Source: Bacteroidales bacterium
Lineage (GTDB): Bacteria > Bacteroidota > Bacteroidia > Bacteroidales > P3
NCBI GenBank assembly: GCA_024400545.1
Contig: JAKSMO010000014.1
Coordinates: 1 to 46,716, forward strand
Direction of reading: 5' to 3'
Length of the DNA stretch: 46,716 nucleotides
Shown: positions 1 to 46,716 of the stretch, piece after piece
How positions within the stretch are numbered: the first letter of the stretch is position 1
How the letters are laid out: every line of letters begins with the position of its first letter
Notes under the pieces: generated by a model
Seen by the model: the letters and a program-made list of their open reading frames with translations, nothing else
Database searches by the model: none
What the model was told of the DNA's origin: nothing
Made by a program: the position numbers and the translations under genes

Positions 1-331
1 TCCCGTTTTGTCTGAAGACCAGATGAAGGAAACGGTAGAGAAGTACACCAACTTCCTCAAAGACCATGGTGCAGAAATCGTCTTCACCAACAATTGGGGT
101 ATGCGCAAGCTCGCTTATCCTATCCGTAAAAAAACCACTGGATTCTACTACCTCATCGAGTTCAACGCCGAGGGTAGCTTGATCGCTGACCTCGAAACCG
201 CTTACAAGCGCGACGAGCGTCTCCTTCGCTTCCTCACTGTTTCTCTCGACAAGTATGCTGTTGCTTACAACGAGAAAAAGCGCAACGCAAAGAAAGCCGC
301 TGAAGCTCCTGTAGCAGAAGAGGAGAAATAA
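1..331 (+). CDS. rpsF: 30S ribosomal protein S6, 5' end missing
   Basis: Small-subunit ribosomal protein S6, which binds S18 and 16S rRNA on the platform of the 30S subunit. The reading frame is already open at the left edge (codons from base 2 read P-V-L-S-E-D-Q), so the true start is outside the window; the first in-frame TTG at base 8 is not a real start. The visible part carries the family core: an NWGMRKLAYPI stretch, a TGFYYLIEF strand and the RRDERLLRFLT-like segment (here KRDERLLRFLT). The tail is Ala/Glu/Lys-rich, as usual in Bacteroidota. It is followed by rpsR and rplI in the standard S6-S18-L9 operon without ssb or priB. Confidence 0.97.
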   Translation, partial: PVLSEDQMKETVEKYTNFLKDHGAEIVFTNNWGMRKLAYPIRKKTTGFYYLIEFNAEGSLIADLETAYKRDERLLRFLTVSLDKYAVAYNEKKRNAKKAAEAPVAEEEK

Positions 332-370
332 GTTGATCTGTTAAACAAAACCAACTAAAACATTAGAATC

Positions 371-637
371 ATGGCTAACGAAACTGAAATCAAATATCTG
401 ACCCCGATCGCCGTTGAAACTCAGCGTAAGAAATACTGCCGTTTCAAGAAACTTGGCATCAAATACATTGATTATAAAGACGCAGACTTCCTCCTGAAGT
501 TCGTCAACGAGCAGGGTAAAATTCTTCCCCGCCGCATCACCGGTACTTCCAACAAGTATCAGAAGAAAGTGTCCAAAGCTATCAAGCGCGCTCGCCATCT
601 GGCTTTGCTGCCCTATGTAGCCGATTGTTTAAAATAA
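371..637 (+). CDS. rpsR: 30S ribosomal protein S18
   Basis: An 88-residue S18, partner of S6 in the 30S platform. Family features are the YCRFKK segment, [19 protein letters not shown] and the [14 protein letters not shown] core followed by a basic helix ([14 protein letters not shown]). Length is typical. It starts 39 bp after rpsF and ends 19 bp before rplI, so the three genes are almost certainly one transcript. No strong Shine-Dalgarno sequence precedes the ATG, which is normal for this phylum. Confidence 0.98.
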
Positions 638-656
638 TAATAGGAGAAAGATTAGA

Positions 657-1106
657 ATGGAAATTATACTTTTACAGGATGTAGCAAATCTCGGCTACAA
701 AGACGATATCGTTAACGTTAAAAACGGATACGCCAACAACTATCTTCTCCCCCAGGGCATGGCTATTATCGCTACTGCTACCAACCGCAAAATCCACGCT
801 GAGAACATGCGTCAGCGCGCTTTCAAAGAAGAGAAGCTCCGCAAGGACGCTGAGACTCTGAAGGCTGCTGTTAATGAGAAGACTGTCCGCCTCGTTGCTA
901 AGGTTGGTGAGAATGGCCACCTCTTTGGTTCCATCACTAGCGAGCAGATTGCCGAAGCTCTGAAAGACCAGCACAACTACGACGTTGATCGTAAGAGCAT
1001 CGTTGTGAATGGCGCTAAACTCAAGGAGATTGGTACCCACACCTGCACTATCAACATCTATCGCGAGATTAAGGCTCAGGTCAACGTTGAAATCGTTGCT
1101 GAGTAA
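657..1106 (+). CDS. rplI: 50S ribosomal protein L9
   Basis: A 149-residue L9, an elongated protein that binds 23S rRNA near the L1 stalk. The N-terminal domain (MEIILLQDVANLGYKDDIV, then GYANNYLLPQGMA) is the L9 signature; a long charged helix (about residues 45-75) links it to the C-terminal domain with GHLFGSIT. A purine-rich AGGAGAAAG lies about 8-10 bases before the ATG, one of the clearer ribosome-binding sites here. It is the last gene of the ribosomal operon and is followed by a hairpin terminator. Confidence 0.98.
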   Translation: MEIILLQDVANLGYKDDIVNVKNGYANNYLLPQGMAIIATATNRKIHAENMRQRAFKEEKLRKDAETLKAAVNEKTVRLVAKVGENGHLFGSITSEQIAEALKDQHNYDVDRKSIVVNGAKLKEIGTHTCTINIYREIKAQVNVEIVAE

Positions 1107-1127
1107 TCAATAATCGCTTTTGATTTG

Positions 1128-1162
1128 GAAGGCTGCTTCATTTTCAGGCAGCCTTCTTTTTT
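1128..1162 (+). terminator. Rho-independent terminator of rpsF-rpsR-rplI
   Basis: A perfect 9-bp stem (GAAGGCTGC at 1128-1136 with GCAGCCTTC at 1148-1156), an 11-base loop and a run of six T. It lies 22 bp after the rplI stop and separates the ribosomal operon from the secreted-protein gene. Confidence 0.9.
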
Positions 1163-1203
1163 AACTTAAGGACTTTTACTATCATACTTTAAAATAAACT
1201 ACT

Positions 1204-2694
1204 ATGAAAAAAATTTATGCTTTTCTGATGATGGCACTTTTGTCCACCACTCTTTTTGCTCAGAACTTTGTTGTAAGTCCTCTGCAACTCAATGGTTCAC
1301 CCCTCCAGTTAATGGGTGAGGATATGTCTCAGAATCGCCAGTATGTTGCTGGTAATGATCAGGGTCTTTCCAGTCCCTTTATCTGGAACACTCAGAACAA
1401 CGAAGTTATGGTTGTTGTTGTTCGCGATTCCGCTTGGCGCGAGTATGACGATGGTTCCGGTTTTATGGAGTATGTTATGATGAATGGTTCTTTCCATGCT
1501 GTCAACAATAACGGTGTTGCTGTTGGTGGTTTGACCGATGCTGAGTATGTCAGCCATCCCATTATGGCAACTTTCAATGCTAATGGTGATTTCACTTATC
1601 TTTATGCTGATCCTGCCGACGCCGGTTGCGAGGCTTATGACATCTCGGCCGACGGTAGCGTGATTGTGGGTTTCTATTTTGACAACGACTGGACTACCTA
1701 TGCTTGCATTTGGAATGCTGATGGTTCTGTCCGCACCAATCTGCCTACTCCCACTGCTGAACAGGTAGGCTTTGAAATCGATTATGCTAGCGCTCGTTGG
1801 ATTTCCGACGATGCCAGCACCATCTTGGGCTATGTTCAAGATTTCAACACCGGCGCTTGGGTAGCCGTGGCTTGGAAACTTGTTAATGGTCAGTATGAGG
1901 TGCTTCCTTTGGCAAATGACTATTTCCAGACTACTTATTTTGATGACAATGGTAATTTTGTCTCTGGCGATAATCCCTATTTCGAATTTACTCCTACCGC
2001 CCTCAGCGCTAATGGTGAATGGGTTGCCCTCAATATTTTGGAGGCTTATGATCCTACCGATTGGGAAGCCGTTGTGACTCCTAAGGTTGCATGTTTGAAT
2101 TTGAACACTTCTGCTCTGCAAATCCTTGATTTGAATGATCCTTGCGAGAGCATTGAGGCTTTTGGTGTTGCAGACAACGGTACTTGCGCAGGTCGTTTCA
2201 CCGGCGAGTTGGATTGGAATACTATGGAGCAAGAGGTTTTCGGTTTCATCTGGTATCCTGGTGAGGCTCTCAATATGCTCAGAATTGATACCGCTTATCG
2301 TGACGACGCTTACTGCAATAGCATTGAGGCTTCTGGTCTCAGCGCTATCTCTGCTGATGGTAATTACGCTATGGGTTATGCAACCAGTGCTAATGGTGAA
2401 TGGACTACTTTCATCATGACTCTCCCCACAGAACAGCCTGTTGGTATCAACGACGTTGAGGTTCACGTGGCACTCTACCCCAATCCCGCTACTACTCAGG
2501 TGAATGTTTCTGTTGACAACACTATTCGTACCGTCAATGTTGTGAATGCTATGGGCCAGGTGGTTATGTCCCAGAATGGCAACAATTCCAACATGGTAAC
2601 TGTAAACACTCAGAATCTTCCCGCTGGTGTCTATTTCGTTAATGTCATCACCGACAACGGTCAGGCAACCAAGCGTTTTACTATTGTGAAATAA
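1204..2694 (+). CDS. Secreted protein with type IX sorting domain and HAF-like repeats
   Basis: A 496-residue exported protein of unknown specific function. It has a Sec signal peptide (MKKIYAFLMMALLSTTLFA, cut before Q). The last roughly 75 residues form a Por-secretion-system type A sorting domain: LYPNPA, then VVNAMGQVV, LPAGVYFVNV and a terminal KRFTIVK. The body contains recurrent short segments such as ISADGSVIVGFY, ISDDASTILGYV and LSANGEWVALN. These resemble the HAF extracellular repeat and suggest a beta-propeller-like fold (inference). It should cross the inner membrane by Sec and the outer membrane by the type IX system. The gene stands alone between the ribosomal terminator and an inverted-repeat element. 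A PorT-like protein encoded at 15952-16668 fits a functional type IX system. Confidence 0.85.
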   Translation: MKKIYAFLMMALLSTTLFAQNFVVSPLQLNGSPLQLMGEDMSQNRQYVAGNDQGLSSPFIWNTQNNEVMVVVVRDSAWREYDDGSGFMEYVMMNGSFHAVNNNGVAVGGLTDAEYVSHPIMATFNANGDFTYLYADPADAGCEAYDISADGSVIVGFYFDNDWTTYACIWNADGSVRTNLPTPTAEQVGFEIDYASARWISDDASTILGYVQDFNTGAWVAVAWKLVNGQYEVLPLANDYFQTTYFDDNGNFVSGDNPYFEFTPTALSANGEWVALNILEAYDPTDWEAVVTPKVACLNLNTSALQILDLNDPCESIEAFGVADNGTCAGRFTGELDWNTMEQEVFGFIWYPGEALNMLRIDTAYRDDAYCNSIEASGLSAISADGNYAMGYATSANGEWTTFIMTLPTEQPVGINDVEVHVALYPNPATTQVNVSVDNTIRTVNVVNAMGQVVMSQNGNNSNMVTVNTQNLPAGVYFVNVITDNGQATKRFTIVK

Positions 2695-2709
2695 TCTAGA
2701 AGCTTGTAA

Positions 2710-2842
2710 AGCCTAGAAAGATACGAAAAAATAGGATGACGCCCCGGGTCGTATATGTTTTTTGAAGAGAAATTATGCATATCGTACGGGAAATCAATGT
2801 TAACCTTTCTTGCATCAAGTAGTTTTCGTATCTTTTTAGGCT
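2710..2842. repeat. 20-bp inverted repeat around a 93-bp core
   Basis: The arm at 2710-2729 (AGCCTAGAAAGATACGAAAA) matches the reverse complement of 2823-2842 at 19 of 20 positions. The arms enclose 93 bp with no credible gene. The element lies between the type IX cargo gene and the AT-rich membrane-protein/glycosyltransferase pair. It could be a MITE-like remnant, a long hairpin, or an invertible segment; the sequence alone does not decide. The rest of the 263-bp spacer shows nothing else clear. Confidence 0.7.
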
Positions 2843-2957
2843 AGACAGGCTGGCAGTAACTTCCATTGACAAACTTGCCGTTAGCAGCAAGCACACCAAA
2901 AAGTATCAGACTTTTCGCAAAGATAAACAATATTTTTAATCTAAAAAAATATGTAGA

Positions 2958-4205
2958 ATGAAAATAATTAAACATTATTCTTTTGTTTTTATCTGCTTAA
3001 TTGCGAGTTATATATTGATTGCGTTAGCGGCAAATCTGCTTCCAAACAAAATCATCCATAAAAATATTGAAAAATCGATCAATACATACGGAGATCTTTC
3101 AACTGACTGCGATTTCGTTTTTGTTCATAAGAGGAATGCTCTTACAGACAATTTTTCTGAGAATATTATTATTAATCAGGCTTTCTGTGGTGGAAAGGAT
3201 GATTTACTTACAAGCATGTTCCTTAATCCTAGAGGATATAAAGAAGGACAGGAAGAATGGCAGAACTTGCACCAAACAGTGAATCATGTGGGTGATTTGG
3301 ATGTTGAGTACTATCCCTCTTATTGGCATGGCAATACATTTGTTATGCGTTTTTTGTTTATGTTTGCCGGATATACTCAACTCAAAGCATTCTTTTATTT
3401 CATTTCTACGCTTCTTCTTTTCTGCGCACTTTATCTTATTGCAAGAAGAATCAGTGCGTGGGCCGCGTTGCTAACATTGTTGGGCATGCTGTGTGTTAAC
3501 ATCTACATGATGCAGTTCTCAATTCAGGCTCTTCCTGTATTATTTATCGGGTTGGTTGCTGCTATTTGGATTATCTACCATAATAAGGAGGATGAGCGTA
3601 TTCCAACTATGTTCTTCATAGTAGGTTCGGCCACAGCTTTTTTTGACTTACTGACCTGCCCATTAATCACTTGGGGTATTCCTATGTGTACATGGATTAT
3701 GTTGCAGCGAAATACTCACGAGGGGAAGCGTTGGATAGAGCTTATCACACATTGGGTTAAAGTATCCATTTTATGGGTGTTGGGCTATGCTATAACTTGG
3801 TTCAGCAAGTGGGTAATAGGCACAGCTGTAACGAAAACAAACGTTTATGCTATCGGTCTGGAAAAACTATTGTTCAGATCATCTGTATCAGACGAGTTCT
3901 CTCGAATAGGGGCACTACAATTGAACCTAAGTATGGTTGAGCGCACATTTGTCATTGCAGTTGTAGTAATTCTTGTGCTCCTGGCCGTCAGGTTCTTCAA
4001 TCGCAAAGGTGTCAAAACAGCTGTATTGCTGGCGTTTGTGGCGACAGTTCCTGTGGCTTGGTATCTTTTTGGTGCTAACCACTCATATATACATTATTTT
4101 TTCACTTATCGAACCCTCATGGTGACTCTTATTTCAGGTTTCCTTGCTCTAGGTTGTTTGATAGATTGGAGTAGGATTCCGTTGCTTAAGAAATTACATG
4201 GTTGA
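2958..4205 (+). CDS. Polytopic membrane protein, probably surface-glycan related
   Basis: A 415-residue integral membrane protein. One N-terminal membrane segment (about residues 9-28) is followed by an extracytoplasmic region of about 100 residues containing a YYPSYWHGNTFVMRF motif. Roughly eight further hydrophobic segments run to the C-terminus, which ends in basic residues. No enzyme family can be assigned with confidence. The layout recalls GT-C-like or O-antigen-modifying membrane proteins. It lies 138 bp before a polyprenol-type GT2 glycosyltransferase on the same strand, so a Gtr-like pair is plausible (inference): the GT2 would load a sugar onto a lipid carrier and this protein would transfer it outside. 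The gene is clearly more AT-rich than the ribosomal and peptidase genes around it, a sign of acquisition. Confidence 0.6.
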   Translation: MKIIKHYSFVFICLIASYILIALAANLLPNKIIHKNIEKSINTYGDLSTDCDFVFVHKRNALTDNFSENIIINQAFCGGKDDLLTSMFLNPRGYKEGQEEWQNLHQTVNHVGDLDVEYYPSYWHGNTFVMRFLFMFAGYTQLKAFFYFISTLLLFCALYLIARRISAWAALLTLLGMLCVNIYMMQFSIQALPVLFIGLVAAIWIIYHNKEDERIPTMFFIVGSATAFFDLLTCPLITWGIPMCTWIMLQRNTHEGKRWIELITHWVKVSILWVLGYAITWFSKWVIGTAVTKTNVYAIGLEKLLFRSSVSDEFSRIGALQLNLSMVERTFVIAVVVILVLLAVRFFNRKGVKTAVLLAFVATVPVAWYLFGANHSYIHYFFTYRTLMVTLISGFLALGCLIDWSRIPLLKKLHG

Positions 4206-4343
4206 AGAAATGCGGGATAATGTATATCACAATTGATTGATAGAAAATTCATTTTCGACCAAATGTTGCAACTCAATATCGCAATTATTAGTTGGACGAC
4301 AGAAATATAATACATTCAAGAACACTAATAAAAAAGAGGACAT

Positions 4344-5267
4344 ATGCAAACGACTAGGGCAAAAGTAGCAGTGTTGCTTCCCTGCTACAACGAAGAACAA
4401 ACAATTGCTAAAGTTGTCGCTGACTTCAAATCTGAGCTACCCGAAGCTGAGATTTATGTATATGACAACAACTCAACAGACCGCACATCCGAAGTGGCTC
4501 GAGAAGCCGGTGCTATTGTGAGGCGAGAATCCATGCAAGGCAAGGGGAATGTAATCCGTCGTATGTTTCGCGAGATTGAAGCCGATTGTTACCTTATGGC
4601 CGATGGCGATGACACATACCCAGCTTCACAGGCTCGTGAACTTATAGCTCCGATACTTGAAGAGGATGTTGACATGGTGATTGGAGATCGTCTATCTTCT
4701 ACATATTTTGTTGAGAATAAGCGACTCTTTCACAATAGTGGCAATCGCATCGTGCGTTGGTTGATTCGCAAATTCTGGCATACAGACATTCATGATATCA
4801 TGACAGGATACAGGGCTTTCAGTCCCCAGTTCGTCAAATTATTCCCCGTAATGTCTGGCAAATTTGAAATTGAGACCGAGATGTCAATTCATGCTTTGGA
4901 CAAGCGATTCCTGCTTAGAGAAGTTCCTATCACTTATCGTGATCGCCCCGAGGGAAGTGTGTCGAAGTTGAACACCATTTCGGATGGTATTAGTGTGCTG
5001 AAGACGATTGTGGTACTGTTTAAAGAATATCGTCCAATGCAGTTCTTTGGTTGGATGTCGTTGATATTGGGTCTTATTGGCCTTGGTATGCTGACTCCTG
5101 TGCTTATTCAGTATTTCCAAACCGGACTAGTCCCTAAATTCCCCACGCTGATTGTGTCTATGTTTATGCTCCAAAGTGCATTGTTGTCGCTTTTTACAGG
5201 TATTTGCTTGGACGTAATTGTGTCGAAAGACAGGAAGAATTTCGAACTCAAAAGATTAGAGAAATAG
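4344..5267 (+). CDS. GT2 glycosyltransferase, polyprenyl-phosphate type, with C-terminal membrane helices
   Basis: A 307-residue glycosyltransferase of the dolichyl/polyprenyl-phosphate sugar synthase type. The GT-A domain occupies about residues 6-230: LLPCYNEEQTI, the nucleotide-binding VYDNNSTD, and the metal-binding DGDD at 87-90. DIHDIMTGYRAF and RDRPEGSVSKLN are typical acceptor-side motifs. Two hydrophobic segments (about 237-260 and 272-295) anchor it in the inner membrane. It likely moves a sugar from a nucleotide donor to a polyprenyl phosphate. A weak GAGG lies 8 bp upstream of the ATG. It is probably co-transcribed with the preceding membrane protein and is followed by a strong terminator. 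Confidence 0.85.
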   Translation: MQTTRAKVAVLLPCYNEEQTIAKVVADFKSELPEAEIYVYDNNSTDRTSEVAREAGAIVRRESMQGKGNVIRRMFREIEADCYLMADGDDTYPASQARELIAPILEEDVDMVIGDRLSSTYFVENKRLFHNSGNRIVRWLIRKFWHTDIHDIMTGYRAFSPQFVKLFPVMSGKFEIETEMSIHALDKRFLLREVPITYRDRPEGSVSKLNTISDGISVLKTIVVLFKEYRPMQFFGWMSLILGLIGLGMLTPVLIQYFQTGLVPKFPTLIVSMFMLQSALLSLFTGICLDVIVSKDRKNFELKRLEK

Positions 5268-5319
5268 CGTCGTTCGGCGATTCCTAAATTAAGGCGTAAG
5301 CCAAAATGGGTTTACGCAA

Positions 5320-5370
5320 GAAGCCTCAAGAAAGTTCTTAGGAATCATCTTGAGGCTTCACTCTTTTTTT
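5320..5370 (+). terminator. Rho-independent terminator after the GT2 gene
   Basis: A perfect 12-bp stem (5320-5331 with 5348-5359, GAAGCCTCAAGA type), a 16-base loop and a T run at 5364-5370. It sits between the convergent GT2 gene and RNase R. The T run is only on the plus strand, so it mainly serves the GT2 gene. Confidence 0.9.
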
Positions 5371-5380
5371 CATCTGCTAG

Positions 5381-7777
5381 CTATTCTTTACTTTTCTTAG
5401 CCGGCTTTTTGTTTGAACTTCGTTTAGATTTGGTCGAATCTTTAGTCTTCTTGGCGGTGGCACGCCTTTTCGACTTCTCCCCTGTAGGCTGTGAAGGTTC
5501 TCGTTTGGGACGACGAGAATCTCTTTTTTTGTCGGGAGACTCTTTTCTACCACCTCTTGCACGATGCAAAGAATCTCTTTTGTCTGAATACATGGGTATT
5601 TCTAAATCCCCATCGTCAACTAATTCGAAATCGATCAGTTTCTTCATCATGTCCACGTTCTTGACTCGAATAATGACAGAATCTCCTAATTTGTAGCATT
5701 TGCCAAATCGACGTCCGATGACTTGATAGTTGTCCTCGTCAAGCATATAGTAGTCCCCTTTCAGACTGCCAATGGGTATCATTCCCTCGCATTTGTTGCC
5801 TTCAATCTCAGCATAAAGCCCCCATTTGCTGACGCCAGAAATAAGTGCAGGGAACTCCTGACCCACGCGCTCGCTCAGGAATTCGGCTTGCTTGTATTTT
5901 ACGCTGGCACGCTCAGCATCAGCAGCCCTTTTCTCCATGAGGGAGCAGTGTTTGCAATATTCTTCGAATTCCTCGGCATTGGCCGATGCGCCACCTTCAA
6001 GGTAATGCTCAAGCAAACGGTGAACCATTAAATCGGGATAACGTCGTATGGGCGATGTGAAATGAGTGTAGAACGGGAATCCAAGTCCATAATGGCCAAT
6101 GTTGTCGGTGCTATAGAAAGCCTTCGACATGGTTCGGATTGCGATATTGTCAATCATATACTCCTCACCTCGTCCGGCAATGGTCTCAAACAAGTTGTTG
6201 TAGCTTTTTGCCAAGGCTTTTCGTGAGCCGGTTTTGATAGAGAATCCTAATTTGGAAACAAACTCTACAAAAGTACCTAATTTCTCAGGATTGGGTTCGT
6301 CGTGAACACGATAGACAAAAGTCTTAGCTTTTTCGTTATTGTGTTTGTCGCCCGATTTTTTAGTCGATCCAATGTGTTCGGCCACTTTTTTGTTGGCTAG
6401 CAACATGAATTCTTCAATCAGCCAGTTGGCCTCTTTGGCTTCTTTGATGTAAACGCCAATGGGCTTAGCATTCTCGTCCAATTGGAATTTTACCTCCTGG
6501 CTTTCGAAGTTGATGGCGCCTTCGTCGTATCGACCTTTGCGCAGTATGGTGGCTAATTTGTGTAATTCAAGGATTGCCTCATCGGTGGCCAGTCCGGGTG
6601 TGGTGACGGATTGTGTGTCGATGATTCTTTGCGCTTCTTCGTAACAATAGCGAGTGTCGCTGTTGATTACAGTTTTGCCAAACCAAGAGCTAAGCACTTC
6701 TGCTTTGTTGTTCATTTCCATCACAACACTGAAGCATAGTTTCTCCTCGTTAGGACGCAGCGAACAGACCCCGTTGCATAGTTTTTCGGGCAGCATAGGA
6801 ATTGTGCGATCAACAAGATATACGCTCGTTCCACGAAGGTAGGCTTCGTGGTCGAGGCGTGTGCCTGTTTTTACGTAATGAGAAACGTCTGCGATGTGCA
6901 CACCGACTTCGTAGTTGCCATTAGATAATGCTCTAAAAGATATTGCGTCATCAAAATCTTTTGCATCGGCAGGGTCGATGGTGAATGTGCAGATCTTTCT
7001 GAAGTCTTTACGTCCGGAAAAATCTTTTTCTGTCGGCTGGGTGATTGCGGCAGCTTCTCGTTCGACATCGGCGGGGAACTCTAGCGGAAAATCATATTCT
7101 GCCAATATCGACTGCATTTCAACGTTGTTGTCGCCAGGTTTTCCTAGTCTGTGTATTACTTTACCGACAGGATTGTTCATTCTTTCGGGCCAGTCGGTCA
7201 TTTCCACCAAGACCTTCTCGCCATCCTCTGCACCGCCTAAATCGTTCAGTGGGATGAATATATCTACAGGCATGGTGCGATTGTCGCTAACCATAAAGGC
7301 AAAACGGTCTTGTTTTTGGATGATACCAACGAAACGAGTGCGAGCGCGTTTTATAATCTCAACCACCTGTCCTTCGGGTTTGCGCATTTTGCGTTGGGGG
7401 AACATCAGCACTTTCACGGTGTCGCCATGCAGTGCATGGTGGGTGTTGGTGGCCGATATTTGTACGTCTTCGCGGTCTTCGCTTTGTGGAATCACATAAG
7501 CCTTGCCGCTTTGTTTCATATCAATGGTGCCTATCAGATAGTTTTTGGGCAGCAGGTCGTCATTGATGTTCTTAGGGTTGATTTTGAATTTGCCACGGGC
7601 ATTCTCATCCTCCACCAATATCTTGCTTTCTGCAAGTTCTAAGATAGTGGCGAGCACGAGTTGGCGCGTTCCTTTGTCGTGAGCTCCAATTTTAGACCCT
7701 ATTTGTTTGTGATTGAACGAGTCGAAAGGATTGTTGGCAAAAATCTTTAATATCTGTTTTGCGTAAATTTCGTTCAT
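5381..7777 (-). CDS. rnr: Ribonuclease R (RNase II family 3'-5' exoribonuclease)
   Basis: A 798-residue RNase R, which processively degrades structured RNA from the 3' end. An N-terminal winged-helix-like region (residues 1-60) is followed by cold-shock domains (about 80-240) and the RNB catalytic domain. The latter carries the metal-binding DPADAKDFDDAI at 268-279. After it come HIADVSHYV, the TSPIRRYPDLMVHR motif and a C-terminal S1 domain (about 645-730). The last 60 residues are a very basic Lys/Arg/Ser tail, usual for RNase R and likely RNA-binding. The ATG start is supported by the N-terminal family match. The dcp terminator lies just upstream, so rnr should have its own promoter. Confidence 0.96.
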   Translation of the reverse strand: MNEIYAKQILKIFANNPFDSFNHKQIGSKIGAHDKGTRQLVLATILELAESKILVEDENARGKFKINPKNINDDLLPKNYLIGTIDMKQSGKAYVIPQSEDREDVQISATNTHHALHGDTVKVLMFPQRKMRKPEGQVVEIIKRARTRFVGIIQKQDRFAFMVSDNRTMPVDIFIPLNDLGGAEDGEKVLVEMTDWPERMNNPVGKVIHRLGKPGDNNVEMQSILAEYDFPLEFPADVEREAAAITQPTEKDFSGRKDFRKICTFTIDPADAKDFDDAISFRALSNGNYEVGVHIADVSHYVKTGTRLDHEAYLRGTSVYLVDRTIPMLPEKLCNGVCSLRPNEEKLCFSVVMEMNNKAEVLSSWFGKTVINSDTRYCYEEAQRIIDTQSVTTPGLATDEAILELHKLATILRKGRYDEGAINFESQEVKFQLDENAKPIGVYIKEAKEANWLIEEFMLLANKKVAEHIGSTKKSGDKHNNEKAKTFVYRVHDEPNPEKLGTFVEFVSKLGFSIKTGSRKALAKSYNNLFETIAGRGEEYMIDNIAIRTMSKAFYSTDNIGHYGLGFPFYTHFTSPIRRYPDLMVHRLLEHYLEGGASANAEEFEEYCKHCSLMEKRAADAERASVKYKQAEFLSERVGQEFPALISGVSKWGLYAEIEGNKCEGMIPIGSLKGDYYMLDEDNYQVIGRRFGKCYKLGDSVIIRVKNVDMMKKLIDFELVDDGDLEIPMYSDKRDSLHRARGGRKESPDKKRDSRRPKREPSQPTGEKSKRRATAKKTKDSTKSKRSSNKKPAKKSKE

Positions 7778-7793
7778 ATAATTATCATTAAGG

Positions 7794-7832
7794 AAAAAGT
7801 GGGTGGCTGAATGTTGTCAGCTGTCCCACTTT
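7794..7832 (-). terminator. Rho-independent terminator of the M3 peptidase gene
   Basis: Read on the minus strand, the segments at 7817-7832 and 7796-7810 pair as an imperfect stem of about 15 bp (AAAGTGGG...CCCACTTT with a small bulge), followed by a short T-rich stretch. It lies between the stop of the M3 peptidase and the start of rnr. Confidence 0.75.
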
Positions 7833-7852
7833 CTCTGATTATCAATTCTTCA

Positions 7853-9970
7853 TTATTTTTCAAAAGCCGTCTTTATTTCTTCTTCAAATCCGCAACGTTG
7901 CAGTAGGGCGGTAATATTGGGGTCGCGGCCCATGAAGTTTCGGAACAGTACGGCAGGGTGTTCGGTACCACCTTTGCTCAGTATCTCGCGGCGGAATGCC
8001 TCGGCAGTCTTCTTGTCAAAAATGCCGTTCTGCTTGAATTTCGAGAACACATCGGCATCCAGCACTTCTGCCCATTTGTAACCGTAGTAGCCAGAAGCAT
8101 ATCCGCCTGCAAAGATGTGAGTGAATGCAGTGCTAGTGTTCGCACCTTTGACCGGGGGAAGGAGCTCTTTCATGTGTTGGCGCTCGTAATCCTCGATAGG
8201 TCCTTCGATAGGAATGGAGAGAGTATGGAATGCGAAATCAACTAGACCAAGACTTAATTGTCTTACACACAGCCATCCGGCCAGATACTTTTCTGCAGAC
8301 TTGATTTTCTTGATATATTCTCCGGGAATGGTGTCGCCGGTTTGGTAGTGTTTGGCAAAAGTGTTTAGGAACTGAGGTTCGTAACACCAATTCTCCATCA
8401 CCTGAGAGGGAAGCTCTACAAAGTCGCGTTTTACATTGGTGCCGCTAGTGCCGGGATAGGTGCAGTCGCTCAACATGCCGTGCATAGCATGGCCGAATTC
8501 ATGCATGAAAGTCTCTACTTCGTCAAAACTCAGCAGTGCGGGTTTGTTGCCAACGGGTTTTGAGAAGTTGCAGACCACTTGAATCAAAGGACGTATCTGT
8601 TTGCCGTTGATGTTGCTTTGCCCACGGAATTCCGTCATCCAAGCACCACTGCGTTTGCTGGCACGAGGGTGCATATCCATATAAAGGACACCCATGAATC
8701 TGTTGCCATCCATTACTTCATACACCTTTACATCGGGGTGGTAAACTTCGATGTTGTTGGCTTCCTTGAACGTGAGACCATACAGTTGGCCATATAAATT
8801 GAATATGCCTTGGCGAACATTTTCTAGGGGGAAATAGGCTCGTAGTTGCTCAGCATCAAAATCGTATTTTGCTTGTTTCAGTTTTTCGCTCCAATAACTG
8901 AAGTCCCAGCGTTGCAACGGTAATTCTGCGCCATGCTGTTTTGCAAAGTTGCTCACTTCGAGTAAGTCTCGTTGTGCGTAGGGCATTGATGCATCGAGCA
9001 ATTGGCGGAAGAATAAACCGAGTTGCATGGGCGTTTCACACATGCGGTTGCTTAATACGTATTCACAGTAATTAGAATACCCCAGCAGGTGGGCTTGTTG
9101 GTAACGTAGGTGGGTCATCTCACGAATCACCTCGTTGTTGTCGTTGGCATTGCCACGATTGCCACGGCTGTTGTATGCACGCCAAATCTGTTCACGCAGG
9201 CTGCGATTGTCGGCATAAGTGATGAATGGGCCAAAGGAGGGATAGGCCAGTGTGAAAACCCATCCGTCAAGTTTTCTTTCCACAGCTTCTTCCTTAGCTG
9301 CGTCCACCACGTTCTGCGGTAAGCCGCTGAGGTCGGCAGCGCTAGTAACCTGTAGGTAGTAGTCGTTATTGTCGGCCAGCACATTCTGATTCATTCTTTG
9401 TGACAGCTCAGCCAGTCGTTCACTGTTCTTGGAGTAGGTCTTTTTGTCGTCCTTGCTTAAATTGACACCATTGCGTACAAATCCTTTGTAAGTGTCATCC
9501 AATAAGGTGCGTTGCTCAGGGGTGAGATTCAGTTTGTCGCGTTGGTCATATATTGCTTTTACCCTTGCAAACAACTTCTCATTCATGCTCACCTTATTCT
9601 CATATCTGGTCAAACTGGGAGTCAGCTGCATCACAATTTGTTGCAGTTCGCTATCGGTATTGCATTCGTTCAGGTTAAACAGAACACCGCTGATTTTGTC
9701 TAAGAGTTCGCTTGACTTTTGGAGTGCAACAATAGTGTTTTCAAAAGTAGGAGCCTCTGTTTGTTTTACGATTTTTTGTACGTTGGCCTCGGCCTCCTTG
9801 ATGGCAGCCTTCATGGCGGGAGCATAATGCTCGTGTTTGATTTTGCTGAAAGGGGGTGTCTGGTGAGGAGTTTTCCAATCTTGCAGCAATGGGTTGTCTT
9901 TTTGTGCTACGGCAGGGGTAACAGTGGTTACGATAGTCATAAGTAATAGTATTTTTGTAAGTTTTCGCAT
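7853..9970 (-). CDS. dcp: M3 family metallopeptidase, peptidyl-dipeptidase Dcp-like, exported
   Basis: A 705-residue zinc peptidase of the thimet oligopeptidase/Dcp family, which removes dipeptides from the C-terminus of short peptides. The zinc site HEFGH is at residues 490-494, with the third ligand probably Glu519 in FVELPSQVMENW. The substrate-side segments GGYASGYYGYKWAEVLDAD and ASKRSGAW are present. Unlike the cytosolic E. coli enzyme it begins with a signal peptide (about 22 residues, ending AVAQ), so it probably works in the periplasm, as do many Bacteroidota Dcp proteins. It is a single gene with its own terminator, divergent from the coiled-coil lipoprotein. Confidence 0.92.
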   Translation of the reverse strand: MRKLTKILLLMTIVTTVTPAVAQKDNPLLQDWKTPHQTPPFSKIKHEHYAPAMKAAIKEAEANVQKIVKQTEAPTFENTIVALQKSSELLDKISGVLFNLNECNTDSELQQIVMQLTPSLTRYENKVSMNEKLFARVKAIYDQRDKLNLTPEQRTLLDDTYKGFVRNGVNLSKDDKKTYSKNSERLAELSQRMNQNVLADNNDYYLQVTSAADLSGLPQNVVDAAKEEAVERKLDGWVFTLAYPSFGPFITYADNRSLREQIWRAYNSRGNRGNANDNNEVIREMTHLRYQQAHLLGYSNYCEYVLSNRMCETPMQLGLFFRQLLDASMPYAQRDLLEVSNFAKQHGAELPLQRWDFSYWSEKLKQAKYDFDAEQLRAYFPLENVRQGIFNLYGQLYGLTFKEANNIEVYHPDVKVYEVMDGNRFMGVLYMDMHPRASKRSGAWMTEFRGQSNINGKQIRPLIQVVCNFSKPVGNKPALLSFDEVETFMHEFGHAMHGMLSDCTYPGTSGTNVKRDFVELPSQVMENWCYEPQFLNTFAKHYQTGDTIPGEYIKKIKSAEKYLAGWLCVRQLSLGLVDFAFHTLSIPIEGPIEDYERQHMKELLPPVKGANTSTAFTHIFAGGYASGYYGYKWAEVLDADVFSKFKQNGIFDKKTAEAFRREILSKGGTEHPAVLFRNFMGRDPNITALLQRCGFEEEIKTAFEK

Positions 9971-10117
9971 ACTTTTTAAGATTTTTTATGAATGAAAGTC
10001 CGAATAAATAAAATATGATGCAATAAAATAAAATAATCTACGTTTCTAAAATAACGTAAACAAAAAAATTTATTGTACAAAACGCAAAAAATAGTGTAAA
10101 TATAAAACTATACAATT

Positions 10118-10999
10118 ATGAAGAAAATCGTATCGGCTTTAAGCCTGGCCGTTGTGGCCATGATCTTTGCTTCGTGCAACAATCAGAGTAGCCCCGAACT
10201 TGATGCAGCTCTTAAGGCTAATGATTCGCTTTGCCAGATTATCAACAATAAGGATGCCGAACTCGACTCCGTATTTGCAACCTTAGCAGAGATTGAAGAG
10301 AATCTTGCTGCTGTTAACTCTCGTTACAACACTGTTCAGCAGCTTCGTCGTGCAAACATTGAGGGTCAGCCCAATGTGAAGAATCAAATTGCCGATCAGA
10401 TTAAGAATATCGAGGACCTTATGGCCGCAAATAAGAAGAAACTTGCCGGCCTCCAGTCCAAGATTAATGCAGAGGGCAAAGAGAGCACTCGTTTGCAGGA
10501 GCTTGTCTCCCGTCAGGAAGAGCGTATCGCTGCACAGGAGTCTCAGATTGCCGAACTCCTTACCGAACTTGAGAACAATAAAGTGCTCATCAAGAAGCTC
10601 AACCAGGATGTTTCCGACCTCACGGCCTCTAATCAGGAGAAAGAACAGTATATCCAGCGTCAGACTTCTGAAGCTAACCGTGCTTACTATGTAGTAGGTA
10701 CCTATGCTGACCTTTCCGCTGCTGGTATCGTCAACAAGTCGGGTGGCTTCATCGGTATTGGCCGTCACCAGGGTACTAACAATGAGATGGCCAACGATCG
10801 TTTCACCCAGATCGACCGTACCAAGGTTACTACCATCCCCATCAACTTGAAGCGTGCAGTGGTTGTTTCCAAACACTCCGAAAATAGTTACGAACTTGTT
10901 ATGGACGAGAACGACCCCAAGATGGTATCCTACCTCCGTATCCTCAACCCCGCCAAATTCTGGGAGCAGACCCGCTACCTTGTAATTTCCACTAAGTAA
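10118..10999 (+). CDS. Coiled-coil lipoprotein of unknown function
   Basis: A 293-residue lipoprotein. The signal peptide ends in a lipobox (IFASC, Cys at about residue 20), so it should be lipid-anchored in the envelope. Residues 25-190 are predicted coiled coil from the heptad-like Leu/Ile and Glu/Lys/Gln spacing. The last 100 residues form a small domain starting YYVVGTYADLSAAGIV and containing KSGGFIGIGR; similar C-termini occur in uncharacterised Bacteroidota lipoproteins. No enzymatic motif is visible; a structural or scaffolding envelope role is inference. It is a single gene divergent from dcp across a very AT-rich 147-bp spacer, with a hairpin after the stop. Confidence 0.75.
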   Translation: MKKIVSALSLAVVAMIFASCNNQSSPELDAALKANDSLCQIINNKDAELDSVFATLAEIEENLAAVNSRYNTVQQLRRANIEGQPNVKNQIADQIKNIEDLMAANKKKLAGLQSKINAEGKESTRLQELVSRQEERIAAQESQIAELLTELENNKVLIKKLNQDVSDLTASNQEKEQYIQRQTSEANRAYYVVGTYADLSAAGIVNKSGGFIGIGRHQGTNNEMANDRFTQIDRTKVTTIPINLKRAVVVSKHSENSYELVMDENDPKMVSYLRILNPAKFWEQTRYLVISTK

Positions 11000-11021
11000 A
11001 TAGTATATTGGTATATAAATG

Positions 11022-11049
11022 AAGCGGCAACCCTTAAAGGTTGCCGCTT
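11022..11049 (+). terminator. Hairpin after the lipoprotein gene
   Basis: A perfect 11-bp GC-rich stem (AAGCGGCAACC at 11022-11032 with 11039-11049) and a 6-base loop, 22 bp after the stop. There is no long T run, so termination could be partial or Rho-assisted. Two octamers (TAGTATAT, TGGTATAT at 11001-11016) of the type seen at 33157 precede it. Confidence 0.6.
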
Positions 11050-11161
11050 GCATTAATGCACATCGTGAATATGAATTGCGCAAGATGATTCATCGCCAGA
11101 CAGTCTTTCTGAGTTGGTTGGGAAGAAAAGTCAAGAATTAATCAATAACCTGCTTTTGTTT

Positions 11162-12196
11162 ATGAATTTTGTTGCTAATACTCGAAAATCCAATATTGAA
11201 CTTCTCCGATTGGTTTGTATGTTGATGATTGTAAATCTTCATACTTTCTGTTTCCCTGAATTTGAATCGGGCACTCCTTCGCATATAGGTGTATTTAGAT
11301 TATTAGATTTAATAAGAGAGTCGATTGCAATTCCTGCGGTCAATATTTTTGTTCTCATTTCTGGGTATTTCTCAATAAAACTCAAACCGAAGAAACTATG
11401 TTCTCTTCTTTTTCAATGTTATTTTTGGTTGATTCTTATATGGGGAGTAATGGTCGGATTGGGGTATGCTACTGTTACAAAAAATTTAATTATCAATAGG
11501 CTTTTTTTCTTCAATGATTCGTATTGGTTTATTCGCGAATTCTTAGTTTTGATGGTGATATCCCCATTCCTAAATTTAGTTGTTGGAAATTTGTCGCTTG
11601 TAAAATTCCGTAACTATCTTGTTGCTTATCTTGCAATACAGGTTATTTATTCTATATATGCTACTCAACCGTTTGGCGAAGGCTATACTGTAGTAAGTTT
11701 TATTGGTTTATATTTGGTGGGCCGTTATTTACGGATGTCTCAGTTCGGTTCGCAAATTAGTATGAAGACTTTACTCTGGGCACTGGTTGGTCTTGTGGCT
11801 GTTGAAACCGCAGGAGCTGTCGTTTCAATGGTATTAAACAATAGTGATTGGTATTATTATTTACTTCAATATAACAATCCCGTAGTGATAATAGAGGCTA
11901 TTGTCATTTTCCTTATTTTTAATAAGTTTAATATCAGTAGCCCAATTATCAATTATTGCTCAGGTTCAGCGCTGGCTATTTATTTGTTGCACGAACATCC
12001 CGATGTCGAACATCTATTCCTCACCTACTTTAGAGGTGATTTGTACGCAGTTCCGGTTGTACAACATATTGTTATATTATTGCTCTCGTTCGTCGCCATA
12101 TTTGTTGTTGCCATTTTGGTTGACAAATTAAGATTGGGGATCTTTAATTATTTATATCCTCGTTGTCGAAAATTGTTGTTGAAGAGGGATAGGTAA
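11162..12196 (+). CDS. Acyltransferase-3 family membrane protein (O-acetyltransferase-like)
   Basis: A 344-residue integral membrane acyltransferase (Acyl_transf_3, OafA/WecH type), which typically acetylates surface glycans. The N-terminal SNIELLRLVCMLMIVNLHTF carries the conserved R and the active-site-like His after the first helix. About ten hydrophobic segments follow, with the YWFIREFL and YLLHEHPDV motifs. I chose the ATG at 11162; a TTG 48 bp upstream would add a charged leader not expected in the family. The gene is AT-rich compared with uvrB next to it, suggesting recent acquisition. It ends 10 bp from the convergent uvrB with no terminator visible between them. Confidence 0.85.
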   Translation: MNFVANTRKSNIELLRLVCMLMIVNLHTFCFPEFESGTPSHIGVFRLLDLIRESIAIPAVNIFVLISGYFSIKLKPKKLCSLLFQCYFWLILIWGVMVGLGYATVTKNLIINRLFFFNDSYWFIREFLVLMVISPFLNLVVGNLSLVKFRNYLVAYLAIQVIYSIYATQPFGEGYTVVSFIGLYLVGRYLRMSQFGSQISMKTLLWALVGLVAVETAGAVVSMVLNNSDWYYYLLQYNNPVVIIEAIVIFLIFNKFNISSPIINYCSGSALAIYLLHEHPDVEHLFLTYFRGDLYAVPVVQHIVILLLSFVAIFVVAILVDKLRLGIFNYLYPRCRKLLLKRDR

Positions 12197-12206
12197 GTCT
12201 GCCTGG

Positions 12207-14351
12207 CTATCGGGCATCTTCCAGCGCTTTCTGCATGTCGCGTATTTGGTCGCGATATTTGGCAGCGTCCATAAAGTCCATTTCTTTGGCGGCTTGTTGC
12301 ATTTTCCGTTGCACCTCACGTATCTCTTTTCGTAGCTGTGCTTGGGTTTTGTTGCACCATTGCAAGTCGGGCTCTTGGACGGAGCTTTCGGGTTCGGCAA
12401 CCTCTGGCAGCGGGGTTACGCGATGTGTAGGATACTGGGTTTTCCCGCTGTGGGCAGGAGTGTTCAGTGCATATGGCGAAGCTGCGATGTTGGGAATGTT
12501 GGGACCTTCGGCAGCTTTGGGTTCGTAATGTTCCTCGGCCGCACGCTCAATCACACTTGTGGAGCCGATGATGGCTTCGGTATTTTTTACAATCTGTTTG
12601 GGTACGATGCCATGCTCAAGGTTGTAACGTATTTGTTTCTCGCGGTGACGGTTGGTTTCGTCGATGGCGCGTTGCATGGAGCCGGTAATGGTGTCGCCGT
12701 ATAGGATTGCCTTGCTGTGTACGTTGCGGGCGGCGCGGCCAATGGTCTGAATCAGCGCACGGTCGCTGCGCAGAAATCCTTCTTTATCGGCATCAAGAAT
12801 AGCTACGAGCGATACTTCCGGCAGGTCCAGACCTTCTCTGAGAAGGTTGACACCAACCAGCACGTCAAAAACACCCATTCTCAGGTCGCGCATAATCTCA
12901 ACACGTTCTAGTGTGTCAACATCACTATGAACGTATTTGCTGCGAATGCCCAAGTTGATAAGGTATGATGTCATTTCCTCGGCCATGCGTTTGGTTAGCG
13001 TGGTCACAAGCACACGCTCATGCTTCGATACGGTCTTTTCAATTTCGTCCAGTAGGTCGTCCACCTGGCTGATGGCCGGGCGCACCTCCACCACGGGGTC
13101 AAGAAGTCCTGTGGGGCGGATGATTTGTTCCACAACTACGCCTTCGGCTTCTTGCAGCTCATATGGGGCTGGCGTGGCGGAAATATATATCGTTTGGCCG
13201 GTAATGGCGTGAAACTCTTCGTAACGCAAAGGCCTGTTGTCCAATGCCGAAGGGAGTCTGAATCCGTATTCCACGAGCGATTTCTTTCTGCTGCGGTCGC
13301 CCCCATACATGGCCCCAATCTGGGGTATGGTCACATGGCTCTCGTCAATTACTAATAGAAAATCATCGGGAAAATAGTCGATGAGGCAGAACGGGCGTTC
13401 GCCTTCTTTTCTGCCATCAAAATATCTCGAATAGTTTTCAATGCCACTGCAGTAGCCCAGCTCCTGAATCATTTCAAGGTCGTAGTTCACGCGTTCCTCC
13501 AATCGTTTGGCTTCAAGGTTTTTGTCGATAGATTGGAAATAGTCGCGCTGTTCAAACATGTCCGTTTGTATCTGGTGGAGCGCATCGGCCATGTTCTCTT
13601 TTGATGTAAGGAAGTTGCTGGCCGGATATATGGTAATGTCTTTAAAGGTTTCCAATTTCTGTCCGCTGGCAGGGTCGAAACTCTCAAGGGTCTCAATCTC
13701 ATCGTCCCAAAACGAAATGCGAAAACAGAAGTCTGCAAAGGAAGGAAACACATCCACCGTGTCGCCTTTCACTCGAAAACGACCATTGATGAATTCTATC
13801 TCGTTGCGAACATATTGGCCGTCAAGTAGTCGTAGTAACAGCTCGTCGCGGGTGATGTGTTCGCCTACTTTCAGATTGATGGTTCCCCGTTTGAATTCGG
13901 CCGGATTGCCGATACCATATATGCAGCTCACGGAGCAAACCACAATAACATCACGGCGGCCGCTGAGAAGGGCTGATGACGCGCGGAGTCGCAGTTTGTC
14001 CAAATCGTCATTGATGGCCAAATCCTTCTCAATATAGGTGTTGGTGGCCGCAATGTAGGCTTCGGGCTGATAGTAGTCGTAGTAGGACACAAAGTACTCT
14101 ACGGCATTATTCGGAAAGAATTGTTTAAACTCGCCGTAGAGCTGAGCTGCCAGGGTCTTGTTGTGGCTTAGCACAAGGGTGGGTTTGCCCACTTGTGCTA
14201 TTACATTGGCCACGGTAAAGGTCTTGCCCGAACCTGTGACACCTTGCAAAACTTGGGCGCGCTGACCGTCATTGATACCTTGTACCAGTTGACGGATGGC
14301 TTCGGGTTGGTCGCCCATAGGGGCAAATTCGGAGACTATTTGGAAGTCCAT
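12207..14351 (-). CDS. uvrB: Excinuclease ABC subunit B
   Basis: A 714-residue UvrB, the damage-verifying helicase-like subunit of nucleotide excision repair. The Walker A motif GVTGSGKT is at residues 37-44. The beta-hairpin region with [11 protein letters not shown] that clamps DNA lies near residue 90. DESH is the Walker B box, and [27 protein letters not shown] (read as the usual motif block) and QTIGRAARN are helicase motifs V and VI. The C-terminal UVR domain that contacts UvrA/UvrC is at about 670-710. Between motif VI and the UVR domain there is a poorly conserved Pro/Ala/Glu-rich linker of about 70 residues. It is the last gene of the minus-strand operon, 7 bp after the FAD dehydrogenase. 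Confidence 0.97.
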
Positions 14352-14358
14352 AGCGCGC

Positions 14359-15936
14359 TTATTTTATATGTTTGGAGTAAATTGATTCTATCACATTGAT
14401 GCCGTCCAGAGCCGACGAGACAATGCCACCGGCATATCCTGCACCTTCGCCACAGGGGTATAAGTCTTGGAGTTGGATGTGTTGGTAGGTCTCGTCGCGG
14501 GGAATGCGGACGGGGGAGGATGTGCGGCTTTCTACCGAGAGGATGCTGGCTTGTGAGGTGTAAAAACCTCGCATCTTGCGCCCAAAGTCTTGCAACCCTT
14601 GTTGGAGTCCTCTAACAACAAATTTCGGCAGCAGCTCATGCTGGGGTGCGTTGAGTGTCTGGCCTAGATAGTTGCTCTTGTTGTTGTTCTGGCTCATGCG
14701 ACCTTCGCAGAAGTCGGTGAGCCGTTGGATCGGCGCCGTGATACTACCGCCAACCGATTGGAATATGTGTTGTTCTACTTGTTGTTGAAAACGAAGTAGA
14801 GCAAGCGGGCCTCCTTGTGCTACTTGGGGCAAGTCGGATGGGGAAACCGTGACGGCAATACCGCTATTGGCAAATCCTGAGCTACGGTTGGCGTTGCTCA
14901 TTCCGTTGACTACCTGTTGGTTCTCGTCGGTGGCCGCAGGCACTATTACGCCGCCCGGACACATGCAGAATGAGAAAACACCGTGCCCATCCACCTGGGT
15001 CACAAGGCTGTAGGCTGCTGGGGGCAGATATTGCAGTTGTGAGCGGTTCTGAGGGTTGATGTGGTATTGGATTTCGTTGATAAGCTGTTGGGGGTGCTCA
15101 ACACGCACGCCAAGAGCAAAAGGTTTGGCTTCAAGCGCCCACCCCTTGTTGTCGAATAGTTGGAAGATGTCTCGGGCAGAATGACCTGTGGCTAGGATGA
15201 CGGCAATACCACGGTGTTCGTTGCCTCGCTCATCTACAACGCCCTTTACTTCGGTTGTTGCTCCAGTTTGTTGGGTGATAAAGTCAACCACGCGGGTAGA
15301 AAAATGATATTCTCCACCATGTTCTATAATGGTGTGCCGCATGTTGGCTATGATGCCGCTCAGCCGGTCGGTGCCTATATGTGCGTGGGCGTCAATGGCT
15401 AGGGTAGGGGATGCGCCATGCTCAATAAATCGGTGCATGACATCTTGCACATTGCCTCGTTTGGTGGATCGGGTATAAAGTTTGCCGTCGGAATAGGTTC
15501 CGGCACCGCCCTCACCAAAGCACCAGTTGCTATTGGGGTCAACCTGCTGTGTTCGCGCCAGGTGAGCAATGTCGCGTTTCCGCTCTTCCACAGGTTTTCC
15601 TCGCTCAAGAATGATAGGCTTCAGTCCCAACTCCAGAGCTCTGAGTGCCGCAAAAATACCGGCAGGACCTGCTCCAACGATGATGACGGCCGGACTGTTG
15701 TGGCAGTCTTTGTATTGCCCTTGATAGTTGGGGGCTATGTATTCCTCGCCAATATACACCTCGGCCTGGGTGTGATAAGTGATTTTGCCTCTACGGGAGT
15801 CGAGGCTGCGGCGAAGCACATGAACGTGCGCAATATCACCTGCGTCCAAGCCTAGCTTGCGCGCCACTGCTTGACGCAATAAGTCGGGTGTGGTGTATTG
15901 TTGCGGGGTGAGGTCTATGTCGAGTGTCTGTTTCAC
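14359..15936 (-). CDS. FAD-dependent dehydrogenase (COG2509 type)
   Basis: A 525-residue flavoprotein of the uncharacterised NAD(FAD)-utilising dehydrogenase family. A small N-terminal domain (residues 1-70) precedes the FAD-binding [10 protein letters not shown] at 88-97. Also seen are the [15 protein letters not shown] segment and [11 protein letters not shown], both characteristic of the family, and a C-terminal [12 protein letters not shown] that closes the FAD site. The substrate is not known. The start codon is GTG at 15936, supported by family-like length and the position 15 bp after the PorT-like gene. It is 7 bp before uvrB, so the two are co-transcribed. Confidence 0.88.
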
Positions 15937-15951
15937 GGTAGGGCGGTGTGT

Positions 15952-16668
15952 TTATCCTTCAAAGGTGAAAGAAAGCATAAAGGTGCGCGACCGAAGGTCG
16001 GTGGTAGAAAGTGTGTAGTAGTCATTGTCGTTCACGCGCAGATCGTTGATGCCAAAGGCCATCTTAAGCTCGATGGCAAACTTTACATAGCGGAGGAAAA
16101 AGTCGAATCCAACACCCATCGTATAGCGCAGGTCGGTAGGGTTCAAGCGGATAATGGATTCGTCGCCATTGTTCTGATTTTTGAATAACGACGAAACGTC
16201 ATATCCCCAGCTGCCGCCAGTGGTGATGTAAGGGCGGAAGTTGGCATATCGCTTGGCCCTAATCTTCAGTTCAAAAGGTATTTCTCCATAAACCGACTCC
16301 ACGGTACGCTTGGTGTCGTATTTCCAATGGGTGGAGGTGTATTCCTCCGACCAGTTGTAGGACATGTCTCGGCTAATGAGGGTGATGCCGGGTAGCAGGC
16401 GCAGGTTGAAATACTCGCCCAGGCGCAGGTCGCCGATCACGTGGATGTGGAATCCGGGACTGTAGTACGACGTGGTGCCAAGTATAGTATGGCGGATGCT
16501 GTCGTCCTGCGTATAGTGCAGGTCGAATTTCGACTGTGTGTAGCCCACCTGTATGCCCCAGTGCAGCCTGCGGCTGTCGAAGGTGTTCAGGTTGCCTGGG
16601 CGCTCTTGTCCGTAGGCGTGGAGCATCGTCGAGGCCAATAGGATGAATATGTAGGCTAGTTTCTTCAA
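15952..16668 (-). CDS. porT: PorT-like outer membrane beta-barrel protein
   Basis: A 238-residue outer membrane protein with a signal peptide (ends near AYGQ). Alternating aromatic strands and a terminal Phe-containing strand (SFTFEG) indicate an eight-stranded barrel. The pattern HWGIQVGYTQSKFDL, PGFHIHVIGDLRLGEYFNLRLLPGI and MGVGFDFFLRYVKFAIELKMAFGINDL fits the PorT/SprT family, needed for type IX secretion in Porphyromonas and Flavobacterium. The assignment rests on remembered family pattern, so a generic OMP_b-brl_2 protein is the alternative. Its ATG overlaps the asparaginase stop (ATGA), showing translational coupling. Confidence 0.75.
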   Translation of the reverse strand: MKKLAYIFILLASTMLHAYGQERPGNLNTFDSRRLHWGIQVGYTQSKFDLHYTQDDSIRHTILGTTSYYSPGFHIHVIGDLRLGEYFNLRLLPGITLISRDMSYNWSEEYTSTHWKYDTKRTVESVYGEIPFELKIRAKRYANFRPYITTGGSWGYDVSSLFKNQNNGDESIIRLNPTDLRYTMGVGFDFFLRYVKFAIELKMAFGINDLRVNDNDYYTLSTTDLRSRTFMLSFTFEG

Positions 16669-17702
16669 ATGTTGCAGGAGTCGTTAAGGGTGGTGGTAAT
16701 CTCGCCGCGGAGCGAATATTGCAAACTCTGGCGCACATGATCCAAATCGTTGGGATAGGTGCCCAGTATGTACATCATCTTGGTTACGGCGGCTTCAAGG
16801 GTGATGTCGTTACCGCCAATTACCCCAATGCGACTCAGCTCGCAGCTGGCCTCATACTGGCCCATGATGACAGCACCAGCCTTGCACTGGGTTACGTTGA
16901 GCACCACGATGCCTCGTTTGATGGCGTCGGCAATGGCATTGATAAACCAAGGTTCGGTAGGCGCATTGCCCGAGCCAAAGGTCTCTATAATCACACCATG
17001 CAGGTCGGGGGTGTGCAGTATGGCCTCAACCACAGTGGGAGTGATGCCGGGAAAGAGTTTGAGGACCGTGATGTTGCGGTCGAAGCTTTTGCGCACCTCC
17101 AGCGGTTTCACGGGCTTGGGAAGGAATAAGTGGGGCTTAAAGCTCAGCTTGATGGCGGCTTTAGCCAGTGAGGGATAGTTGAAGCTGCAGAATGCGTCGA
17201 AATTTTCGGCGCTCACCTTGGTGCTGCGGTTTCCGCGGTAAAGGTGGTTCTCAAAGAAGAGGCATACTTCGGGGATATAGGCCTCGCGGCACGAAGCTAG
17301 CTCTAGCGCGCAAATAATATTCTCGCGTCCGTCGCTGCGCAAAACGCCCATGGGCAGCTGGCTGCCGGTAAGGATGATGGGCTTGGAAAGGTTCTTAAAC
17401 ATGAAGCTGAGGGCCGATGCCGTGTAGGCCATGGTGTCGGTGCCATGCAGGATCACAAAGCCGTCGTAGTTGTCGTACTGCCGTTCAATAATCTCAGCCA
17501 GCTCAATCCAGCAGGTGGGGGTCATGTTGGACGAGTCTATGATGTTGTCCATCTGACAGGTGTCGATGGTATAGGTGCATTTCTTTAGCTCGGGAACTAG
17601 GTCGTAAATGTGGTCCATGGGAAAAGGCTTCAGCGAGCCGTTCTCGTCCTGCACCATGCCAATAGTGCCACCGGTATATACGATCAATACTTTGTTCTTC
17701 AT
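16665..17702 (-). CDS. ansA: Type I (cytoplasmic) L-asparaginase
   Basis: A 345-residue asparaginase converting L-asparagine to aspartate and ammonia. The first catalytic threonine is in TGGTIG (Thr13), and the second in HGTDTM (Thr88, Asp89). The DSSNM substrate loop is at 56-60 and TGSQLPMG follows. No signal peptide is present, so it is the cytosolic type I enzyme. I chose the ATG at 17702, where the family N-terminus (MKNKVLIVYTGG) begins; an in-frame start at 17747 would overlap the upstream gene and add 15 unrelated residues. It lies between the thioesterase and the PorT-like gene in one operon. Confidence 0.93.
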   Translation of the reverse strand: MKNKVLIVYTGGTIGMVQDENGSLKPFPMDHIYDLVPELKKCTYTIDTCQMDNIIDSSNMTPTCWIELAEIIERQYDNYDGFVILHGTDTMAYTASALSFMFKNLSKPIILTGSQLPMGVLRSDGRENIICALELASCREAYIPEVCLFFENHLYRGNRSTKVSAENFDAFCSFNYPSLAKAAIKLSFKPHLFLPKPVKPLEVRKSFDRNITVLKLFPGITPTVVEAILHTPDLHGVIIETFGSGNAPTEPWFINAIADAIKRGIVVLNVTQCKAGAVIMGQYEASCELSRIGVIGGNDITLEAAVTKMMYILGTYPNDLDHVRQSLQYSLRGEITTTLNDSCNI

Positions 17703-17719
17703 GTTTTGCGAATTTGGGG

Positions 17720-18124
17720 TTAGTCTTGGTTCTCTTTTTCGAAACATTCAATCGTCTGTCGCACCTCGTCGGGCACGGGTGCGCTTGTGTTGGTAATGCG
17801 GCTATAGCCAGAGAGGACGGTGCGGCAGGTGGCGCAGATGGTTCCGTTGTCGGAATTGACCACTTGCTGGATCATCGTCACGCTCTTGTTGCCAACGCGC
17901 TCGCAATGTGTGGTGATGTGAATGTTGTCGTGATAGCGTATCTGACTGGAAAAGTCAACTTCAAAGTGGACGATCACAACGGTAAAGGTGCCTTGCTCGG
18001 GCGGAATGCCCACGGCGTCAAAATAGGCCGATTTGCCAAGGTCGAAATATTCCATAATGACGGCATTGTTGATATGCCCCATCTGGTCCACATCGTTGAA
18101 TCGTATCTGTATTGGTAGTTTCAT
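17720..18124 (-). CDS. Acyl-CoA thioesterase, 4-hydroxybenzoyl-CoA thioesterase (hot-dog) family
   Basis: A 134-residue hot-dog-fold protein with the family signature RFNDVDQMGHINN near the N-terminus; the Asp in NDVDQMGH is the likely catalytic residue. Length fits the YbgC/FadM-like group, which hydrolyses short- or medium-chain acyl-CoA. The exact substrate cannot be read. I chose the ATG at 18124 because the open frame continues upstream through the tRNA gene, which cannot be coding. It is the first gene of the thioesterase-ansA-porT-FAD-uvrB operon. An 8-bp inverted repeat (18147-18154 with 18165-18172, ATTATCCG type) lies 22 bp upstream of its start and could be an operator or a leader hairpin. 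Confidence 0.88.
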   Translation of the reverse strand: MKLPIQIRFNDVDQMGHINNAVIMEYFDLGKSAYFDAVGIPPEQGTFTVVIVHFEVDFSSQIRYHDNIHITTHCERVGNKSVTMIQQVVNSDNGTICATCRTVLSGYSRITNTSAPVPDEVRQTIECFEKENQD

Positions 18125-18181
18125 GCGTGCAATAATATATATTTTTATTATCCGAAAAATAAACCGGATAATTAATAAACG

Positions 18182-18210
18182 AAAAAAGGAAGCAGTTATT
18201 TTGCTTCCTT
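18182..18210 (-). terminator. Terminator of the tRNA-Phe gene
   Basis: Read on the minus strand: a 9-bp stem (AAGGAAGCA type, 18202-18210 with 18186-18194), a 7-base loop and a T run from the A tract at 18182-18187. It lies 12 bp beyond the 3' end of the tRNA. Confidence 0.85.
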
Positions 18211-18222
18211 TGATTTTTTTCG

Positions 18223-18295
<73 letters not shown>

Positions 18296-18332
18296 ATCGT
18301 TTCTTGAGCAATTTCTCTCTTGAAATCGGGTG

Positions 18333-18364
18333 CAAAAATACAACGTTTTTTTGAATTGACCAAA
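18333..18364 (-). promoter_or_regulatory. Bacteroidota-type promoter of tRNA-Phe
   Basis: On the minus strand TTTG (18361-18364) and TATTTTTG (18333-18340) are 20 bp apart, matching the -33 TTTG and -7 TAnnTTTG consensus of the primary sigma factor. The -7 box ends 37 bp before the mature tRNA. Confidence 0.8.
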
Positions 18365-18819
18365 TTTTTTTTGAAAATAATTGTCAACTTGTTGTATATA
18401 AGCGAAATATTTTTTTATTCTTTTGAATGTTGTTCCGAAAAAATGGTATTTCCGGCACTCCTTTTCCCCAAAAATAACACCATTTTGCCCCAAGTGTTCG
18501 TTATTGTTTGCTAAATTATTATTTTATCAATTGATTATAAAATGTTTAATTATGTTTTTGTGCCTTATTGGCTGTCATGTACGCCCCAGATTCATCCCCC
18601 AAGACACCCACTTCCATCGCTGATGGTGCGGTCATTCTACGGTCATCCTGCGGTGATTCTTCGCTCTATGAACCGCACAATATCCGTAGCATTACCGTAG
18701 AATGAGCGTTACTTCTCTGGTTGGTCGGTTGTGCAAGTCTTATTTTCCAGGGCGATTATTGGGCCAAATGGTTACCTTGTGTGTGCGCTAGATGAAATCC
18801 GCCTAGGGTAAAGGCTGAT
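18365..18819. other. 455-bp spacer without genes
   Basis: No credible coding sequence or RNA gene on either strand. The first 200 bp are AT-rich. The part at 18618-18716 is an 11-bp periodic array (separate entry). The remainder up to the lspA stop shows nothing I can name. Confidence 0.6.
18618..18716. repeat. Degenerate tandem array, 11-bp unit, about 9 copies
   Basis: Cutting the sequence every 11 bases from 18618 gives units that mostly begin CGG, CGC, CCG or GCG: CGCTGATGGTG, CGGTCATTCTA, CGGTCATCCTG, CGGTGATTCTT, CGCTCTATGAA, CCGCACAATAT, CCGTAGCATTA, CCGTAGAATGA, GCGTTACTTCT. A 12-bp perfect inverted repeat (TCATTCTACGGT at 18632-18643 with 18694-18705) is embedded. A second 11-bp array with different units is at 27499. 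Confidence 0.6.
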
Positions 18820-19464
18820 TTATTGAGCGGCGGTTTGGGTGTCCTTCTTTTCCTGAGCTACGAAAAGTTGGTCGATAATGAGCCAGATGGCACCTATCGT
18901 GATGGCGGCGTCGGCCACATTGAAGATGGCATTGAAGAAAACCAGCGGTTGTCCGCCTTTGATGGGAACCCATTCGGGCCAGGTGGTGTCGATGAGCGGG
19001 AAGTAGAACATATCAACCACGCGGCCTTGCAAAAATGGTGCGTATCCGCCTTCTGCGGGGAATAACTGCGCTAAATTGTAGTAGCTTTCGTTGAAGATGA
19101 GTCCGTAAAAACAGCTGTCGATAAGATTGCCTACGGCTCCCACAAATATAAGCGACAGGCAGATGACAAAGGCTGTGCGCGTGCCTTTCTTGATGCTTCG
19201 GAGCAAATACCAGAAAATTGCGCTGGCGGCCAGCAGGCGGAATATGGAAAGGCCGATCTTGCCGATTTGTCCGCCAAACGACATGCCGAAGGCAAACCCT
19301 TTGTTTTCAACAAAGTGCAGTCGGCACCATTCGCCGATCAAAGGTATGTCCTCGCCCATATACATGTGGGTCTTGACATATATTTTCACAATCTGGTCGA
19401 TAATCAGAATGGCGGCAATGATGATGCCGAGAATAATGTACTGCTGTTTCTGTATCTTGGTCAT
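18820..19464 (-). CDS. lspA: Lipoprotein signal peptidase (signal peptidase II)
   Basis: A 214-residue inner-membrane aspartyl protease that cuts the signal peptide of diacylglyceryl-modified lipoproteins. Four membrane helices are visible. The catalytic aspartates are Asp116 (GNLIDS) and Asp185 (FNVADAAI), and the NKGFAFG motif is at 54-60. It is longer than the usual 160 residues because of an extra segment of about 55 residues between the two catalytic blocks (about 118-172); a similar insertion is common in this phylum. Substrates in this window include the lipoproteins at 10118, 21561 and 35959. It follows the DUF3109 gene by 34 bp and is probably co-transcribed with it. Confidence 0.95.
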   Translation of the reverse strand: MTKIQKQQYIILGIIIAAILIIDQIVKIYVKTHMYMGEDIPLIGEWCRLHFVENKGFAFGMSFGGQIGKIGLSIFRLLAASAIFWYLLRSIKKGTRTAFVICLSLIFVGAVGNLIDSCFYGLIFNESYYNLAQLFPAEGGYAPFLQGRVVDMFYFPLIDTTWPEWVPIKGGQPLVFFNAIFNVADAAITIGAIWLIIDQLFVAQEKKDTQTAAQ

Positions 19465-19498
19465 AATATATATACTAAATTGTTAGTACTGATAATGA

Positions 19499-20077
19499 TT
19501 ACTTATTACGTTCATTCCATGCTTCGGCCTGTTCCACCAGTTCGTCATACCATTCTTGGCCAAAGCGACGAACGAAAGGCTCTTTGAGGTATTTGTATAG
19601 CGGTTCGCCACATTCTTTGCCTTTGGCCACGGCACATTGGCAGATGTCCCATTTGTGGTAGTTTACGGCAGTGAATTCGCCAAACACATCAACGCGAACG
19701 GGATACAGATGGCACGACACGGGTTTCTTCCAGTCTATTTTGCCATCGCGGTAGGCCTTCTCAATGGCACAGAGGGCCATGCCGTCATCGCCATAGCAGA
19801 TGTAGGCGCACTCGCGGTTGTTGATGAGGGGTGTGCAGGGCTCGCCGGCATTGTCTTCAGCGGCAACGCCCTCTTCCCTAACCACTTTGATGCCTTCGGG
19901 AGTCATATAGGGTTCCACCTCGGGCATAATACGTTCCAGAATAGGAATTTCCGATTCTTCAAGGGGTGCGCCGCAGTCACCTTCTATGCAGCATTCGCCC
20001 TTGCATTTGGCCAGGTCGCAGCAGAATCTCTTCTCCGCAATATCTTCACTTATTATACAATCTTTGACTATTAGCAT
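19499..20077 (-). CDS. DUF3109 family cysteine-rich protein
   Basis: A 192-residue cytosolic protein of the DUF3109 family, function unknown. It holds Cys clusters that look like a metal or Fe-S site: CCDLAKCKGECC and GDCGAP near the N-terminus, CAYICYGDDGMALCAIE in the middle, and CHLYPVRV then ICQCAVAKGKECG later. The family is widespread in Bacteroidota and related to the YkgJ/CxxCxxCC zinc or iron-chelating group. No signal peptide is present. It lies upstream of lspA on the same strand. An octamer array begins 7 bp upstream of its start. Confidence 0.85.
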   Translation of the reverse strand: MLIVKDCIISEDIAEKRFCCDLAKCKGECCIEGDCGAPLEESEIPILERIMPEVEPYMTPEGIKVVREEGVAAEDNAGEPCTPLINNRECAYICYGDDGMALCAIEKAYRDGKIDWKKPVSCHLYPVRVDVFGEFTAVNYHKWDICQCAVAKGKECGEPLYKYLKEPFVRRFGQEWYDELVEQAEAWNERNK

Positions 20078-20084
20078 GGTTCTG

Positions 20085-20124
20085 TGGCTTAGTTGTTTAG
20101 TTGCTTAATTGCTTAGTTGTTCTA
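20085..20124. repeat. Octamer array, left flank of the four-helix-bundle gene
   Basis: Five in-phase 8-bp units: TGGCTTAG, TTGTTTAG, TTGCTTAA, TTGCTTAG, TTGTTCTA. Its inner end is an inverted match to the array at 20599-20646, so the gene between them is bracketed by inverted repeats. Confidence 0.75.
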
Positions 20125-20509
20125 AGGGTTGGTGTTTGTGTGTTTTGTTGAGAAAGTAAGCTCTGAGGTTTGTGAGCATTTTGGCAATAATGTCAATCTC
20201 AGACTTGAGGTTTGCCAGCTCCCCTTGGGTTATGTATCCTAGATCAACAGAGATTGTTAGTTGGCAGAGTAGTTCCATTAAGGAGCCATAGGCTATTTCA
20301 ATAAAATGTGCTTGTTCTTTAGGTGATGTGCGACTGCTTCCTTCTGCAATGTTTGATGGTACGGATATGCAAGCTCTCCTTAGTTGGTCGCAGATGGCGT
20401 ATCGTTCTATTTGTGGATATTGGTCTAGTAGTTGGTATATTTTGACTGCTAGGTGCCTAGCACGCTGCCATACGTCTAAAGATTCGAATGTGTAAGTTAT
20501 GTTTCCCAT
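20105..20509 (-). CDS. Four-helix-bundle protein (23S rRNA intervening-sequence family)
   Basis: A 134-residue protein of the S23/IVS four-helix-bundle family: FESLDVWQRARHLAVKIYQL at the start, CDQLRRACISVPSNIAEGSSR in the second/third helix, then GSLMELLCQL. The family forms pentameric bundles. It includes proteins encoded in 23S rRNA intervening sequences and the Avd accessory proteins of diversity-generating retroelements; most members, like this one, are orphan genes of unknown role. No reverse transcriptase or rRNA is nearby. I chose the ATG at 20509 because family homology begins there; the frame runs 28 codons further upstream without family signal. The last six codons and the stop lie inside the left octamer array. 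Confidence 0.88.
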   Translation of the reverse strand: MGNITYTFESLDVWQRARHLAVKIYQLLDQYPQIERYAICDQLRRACISVPSNIAEGSSRTSPKEQAHFIEIAYGSLMELLCQLTISVDLGYITQGELANLKSEIDIIAKMLTNLRAYFLNKTHKHQPLEQLSN

Positions 20510-20598
20510 TGTTGCATTCAATGTTATCTTGAATGATTGTTTACTCTGATTATCTATCAATAGCTCTATTATTCTCCATAATCTACATGCCATTACAC

Positions 20599-20646
20599 CC
20601 TAGAACAACTAAGCCACTAAGCCATTAAGCCACTAAGCTGATCAGC
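20599..20646. repeat. Octamer array, right flank of the four-helix-bundle gene
   Basis: Six in-phase 8-bp units: CCTAGAAC, AACTAAGC, CACTAAGC, CATTAAGC, CACTAAGC, TGATCAGC. It is the inverted counterpart of 20085-20124. It contains the stop codon of the downstream-strand dehydrogenase at 20617, so the last nine or so codons of that gene are repeat-derived. Confidence 0.75.
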
Positions 20647-21564
20647 CATCTTCCTTCCCAAATAATAGGCTAGTTTGTACTTTGACTCTACCGTCCAGCC
20701 GCCTACGTGGGGGGTGAAGAGCATGTTGGGGCAGGAGAGGAGGTACTGGAGGTCGGGGTGGGTGGTGTCGATGCTGTCCTTGGCCATCTCCTCGTATTCC
20801 AGCACATCCAGGGCGGCACCGAGAATCTGCTTCTCGCGGATGGCTTCGGCCAGGTCGGCAGTCTTCACCACGGCTCCGCGCGAAGTGTTGATGAGGTAGA
20901 AAGGTTTGCTGAAAGCATGGATGAAATCATGGTTCAGCATGTAGTGCGTCTCCTCGGTGAGCGGGACATGAAAGCTCACCACGTCGGCTTCGGCTTGCAG
21001 TTGCTCTAGAGAGATTTCTTCCACATATTCGGGAGCATGGCCGGCGGGTTTGTACTTGTCGTAGGCGATGATGCGACATTCAAATCCTTGCAGTCGTTGT
21101 GCAAAAGCTCTACCCATGTTGCCTAGGCCTATGATGCCGATGGTCTTGCCCTTGATTTCAAGGCCGCGGTTCTCCTCGCGGTGCCAGATGCCTTGGCGCA
21201 CTTGCTGGTCGGCATAGGCTATGTGGTTGAAGAGCGAAAGCAGCAGCCCTAGCGCATGTTCGCCTACGGCGTCGCGGTTGCCCTCGGGCGAGTTGATGCA
21301 GGCAATGCCCAGACTTTCGGCATATTCCACATCGATGGTCTCCATACCGGCACCCACCCTGCCTATGCACTTTAGGTGGCGGGCATGGTCCAGGAAGTTG
21401 CGGTCGATGATGATCTTGCTGCGCACCACCATGGCATCGAAATCTTTGATTTGCTCAAGCAAAGAGTCGTAAGTCACGGCAGTGTCGATGGTCACTTCGT
21501 GGCCGCCTTCCTCTAGCGTCTGCTGCAGGGCGGGGTGGGTGTTGTCGGTGATGAGAATCTTCAT
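20617..21564 (-). CDS. D-2-hydroxyacid dehydrogenase, phosphoglycerate dehydrogenase-like
   Basis: A 315-residue NAD-dependent D-2-hydroxyacid dehydrogenase. The Rossmann motif GLGNMG is at 146-151, and the catalytic triad is Arg229 (NTSRG), Glu256 (LDVLE) and His286 (TPHVGG). VGAGMETID and NSPEGNRDAVGEHA match the 3-phosphoglycerate dehydrogenase group, but the regulatory ACT domain is absent. Serine synthesis is likely but another hydroxyacid is possible. Its start overlaps the stop of the DUF4249 gene (ATGA). The C-terminal residues (QLSGLMA) are encoded by octamer repeats. Confidence 0.9.
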   Translation of the reverse strand: MKILITDNTHPALQQTLEEGGHEVTIDTAVTYDSLLEQIKDFDAMVVRSKIIIDRNFLDHARHLKCIGRVGAGMETIDVEYAESLGIACINSPEGNRDAVGEHALGLLLSLFNHIAYADQQVRQGIWHREENRGLEIKGKTIGIIGLGNMGRAFAQRLQGFECRIIAYDKYKPAGHAPEYVEEISLEQLQAEADVVSFHVPLTEETHYMLNHDFIHAFSKPFYLINTSRGAVVKTADLAEAIREKQILGAALDVLEYEEMAKDSIDTTHPDLQYLLSCPNMLFTPHVGGWTVESKYKLAYYLGRKMADQLSGLMA

Positions 21565-22538
21565 TTCATAAAAATGGTTGGGTCAACGTCGATCACTACC
21601 TTAGCTGAGCCGCCCAGCACGCCTATGCCGCCGGTGACGTTGGTGTGCAGCTGTACGGGCTCGGCAAAGATTGATGTGATTTCGTCTTGGTACTGCACGG
21701 CCTTGAGCGTCTTGTAGAAGAGGTACATGTCGCGGCTGAGAGTGTAGATTTCTAGGCGGCTTTGCGAGTTATATTCCGATCCGATGTTGGATGACCACAG
21801 GTAATATCCGCCTCGAACTTTGATGGTGTGCTCTTTGCCGTTGATGCGCTCGTCAGTGAAGAAGATGCGGTTGCCCTCGTTGTCAGGTTCGCTGATGCCT
21901 AGGTCGAAGATTTCTTCCATCCCTGTGTTGTCAAACAGCACGTTGTCATCTAGCCAAAAGTAGTTGTAATGCCAATTATCGTCTCCGTTATGACTCTCGG
22001 CGAGTCGCAGCATGTAGTAGTTGTGTTCGCCGGCAGGGTCGGAGAGTTTGAAGCTGACGTTGATGGTGCCATTAATCGATATGACGGAGTCTTGTGTGTA
22101 CTCGTCCCAACGGGAGTAACGCGAGTCTTCTTCCATTGAGAATTCGATGTTTGTAATGTTGGCCTTGTTAGGAACTCGGCAACCCGAGGTGATGGTGGGC
22201 AGGCCTGCCACATTGACGCGCACCGAGATTGTGTCGCCACAATGGGGCGTATAGCCCATGTCGTAGCGGCCGTTGCCTAGATATTGGATGGTGGTGTTCA
22301 GTGGCTGTCCGTTGACGGAGGCTTCGATCTGGGCGTCGCTGATGGCACGGATGGTGTCGTTGCTGAGGAAGAAGCGGCTCTGGGTGATGCGCACCACCCA
22401 GGGACAGCCGTCGGCAGGCTCAGAGAAGAACATGATGTAGGGCGCGGTCTCCTCGCCAGTGAACTCGATTTCTTTTTCGCATGACGCAAAGGCCAATGCG
22501 GCTATTGCTATAATAATATATGTATATATTCTTTTCAT
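21561..22538 (-). CDS. DUF4249 lipoprotein, TonB-receptor partner
   Basis: A 325-residue lipoprotein with lipobox ALAFASC (Cys20), likely surface or outer-membrane anchored. The region after the Cys matches the DUF4249 pattern: an Ig-like N-terminal part with ISDAQIEASVNGQ, a GNGRYDMGYTPHCGDTISVRV strand pair, then a beta-rich remainder. It follows the TonB-dependent receptor by 21 bp. This pairing is common in Bacteroidota and suggests that the lipoprotein caps or assists the receptor in uptake of an unknown ligand (inference). It is translationally coupled to the dehydrogenase behind it. Confidence 0.85.
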   Translation of the reverse strand: MKRIYTYIIIAIAALAFASCEKEIEFTGEETAPYIMFFSEPADGCPWVVRITQSRFFLSNDTIRAISDAQIEASVNGQPLNTTIQYLGNGRYDMGYTPHCGDTISVRVNVAGLPTITSGCRVPNKANITNIEFSMEEDSRYSRWDEYTQDSVISINGTINVSFKLSDPAGEHNYYMLRLAESHNGDDNWHYNYFWLDDNVLFDNTGMEEIFDLGISEPDNEGNRIFFTDERINGKEHTIKVRGGYYLWSSNIGSEYNSQSRLEIYTLSRDMYLFYKTLKAVQYQDEITSIFAEPVQLHTNVTGGIGVLGGSAKVVIDVDPTIFMK

Positions 22539-22559
22539 GATAAATATTCTTTTTCGGGG

Positions 22560-24953
22560 TTAGAATTTCCAAGTGTAGCTGATGGAGGGAATGATGGGGA
22601 AGATGCTCAGCTGGCGCAGCGATTTATAGCTCACATAGTCACGGCCGTCCCACACACTATCGTAGGCTGAGTAGATCATGTAGGGGTTCTGGCGGTTGTA
22701 GAGGTTATAAACGCTGAGGTTGATGGTGCGTTTGCCATGTTTGAGCTTCTTGTGGAAGTTGAGGCTGGCGTCCAGTCGGTGGTAGTTGGGCATGCGGTAG
22801 TTGTTGCGGTTGCTGATGTAGCCCACTTCGTTACCCCAGTAGTAGCCGTAGTCGTTGACTATGCCGTCGCCGACATCCACGTCCTGCATGGCCAGCGTGG
22901 TGGCGTTACCGGTGCTGAACACCCAGCTGATGCTGGCGTCAAAGTTCTCACTGAACTTATAGGTGGCCACGATGCTGATGTCGTGGCGGCGGTCATACTT
23001 GGCGGGGAATACGCGGCCGTCGTTAATCAGGTTGCCGGGGCGGTCAAACTTGCGGTCGGTGTGGCTCCAGGTGTAGCCGATCCATCCGGTGAAGCGGCCC
23101 AGGGTCTTTTGTGCCAGGAACTCTATGCCGTAGCTCCATCCGCGGCCCATGGCCACTTTGTCTTCCCAACCCTGCGAACTGCCCCAGAACGAAGCTCCGT
23201 CTTTGTATTCCAACAGGTTATTCATATATTTATAATAGCCTTCCACCGAGAGGTTGAGCGAGTCCATCAGATTGTAGAACAGGCCGGCGGCCACCTGGTT
23301 GGAATTCATGGGCTTGATGCGTGCCGTTACGGGCACCCACAGGTCGGTGGGCAGACTCAGATTGCTGTTGCTCAGCAGGTGCAGGTACTGGGTCATATAA
23401 GCATATCCCACTTTGGCCGAGAGGCGGTCGTTGATCAGTATGCGGCCGCTGAGGCGGGGCTGGATGCTGGGGTAGAAGGTGTTCTGCACGGCAAAGCCGG
23501 TAAAGTTCAGGCCGGCATTCACTTTCAGCCAGTCGTTGATGCGCCAGTCGTCTTCGGCATAGGCCATCACCTCGTTGGCATGCACTATGCTCATGCCTAT
23601 CACGGTGTCGAGGTGCTCGTTGTGATAGATGCTGCTATCCACCATCTTGAGGCTGGAGGTCTCGGGGGTGAAGATGTGGTGCATCACCTGGCCGCCAAAC
23701 TTGATAGAGTGGTCGGGGGTGGGCGCATAGTCGAAATCTACTCGGCCAGTGATGTCCTGGATGCCCGATTTGTAGCTCATGGTATAGTCCTCCATATACA
23801 GCGGGGACACAAATTCGGTGCCCAAGCTCAGGTCGTTGCGATAGCGGGTGTAGGAGCCGGTGACGTTCATGTACATCTTGGGGGTGAGCTCGTAGTTCCA
23901 ACGCAGGCTGCTCACGATGTTGCCCCAGTTGTAGTTGAGTTTCAAGTAGTCTTTCTCCACCGAACTGAAGCGATATTGCACTTTGGCATAAAGTGCGTCG
24001 TCGCCCATATAGTAGCTGGCATACAGTCGGCTGCGGTCGTTGAACTTGTGCGTCACTTTGGCGTTGAGATCGTAGAAGTAGTAGCCGGCACGATATTTAC
24101 CTTCGCCTTCAGCAGCTGTCACCAATGCCAGTATGGGCTGTAGTAGGGCGTCGCCATAGGTGCGTCGGCCAGAGATGGAAAAAGTGGTCTTCTCTTTGAT
24201 GATGGGTCCTTCAAAGTTGAACTTGGCCGAAATCAGGCCCACGCTCAGGCCGCCGTGGTATTCTTTGTCGTTACCGTTGTTGGTGGTGATGTCCAGCACG
24301 CTGCTCAGACGGCTGCTGAAATGGGCGGGAAAACTACCTTTGTAGAGGCTGATGTTCTTCACGGCATCAGAGTTGAAGGCCGAGAAGAAACCGCCCAGGT
24401 GGTTCACATTGTACATGGGCACACCGTCTAGCAGGAACAGGTTCTCGTCCGGGCCGCCGCCGCGCACATACATGCCGCTGGTACCCTCGCTGCCACTCTG
24501 AACGCCGGGCAGCAGCTGCACGGCCTTGATGATGTCGGTCTCGCCAAAGAGCACCGGCACGGCCTTCACCTGTTCCACAGGAATCTCGATGAGGCTGGTC
24601 TGCGAGCTTTCCACATGTTCGGTTCTGTGGTCGGTGATGGTCACCTCTTGCAGCATCAGCGAACTGTTCAGCTTCACGTCGATTCGCTGGTCTTTGCTTA
24701 GGTCCACTTTGATGTATTGGGTTTCACAGCCCACAAAAGAGTAGCGCAGCACTGCCTTCTCACCTTTGAGGGTGAGAGTGTAGCGTCCATGCTGGTTGGT
24801 AGTGGCACCTTTCTTTGAGATGGTGTCGTAGATGGTGGCACCAATCAACGTCTCGCCTGTCTTTTGGTCGGTGATAGTACCGTTGATGGTGTGCTGGGCC
24901 CATGTGACGGTCGTCATCATAAGAGCCAACACGATGAAAAGAGTTTTCTTCAT
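22560..24953 (-). CDS. TonB-dependent outer membrane receptor with carboxypeptidase-like N-terminal domain
   Basis: A 797-residue outer-membrane active transporter energised by TonB. A signal peptide (about 19 residues, ends TWAQ) is followed by a carboxypeptidase-D regulatory-like domain (about 22-100: GTITDQKTGETLIGATI). The plug domain (about 115-230) contains the canonical VRGGGPDENLFLLDGVPMYN, and a 22-stranded barrel ends in a terminal aromatic (YTWKF). It is not a SusC: the size and DUF4249 partner point to the other large Bacteroidota receptor class. The ligand is unknown. It is the first gene of the receptor-DUF4249-dehydrogenase operon. A 7-bp-unit array (24958-24985) lies just upstream of its ATG. 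Confidence 0.93.
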   Translation of the reverse strand: MKKTLFIVLALMMTTVTWAQHTINGTITDQKTGETLIGATIYDTISKKGATTNQHGRYTLTLKGEKAVLRYSFVGCETQYIKVDLSKDQRIDVKLNSSLMLQEVTITDHRTEHVESSQTSLIEIPVEQVKAVPVLFGETDIIKAVQLLPGVQSGSEGTSGMYVRGGGPDENLFLLDGVPMYNVNHLGGFFSAFNSDAVKNISLYKGSFPAHFSSRLSSVLDITTNNGNDKEYHGGLSVGLISAKFNFEGPIIKEKTTFSISGRRTYGDALLQPILALVTAAEGEGKYRAGYYFYDLNAKVTHKFNDRSRLYASYYMGDDALYAKVQYRFSSVEKDYLKLNYNWGNIVSSLRWNYELTPKMYMNVTGSYTRYRNDLSLGTEFVSPLYMEDYTMSYKSGIQDITGRVDFDYAPTPDHSIKFGGQVMHHIFTPETSSLKMVDSSIYHNEHLDTVIGMSIVHANEVMAYAEDDWRINDWLKVNAGLNFTGFAVQNTFYPSIQPRLSGRILINDRLSAKVGYAYMTQYLHLLSNSNLSLPTDLWVPVTARIKPMNSNQVAAGLFYNLMDSLNLSVEGYYKYMNNLLEYKDGASFWGSSQGWEDKVAMGRGWSYGIEFLAQKTLGRFTGWIGYTWSHTDRKFDRPGNLINDGRVFPAKYDRRHDISIVATYKFSENFDASISWVFSTGNATTLAMQDVDVGDGIVNDYGYYWGNEVGYISNRNNYRMPNYHRLDASLNFHKKLKHGKRTINLSVYNLYNRQNPYMIYSAYDSVWDGRDYVSYKSLRQLSIFPIIPSISYTWKF

Positions 24954-24957
24954 AAGA

Positions 24958-24985
24958 TTTTTAGTTTTTGATTTTTAGTTTTTAT
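24958..24985. repeat. Short 7-bp-unit array upstream of the TonB receptor
   Basis: Four in-phase heptamers on the plus strand: TTTTTAG, TTTTTGA, TTTTTAG, TTTTTAT. It sits 5-32 bp before the receptor start (minus strand), in its 5' untranslated region. Confidence 0.55.
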
Positions 24986-25028
24986 TCGCTTATATAACGA
25001 ATAAAGTATAGTTTTCTTACAATAATGA

Positions 25029-26165
25029 CTACAATAAATCTTCAGGTTTGGCATGCACACCGGGATCTATGCTGGTGGGCGCGGGATTTTCGGGTGCTAT
25101 GTCGGCAGGAGTGTTGTTAGGCGCTTCGTTGGCCAACTCGTGCTTTTTCTTCTTTCTGTGCCGTTCGCGTTTGTGTTCCTCAATGGTTTCTCCGGCCACA
25201 ATGCCTGTGGGTACGGCAATGATGGAGTAACCCAGCAGCATGACCACCACCGACACAAATTGCCCTAATGAGGTCACAGGCGTGATGTCGCCATAACCCA
25301 CTGTGGTGATGGTGACTACTGCCCAATAGATGCCTCGAGGGATGCTGGAGATGGCAGGATTCTTGCTGCCTTCGATGCCATACATGGTGGAACCGAGAAT
25401 GATGGCCATCACAAAAACAAAGAGCATGAATACCAATATCTTGATAAAACTTCGTTTGAGTGCGTTGACCATAAAGAGACTTTCGTCGATGAATTTCTGC
25501 ATTTTGTAAATGCGGAAAATACGCAGCACACGCATCAGTCGCAATGCCGATAGGGTAGTGGCGGCAGGGAAAAACGGACTCAGATAGGCCGGGAAGATAG
25601 ACACCATGTCGATGATTCCGAAAAACGAGGTGAGATATGGCTTGGGCTTGTCCAGACAATAGATTCTCAGGTAGAATTCGAAGGTGAACAGGATGGTGAA
25701 CATAAATCCGATTACGCGCAAAATGGCCACAAACCAGTTGAAATGGTGTGTGGTGTCAATGCCGTCGGCCAGGGTGCCGTCAATCACCGCCGTGTTGCCG
25801 CTGGCATCTATAATGGTGTCGGTCACGGCGTTGTTCGACAGCATGATGGAGGTCATGTTCTCGAATTCGGGCGTGATGGCAATACTTTCCATAATGATGA
25901 CCAAGATGTTGATGGTGATGAGCACCAGCAGCCACACATCGAACTTCTTTCCTCGCGGAGTGTCGGCCTTGAAGATGATGTCGTATATCTCCTGCTTGGT
26001 CAGATTGCGCAGTCTTTTGGGCAGCAACACTTCAAAAAGTGCGCGGTGCATGATGTCGCCAATAAACTTTAGGATGTCCAAAGCAATTTTGCGATAAGGA
26101 ATCTCGCGTATCCCAACAATCAGCTGGCCAATTTTCTTTGTCAGTAATTGAAATAAGCGTTTCAT
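25029..26165 (-). CDS. Voltage-gated-type potassium channel (ion transport family)
   Basis: A 378-residue six-helix cation channel. The selectivity filter TTVGYGD is at 287-293, between S5 (about 241-262) and S6. S4 is ALRLMRVLRIFRIYK at about 207-221, with arginines every third residue, so it carries a voltage-sensor-like domain. The S1-S2 loop is unusually long (about residues 98-142) and should face the periplasm. A cytoplasmic N-terminal region of about 75 residues and a charged, Pro-rich C-tail flank the membrane part. Its start overlaps the stop of the M16 peptidase gene by 4 bp, so the two are translationally coupled. Confidence 0.92.
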   Translation of the reverse strand: MKRLFQLLTKKIGQLIVGIREIPYRKIALDILKFIGDIMHRALFEVLLPKRLRNLTKQEIYDIIFKADTPRGKKFDVWLLVLITINILVIIMESIAITPEFENMTSIMLSNNAVTDTIIDASGNTAVIDGTLADGIDTTHHFNWFVAILRVIGFMFTILFTFEFYLRIYCLDKPKPYLTSFFGIIDMVSIFPAYLSPFFPAATTLSALRLMRVLRIFRIYKMQKFIDESLFMVNALKRSFIKILVFMLFVFVMAIILGSTMYGIEGSKNPAISSIPRGIYWAVVTITTVGYGDITPVTSLGQFVSVVVMLLGYSIIAVPTGIVAGETIEEHKRERHRKKKKHELANEAPNNTPADIAPENPAPTSIDPGVHAKPEDLL

Positions 26166-27409
26166 TTCTTACGAATTATTAATGTTGAAGAACGTGGGTG
26201 GGTGAGCTGTTGCGCCACACGCATTACCTGCTCGGGCGTAACCTTACGATAGATTTCTGGCTCGGTGTTCACCAAATCTATGTCGCCCAGCATTTCATAA
26301 AAGCAAAGTCCCAACGCGCGGTCGGCAGCTTTGTATTGCGAATACACAAAGGTGTTCTCGTATTTGTTGGCCACCTTCTCCACTTCGTGCGCGCTCACCA
26401 GCTCGTGTTGCAGGCGCTCAATCTCCTCGTCGATAGCTAGCTCTGCTTGCTCAAAAGTGGTGTTGTCGCATAGGCGGCCGCTCACTACAAATAGACCTTC
26501 GTCCAATTCGCCCGTGATATAGGCGTTTATCTCGGTAAAGAGCTGTTGCTCCTGTACAAGGTGTTGGTACATGCGCGACGAATGTCCGTTGCTCAGTATA
26601 TCGCTAATCATGTCATACACATAGTAGTCGGCCGACTGGTGGTCGCACATGCGCCAGGCTTTGTAAATGGCGTTGTTCGGCACATCTCGCTCCACTTCTA
26701 GTCGGCGGGCTTCGGTCTGCTCCTGCTCTTTGGGCAGTGCTGTTGTGGGCTTTTCGTTATCGGGACGGATGTCGCCAAACAGGCGTTCCACCATGGCGAA
26801 GGCTGCTTGTTCGTCGATGTTGCCGGCAATGGCCAGGATGGCGTTGTTGGGCTTGTAGTATTGGTTGAAGAAGTTGCGCACATCGTCCAGGGTGGCTTCT
26901 TGCACATGCTTGATGTCGGCCCCTATGGTGCACCAACGGTAGGGGTGAGTCTTATAGCAGAGCGGACGCAGCAGCATCCACACGTCGCCGTAAGGCTGAT
27001 TCATATATCGTTGGTTATATTCTTCTGTTACAACCTTCTGTTGCACGTCCAGCACATTCCAATGGTTGTCCGCTATGTCCCACTCCCCTCGCATCCTGTC
27101 GGCCTCAAGTGTCAGGGCCTGTTCAAGATGTTGGGCGGGAATGGTCAGATAGTAGTTGGTGTAGTCGTTGTTGGTAAAGGCGTTGCTCTCGCCGCCCATG
27201 GCATCTACCTCTAGATCGTAGTCGGGAAAGCGCTTTGTTCCGCCAAACATCAAATGCTCGAATAGGTGGGCAAAGCCGGTACGGTCGGCCCGCTCGTTGC
27301 GTGACCCGACTTGGTATAACAAGTTAACAGTCACCAGCGGAGTGGTGTCGTCGCGATGAAGGATCACCTTCATCCCATTGTCCAAAATCTTCTTTAAATA
27401 AGAAATCAT
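26162..27409 (-). CDS. M16 family zinc peptidase (pitrilysin/insulinase type)
   Basis: A 415-residue M16 peptidase. The inverted zinc motif HLFEH is at residues 48-52, with the third ligand Glu about 76 residues later in the VVTEEYNQRY segment. NAFTNNDYTNYY and the PYGD-x(n)-HPYRW block are typical. There is no signal peptide, so it is cytosolic unless exported otherwise. It is the single-domain-pair B-subfamily size. M16B proteins often work as pairs; no inactive partner is next to it, its neighbour being the K+ channel. Confidence 0.9.
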   Translation of the reverse strand: MISYLKKILDNGMKVILHRDDTTPLVTVNLLYQVGSRNERADRTGFAHLFEHLMFGGTKRFPDYDLEVDAMGGESNAFTNNDYTNYYLTIPAQHLEQALTLEADRMRGEWDIADNHWNVLDVQQKVVTEEYNQRYMNQPYGDVWMLLRPLCYKTHPYRWCTIGADIKHVQEATLDDVRNFFNQYYKPNNAILAIAGNIDEQAAFAMVERLFGDIRPDNEKPTTALPKEQEQTEARRLEVERDVPNNAIYKAWRMCDHQSADYYVYDMISDILSNGHSSRMYQHLVQEQQLFTEINAYITGELDEGLFVVSGRLCDNTTFEQAELAIDEEIERLQHELVSAHEVEKVANKYENTFVYSQYKAADRALGLCFYEMLGDIDLVNTEPEIYRKVTPEQVMRVAQQLTHPRSSTLIIRKK

Positions 27410-27498
27410 AAATAAAAAAACGCATCACCTCGATTATTATTGCATAAGCCCCCAATATTATTTTCTCAAGCCGCCCTTTTTCACCTTCCAAATGGTCA

Positions 27499-27597
27499 GT
27501 GTAGCTCCAGTGTTCCTCCAGTGTAGCTCCAGTCTAAGTATAGTTTCACTTTCGTCGTAGCTCCGAAGAAGCTCCGAAGAAGCACCGTCGCTGCCGA
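27499..27597. repeat. Degenerate tandem array, 11-bp unit, about 9 copies
   Basis: Cut every 11 bases from 27499: GTGTAGCTCCA, GTGTTCCTCCA, GTGTAGCTCCA, GTCTAAGTATA, GTTTCACTTTC, GTCGTAGCTCC, GAAGAAGCTCC, GAAGAAGCACC, GTCGCTGCCGA. Units 1 and 3 are identical and most begin with GT or GA and end with CC or CCA. Same period as the array at 18618 but different sequence. Confidence 0.65.
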
Positions 27598-27704
27598 CGG
27601 AGTTCATTCGAGGCTTTACCCTTGTCACTTGCCTCCTTTTTCGGTGCTAAAAATGGCGATGTCGGCTTGGGTTGGTTGATTGTAGCAGAATGGTAAAAAA
27701 AATA

Positions 27705-27734
27705 TTGTTAAATAAGAAAAAAAACGTATCTTTG
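27705..27734 (+). promoter_or_regulatory. Bacteroidota-type promoter of the polysaccharide locus
   Basis: TTG (27705-27707) and TATCTTTG (27727-27734) are 19 bp apart, a good match to the -33 TTTG and -7 TAnnTTTG boxes. Transcription should start about 8 bp later, leaving a leader of about 135 bases before ugd. Confidence 0.8.
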
Positions 27735-27798
27735 CAAATCAATAGTTTCCTTGGCCAGTCGATGAAAAAATATGTGACTGACCGTGGCATCGCCGTGT

Positions 27799-27828
27799 AA
27801 AACAGTATGATACGTTGCATATTGTTTT
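27799..27828 (+). promoter_or_regulatory. Leader hairpin upstream of ugd-upxY
   Basis: An 11-bp stem (AAAACAGTATG at 27799-27809 with CATATTGTTTT at 27818-27828, one G-T pair) with an 8-base loop, ending in four T. It lies in the untranslated leader, about 50 bp before ugd. It could be a pause or weak terminator that UpxY acts on (inference). Confidence 0.5.
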
Positions 27829-27878
27829 ATTGATAAGGCATGCTATAAACGTTTAGATAATAAGTAATTTTATATATT

Positions 27879-29177
27879 ATGAAGATTTCTGTAGCAGGTA
27901 CCGGTTATGTCGGTCTTAGTATTGCCACTCTTTTGGCTCAACATAACGATGTTACAGCAGTTGATATTGTGTCTGGACGTGTGGAGTTGGTGAATCGTAG
28001 AAAAAGCCCCATACAAGATGAATATATCGAGCGTTTCTTCGCCGAAGACCTCCAACTACGTAAAGGCGAGGCAAAGTCCGACTTCATCCTCAAAGAGTGC
28101 TTAAATCTGAAGGCCACCACCGATTGGCAGGCCGGCTATGCTGGTGCTGAATATGTGGTAATTGCCGCTCCCACCAATTACGATAGTGTGAAGAATTTCT
28201 TCGACACTTCTGCCGTGGAAGATGTGATTCAGAAGGTGATGCAAGTGAATCCCGATGCCATTATGGTTATCAAGAGCACCATCCCTGTAGGCTATACCGA
28301 GAGCGTAAGAGCTAAGTTCAATACCGACAAGATTATGTTCGCTCCCGAGTTTTTGCGCGAGAGCAAGGCCCTCTACGACAATCTTTATCCCAGTCGTATC
28401 ATCGTGGGTTACCGTCAGGGCGATGACCAATTGGCTGCCAAAGCCCGCCAGTTTGCCCAACTGATCAAAGGCGGGGCCATCCAGGAAGAAATCCCGATGC
28501 TGGAGATGGGCTCTACCGAGGCTGAGGCCGTGAAACTCTTTGCCAATACATATCTGGCTCTGCGTGTGAGCTACTTCAATGAGTTGGATACTTATGCCGA
28601 GCTGAAAGGTCTCGACACGCAGCAGATTATCAATGGTGTGTGCCTCGACCCCCGTATCGGCACCCATTATAATAACCCCAGTTTCGGCTATGGTGGCTAT
28701 TGCCTGCCCAAGGACACCAAGCAGCTGCTGGCCAACTATGCCGATGTGCCTCAGAATATGATGAGCGCCATTGTTGAGAGCAACCGCACCCGCAAAGATT
28801 TTATTGCTGATCAAGTGCTGAAAAAAGCAGGTTGGTACGACTATTTTACCAATAACCAGTATATCCAACAGCCAACAGTTAACGGCGAACAGCCTGTTAC
28901 CGTTGGTGTCTATCGCCTGACGATGAAGAGCAATAGCGACAACTTCCGTCAGTCGAGCATTCAGGGTGTGATGAAGCGCGTGAAGGCCAAAGGTGCCAAG
29001 GTGATTATTTATGAGCCCACCTTGGAGAACGGCAGCACTTTCTTCGGCAGCGTGGTGGTGAACGATCTTGCTACATTCAAACAGCAGTCAAACGCCATCA
29101 TTGCCAACCGCTACGACGACTGCTTGGATGATGTGTCCGAGAAGGTCTATACCCGCGATATCTTCAAGCGCGACTAA
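27879..29177 (+). CDS. ugd: UDP-glucose 6-dehydrogenase
   Basis: A 432-residue enzyme oxidising UDP-glucose to UDP-glucuronate with two NAD+. The N-terminal GTGYVGLS (residues 7-14) binds [13 protein letters not shown] and [15 protein letters not shown] are family motifs, and the catalytic Cys275 is in [14 protein letters not shown]. It resembles the short Ugd group used in capsule loci, distinct from the TviB/WbpA-type dehydrogenase at 39207, which contains GGHCIGVDPYY instead. It is the first gene of the polysaccharide locus and supplies an acidic sugar whose carboxyl group could be an attachment point (see the ATP-grasp genes). upxY follows 36 bp later. Confidence 0.95.
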
Positions 29178-29213
29178 AATTTCTAATTACTCATTACTAA
29201 TTTCTAATTCCTC

Positions 29214-29738
29214 ATGCACTGGTTCGTCCTCCGTTGTTCCCCCGGCAAAGAGATTGCCTTGCAGCAGTCTATCCAAACCCGGTTTGGTGTCGAGTGCTTC
29301 GTTCCCATTGAACGGAAACGACAGCACGACAACCACGGACGATTCGTGTGGCGTGAGCGTTGTGCGCTCAGCAGTTATATCTTTGTTCGGACCGAGAAGG
29401 AGGTATTCTACACCATTCCCAAGACAATCACTTCCGTCCATGCCATGATGCGCATGGAGGAAGGATTTTGGCATCTGGTGATAGTGAACGACAAGGCGAT
29501 GTCCGACTTCATCCGTGTGTCGGGCAACAAAGAAGAACGCGCCGTATATCTTGATCCGGCCAAACTCCACTTCAAAAAAGGCGACCGAGTACGTGTGATA
29601 GGCGGCTCTTTTACCGGCGTCGAAGGCTATTTCATGCAGATTGGTGGCAAACATGAAAAACGTGTGGTCATCCAACTCGACCAGTTTATAGCCGTCAGCA
29701 CCGCCGCCATCCCCGCCGCCCTAGTCGAGAAGATTTAG
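29214..29738 (+). CDS. upxY: UpxY-type transcription antiterminator (NusG paralogue)
   Basis: A 174-residue specialised NusG. The NGN domain (about residues 1-105) starts MHWFVLRCSPGKE and includes ECFVPIERK. The KOW domain is at about 120-155 (KKGDRVRVIGGSFTGVEGYF). In Bacteroides, UpxY proteins promote elongation through the leader of their own capsule operon; this gene's place at the head of the locus fits. Here ugd precedes it and no upxZ inhibitor gene follows, unlike the B. fragilis arrangement. An octamer array starts directly after the stop codon. Confidence 0.92.
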   Translation: MHWFVLRCSPGKEIALQQSIQTRFGVECFVPIERKRQHDNHGRFVWRERCALSSYIFVRTEKEVFYTIPKTITSVHAMMRMEEGFWHLVIVNDKAMSDFIRVSGNKEERAVYLDPAKLHFKKGDRVRVIGGSFTGVEGYFMQIGGKHEKRVVIQLDQFIAVSTAAIPAALVEKI

Positions 29739-29882
29739 CAGTTTATGAAGTTTTGCAGTTAATGAAGTTATGAGTTTTGTAGTTAATGAAGTTATGAAGT
29801 TATGAGTTTGGCAGTTTAGTAGTTTAGAAGTTTATGAGGTTATGAGTTTACTGGTATAAGTTTAGATGCTTAATTGTTTAGC
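29739..29882. repeat. Octamer array of about 18 units
   Basis: Starting right after the upxY stop, the sequence cuts into 8-bp units such as CAGTTTAT, GAAGTTTT, GCAGTTAA, TGAAGTTA (three copies), TGAGTTTT, GTAGTTAA, GCAGTTTA, GTAGTTTA, GAAGTTTA, TGAGGTTA. The core nnAGTTnA is kept while the first two bases vary. A one-base phase change occurs near 29859. Confidence 0.8.
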
Positions 29883-29898
29883 AGTCCGCGCCATCCCA

Positions 29899-29933
29899 AC
29901 TTTCCACTTTCAATTTTCCACTTTCCACTTCCC
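29899..29933. repeat. Heptamer array, 5 units, copy 1
   Basis: In-phase 7-bp units ACTTTCC, ACTTTCA, ATTTTCC, ACTTTCC, ACTTCCC, ending 5 bp before the GT2 start. Near-copies are at 34441-34482 and 35628-35662. Confidence 0.75.
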
Positions 29934-29938
29934 CAAGA

Positions 29939-30982
29939 ATGGTCTCTCCAAAAGTTAGTATTGTAGTCCCTGTTTACAACGTTGAAAAATATATAGAGCG
30001 TTGTGCAAGAAGTCTGTTTGAACAAACAATGGCAGACTTGGAGTTTGTTTTTGTTGATGATTGCTCGCCGGATAAAAGCATGGATATTTTGCATCAGGTG
30101 TTGCAGGATTATCCTCACCGGCAGTCGCAAGTGACGATTGTCCGTCACGAAGTGAATAAGAATCTGGCGGTTTCCCGCAAGGATTCTGCCTATGCGGCTA
30201 CGGGCGAGTTCTTGATGTTCGTCGATAGCGACGACTTTTTGGAACTGGATGCTGCCGAATTGCTGTACAATAAGGCTATAGCAGAAGGTGCTGACCTTGT
30301 GACGTGTGGCGCGTTCCACTATTCGGCCGACAAAGTAAATATCATCAATCCGGCCAATAATGAAATGGGTGAGTACGGCGCTAATGTTCGTGAGGATACC
30401 CTTAACCGCAATGTCTTTACCAGCGTTTGGGCAAAGCTTGTGCGTAGAGAGGTGATGATGAAGGAAGGTGTGGTTTGGCCTGTGCGTGGCTTTTCTGAGG
30501 ATGTGATAGTCTCGGTTATGATGGTGTATTATTCAAATCGCATCGTTAGCATAGAGGACAATCTCTACCATTATTGCTATAATGAAACCTCTTTTATGGG
30601 CGACGTAAGTTTGGCAAAAATGGAAAGCAATTGTCGTGATTCTATGGAGAATTATAAGGTTTTTGCCGAATTCTTCGAAAAGGAGAATTTGGAAGAACAG
30701 TATCCCATGGCGCTGCTTAGATACAAAGTTGGTATCAAGGCTCAATTGGCTATTCTGGCCAACAACAGGCAGCGTCGAATGGAATATCGCACCACTTTCC
30801 CCGAGATTGACAAACATTATTTCTGGGGTAGTGACGGCTATCGTCCATCATTGAAAGAACGATTTCGCATTGCCGCCTGGTGGCTGGGCCTCATGCCTCG
30901 ATTCCACCGAATCATTGATTCTCGACACGTAAGACCAACGAATGCCCCACTGTGTCTTTACATGAAGTGTTCGTATAAGTAA
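29939..30982 (+). CDS. GT2 family glycosyltransferase
   Basis: A 347-residue cytosolic glycosyltransferase. The GT-A domain starts at once (VSIVVPVYNVEKYIERC). Its nucleotide-binding FVDDCSPDKS is near residue 40 and the DSDDF metal motif near residue 97. The C-terminal half (about 200-347) resembles capsule and O-antigen GT2 proteins but gives no sugar specificity. The ATG follows a heptamer array instead of a recognisable ribosome-binding site. The next gene is a paralogous GT2 9 bp later; both should extend the repeat unit of the polysaccharide on its lipid carrier. Confidence 0.9.
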   Translation: MVSPKVSIVVPVYNVEKYIERCARSLFEQTMADLEFVFVDDCSPDKSMDILHQVLQDYPHRQSQVTIVRHEVNKNLAVSRKDSAYAATGEFLMFVDSDDFLELDAAELLYNKAIAEGADLVTCGAFHYSADKVNIINPANNEMGEYGANVREDTLNRNVFTSVWAKLVRREVMMKEGVVWPVRGFSEDVIVSVMMVYYSNRIVSIEDNLYHYCYNETSFMGDVSLAKMESNCRDSMENYKVFAEFFEKENLEEQYPMALLRYKVGIKAQLAILANNRQRRMEYRTTFPEIDKHYFWGSDGYRPSLKERFRIAAWWLGLMPRFHRIIDSRHVRPTNAPLCLYMKCSYK

Positions 30983-30991
30983 TCAGTAGCT

Positions 30992-32002
30992 ATGCCAAAA
31001 GTATCTTTTATCGTTGCCGTTTATAATGTTGGTCAATATATCCAAGAGTGTGTGAGGAGTTTGTATGCTCAGACATTGGACGATATTGAGGTTGTGCTTG
31101 TTGACGATTGCTCGCCCGACAATAGTATTGAGCTGGCTATGCAGGCACTTGAAGATTTCCCTGCTCGCAAGGATCAGGTGAAGGTGGTTCGCCATAGTCG
31201 GAATATGGGTCTGCCTCAGGCTCGTCATACCGGTGTTGATGCGGCGACAGGCGATTATGTCATGTTCATTGATGGCGACGACTATATCGATACAGAGTTG
31301 GGTGAGTTGATGTATCTTCAGGCGCAAAAGGATGCAGCAGATCATGTGTTTTGTTGCTATCTGAACTTTACACCTACAAGTGAGCGTTTTATGAGCATTG
31401 TGCGTCAGGATTCGGCTGGCAATACCGACAAGCTAAGGGATGATGTGCTGAATCGTGTCGTTGTGCCGTTCCTGGTGGGTAAGCTGACCCGCAGAGAGCT
31501 TTTCTATTCGCACGATATCATTTGGCCTACCTGCAATATGGGCGAAGACTCTGTGCTTTCCCCCCAGTTGGCTTATTGGGCAAAGAAAATCACCCACATC
31601 ACCCAAGCAGCCTATCATTATCGTACCAATCCTCAGTCGTTGTCCAACGGATATACGGCCGATTTGTGTGTGAGTCGAAGAAATGAATTCTCCGAGAATA
31701 TCGAGCTGTATTTCAAATTTCTTGAGCGAGAGGGCGTAGCAGAGAAATACTGGTATGGCATATTGTCCAACAAACTGCGCGCAAAAAATAGGTTGCTGCC
31801 CGTGGTGGGCAATTGGAAATATAGGAAGATGTGGCTCGACACTTATCCTGAAGTGAATAAGACCGTATTTTGGGGCGATAAGAATTTCCGTGCCACCTAT
31901 CATGAGCGCTTGTGGTTCTTGATAGTGCTTTTCGGCTTTTACCCCATCATCGAAAAACACCGCCTCAACCATTACTATGTCCCCCATGGCGAATGGATTT
32001 AA
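30992..32002 (+). CDS. GT2 family glycosyltransferase
   Basis: A 336-residue GT2 enzyme of the same subfamily as the preceding gene: VSFIVAVYNVGQYIQEC, LVDDCSPDNS near residue 40 and FIDGDDYID (metal-binding DGDD) near residue 92. The two share several C-terminal blocks such as the NxRLLPVVGNW / NNRQR region and FWG(D/S)-type ends, suggesting an old tandem duplication. It starts 9 bp after its paralogue and ends 22 bp before the first ATP-grasp gene. Acceptor and donor are not readable from the sequence. Confidence 0.9.
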   Translation: MPKVSFIVAVYNVGQYIQECVRSLYAQTLDDIEVVLVDDCSPDNSIELAMQALEDFPARKDQVKVVRHSRNMGLPQARHTGVDAATGDYVMFIDGDDYIDTELGELMYLQAQKDAADHVFCCYLNFTPTSERFMSIVRQDSAGNTDKLRDDVLNRVVVPFLVGKLTRRELFYSHDIIWPTCNMGEDSVLSPQLAYWAKKITHITQAAYHYRTNPQSLSNGYTADLCVSRRNEFSENIELYFKFLEREGVAEKYWYGILSNKLRAKNRLLPVVGNWKYRKMWLDTYPEVNKTVFWGDKNFRATYHERLWFLIVLFGFYPIIEKHRLNHYYVPHGEWI

Positions 32003-32024
32003 ATGTTAGTCAATAGTTAGTGTT

Positions 32025-33134
32025 ATGAATTATATCAACTCAAAGTTGCTCAGAAATATCTATCTTTGGGTCTGGGTTCGTCCTTCCCAGTTGGTACAAT
32101 TGGTGCGTCATCCCGAGTTTTATACTTCGCCAACATATTATCCCGAATATCCCGAACGACTGCGCTCCCATGTCAGTCAGTTCTTCAATCAGGTGGGCGA
32201 GATTCTGCGCTTTGGCCGTATCAATACGTTGTATTTCCTGTGTGGCTATGATGTGAAGACCCGCAAGGAACAGAAAGAGTATGTCCATTATAATACATTT
32301 ATGTATAGGCGCGTCGAATTGAATCTCATGCACAAAGATAGTAGTGCTTGCATTCTGCGCGACAAGATGCTTTTCGCCATCTTCTTGGAAGGATTAGGAC
32401 TGAAAGGCCCGAATATTCGGTATTATTATGATAACGGCCAGCTGTTCCGCTTTGCCGACAAGTCGGTGGCGGATGAGGCTTCGTTTCTGCACGATAATCG
32501 TGTGCTGTTCTGCAAACCGCTTGACGGACAGTGCGGCAAAGGCATCTTTGTGCTAGAGGTAAAAGACGGACGATTGTTTATAGGCGATGAAGAGCTTACA
32601 TTTGAACAGCTGAGAGAGCGGATGGCGGGGCGGTACATCCTTCAGGATTTTGTCAAGCAGCACCCCGCTATGGCACATCTGCATCCGCAGTCAATCAATA
32701 CAATCCGATTGCTGACGGTGCGGAGTCTGAAAGATAATGAGATTCACTTTATGCCCTCAATCCTCCGTATCGGCACAGGCGCCAGTGTGGTGGATAATAC
32801 CACTCAGGGCGGATTGGCCATAGGCATCCATCTGGATAACGGTTATCTGAAACATTATGGGTTCTTCAAGCCCCGTTTCGGCACCAAGGTGGAGAGTCAT
32901 CCCGACAGCCATGTGAAATTTGATGAATTCCAGATACCCTTCTTCGAGGAAGCCAAGCAACAGGCAAAGCTCATCCATTCCATGCTCCCCGACATCCATT
33001 CTATTGGTTGGGATATCGCCATTGGCGAGGATGGACCTTTGTTTATCGAAGGCAACGACAACTGGGAGATCACCGGTCCCCAAACCTGCAACGGCGGCTT
33101 CCGCAAATACTTCACCGAATATTTCTTCAAGTAA
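32025..33134 (+). CDS. ATP-grasp protein, sugar-transfer-associated type (first copy)
   Basis: A 369-residue ATP-grasp enzyme of the group found in polysaccharide loci (ATPgrasp_ST-like). ATP-grasp enzymes join a carboxylate to an amine or similar group using ATP. The N-terminal 110 residues are specific to the group. Core signs are LFCKPLDGQCGKGIFVL (P-loop-like Lys/Gly segment), QSINTIRLLTVR, TQGGLAIGI and the C-terminal GWDIAIGEDGPLFIEGNDNWE with metal-binding Glu and Asn. It has no membrane segments. Placed between two glycosyltransferases and a carboxyethyl-amino-acid enzyme, it may ligate an amino acid to a uronic acid (inference). A paralogue is at 34566. Confidence 0.82.
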   Translation: MNYINSKLLRNIYLWVWVRPSQLVQLVRHPEFYTSPTYYPEYPERLRSHVSQFFNQVGEILRFGRINTLYFLCGYDVKTRKEQKEYVHYNTFMYRRVELNLMHKDSSACILRDKMLFAIFLEGLGLKGPNIRYYYDNGQLFRFADKSVADEASFLHDNRVLFCKPLDGQCGKGIFVLEVKDGRLFIGDEELTFEQLRERMAGRYILQDFVKQHPAMAHLHPQSINTIRLLTVRSLKDNEIHFMPSILRIGTGASVVDNTTQGGLAIGIHLDNGYLKHYGFFKPRFGTKVESHPDSHVKFDEFQIPFFEEAKQQAKLIHSMLPDIHSIGWDIAIGEDGPLFIEGNDNWEITGPQTCNGGFRKYFTEYFFK

Positions 33135-33140
33135 CCTATT

Positions 33141-33204
33141 GGGTGTTTGAGTATATTGGTATATTAGTATATTAGTATAAAGGTATAGGGGATATCAGTA
33201 GTGA
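33141..33204. repeat. Octamer array of about 8 units
   Basis: In-phase units GGGTGTTT, GAGTATAT, TGGTATAT, TAGTATAT, TAGTATAA, AGGTATAG, GGGATATC, AGTAGTGA, starting 6 bp after the ATP-grasp stop. The pair TAGTATAT/TGGTATAT also occurs at 11001. The rest of the spacer up to 33369 holds nothing I can name. Confidence 0.7.
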
Positions 33205-33369
33205 GGCAGGATGGCAGCTTGCTTTCCTCCCAGCCCCATGGATCTGCTTAAGAAGAAAACGCTGCGACAAGTAAAATCACAAATTCACCAATTCTGGAAA
33301 AATTGACTGCGCCGCCACGCCTTTCGCTTGTAGGAGGGGTCGAGGGTGGCATTTAAAAACAAAAACAAT

Positions 33370-34311
33370 ATGAAATTAGGCTTTGTAAAACCAACATATC
33401 CCAGCGAGCAGCGAGTGGCGCTCCTGCCCGAACATATAACCGATGACTATGAGAATGAATTGGTCATCGAGACCGGCTTCGGTGCCAATCTTGGCATCTC
33501 CGACGCTGAGTACGAAAAGAAAGGATGTCGGATTGATACTCGAGAGAATATTTTCAAGACGTTAGACACTATCTTCTGCCTTAAGCTGTTGCAACCTCAG
33601 GACTACGACATGATCCGTGATGGACAGATGATTATTGGATGGACTCATCCCACGGGATCAGGTACTGAGTTCTACAAGAATATTGCTTGCAAGAAAAAGC
33701 TGAAGGTCATCGACCTCGACAATATCTATCCCACTGCCCATTTGGGCGATTTGCATATCCCAGTGCCTTTCATCAAGAAGAACTTTGTGTGGAAAAACAG
33801 TTTCTATGCCGGTGTGGCTAGCACGCAGCATGCCTTGTTCCATTTCGGATTATATCCTAATTCTGATACCAAGGTGGCTATTCTGGCTAGTGGAAGTGTC
33901 TCCCAGGGTGCCTATTCCTATATATCTAAATATAATGTCGATCTGCGCTTGTTCTATCGCAAGACCATGAATGAGTTTTACGAGACCATTGGCGATTATG
34001 ATATCATCATTAATGGTATCGAAGTTGATGGCACTGTCGATCATATCATCACCGAGGAACAATTGAAACAGGTGAAACGTGGTTGCCTGGTGATTGACGC
34101 AGCGGCCGATGCCGGCAATGCTATTGAAGGCACTCGCTATATGTCCATTGCCGACCCAATGTATGAGAAAGACGGACTCTATTTCTACGAGGTGAACAAT
34201 GCCCCCTCGTTGCTGTATCGCAATACTAGTTTCGAGATTAGCAAATCCTTCTCCGAATGGGTCTATAAGAAAGATGTCTCCCGCTTCTGGTCCCTCTTCC
34301 CGGAGGATTAG
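33370..34311 (+). CDS. N5-(carboxyethyl)ornithine synthase-like dehydrogenase
   Basis: A 313-residue NAD(P)-dependent enzyme of the alanine dehydrogenase/transhydrogenase superfamily. It closely follows the pattern of N5-(1-carboxyethyl)ornithine synthase, which reductively couples pyruvate to the side-chain amine of ornithine or lysine. Visible blocks: KLGFVKPTYPSEQRVALLPEH, QMIIGWTHPTGSG, VIDLDNIYPTAHL, the NAD-binding ILASGSVSQGAYSY, INGIEVDGTVDHII and VIDAAADAGNAIEGT. I chose the ATG at 33370, where the family N-terminus begins; a GTG 24 bp upstream is less likely. A carboxyethylated lysine or ornithine in a sugar-polymer locus is unusual for a metabolic enzyme. It fits the amino-acid-decorated O-antigens known from Proteus and Providencia (established knowledge; application here is inference). 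Confidence 0.85.
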   Translation: MKLGFVKPTYPSEQRVALLPEHITDDYENELVIETGFGANLGISDAEYEKKGCRIDTRENIFKTLDTIFCLKLLQPQDYDMIRDGQMIIGWTHPTGSGTEFYKNIACKKKLKVIDLDNIYPTAHLGDLHIPVPFIKKNFVWKNSFYAGVASTQHALFHFGLYPNSDTKVAILASGSVSQGAYSYISKYNVDLRLFYRKTMNEFYETIGDYDIIINGIEVDGTVDHIITEEQLKQVKRGCLVIDAAADAGNAIEGTRYMSIADPMYEKDGLYFYEVNNAPSLLYRNTSFEISKSFSEWVYKKDVSRFWSLFPED

Positions 34312-34326
34312 CGTGTGGGAGGTATT

Positions 34327-34398
34327 GGGTTTAGTGGTTTATCAGTTTATTAGTTTAATTGTTGAGTCGCTTAGTCGTTAAGTAGCGTAGTCGTCAAT
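34327..34398. repeat. Octamer array of 9 units
   Basis: In-phase units GGGTTTAG, TGGTTTAT, CAGTTTAT, TAGTTTAA, TTGTTGAG, TCGCTTAG, TCGTTAAG, TAGCGTAG, TCGTCAAT, starting 16 bp after the preceding stop codon. Consensus close to the arrays at 29739 and 20085. Confidence 0.75.
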
Positions 34399-34440
34399 AA
34401 CCCATCTAGAAAGCCCCCAAAAATTCACCGCGTCAGCCTA

Positions 34441-34555
34441 ACTTTCCACTTTCCACTTTCAGTTTTCCACTTTCCACTCTCCCGCGTCATCCCTCCGTTC
34501 CCATAAAACAACGGCTCCCGCCCCAGTCCACGTTCACGTCCACGTTTACGTTTAA
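34441..34555. repeat. Composite array: 7-bp units then 6-bp units (left flank of second ATP-grasp gene)
   Basis: Heptamers at 34441-34482 (ACTTTCC, ACTTTCC, ACTTTCA, GTTTTCC, ACTTTCC, ACTCTCC) are followed, after a spacer with TCCCGCCCC, by hexamers at 34526-34555 (GTCCAC, GTTCAC, GTCCAC, GTTTAC, GTTTAA). The same order recurs as a direct repeat after the gene, at 35628-35726. Confidence 0.8.
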
Positions 34556-34565
34556 AAAAACCGCA

Positions 34566-35603
34566 ATGAAACTTTTCAGCTCTCTTCATCAAAAGATAGA
34601 AGGCACCGGCCTGGATACCCTTTACATCTATTATCATCGTCATAGAGGTCGTGGACGCGAAGCCGTCATTCGTGACTATTTGGGCGACAATGTTTCCGAG
34701 AAAGAAATCAAACGAATCTCTCGCCGTATGCGCTATGCTTTTCTGCGCTATGGCTGGAAGTTCGACGAGTATTTCGAATGGCATTTTGAAGAATTGACCC
34801 ATAAAGAGCGTAAGTCGTTTGTACCCGATCTGCATAAAGACTATTTCTGCGATATGATCAATCCCAAACAGGGGATTAAGGTCTTCATGGATAAGGGTCT
34901 TACTTATCTGAAATTCAAGCCTTTCTATAAGCGTGATGTCTGTGCTGTGAAGTCTTGGGAGAAGGATGGTTCTGCGTTTGCTGATTTCATTCATCGTCAT
35001 CCTACTTTTATCGTCAAGCCCCTCACGGCCTCCATGGGCAATGGGGTACAGATTTTTAGAGATAGTAATGCTTCGGCGGCAGAAGATATCTGCAAGTCTT
35101 ATCCCGAAGGACTCATAGCAGAAGAGTTGATAGAACAGGTGGATGAACTGAAAGAGGTCTTCCCTCATTCGGTAAATACGGTGCGTATCACAACGTTGAT
35201 TTTGAAGGACGGGACGGTTATCCTACATCCCTTTATCCGTTTCGGCCGTGGGGAGAATATCGTTGACAATGGCGGACAAGGCGGTCTGTTCTGCGCTATT
35301 GATCCAGCGACAGGTCGTGTTACCGCTGTCCGCGATAAGCATAGCAGGGCTTTTGAACAGCACCCCGAGACCGGCCATCAACTCATTGGATTCACAGTCC
35401 CCCGATGGAAAGATGCCTGTGATTTGGCCCTTCAATTGGCACAGGTATATCCCGAATGCCGATACGTCGGTTGGGACTTGGCCCTCACCAATGACGGCTG
35501 GGTGATGGTGGAAGGCAACTCCCGTGGCCAGTTTATCGGCTTCCAACTCCCCGCCCTCAAAGGCTTCCGCTCCGAATTCGAACAACTCAAATCCCGCCTG
35601 TAG
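34566..35603 (+). CDS. ATP-grasp protein, sugar-transfer-associated type (second copy)
   Basis: A 345-residue ATP-grasp enzyme, distant paralogue of the one at 32025. Shared blocks are FIVKPLTASMGNGVQIF (nucleotide-binding Lys and Gly), HSVNTVRITTLI, GGQGGLFCAI and GWDLALTNDGWVMVEGNSRG (metal-binding Glu/Asn). The N-terminal 100 residues are basic and differ from the first copy. No membrane segments. The two copies flanking the carboxyethyl-amino-acid enzyme could handle two ligation steps or two acceptors (inference). The gene is bracketed by direct composite repeats, so it may have been inserted or be exchangeable by recombination. Confidence 0.82.
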   Translation: MKLFSSLHQKIEGTGLDTLYIYYHRHRGRGREAVIRDYLGDNVSEKEIKRISRRMRYAFLRYGWKFDEYFEWHFEELTHKERKSFVPDLHKDYFCDMINPKQGIKVFMDKGLTYLKFKPFYKRDVCAVKSWEKDGSAFADFIHRHPTFIVKPLTASMGNGVQIFRDSNASAAEDICKSYPEGLIAEELIEQVDELKEVFPHSVNTVRITTLILKDGTVILHPFIRFGRGENIVDNGGQGGLFCAIDPATGRVTAVRDKHSRAFEQHPETGHQLIGFTVPRWKDACDLALQLAQVYPECRYVGWDLALTNDGWVMVEGNSRGQFIGFQLPALKGFRSEFEQLKSRL

Positions 35604-35627
35604 CCCCAACCACTCAACCTACTCTCA

Positions 35628-35726
35628 ACTTTCCACTATCAGTTTTCCACTTTCCACTTTCCAAATCGGCCCCCGCCCAAAGTTTACGTTCACGTCCACG
35701 TCAAAGAAGTCCACGTTTACGTTAAA
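35628..35726. repeat. Composite array: 7-bp units then 6-bp units (right flank of second ATP-grasp gene)
   Basis: Heptamers at 35628-35662 (ACTTTCC, ACTATCA, GTTTTCC, ACTTTCC, ACTTTCC), then CCCCCGCCC, then hexamers at 35682-35726 (GTTTAC, GTTCAC, GTCCAC, GTCAAA, a GAA interruption, GTCCAC, GTTTAC, GTTAAA). Direct repeat of the composite at 34441-34555; an 18-base stretch (34461-34478 and 35641-35658) is identical. Confidence 0.8.
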
Positions 35727-35745
35727 AAAATCTTGTTGGATTTTT

Positions 35746-35775
35746 TTGTTATTTAAATAATTTTTCTTATCTTTG
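35746..35775 (+). promoter_or_regulatory. Second promoter inside the polysaccharide locus
   Basis: TTG (35746-35748, in a TTTTTTTG run) and TATCTTTG (35768-35775) are 19 bp apart. The -7 box is identical to that of the ugd promoter. It gives a long leader of about 175 bases before the export lipoprotein. Confidence 0.78.
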
Positions 35776-35818
35776 CAACGATGAAACTATACGGAAATTC
35801 CCCTATGGTATCGTTATA

Positions 35819-35906
35819 CCCGCTTGAGTAACATGAGCTTAGCTATTCGAGCGGGAAATACAATATACCCCATTGCCTATCTTTCATGTATTTTATATTC
35901 CCGCTC
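35819..35906 (+). promoter_or_regulatory. Leader with three mutually exclusive pairing segments
   Basis: Segment A (CCCGCTTGA, 35819-35827) can pair with segment B (TCGAGCGGG, 35847-35855; one G-T). Segment B extended (GAGCGGGAA, 35849-35857) can instead pair perfectly with segment C (TTCCCGCTC, 35898-35906). A-B and B-C cannot form together, the usual logic of an attenuator or RNA switch. No T run follows C directly, so translation or pausing control is as likely as termination. Confidence 0.5.
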
Positions 35907-35958
35907 TATTTGTAAAATCATTATGTCGGATTGCAAATCAGCCAGAAATTTTGAACTC

Positions 35959-36828
35959 ATGAAACCCGCTATACTTCCTCTCTTTGTTTTCGCCCTACTT
36001 TCCATCACCGCTTGCCGTTCAGTAGATGAGATGGCGTATTTTGCCGATGCGCAGCGCGACAGTGCGCAGGCTATTATCACAAACTACACCACGACTATCC
36101 ACCCCGGCGACCTCCTCAACATCTACGTCAACAGTCTGACTCCTGAGTCAGTTATTCCTTTCAACCAAGAGACCCATACTTTGGCAGCACAAGCAAGCAA
36201 AGCCAATGTCGTCGATACCACACATAGATCCGTCATCACTGAGAAAATGCTCTCAGAAAACCTTTCGACAAGTAAACAAACCAACACCTATGGTTATCTT
36301 GTTGACGAGTATGGCTACCTGTTAATGCCTATTATCGGTAAGATGAAAGTCGTAGGCATCACTCACGACTCCTTGCAGAATCGAATCCAGAACTTCCTTA
36401 GAGACGGAGGTTACATCAACGATGCCGTCGTAACCGTTTCCAATACCAATTTCCGAGTTTCTGTTGTGGGTGAGGTGACAGTGCCGCGAGAACTCCATGT
36501 CCAAGGCAACCGACTCACTATTTTAGAGGCAATAGCTATGTGTGGCGACCTCACCATGGATGCCGTCCGAGATAATGTCGTTGTCATGCGCATGCAAGGT
36601 GGTCAGTCCACCCCGATTGTCCTTGACCTCACCAGCCAATCCCTCTTCAACTCCCCCGCCTATTACCTCCAAACCAACGACATCGTCTATATCGAACCCA
36701 ACAAAAAGAAAAAGAGAATCGCCACCCGTGACGAGACCTGGCCCAAATATGCCGAGTTCTGGGTCGCAGTTGGTGCGGCGGTAGTAAATATTGGACGTGC
36801 AAATTGGGCGTTATTACGTCAGAGATAA
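35959..36828 (+). CDS. Polysaccharide export lipoprotein (Wza/KpsD-type)
   Basis: A 289-residue outer-membrane export lipoprotein. The signal peptide ends in the lipobox LSITAC (Cys about residue 19). The Poly_export domain follows (about 40-190: IHPGDLLNIYVNSL, then YGYLVDEYGYLLMPIIGKMKVVGIT), then an SLBB-type domain (about 165-250: FRVSVVGEVTVPRELHVQGNRLTILEAIA). A C-terminal hydrophobic stretch (FWVAVGAAVVNIG) may span or insert in the outer membrane. I chose the ATG at 35959 because it gives a proper lipoprotein signal; the frame is open further upstream. It would form the export channel; the Wzc-type co-polymerase normally beside it is not in the window. Confidence 0.9.
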   Translation: MKPAILPLFVFALLSITACRSVDEMAYFADAQRDSAQAIITNYTTTIHPGDLLNIYVNSLTPESVIPFNQETHTLAAQASKANVVDTTHRSVITEKMLSENLSTSKQTNTYGYLVDEYGYLLMPIIGKMKVVGITHDSLQNRIQNFLRDGGYINDAVVTVSNTNFRVSVVGEVTVPRELHVQGNRLTILEAIAMCGDLTMDAVRDNVVVMRMQGGQSTPIVLDLTSQSLFNSPAYYLQTNDIVYIEPNKKKKRIATRDETWPKYAEFWVAVGAAVVNIGRANWALLRQR

Positions 36829-36978
36829 ATCCAGACTCCTATACAAAAGCCAATCATTTTTTGTCAAAGTAGGTTTCAAGTTCAAAGTTTCAAGAAAAAA
36901 GTCATTCCTTACTTTAAACAACAACCTTTGTCCCTTATCTTTATAACTAGGTATCCCAATTAATTACCTTCACCAGCT

Positions 36979-38199
36979 ATGAAAAAGCGAACTTCCCCAA
37001 GCGAACAGACAAAAGCCAACGATTCCCAAGCGAGAGCAGATGCCAAGTTTCATTTGGACTATGCCGAGCGTCAGAATCGTCAGCGACCAACGGGAGCTAA
37101 CAGTCAAAAGCAAATAGAGATTATGCTAGAGCTTCTCCGCGCTGCTGTCCTTGACCGCGACCCAGTTCTCGACCCCGCAGTCAACGTAGATTGGGATGAT
37201 CTCATGGATCGAGCTTCTAAGCAAGGCATTTTGGCCTGGGTCTATGATGGTATTAGCAAACTCCCCAAAGAACAGCAACCTCCCCGCCAACAACGCATCA
37301 ACTGGGCACTATCTGCGCAGGAAATATGGGATAGATATCACAAGCAGAAAGAGGTATTGGCAGATATGGTCAGGGTGTGTGATGAGAATGGAATGAGAAT
37401 GTTGCTGCTCAAGGGTATCGGATTGTCAGAATTATATCCCAAGCCAGAGTCCAGACCTAGTGGAGACATTGATGTGTTTTTTTACGATGATTTTGAGAAG
37501 GCGAATGATTTATTAGGTAGAGACGGATTTGTACATTGGGGGAAACATGATGAGTGGCAGATAGGAGGCATAGAGATAGAAAACCATAAAAACTTCATTA
37601 ATGTCGATTCAAAAAGACAGCGTAAGATAAATCAATTTCTTCTTGATAGTACACGGGATTCGTATCCAACGGAATTTGGCTTTTCCCTTTTTCCTCCTGA
37701 AGTAAATTTTATTTTCCTTATGCTGCATGCAATGGAACATTTTGAGTCGGCATATCCTGTGTCGTATAAAACCATATTGGATTTAGGTATGTTCTTGTTG
37801 AAGAATCAAGATGTCATGGATCCAAGGTGTCTATTTGTTATTCTCAAAAAATTTCGTCTCGAAAAGTCTTTCGAACTTTTGTTACAGTTATCAGAATATT
37901 TATTGGGAATAAGGTTTTCTTCATTTCATATTACTACAGTACCAAGTCATGACTTTGAGAAAGCTATTGATTCAATCAATACTAGATGTTTAGATTTGCG
38001 AATGAATCATGGCAGTGATTATGGAATTCTATATATATGGAGTCTTGTACGCCAATACAGTAAGATGCGTTGGAAGTATAAGTATTTGATGGTGTCAAAA
38101 CTCTTTTTGTTAAAAAAGAGTTTGGCTCCTATAATTCAGCCGTCAATACTAAATAATTATAGAAAGTTAAAACAAAATATTTTTAGTACAAATAGTTAA
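36979..38199 (+). CDS. NTP_transf_5-type nucleotidyltransferase family protein
   Basis: A 406-residue protein of the uncharacterised nucleotidyltransferase family often found in polysaccharide loci. The core LLLKGIGLSELYPKPESRP-SGDIDVFF holds the likely metal-binding Asp163 and Asp165 (DID) and Lys145. The C-terminal half is mostly helical. Its true reaction is not known. The first 40 residues are a charged, low-complexity extension. Base composition changes inside the gene: up to about 37330 it is GC-richer with CGC/CCC codons, after about 37440 it is AT-rich with AGA and TTT/ATT codons. This suggests a recombination joint within the gene. A short heptamer array (TTTCAAG, TTCAAAG, TTTCAAG at 36874-36894) lies in the spacer before it. 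Confidence 0.78.
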   Translation: MKKRTSPSEQTKANDSQARADAKFHLDYAERQNRQRPTGANSQKQIEIMLELLRAAVLDRDPVLDPAVNVDWDDLMDRASKQGILAWVYDGISKLPKEQQPPRQQRINWALSAQEIWDRYHKQKEVLADMVRVCDENGMRMLLLKGIGLSELYPKPESRPSGDIDVFFYDDFEKANDLLGRDGFVHWGKHDEWQIGGIEIENHKNFINVDSKRQRKINQFLLDSTRDSYPTEFGFSLFPPEVNFIFLMLHAMEHFESAYPVSYKTILDLGMFLLKNQDVMDPRCLFVILKKFRLEKSFELLLQLSEYLLGIRFSSFHITTVPSHDFEKAIDSINTRCLDLRMNHGSDYGILYIWSLVRQYSKMRWKYKYLMVSKLFLLKKSLAPIIQPSILNNYRKLKQNIFSTNS

Positions 38200-38207
38200 T
38201 ATTTATT

Positions 38208-39182
38208 ATGGATTATCGTCAGTTAGTCTTTCCTTCTAATTCTTTATTTTTGGTCACTGGAGCTGCTGGATTTATTGGAAGTAATTTGTGTGAGGCTATT
38301 TTGTCTCTTGGATACAGAGTCAGAGCATTGGACGACCTTTCTACAGGGAAACAAGAGAATATTGACATGTTCCTTTCTCACCCTAATTATGAGTTTATTA
38401 AAGGTGACATTAAGATTTTAGATACGTGTATGAGGGCTTGTCAAGGTGTGGATTATGTTCTAAATCAAGCTGCCTGGGGTTCTGTCCCTCGTTCAATTGA
38501 GATGCCTCTTTTTTACTCGCTGAACAATATCCAAGGTACGCTCAATATGCTGGAGGCTGCTCGTCAGAATGGTGTGAAAAAGTTTGTTTATGCGTCATCA
38601 TCTTCGGTGTATGGCGATGAACCCAATCTGCCAAAGCGAGAAGGTGTTGAAGGTAATCTTCTTTCTCCTTATGCAGTGAGCAAGCGTTGCGATGAGGAGT
38701 GGGCCAAACAGTATACGCGTCATTATGGATTGGATACCTATGGCTTACGTTATTTTAATGTTTTTGGTCGTCGACAAGATCCAGATGGTGCTTATGCTGC
38801 CGTAATACCCAAATTTATTAAGCAATTGATTAATGGTGAAAAATGCCGTATCAATGGTGATGGGCGACAATCTCGTGATTTTACTTATATTGAGAATGTC
38901 ATTGAGGCTAATTTGAAGGCATGTGCGGCTTCGCATGAGGCTGCTGGACAGGCGTTCAATATTGCTTATGGCGGTAGGGAGTACCTTATTGACATATACT
39001 ATGGTCTTACTAAGGCTCTCGGTGTAGATGTGGAGCCTGAATTTGGCCCTGATCGTGCAGGTGATATCAAGCATTCTAATGCAGATATTTCGAAAGCAAA
39101 GACTCTGTTAGGTTATGACCCTGAATGGAGTTTCGAACGTGGTATAGCCGCAGCTATCGATTGGTATAAAAATAATCTTTAA
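38208..39182 (+). CDS. UDP-N-acetylglucosamine(-uronate) 4-epimerase, WbpP/TviC-like
   Basis: A 324-residue extended SDR epimerase. The NAD-binding GAAGFIG is at 18-24; the active site is SSSSVYGD with Tyr155-x3-Lys159 (YAVSK). GDGRQSRDFTYIENV and NQAAWGSVPRSIEMP match the WbpP/TviC branch, which inverts C4 of UDP-GlcNAc or its uronate. The next gene is the matching TviB-like 6-dehydrogenase, so the pair would make UDP-N-acetylgalactosaminuronate, as in Vi antigen synthesis (known for the families; inferred here). It starts 8 bp after the preceding stop. Confidence 0.88.
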   Translation: MDYRQLVFPSNSLFLVTGAAGFIGSNLCEAILSLGYRVRALDDLSTGKQENIDMFLSHPNYEFIKGDIKILDTCMRACQGVDYVLNQAAWGSVPRSIEMPLFYSLNNIQGTLNMLEAARQNGVKKFVYASSSSVYGDEPNLPKREGVEGNLLSPYAVSKRCDEEWAKQYTRHYGLDTYGLRYFNVFGRRQDPDGAYAAVIPKFIKQLINGEKCRINGDGRQSRDFTYIENVIEANLKACAASHEAAGQAFNIAYGGREYLIDIYYGLTKALGVDVEPEFGPDRAGDIKHSNADISKAKTLLGYDPEWSFERGIAAAIDWYKNNL

Positions 39183-39206
39183 ATTGAACCTAAATACACG
39201 TTATTT

Positions 39207-40475
39207 ATGAAAGATACAAAAATTTGTGTTGTAGGCCTTGGCTATGTTGGCCTTCCTTTGGCTCGTCTTTTCTCCACTAAGTATCAGACCATTGGTTTTG
39301 ATATGAATGCAAAACGTTGCGAAGCGCTCATGGCTGGTCATGATGCAACGCTTGAGGTGAGTGATGAATTACTCCAGGATGCGATTAACAATCATGGTTT
39401 CATCTGCACGGCAGATATAGAAAAGATTCGTGATTGCAATTTCTATGTAGTTGCTGTACCCACACCTGTAGATGAGAACAACAACCCCGACCTCTCACCA
39501 CTATATGGTGCGTCAACTACTGTGGGCAAGGTTATTTCAAAAGGTGATGTAGTGGTTTATGAATCTACTGTTTATCCAGGAGTAACCGAGGATGAATGCA
39601 TTCCCGTGGTAGAAAAAGTGTCTGGTTTAAAGTTTAATGTTGATTTCTTTGCTGGATACTCTCCGGAGCGCATCAATCCAGGCGACAAGCTCCACACGGT
39701 TGAACACATCAAAAAGGTTACATCAGGTTCCACTCCTGAGATTGGTCAATATGTCAATGAGGTTTACTCATCTGTCATCACCGCGGGTACCCATCTCGCA
39801 CCTACTATGATGGTTGCTGAGGCGGCTAAGGTTATCGAGAACTCTCAGCGTGACATCAACATTGCTTTCGTCAACGAACTCTCGCACATTTTCACCAAGA
39901 TGGGTATCGACACTCTTGATGTTCTTGAGGCTGCAGGCACCAAGTGGAACTTCCTTCCTTTCCGTCCGGGTCTTGTTGGAGGCCATTGCATCGGTGTCGA
40001 TCCTTACTATCTGGCACAATGTGCTCAACGTCATGGTCACAATCCTGAGATTATCCTCGCTGGTCGTCGTATGAATGATGGTATGGGTGAGTATGTGGCT
40101 ACTGAGACGGTCAAGCACATGCTCAAAAAAGGTATTCAAGTATTGAATTCAGATCTTTTGATTTTAGGGTTCACATTTAAAGAGAATTGTCCTGATGTTC
40201 GCAATACTAAGGTCATTGATATTTACAAAACGCTCAAAGAATATAATGTAAATGTCACAATCTACGACCCATGGGCCAATCCGGCTATTGCCATGCATGA
40301 GTATGGTGTTGAGGTTGTTAATGAACTTCCCAATAAAAAATTTGATGCTTGCATTGCTGCTGTAGCTCATTCGAAATTCGATGGGTTGGATGTGCTGAAC
40401 CTGCTGAATGAGAAACATGTCATTTTTGACGTGAAATGCACATTGGATCGTTCACTAATTGATGCAAGATTGTAG
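39207..40475 (+). CDS. UDP-N-acetylhexosamine 6-dehydrogenase, TviB/WbpA-like
   Basis: A 422-residue nucleotide-sugar dehydrogenase oxidising C6 of a UDP-HexNAc to the uronate with two NAD+. GLGYVGLP (residues 10-17) binds NAD. VVAVPTPVDENNNPDLSPL and YESTVYPGVTEDE are WbpA/TviB traits. FFAGYSPERINPGDK follows, with catalytic Cys261 in GGHCIGVDPYY and FKENCPDVRNTK near the C-terminus. It differs from the Ugd at 27879 in these motifs, so the two have different substrates. It lies 24 bp after the C4-epimerase and should work with it to give a GalNAcA donor. Confidence 0.92.
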   Translation: MKDTKICVVGLGYVGLPLARLFSTKYQTIGFDMNAKRCEALMAGHDATLEVSDELLQDAINNHGFICTADIEKIRDCNFYVVAVPTPVDENNNPDLSPLYGASTTVGKVISKGDVVVYESTVYPGVTEDECIPVVEKVSGLKFNVDFFAGYSPERINPGDKLHTVEHIKKVTSGSTPEIGQYVNEVYSSVITAGTHLAPTMMVAEAAKVIENSQRDINIAFVNELSHIFTKMGIDTLDVLEAAGTKWNFLPFRPGLVGGHCIGVDPYYLAQCAQRHGHNPEIILAGRRMNDGMGEYVATETVKHMLKKGIQVLNSDLLILGFTFKENCPDVRNTKVIDIYKTLKEYNVNVTIYDPWANPAIAMHEYGVEVVNELPNKKFDACIAAVAHSKFDGLDVLNLLNEKHVIFDVKCTLDRSLIDARL

Positions 40476-40524
40476 TCAAGATCGGCATTGCCCTTAATCG
40501 TTTTTAAAAGGCTTAATATAATAT

Positions 40525-41415
40525 ATGAAAGGTATAGTTCTCGCAGGAGGATCAGGAACGCGCCTGTATCCTATAACCAAAGGTGTTAGTAAGCAATTGC
40601 TACCCATCTATGATAAGCCAATGGTGTATTACCCCATCAGCGCATTGATGTTGGCTGGTATTAGAGACATTTTGATTATCTCTACGCCTTATGATCTTCC
40701 CGGATTCAAACGTTTGCTTGGTGATGGATCTGACTATGGAGTTCATTTTGAATATGCCGAACAACCAAGTCCTGATGGTTTAGCCCAAGCTTTTATTATT
40801 GGTGAAAAATTCATTGGTAAAGATAGTGTTTGTCTTGTATTAGGGGACAATATCTTTTATGGAAGTGGATTTACCTCTTTACTAAAGAATGCCGTCAAGG
40901 ACGCAGAAATGAACAATAAGGCAACTGTTTTTGGCTATTGGGTTAGCGATCCAGAGCGATATGGCGTTGCTGAGTTTGATAAGCAAGGTAATTGTCTGAG
41001 TATTGAAGAGAAACCCCAAAGACCCAAGAGCAATTATGCTGTTGTTGGCCTTTATTTCTATCCAAACAAAGTGGTGGATGTGGCCAAAACCATCAAACCG
41101 TCTGCTCGTGGAGAGTTGGAAATTACTACTGTAAACCAACGATTCTTGGAAGATGGTGAGTTGAAAGTCCAAGTCTTTGGCCGTGGTTTTGCTTGGCTAG
41201 ATACAGGTACGCATGACTCGCTTAGTGAAGCCTCTACATTTGTAGAAGTAATAGAAAAACGGCAAGGTCTCAAGATTGCATGCCTTGAAGGCATTGCTTA
41301 TCGTAATGGATGGATTACTGAAGAAAAGATGAGAGAACTTGCCCAACCGATGATTAAAAATCAATATGGCCAGTATCTGCTTAAGGTTATTGACGAACTG
41401 AAAGATCACCAATAA
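40525..41415 (+). CDS. rfbA: Glucose-1-phosphate thymidylyltransferase
   Basis: A 296-residue RmlA making dTDP-glucose from dTTP and glucose-1-phosphate, the entry step to dTDP-deoxysugars. GGSGTRLYP (residues 8-16) binds the nucleotide and [15 protein letters not shown] is the second signature. [30 protein letters not shown] and [11 protein letters not shown] follow. Length is typical. The usual next gene, rfbB, is displaced about 660 bp downstream by a GxxExxY gene and its repeats. The two genes otherwise form one dTDP-sugar cassette. Confidence 0.96.
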
Positions 41416-41429
41416 AAAAGGTCAATCTA

Positions 41430-41450
41430 GACCACGGATTTTTCGGATTG
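41430..41450. repeat. Left inverted flank of the GxxExxY gene
   Basis: The reverse complement of this stretch reads CAATCCGAAAAATCCGTGGTC, matching the unit (CAATCCG...AAATCCGTGGTC) of the array at 41875-42060 with one 9-bp unit missing. It sits 15 bp after the rfbA stop. Confidence 0.75.
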
Positions 41451-41498
41451 AACGAATAATAGACTCCAAAAGAAAGTTGTCTGTTTGAATAGATTTTT

Positions 41499-41876
41499 AT
41501 GGCTTTGATATTTGGTGATGAGACTTATACCATTAATGGGGCGGCAATGCATGTCTATAATGTTTTAGGCCATGGTTTCCTTGAATCGGTATATCAAGAA
41601 GCTCTTGAGATTGAGTTCCGGAAACGTGCTATCCCATATGAGCGAGAGAAAATCTTAAACATAGAATACGATGGTCAAATTCTAAAGCAAACATACAAAG
41701 CAGACTTTGTTTGTTACAACAAAATCATAGTAGAACTGAAATCTGTATCATCTTTAGATGATTCCCATCGCTCACAAGTGCATAATTATCTTCATGCCAC
41801 AGGTTTCAAACTAGGACTATTGTTAAACTTTGGCTATCCCGATGGTTTAGAACGAGAAAGAATCGTATATTATTAA
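41499..41876 (+). CDS. GxxExxY protein, PD-(D/E)xK nuclease-like fold
   Basis: A 125-residue protein of the GxxExxY family (named for G26-x2-E29-x2-Y32 in GFLESVY). The layout matches a PD-(D/E)xK core: Asp69 in YKADF, Glu79-x-Lys81 in VELKSV, then Gln93 in QVHNYL, so all residues of a nuclease-like active site are present. The cellular role is unknown; the family occurs in many copies per genome in Bacteroidota and other phyla. The gene interrupts the rfb cassette between rfbA and rfbB and has no role in sugar synthesis. It is bracketed by inverted copies of a 9-bp-periodic repeat, which supports a mobile one-gene cassette. Confidence 0.88.
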   Translation: MALIFGDETYTINGAAMHVYNVLGHGFLESVYQEALEIEFRKRAIPYEREKILNIEYDGQILKQTYKADFVCYNKIIVELKSVSSLDDSHRSQVHNYLHATGFKLGLLLNFGYPDGLERERIVYY

Positions 41877-42060
41877 TCAGAGTAATCGGAGATAAATGAA
41901 ATACCAACAATCCGTCCAATACGCAAAATCCGTGGTTCAATAAGAATACAATCCGTCCAATTCGTAAAATCCGTGGTCCAAAAAGAAAAAAAAACCGAGG
42001 TCCAATTAAGAATACAATCCGTCCAATACGCAAAATCCGTGGTCAATTAACCGTGGTCAA
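41875..42060. repeat. Array with 9-bp units and three long repeats, right flank of the GxxExxY gene
   Basis: Three long copies of about 29 bp (41908-41936, 41949-41977, 42015-42043) each read as 9-mers AATCCGTCC, AATACGCAA (or AATTCGTAA), AATCCGTGG. Copies 1 and 3 are identical over 29 bp. Before them the sequence also falls in 9-mers (AATCAGAGT, AATCGGAGA, TAAATGAAA). A partial copy (ACCGTGGTCAA) ends 14 bp before rfbB. Confidence 0.85.
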
Positions 42061-42073
42061 ATAGTATGTAATC

Positions 42074-43210
42074 ATGAGTAAAAGAAACTTAGTTATCACT
42101 GGTGGTGCCGGTTTTATCGGCTCACATGTTGTCAGACTTTTTGTCAACAAATACCCAGAATATAATATCATCAATCTTGACAAACTTACCTATGCCGGTA
42201 ATTTGGCTAATCTTAAGGATATTGAGAACAAGCCCAATTATAAGTTCGTCAAGATGGATATCTGTGATTTTGACGCCTTCTACAAACTGATGCAGGACGA
42301 GAAGATTGATGGAATCATCCATCTCGCAGCCGAAAGTCATGTCGATCGCTCGATCAAAGACCCTTTCACTTTTGCTCAAACCAATGTGATGGGAACCTTG
42401 AGCCTGCTTCAAGCCGCCAAATTGTATTGGGGGTCTCTACCAGAAAAATATGAGGGAAAGAGATTTTATCATATATCTACCGATGAGGTTTACGGAGCAT
42501 TGGAAATGACCCATCCAGAAGGTATAATGCCGCCCTTCACCACCAAGGCTTCTAGTGAGCAGCATCTGGCCTATGGAGAGAAATTCTTTACTGAGGACTT
42601 AAAGTACCAACCGCATAGCCCTTATAGCGCAGCCAAGGCCAGTAGCGACCACTTTGTGCGTGCTTTTCATGACACATACGGCTTGCCTACAATTGTAACC
42701 AACTGCTCCAACAATTATGGACCATACCAGTTCCCAGAGAAGTTGATACCACTTTTTATCAACAATATCCGCCATCGTAAACCTCTTCCTGTGTATGGAA
42801 AGGGTGAAAATGTACGTGACTGGCTCTATGTGGAAGATCATGCACGGGCTATTGATCTGATTTTCCACAAAGGAACAATTGCCGAGACTTACAATATTGG
42901 CGGTTTCAACGAATGGAAAAACATTGATATCATCCATACCCTTATCCGCACCGTTGATCGTTTGCTGGGACGCCCTGAGGGTGCTGACGACGATTTGATA
43001 ACATTTGTTACCGACCGTGCCGGCCACGATATGAGATATGCCATTGACAGCACCAAGCTACAGAAAGAGCTGGGATGGGAGCCCTCGCTTCAATTTGAAG
43101 AAGGCATTGAATTGACTGTGAAATGGTACTTGGACAACCAAGAATGGATGGACAATGTCACTAGCGGTGAGTATCAGTCGTATTATGAAAATATGTATAA
43201 GGAAAGGTAA
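42074..43210 (+). CDS. rfbB: dTDP-glucose 4,6-dehydratase
   Basis: A 378-residue extended SDR enzyme converting dTDP-glucose to dTDP-4-keto-6-deoxyglucose. GGAGFIGSH (residues 10-18) binds NAD. HLAAESHVDRSI is the family signature, HISTDEVYGAL carries the active-site Thr-Asp-Glu, and YSAAKASSDH supplies Tyr and Lys. NCSNNYGPYQFPEKLIP and GKGENVRDWLYVEDH follow. It is slightly longer than the E. coli enzyme because of an internal segment around residues 120-175. rfbC starts 2 bp after its stop. Confidence 0.96.
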   Translation: MSKRNLVITGGAGFIGSHVVRLFVNKYPEYNIINLDKLTYAGNLANLKDIENKPNYKFVKMDICDFDAFYKLMQDEKIDGIIHLAAESHVDRSIKDPFTFAQTNVMGTLSLLQAAKLYWGSLPEKYEGKRFYHISTDEVYGALEMTHPEGIMPPFTTKASSEQHLAYGEKFFTEDLKYQPHSPYSAAKASSDHFVRAFHDTYGLPTIVTNCSNNYGPYQFPEKLIPLFINNIRHRKPLPVYGKGENVRDWLYVEDHARAIDLIFHKGTIAETYNIGGFNEWKNIDIIHTLIRTVDRLLGRPEGADDDLITFVTDRAGHDMRYAIDSTKLQKELGWEPSLQFEEGIELTVKWYLDNQEWMDNVTSGEYQSYYENMYKER

Positions 43211-43212
43211 TC

Positions 43213-43797
43213 ATGAACGTGATAAAGACCCCCATTGATGGCGTTGTCATTATTGAACCGAACGTGTTCGCTGATTCTCGAGGATACTTTTTCGAGAGTT
43301 TCTCGCAGAGGGAGTTCTTTGAAAAGGTGCGTAATATTAATTTCGTGCAGGATAATGAATCAATGTCCACTTATGGAGTGATGAGAGGCCTACACTTTCA
43401 GGTTCCACCCTTTACCCAAAGCAAGTTGGTTCGTTGCGTTAAAGGTGCTGTACTCGATGTTGCAGTAGATATCCGCAAAGGTAGTCCGACCTATGGCCAG
43501 CATGTAGCGGTTGAACTTACCGAAGACAACCACCGTCAGTTCTTCGTTCCCAGAGGCTTCGCCCACGGTTTTGCAGTCCTCTCTGAGACGGCAGTCTTCC
43601 AGTACAAATGCGATAACTTTTATGCTCCTCAGGCAGATGGCGGAATTTCTATTAAAGATGATTCTCTTGGCATCGACTGGAAAATACCTGTAGATGAAGC
43701 ACTCCTCAGCGAGAAAGACACGAAGCATTCTTTATTGAAAGATTTTGATTCTCCATTCTCTTACGAAATGAATTTCTATCCTGAATTTAATGAGTAA
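43213..43797 (+). CDS. rfbC: dTDP-4-dehydrorhamnose 3,5-epimerase
   Basis: A 194-residue cupin-fold RmlC that inverts C3 and C5 of dTDP-4-keto-6-deoxyglucose. Family motifs: RGYFFESFSQREF, FVQDNESMSTYGVMRGLHFQ (catalytic His in GLHFQ), VRCVKGAVLDVAVDIRKGSPTYG, and VPRGFAHGFAVLSE. Length is typical. It overlaps the next gene by 8 bp, so rfbC and the SDR are translationally coupled. The reductase rfbD, which normally completes L-rhamnose, is not recognisable in the window. Confidence 0.96.
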   Translation: MNVIKTPIDGVVIIEPNVFADSRGYFFESFSQREFFEKVRNINFVQDNESMSTYGVMRGLHFQVPPFTQSKLVRCVKGAVLDVAVDIRKGSPTYGQHVAVELTEDNHRQFFVPRGFAHGFAVLSETAVFQYKCDNFYAPQADGGISIKDDSLGIDWKIPVDEALLSEKDTKHSLLKDFDSPFSYEMNFYPEFNE

Positions 43798-44935
43798 ATT
43801 GAAGAATATTCTTATAACTGGCGGGGCTGGTTTCATTGGATCTAATGTGGCCTTGAAACTTATTGCAAAGGGGTATAATGTAACTATATTGGATACGCTC
43901 TCAAAGCAAATCCATGGTGAGAATCCAGAAGAGACTTCACCTCTTTATCTTTCTATCAAGGATAAAGTGAGATTCATTAAGGGTTCAGTTACCTCACGAG
44001 AAGATTGGATGCAGGCTCTCGATGGTCAAGAAGCTGTTATCCATCTAGCAGCTGAGACTGGTACAGGTCAGTCGATGTATGAGATTGAGAAGTATGTAGA
44101 GACCAACATTGGTGGTACAGCCCTCTTGCTCGACATCCTTACCAACACCAAACACAATGTGAAACGCGTTCTTGTAGCAGAATCTCGTGCTATCTATGGT
44201 GAGGGCAAATATCATTGCGAGAAGTGTGGTGATGTATATCCTACCGATCGAAAGGATGAAGATATGGCAAAGGGTGATTTCGAGTGCCATTGTCCAAAAT
44301 GTGGAGGCAAGGTTACTCTCGTAGGCACTACAGAAGAAAGTGCTATCCATCCATCATCTGTATATGGTATTAGCAAGCAGGTTCAAGGCCAGCTCGTACA
44401 TCTTGTTTGTCCAACCATTGGCGTTGAGTCGGTATCGTTCCGTTATCAGAATGTCTATGGCCCAGGTCAGTCATTGAGCAATCCTTACACTGGCATTCTC
44501 TCTATCTTCTCAACCCGAATCAAAAACCACAACGGCATCAACATCTTTGAGGATGGTAAGGAGACTCGTGACTTCGTGTATATTGAGGACGTTGTAGATG
44601 CAACGATCCTTGGACTAGAAGTACCAGAAGCTAACGGGCATGTGTTCAATATTGGCACAGGTATAGCAACTGATGTTCTAACCGTAGCAAATACACTCTG
44701 TGAAAAATATGATATTGAGGTACCAATTACCGTAAGTGGAAATTATCGCCTTGGTGACATCCGCCACAACTTTGCGGACATTACTACAGCTCGTCAGATT
44801 CTTGGCTTTGAGCCTAAGTGGAGTTTCTCTGATGGCATAGAACAGTTCACAAGGTGGGTGAACGAACAAGAAATTCAAGAAGATAAGTACGAAGCCTCTA
44901 TTGAGGAAATGAAAAAGAAAGGATTATATAAATAG
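43790..44935 (+). CDS. NAD-dependent epimerase with inserted zinc-ribbon-like motif (possible dTDP-rhamnose 4-epimerase)
   Basis: A 381-residue extended SDR. GGAGFIGSN (residues 11-19) binds NAD; the active site has Ser132 in AESRAIYGEG and Tyr192-x3-Lys196 (YGISK). Between them lies an insertion with four metal-binding-type cysteines: CEKC (143-146) and CPKC (168-171), with an extra Cys at 166. From memory, this zinc-ribbon insertion is typical of the dTDP-L-rhamnose 4-epimerase-type group, which would give dTDP-6-deoxy-L-talose; the exact substrate is not proven. It overlaps rfbC and is followed 6 bp later by another SDR. Confidence 0.8.
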   Translation: MSKLKNILITGGAGFIGSNVALKLIAKGYNVTILDTLSKQIHGENPEETSPLYLSIKDKVRFIKGSVTSREDWMQALDGQEAVIHLAAETGTGQSMYEIEKYVETNIGGTALLLDILTNTKHNVKRVLVAESRAIYGEGKYHCEKCGDVYPTDRKDEDMAKGDFECHCPKCGGKVTLVGTTEESAIHPSSVYGISKQVQGQLVHLVCPTIGVESVSFRYQNVYGPGQSLSNPYTGILSIFSTRIKNHNGINIFEDGKETRDFVYIEDVVDATILGLEVPEANGHVFNIGTGIATDVLTVANTLCEKYDIEVPITVSGNYRLGDIRHNFADITTARQILGFEPKWSFSDGIEQFTRWVNEQEIQEDKYEASIEEMKKKGLYK

Positions 44936-44941
44936 CACTCT

Positions 44942-45784
44942 ATGAAAGTTCTAGTTACTGGAGCCAATGGTTACATTGGCCGTCATGTGGTTAAATCATT
45001 GCTTGATAAAGGAGCTGAAGTAATAGCATGCGACATCGTGTGCAACGATATTGATGAACGTGCAGAAACTCGCACTCTCAACCTTTTTGAATTACCAGAA
45101 GGTAATATATGGGAGCAATTAGGATGTCCTGATGTTTGTCTCCACATGGCTTGGCGTAACGGTTTTGTGCATAATGCGCCAACACAGATGGGTGATGTGT
45201 CTGCGCATTATAAGTTCATGACTGCTATGATTGATGGCGGTTTGAAGCATCTTGCAGTCATGGGAACTATGCATGAAGTTGGATATTGGGAGGGAGCTAT
45301 TGATGAGAATACCCCTTGCAATCCAATCTCTATGTATGGAATTGCCAAGGATGCACTTCGCAGATCCATGATTCAGTACACACAGCAGAAGGGCTGTATC
45401 CTTCAGTGGTTGCGTGCGTATTATATCTTGGGTGATGACAAGAAGAACAACTCAATCTTCTGTAAACTTCTGAATGCTGCAGAAGAAGGCAAGAAGACTT
45501 TCCCATTCACTACAGGTAAGAATAAGTATGATTTCATCAATGTCGATGAATTAGCACACTTGATTTCTGCAACTGTGCTGCAAAGTGAGATTACTGGTAT
45601 TATCAATGTTTGCAAGGGAGAACCTATTTCTTTGGCAGAACGTGTAGAACAGTTTATCAAGGAACATAATCTCGACATCAAATTGGAATATGGTGCATTT
45701 CCAGATCGCCCATACGACTCACCTTGTGAGTATGGTGATGCGACAAAGATTAATCTGATTCTTAGCAATAACAGAGGCATATGA
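44942..45784 (+). CDS. SDR-family NAD(P)-dependent oxidoreductase, candidate dTDP-4-keto sugar reductase
   Basis: A 280-residue extended SDR. GANGYIG (7-13) binds the cofactor; Tyr132-x3-Lys136 (YGIAK) is the active site, preceded by VMGTMHEVGYW where the Ser/Thr should be (Thr109). It is not an RmlD by motif. Because rfbD is missing and this gene follows rfbABC and the zinc-ribbon SDR, it is the best candidate for a 4-keto reduction step giving 6-deoxy-talose or a related sugar (inference). Its stop overlaps the start of the acyltransferase gene by 4 bp (ATGA). Confidence 0.75.
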   Translation: MKVLVTGANGYIGRHVVKSLLDKGAEVIACDIVCNDIDERAETRTLNLFELPEGNIWEQLGCPDVCLHMAWRNGFVHNAPTQMGDVSAHYKFMTAMIDGGLKHLAVMGTMHEVGYWEGAIDENTPCNPISMYGIAKDALRRSMIQYTQQKGCILQWLRAYYILGDDKKNNSIFCKLLNAAEEGKKTFPFTTGKNKYDFINVDELAHLISATVLQSEITGIINVCKGEPISLAERVEQFIKEHNLDIKLEYGAFPDRPYDSPCEYGDATKINLILSNNRGI

Positions 45785-46383
45785 TAACAGAATTTTTTTC
45801 GTTCTTCCTTACAAAAGCCAAAAGAAAAATAACATACTTGCGGAATTATTACAAGTTACTTCATCAGGTTGTTAAACAAAAGGGTTATCTTGGTTCATAT
45901 GTAATACTCAAGCATTGCGAATTTGTAAGAATAGGCAAGAGAGTAAAAATTAACGAGCAAGTAAGAATTGAATGTTATCCTGAATATTTAGGTGTATCAC
46001 TACATCCCGAATTAATTATCGAACACGACTCTATCATCGGCCCAAATTTCACAGCTTTTATCGCAGATCGAGTAGTTATTGGCGAGGGATGTATATTTGC
46101 CGGCAATGTGACATTAGTGTCTGAAAATCACGGAATAAGTCCTCAAAACAGTGATTATTACCAGCGTGAACCGTTGCAAACAGGTCCGATCAGTATAGGG
46201 AAGGGGTGCTGGCTTGGTCAAAATGTTACAGTCCTCCCAAATACGAATATTGGTGAAAGATGCATTGTTGCCACCAATGCAGTGGTGAAAGGAAATATTC
46301 CACCATACTCAATGGTTGCAGGCATACCTGGTAGAATTATTAAACAATATAATCACGAAACAAATAGTTGGCAACGTGTATAG
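45781..46383 (+). CDS. Hexapeptide-repeat acyltransferase (CatB/WbbJ type)
   Basis: A 200-residue left-handed beta-helix acyltransferase, probably an O-acetyltransferase for the polysaccharide or its precursor. The N-terminal 45 residues are basic and helical. The helix coils follow: IGKRVKINEQVRIEC, IGPNFTAFIADRVVIGEGCIFAGNV, then a loop with the catalytic-type His in SENHGISP. ISIGKGCWLGQNVTVLPNTNIGERCIVATNAVVKGNIPPYSMVAGIPGRII is the usual closing set. Donor is probably acetyl-CoA. It overlaps the preceding SDR by 4 bp and precedes another gene of the same fold. Confidence 0.88.
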   Translation: MITEFFSFFLTKAKRKITYLRNYYKLLHQVVKQKGYLGSYVILKHCEFVRIGKRVKINEQVRIECYPEYLGVSLHPELIIEHDSIIGPNFTAFIADRVVIGEGCIFAGNVTLVSENHGISPQNSDYYQREPLQTGPISIGKGCWLGQNVTVLPNTNIGERCIVATNAVVKGNIPPYSMVAGIPGRIIKQYNHETNSWQRV

Positions 46384-46409
46384 ATAACTGATCACAAAAT
46401 CGAGTAGTA

Positions 46410-46716
46410 ATGATTGCGAAGTTTCTTTCTTTTATATACATAGCAAAGCGAAAACTTGATAGAGTCTTACAATTGAGCTTTATCAAAACGAGATTATCAA
46501 AAGGTTCTGAAATGCCTAAGATTAAAGGCAATATATTTTGGAATGCAACGAATGTAAGGGTTGGCAAGAATGTTACACTATATCCTGGTGTTTACCTTAG
46601 CGGAAGTAACATTGAAATAGGAGATAATGTTCAGATAGGTTATGGTACAGTTATCTTCTCAAAAAATAGTGTAAAAATTGGCAATAATACAGCAATCGCT
46701 GGCCATTGTTACATAA
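46410..46716 (+). CDS. Hexapeptide-repeat acyltransferase, 3' end beyond the window
   Basis: An open frame from the ATG at 46410 to the right edge (102 codons). After a basic N-terminus (MIAKFLSFIYIAKRKLDRV) come left-handed beta-helix coils: VRVGKNVTLYPGVYLSG, IEIGDNVQIGYGTVIFS, VKIGNNTAIAGHCYI. It is a second putative acetyltransferase, starting 26 bp after the previous one. The C-terminal part with the active site is outside the window, so substrate and integrity cannot be judged. The locus clearly continues to the right. Confidence 0.8.
   Translation, partial: MIAKFLSFIYIAKRKLDRVLQLSFIKTRLSKGSEMPKIKGNIFWNATNVRVGKNVTLYPGVYLSGSNIEIGDNVQIGYGTVIFSKNSVKIGNNTAIAGHCYI

Follow-up and report, generated by a model that had tools for sequence, protein, structure and literature searches.

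Three forward-strand genes lie at 32025–35603 of the window, by which we mean the whole 46,716-nt stretch of DNA analysed here. The host is an uncultured genome of a gut or rumen bacterium. An ATPgrasp_ST ligase gene (ligase 1, 32025–33134, 369 aa; PF14397, 172.6 bits) is followed by a gene of the N5-(carboxyethyl)ornithine synthase (CEOS) family, encoding a reductase and candidate N-(1-carboxyethyl)amino acid synthase (33370–34311), and by another ATPgrasp_ST gene (ligase 2, 34566–35603, 345 aa; PF14397, 165.0 bits), both ligases passing the Pfam cut-off of 31.4 bits. The coordinates and gene order given by the sequence-only reading were recovered in full, as was its pairing of the ATP-grasp genes as paralogs, albeit distant ones (25% identity over 307 aa). 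The synthase frame can start at GTG 33346 (321 aa) or at ATG 33370 (313 aa), in both cases ending at 34311. Gaps of 235 and 254 nt flank the synthase gene, which is long for an operon. Direct repeats of families D2, D3 and D5 precede the ligase 2 gene (34428–34559), and a second set of the same families follows it (35601–35730).

The trio is embedded in a series of genes on the same strand. Upstream lie a Ugd-like UDP-glucose/NDP-sugar 6-dehydrogenase (27879–29177; Pfam UDPG_MGDP_dh N, central and C domains above cut-off), a putative source of uronic acid; a NusG-like protein heading the locus (29214–29738; Pfam NusG, 37.9 bits, above cut-off), which we take to resemble the UpxY antiterminators of Bacteroides capsule loci; and the two glycosyltransferases noted earlier, both of which proved to be GT2 (29939–30982 and 30992–32002; Pfam Glycos_transf_2, 100.3 and 109.3 bits). 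Downstream are a Wza-like Poly_export/SLBB outer-membrane export protein (35950–36828, in an ORF opening at TTG 35824; Poly_export, 43.9 bits), an NTP_transf_5 protein (36979–38199, 135.7 bits), a TviC-like NDP-sugar epimerase (38208–39182), a TviB-like NDP-sugar dehydrogenase that may be a second source of uronic acid (39207–40475), and RmlA-type nucleotidyltransferase (40525–41415; NTP_transferase, 259 bits), RmlB-type dehydratase (42074–43210; GDP_Man_Dehyd, 307.8 bits) and RmlC-type 3,5-epimerase (43213–43797; dTDP_sugar_isom, 241.5 bits) genes, the first two of these Rml names resting on Pfam and neighbours. Genes resembling Ugd, TviB and TviC are thus present as first described, but all three score below the curated NCBIfam cut-offs (547 bits against 757 for PRK15057, 530 against 592 for TviB, and 300 against 760 for TviC). 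Glycosyltransferases, sugar-nucleotide enzymes and an export protein all lie in the window, and on these we class the region as a capsule locus; no flippase or polymerase gene was recognised in the window, whose contig ends at 46716. A promoter scan returned 24 sites against 16.6 (sd 3.9) in shuffled sequence, and a terminator scan 9 against 8.9.

Assignment of the central gene to the CEOS family, as originally proposed, rests on several lines of evidence. CEOS is known mainly from Lactococcus. Among the tblastn matches listed, the synthase is 49.7–53.1% identical over 98–100% of the query to five Bacillota plasmid records, four of them annotated as N(5)-(carboxyethyl)ornithine synthase; the annotated enzymes matched by the 313-aa form are from Lactococcus and Vagococcus. 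In the tree it falls with Lactococcus CEOS in a clade of 16 rows (support 100/100), apart from alanine dehydrogenase; L094_43, a cut copy of L152_6347, was omitted from this tree. A local profile marked L083_4797 as synthase-like, but its sequence looks like that of a D-2-hydroxyacid dehydrogenase and we set it aside. R15, K72, H93 and D247 are retained and correspond to the catalytic Arg, Lys, His and Asp of the AlaDh_PNT superfamily. In place of the nucleotide loop's first glycine, the window synthase and its close relatives have Ala173, and L068–L070 have Ser. A basic pair, R197-K198, follows the second Rossmann strand and is only suggestive of NADPH as the cofactor. A phylum-wide search of 395 genomes at E 1e-20 matched only the window's own gene, and a search of phages gave three weak matches. 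No other gene of the window genome matches AlaDh_PNT_N.

The same superfamily raises the alternative that the gene encodes an alanine dehydrogenase-like or other AlaDh_PNT enzyme supplying alanine or ammonia. The synthase does carry AlaDh_PNT_N and AlaDh_PNT_C domains (60.7 and 49.7 bits, both above the Pfam cut-off), shares the catalytic residues, and finds alanine dehydrogenases as its best PDB sequence matches, although the last is equally true of Vagococcus CEOS. Against these, its full-length identity of about 50% to CEOS contrasts with 21–25% to the alanine dehydrogenases among the 15 of 31 records listed in the same search, its score in the NCBIfam alaDH equivalog test is 56.9 bits against a cut-off of 391.85, and its clade is separate and supported. 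We therefore regard this alternative as very improbable.

Both flanking ligases retain the ATP-grasp lysines and the E-x-N that is presumably the metal motif (K114, K164, E342 and N344 in ligase 1; K110, K151, E316 and N318 in ligase 2), and the invariant residues of ligase 1 in its family alignment (A4) also include R228, R248 and D330. Ligase 1 matched nothing in the PDB, and ligase 2 returned two weak, unrelated PDB matches only. We know of no described activity for ATPgrasp_ST proteins. The ligase 1 type is the most frequent neighbour of opine-type synthases in the gathered loci, while the ligase 2 clade contains the second member of an ordered pair in L082, L084, L087 and L088. Profile comparison of ATPgrasp_ST (A4) with a local TupA-family profile (A6), both built on small alignments, gave an hhalign probability of 0.6% (E 0.088), placing the ligases outside the TupA family, and the ATPgrasp_ST profile did not match the GARS-type ligase profiles.

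An ATP-grasp-like gene directly adjoins CEOS in 9 of the 11 Bacteroidota and Cloacimonadota loci examined, falling to 5/11 if the weakly assigned GARS-type family is left out, and in 0/5 Bacillota loci. With three g92 loci merged into one, ATP-grasp genes occupy 9/18 positions next to CEOS against 9/127 at distances of 2–10 genes (p = 2.2e-5); adjacency was called from greedily predicted ORFs and local profiles, and in part checked with Pfam. The co-occurrence that the sequence-only reading proposed to look for holds as ATP-grasp adjacency elsewhere, but CEOS between two ATPgrasp_ST genes occurs in the window alone among the 16 CEOS loci examined, partner ligases differing in the others. In L068, L069, L070 and L011 the sole adjoining ligase is of the weakly assigned GARS type; of those scanned with Pfam, L069 falls under the GARS_A cut-off and L011 passes RimK only. 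GARS-type ligases matched in 41 genomes, and 13 of the 17 strong places inspected were new loci, in none of which was an opine synthase recognised within the fetched 4–15 kb. The s31 paralog has an ATPgrasp_ST gene within the fetched stretch in only 1/12 loci. In L012, CEOS overlaps an arginase-family gene, which we count in favour of ornithine as substrate. Across genomes, the 32025-type ATP-grasp also co-occurs with CEOS-like genes of any kind (9/9 genomes against 5/180, p = 2.9e-12), but we rejected this as evidence because ancestry explains it: in an rpoB tree of 27 genomes (3/30 lacked an rpoB match and were left out), all eight s31 genomes shown fall in one clade of 12. Within that clade a hand count is uninformative, the synthase being present in 6/6 ligase holders and in 10/12 genomes overall.

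Such adjacency bears on whether CEOS is a bystander, a free-standing metabolic or redox enzyme carried on mobile islands with no role in the polymer. L008 fits this description, having no adjoining ligase and no polysaccharide gene among four Pfam-scanned neighbours (0/4), and a neighbouring ligase is likewise missing from L010 and from all five Bacillota loci, including the Lactococcus, Vagococcus and Enterococcus plasmids. Tight ligase adjacency in otherwise dissimilar loci argues against it, as does the occupation of the same position by unrelated opine dehydrogenases, described below, and we consider a bystander role improbable.

The strongest evidence for a functional link is the exchange of CEOS for Octopine_DH in L087 (genome G025). 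This locus is collinear with the window (Ugd 79%, NusG-like 70% and GT2 41–43% identical) and carries ATP-grasp genes in the same order as the window pair (64% and 45% identical, respectively), yet at the CEOS position it has an unrelated Octopine_DH protein plus a 453-aa gene. The best solved relative of this protein is N-(1-D-carboxylethyl)-L-norvaline dehydrogenase (1bg6, E 2.5e-23); that of its counterpart in L092, ordered ATPgrasp_ST, Octopine_DH, ATPgrasp_ST, is octopine dehydrogenase (3c7a, E 9.6e-19). Both are pyruvate-using opine makers, and the CEOS and Octopine_DH families alike are known for N-(1-carboxyethyl)amino acids. L091 (ATPgrasp_ST, Octopine_DH, GARS-type ligase) repeats the order of L007 with CEOS exchanged. 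Octopine_DH (PF02317) has no match in the window genome.

Across all 23 Octopine_DH matches, counted with ORFs under 140 aa left out, 8 lie beside an ATP-grasp gene and 13 within 5 kb of one. ATP-grasp genes hold 10/45 neighbouring positions against 16/179 two to six places off, a modest excess (p = 0.017). L085 counts as adjacent because short ORFs were left out, two short PGA_cap pieces separating its Octopine_DH and ATP-grasp genes; in the separate count of 3/43 this case was not included. In L140 and L143 the Octopine_DH frame is masked by an antisense ORF, and the neighbours were still counted. Six of the 23 (334–338 aa) instead adjoin a 601–607-aa gene, the one scanned copy of which (L139) is an NTP_transferase–aminotransferase fusion, and these probably represent another pathway. 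L135 and L136, among the eight adjacent cases, have a gene of about 620 aa on the opposite side and may belong to the same group.

As a control for proximity we used 15 genomes picked for having ATPgrasp_ST together with a synthase or Octopine_DH gene, leaving out ATPgrasp_ST matches of 35.5 bits or less. Within 1.5 kb of ATPgrasp_ST lay 7/20 candidate synthase genes, against 0/77 DegT and NDP-sugar dehydrogenase genes (p = 6e-6); the contrast shrinks at 3 kb (7/20 against 5/77) and 5 kb (10/20 against 12/77; p = 0.002 each), and over all synthase and Octopine_DH matches a hand count gave 7/37 within 1.5 kb.

We think it fairly likely that the locus makes a capsule with an N-(1-carboxyethyl)amino acid (an opine) on its uronic acid, the CEOS-family enzyme supplying the opine and an ATP-grasp protein attaching it by an amide bond. 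This view is based on the family assignments, the retained active-site residues, the proximity to ligases and the occurrence of unrelated opine dehydrogenases at the corresponding position in related loci. The earlier interpretation stands in respect of CEOS family, capsule context and ATP-grasp linkage in other polysaccharide loci. In the mechanism we envisage, the CEOS-family enzyme would condense pyruvate with ornithine or lysine at the amine of the side chain and reduce the resulting imine, probably with NADPH. Ligation would presumably follow: one ATP-grasp protein, most likely that encoded at 32025–33134, would convert the carboxylate of the uronic acid into an acyl phosphate and couple this to the opine through its free alpha-amine, and the second could form a further amide bond.

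The direction of ligation might instead be reversed, with the ATP-grasp activating the opine's own carboxylate and joining it to an amino sugar or amino acid, in a peptide-like chain, rather than to a uronic acid. An alanopine derivative of an amino sugar is reported from Providencia alcalifaciens O35 (PMC10609480). Several gathered loci also suit this scheme: L042 combines several ATP-grasps with Mur-ligase, alanine-racemase, D-Ala-D-Ala-ligase and CapA-like genes, L087 and L088 have many ATP-grasps and CapA-like genes by local profiles (L088 also a Mur-ligase-like gene), and L009 and L069 encode DegT aminotransferases. However, the window, which runs to the end of its contig, yielded no recognisable DegT gene, and the window genes are flanked by NDP-sugar dehydrogenases. 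In the control genomes, 10/35 NDP-sugar dehydrogenase genes have an ATPgrasp_ST gene within 5 kb, against 2/42 DegT genes (p = 0.005), which we count in favour of uronate as the acceptor. We consider reversed ligation unlikely.

More generally, we are inclined, if narrowly, to think that the capsule loci of Bacteroidales contain an interchangeable opine cassette, in which synthases from two or more unrelated families (CEOS, and Octopine_DH in two subclades), perhaps joined by a saccharopine dehydrogenase-like enzyme (L006), sit beside ATP-grasp ligases, so that capsules would bear different opines and a synthase swap would change surface chemistry. A few O-antigens are known from chemical work to contain opine-type amino acids, but our searches of open-licence papers turned up no set of genes for their synthesis and attachment. 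The locus supplies candidates for both steps that can be put to the test, points to a possible function for ATPgrasp_ST proteins and gives CEOS a possible use in a capsule locus; a further prediction is that Bacteroidales of the gut and rumen vary their capsules through opine synthase swaps.

Among known systems, the residue N-epsilon-[(S)-1-carboxyethyl]-N-alpha-(D-galacturonoyl)-L-lysine of the Providencia rustigianii O14 O-antigen (PMC10609480) is the type of structure that the window locus could make; it is known from chemistry, and our searches of open-licence papers gave no gene set for it. The sequence-only reading knew of no enzyme set described for such a ligation, and this has to be corrected: the TupA-like domain of Cj1438 (Cj1438C) from the Campylobacter jejuni HS:2 capsule is reported to amidate glucuronate at C6 before the chain is elongated (PMC11800379), which gives the proposed ligation a precedent. 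Like the window ligases, Cj1438C is an ATP-grasp enzyme within a capsule cluster; it differs in its amine, reported as serinol or ethanolamine phosphate and not a carboxyethyl amino acid, and in belonging to a different ATP-grasp family (compared here through the local TupA-family profile, not Cj1438 itself). TupA-family genes directly adjoin the synthase in L009 and an s31 relative in L042. The 1bg6 and 3c7a dehydrogenases have Octopine_DH relatives at the CEOS position beside ATPgrasp_ST in L087, L092 and L091, but belong to a family (PF02317) unrelated to the window synthase. Lactococcus lactis CEOS matches the window enzyme in identity throughout (about 50%), near-equal length, clade and active-site residues; the Lactococcus gene lies on plasmids with no ligase beside it, whereas the window copy stands in a capsule locus between two ligases.

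The stretch from 27879 to 46383 looks like a locus for a capsule or exopolysaccharide, truncated by the contig end, the window being a complete contig (C12) of a 2.64-Mb assembly. From 27879, its predicted genes run in the order sugar dehydrogenase, NusG-like, two family 2 glycosyltransferases (GT2), an ATPgrasp_ST ligase (32025-33134), a reductase of the N5-(carboxyethyl)ornithine synthase (CEOS) family (33370-34311, forward strand, 313 aa), a second ATPgrasp_ST ligase (34566-35603) and an export protein, continuing with NTP_transf_5, TviC-like, TviB-like and rml-like genes up to 46383; the coordinates assigned in the sequence-only reading proved correct. On this sequence evidence the module is real, unusual and coherent, a capsule-locus CEOS-family enzyme bracketed by two ATP-grasps. 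Direct repeats of 21-48 nt at 34428-34559 and 35601-35730, either side of the second ATP-grasp gene, and also at 29886-29933, could be marks of recombination shuttling such ligase genes in and out. Within the rml block, 41499-41876 encodes a PDDEXK_3 protein, of the GxxExxY type, with a 74%-identical relative in comparison locus L092. By synthase sequence, the closest records belong to Bacteroidales and stem from goat, horse and RUG (rumen) metagenomes.

The reductase, which matches AlaDh_PNT_N and AlaDh_PNT_C (Pfam), had been described as CEOS-like, and this identification is borne out. It shares 49.7-53.1% identity, over 98-100% of its length, with five proteins encoded on Bacillota plasmids, of which four carry the annotation N(5)-(carboxyethyl)ornithine synthase, compared with 21-25% for the alanine dehydrogenases among the matches listed in the same search. 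In a tree of 34 proteins it groups with the Bacillota CEOS (support 100/100), while a more distant CEOS-like group, s31 (~27-35% identity to the window CEOS), forms a separate sister clade. R15, K72, H93 and D247 align with the positions that are catalytic across the AlaDh_PNT superfamily, and R197-K198, behind the second Rossmann strand, would fit NADPH as cofactor. PDB sequence searches with the window protein and a Vagococcus CEOS retrieved no CEOS-named entry, the best matches being alanine dehydrogenases and transhydrogenases. The synthase is the sole AlaDh_PNT_N match in its genome.

We compared CEOS neighbourhoods in the window, ten further loci of Bacteroidota/Cloacimonadota and five of Bacillota. 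An ATP-grasp-like gene directly adjoins CEOS in 9/11 of the former set, window included, versus 0/5 in Bacillota. ATPgrasp_ST genes flank CEOS in the window; the adjoining gene is again ATPgrasp_ST in L006 and L041, while L007 has both ATPgrasp_ST and a GARS-type ligase there, L009 a TupA-type one, and L068-L070 and L011 a GARS-type one. In L008 and L010, CEOS has no adjacent ligase. Three of the ligase-adjoined loci come from one genus and have largely similar gene order; with these collapsed, ligases account for 9/18 direct neighbours versus 9/127 genes at 2-10 places (p 2.2e-5). The GARS-type assignment is weak, as the ligases of L007, L041 and L069 score under the GARS_A cut-off, although the profile of this type retrieves glycinamide ribonucleotide synthetases from the PDB (E 1.9e-7); excluding it leaves CEOS-ligase adjacency in 5/11 loci. 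Nor is this family dedicated to opines (here, N-(1-carboxyethyl)amino acids), since 13 loci carry a GARS-type ligase without a recognised opine synthase. At the genome level, the joint presence of ligase and CEOS-like gene, though striking, was dropped as evidence once set against an rpoB tree, shared ancestry accounting for it. The 8-nt overlap of CEOS with an arginase-family gene in L012 slightly favours ornithine as substrate. In L006 (7427-9923), CEOS and a trio of ATPgrasp_ST genes are immediately preceded by a saccharopine-dehydrogenase-like gene, which itself has an ATP-grasp gene upstream.

The CEOS, Octopine_DH and saccharopine-dehydrogenase-type families all produce N-(carboxyalkyl)amino acids, and by gene order and homology related loci hold unrelated opine dehydrogenases in the place of CEOS. 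The Octopine_DH family (PF02317), which is not related to AlaDh_PNT, gave 23 matches in 21/189 genomes of the window's family and none in the window's own genome. Locus L087 (genome G025) and the window are collinear, at identities of 79% for the sugar dehydrogenase, 70% for the NusG-like protein, 41-43% for three GT2, 64% for the 32025-type ATP-grasp and 45% for the 34566-type; between the L087 ATP-grasps, an Octopine_DH protein, whose nearest solved relative is N-(1-D-carboxylethyl)-L-norvaline dehydrogenase, and a 453-aa gene replace CEOS. In L092, too, an Octopine_DH protein, this one closest to octopine dehydrogenase, is sandwiched between two ATPgrasp_ST ligases, and L091, which has TviB-, TviC-, RmlA- and RmlB-like genes in common with the window (53-80%), shows the L007 order with CEOS substituted (ATPgrasp_ST, Octopine_DH, GARS type). 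Octopine_DH adjoins ATP-grasp in 8/23 cases, a modest excess over more distant genes (p 0.017), and 6/23 belong to another gene pair. In these (L139, L141, L144-L147), proteins of 334-338 aa adjoin a 601-607-aa gene, which in L139, the one scanned, is an NTP_transferase-aminotransferase fusion; the pair looks like a separate pathway, presumably phosphonate-related.

As a control, we took 15 genomes picked for having ATPgrasp_ST and a candidate synthase, and compared 20 candidates (11 Octopine_DH, 9 CEOS or s31) with 77 DegT and sugar-dehydrogenase genes. ATPgrasp_ST lies within 1.5 kb of 7/20 candidates versus 0/77 controls (p 6e-6), within 3 kb of 7/20 versus 5/77 (p 0.002), and within 5 kb of 10/20 versus 12/77 (p 0.002).

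Both window ligases exceed the Pfam ATPgrasp_ST cut-off and retain the ATP-grasp lysines and E-x-N motif. A tree built from 60 ATPgrasp_ST proteins, all from loci gathered here, places the 32025 ligase in a 9-member clade (100/100) nested in a superclade of 17 (100/99), and the 34566 ligase in a clade of 6 (100/99); a 32025-type ligase followed by a 34566-type one recurs in L082, L084, L087 and L088. An opine-type enzyme is the neighbour in 7/17 of the 32025 superclade versus 3/43 other ATPgrasp_ST (hand count, p 0.003), a contrast that is indicative only because loci were collected partly via such enzymes. In L082, no opine synthase was recognised before the 32025-type ATP-grasp; a cytidylyltransferase-oxidoreductase fusion and a short-chain dehydrogenase (7165-9248) lie immediately ahead of it. 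The window's genome has another tandem ATPgrasp_ST pair, closer to the 34566 type, on contig C48 (L052, 7807-9942).

The s31 clade (L043-L051, L071, L072) has a further member in L042, adjoining ATPgrasp_ST, where it lies 11 nt from a 32025-type gene; ATPgrasp_ST occurs in the fetched stretch of 1/12 s31 loci. Pfam-scanned neighbours place s31 near glycosyltransferase and epimerase genes in L043 and L044, and L071 has a comparable order of gene sizes. L042 and L085-L088 are extensive loci in which 20 kb can contain as many as seven ATPgrasp_ST genes, alongside PGA_cap genes of CapA-like type. By Pfam, L042 further encodes Mur ligase, alanine racemase and D-Ala-D-Ala ligase; by local profile, L088 has a gene resembling a Mur ligase. 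Such loci would appear to make peptide-bearing polymers.

Our best reading of the window module is opine synthesis followed by ATP-grasp amidation of a capsule uronic acid: pyruvate and ornithine or lysine would give the N-(1-carboxyethyl)amino acid, whose free alpha-amine an ATP-grasp would link to the uronic acid. Searches of open-licence PubMed Central papers turned up no description of genes that together make and attach such residues; a negative of this scope is a weak sign that none has been described. The proposed product type has a real example in Providencia rustigianii O14, whose O-antigen carries N-epsilon-[(S)-1-carboxyethyl]-N-alpha-(D-galacturonoyl)-L-lysine (PMC10609480). The proposed ligation has precedent in the TupA-like ATP-grasp domain of Cj1438, for which amidation of glucuronate in the capsule is reported (PMC11800379). 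TupA-family genes directly adjoin CEOS in L009 and s31 in L042; the ATPgrasp_ST profile does not match that of local TupA-family proteins, so the likeness to Cj1438 is one of analogy and not of family membership. Polysaccharides decorated with amino acids are already known, and the predicted product of the window module would be a variant of them.
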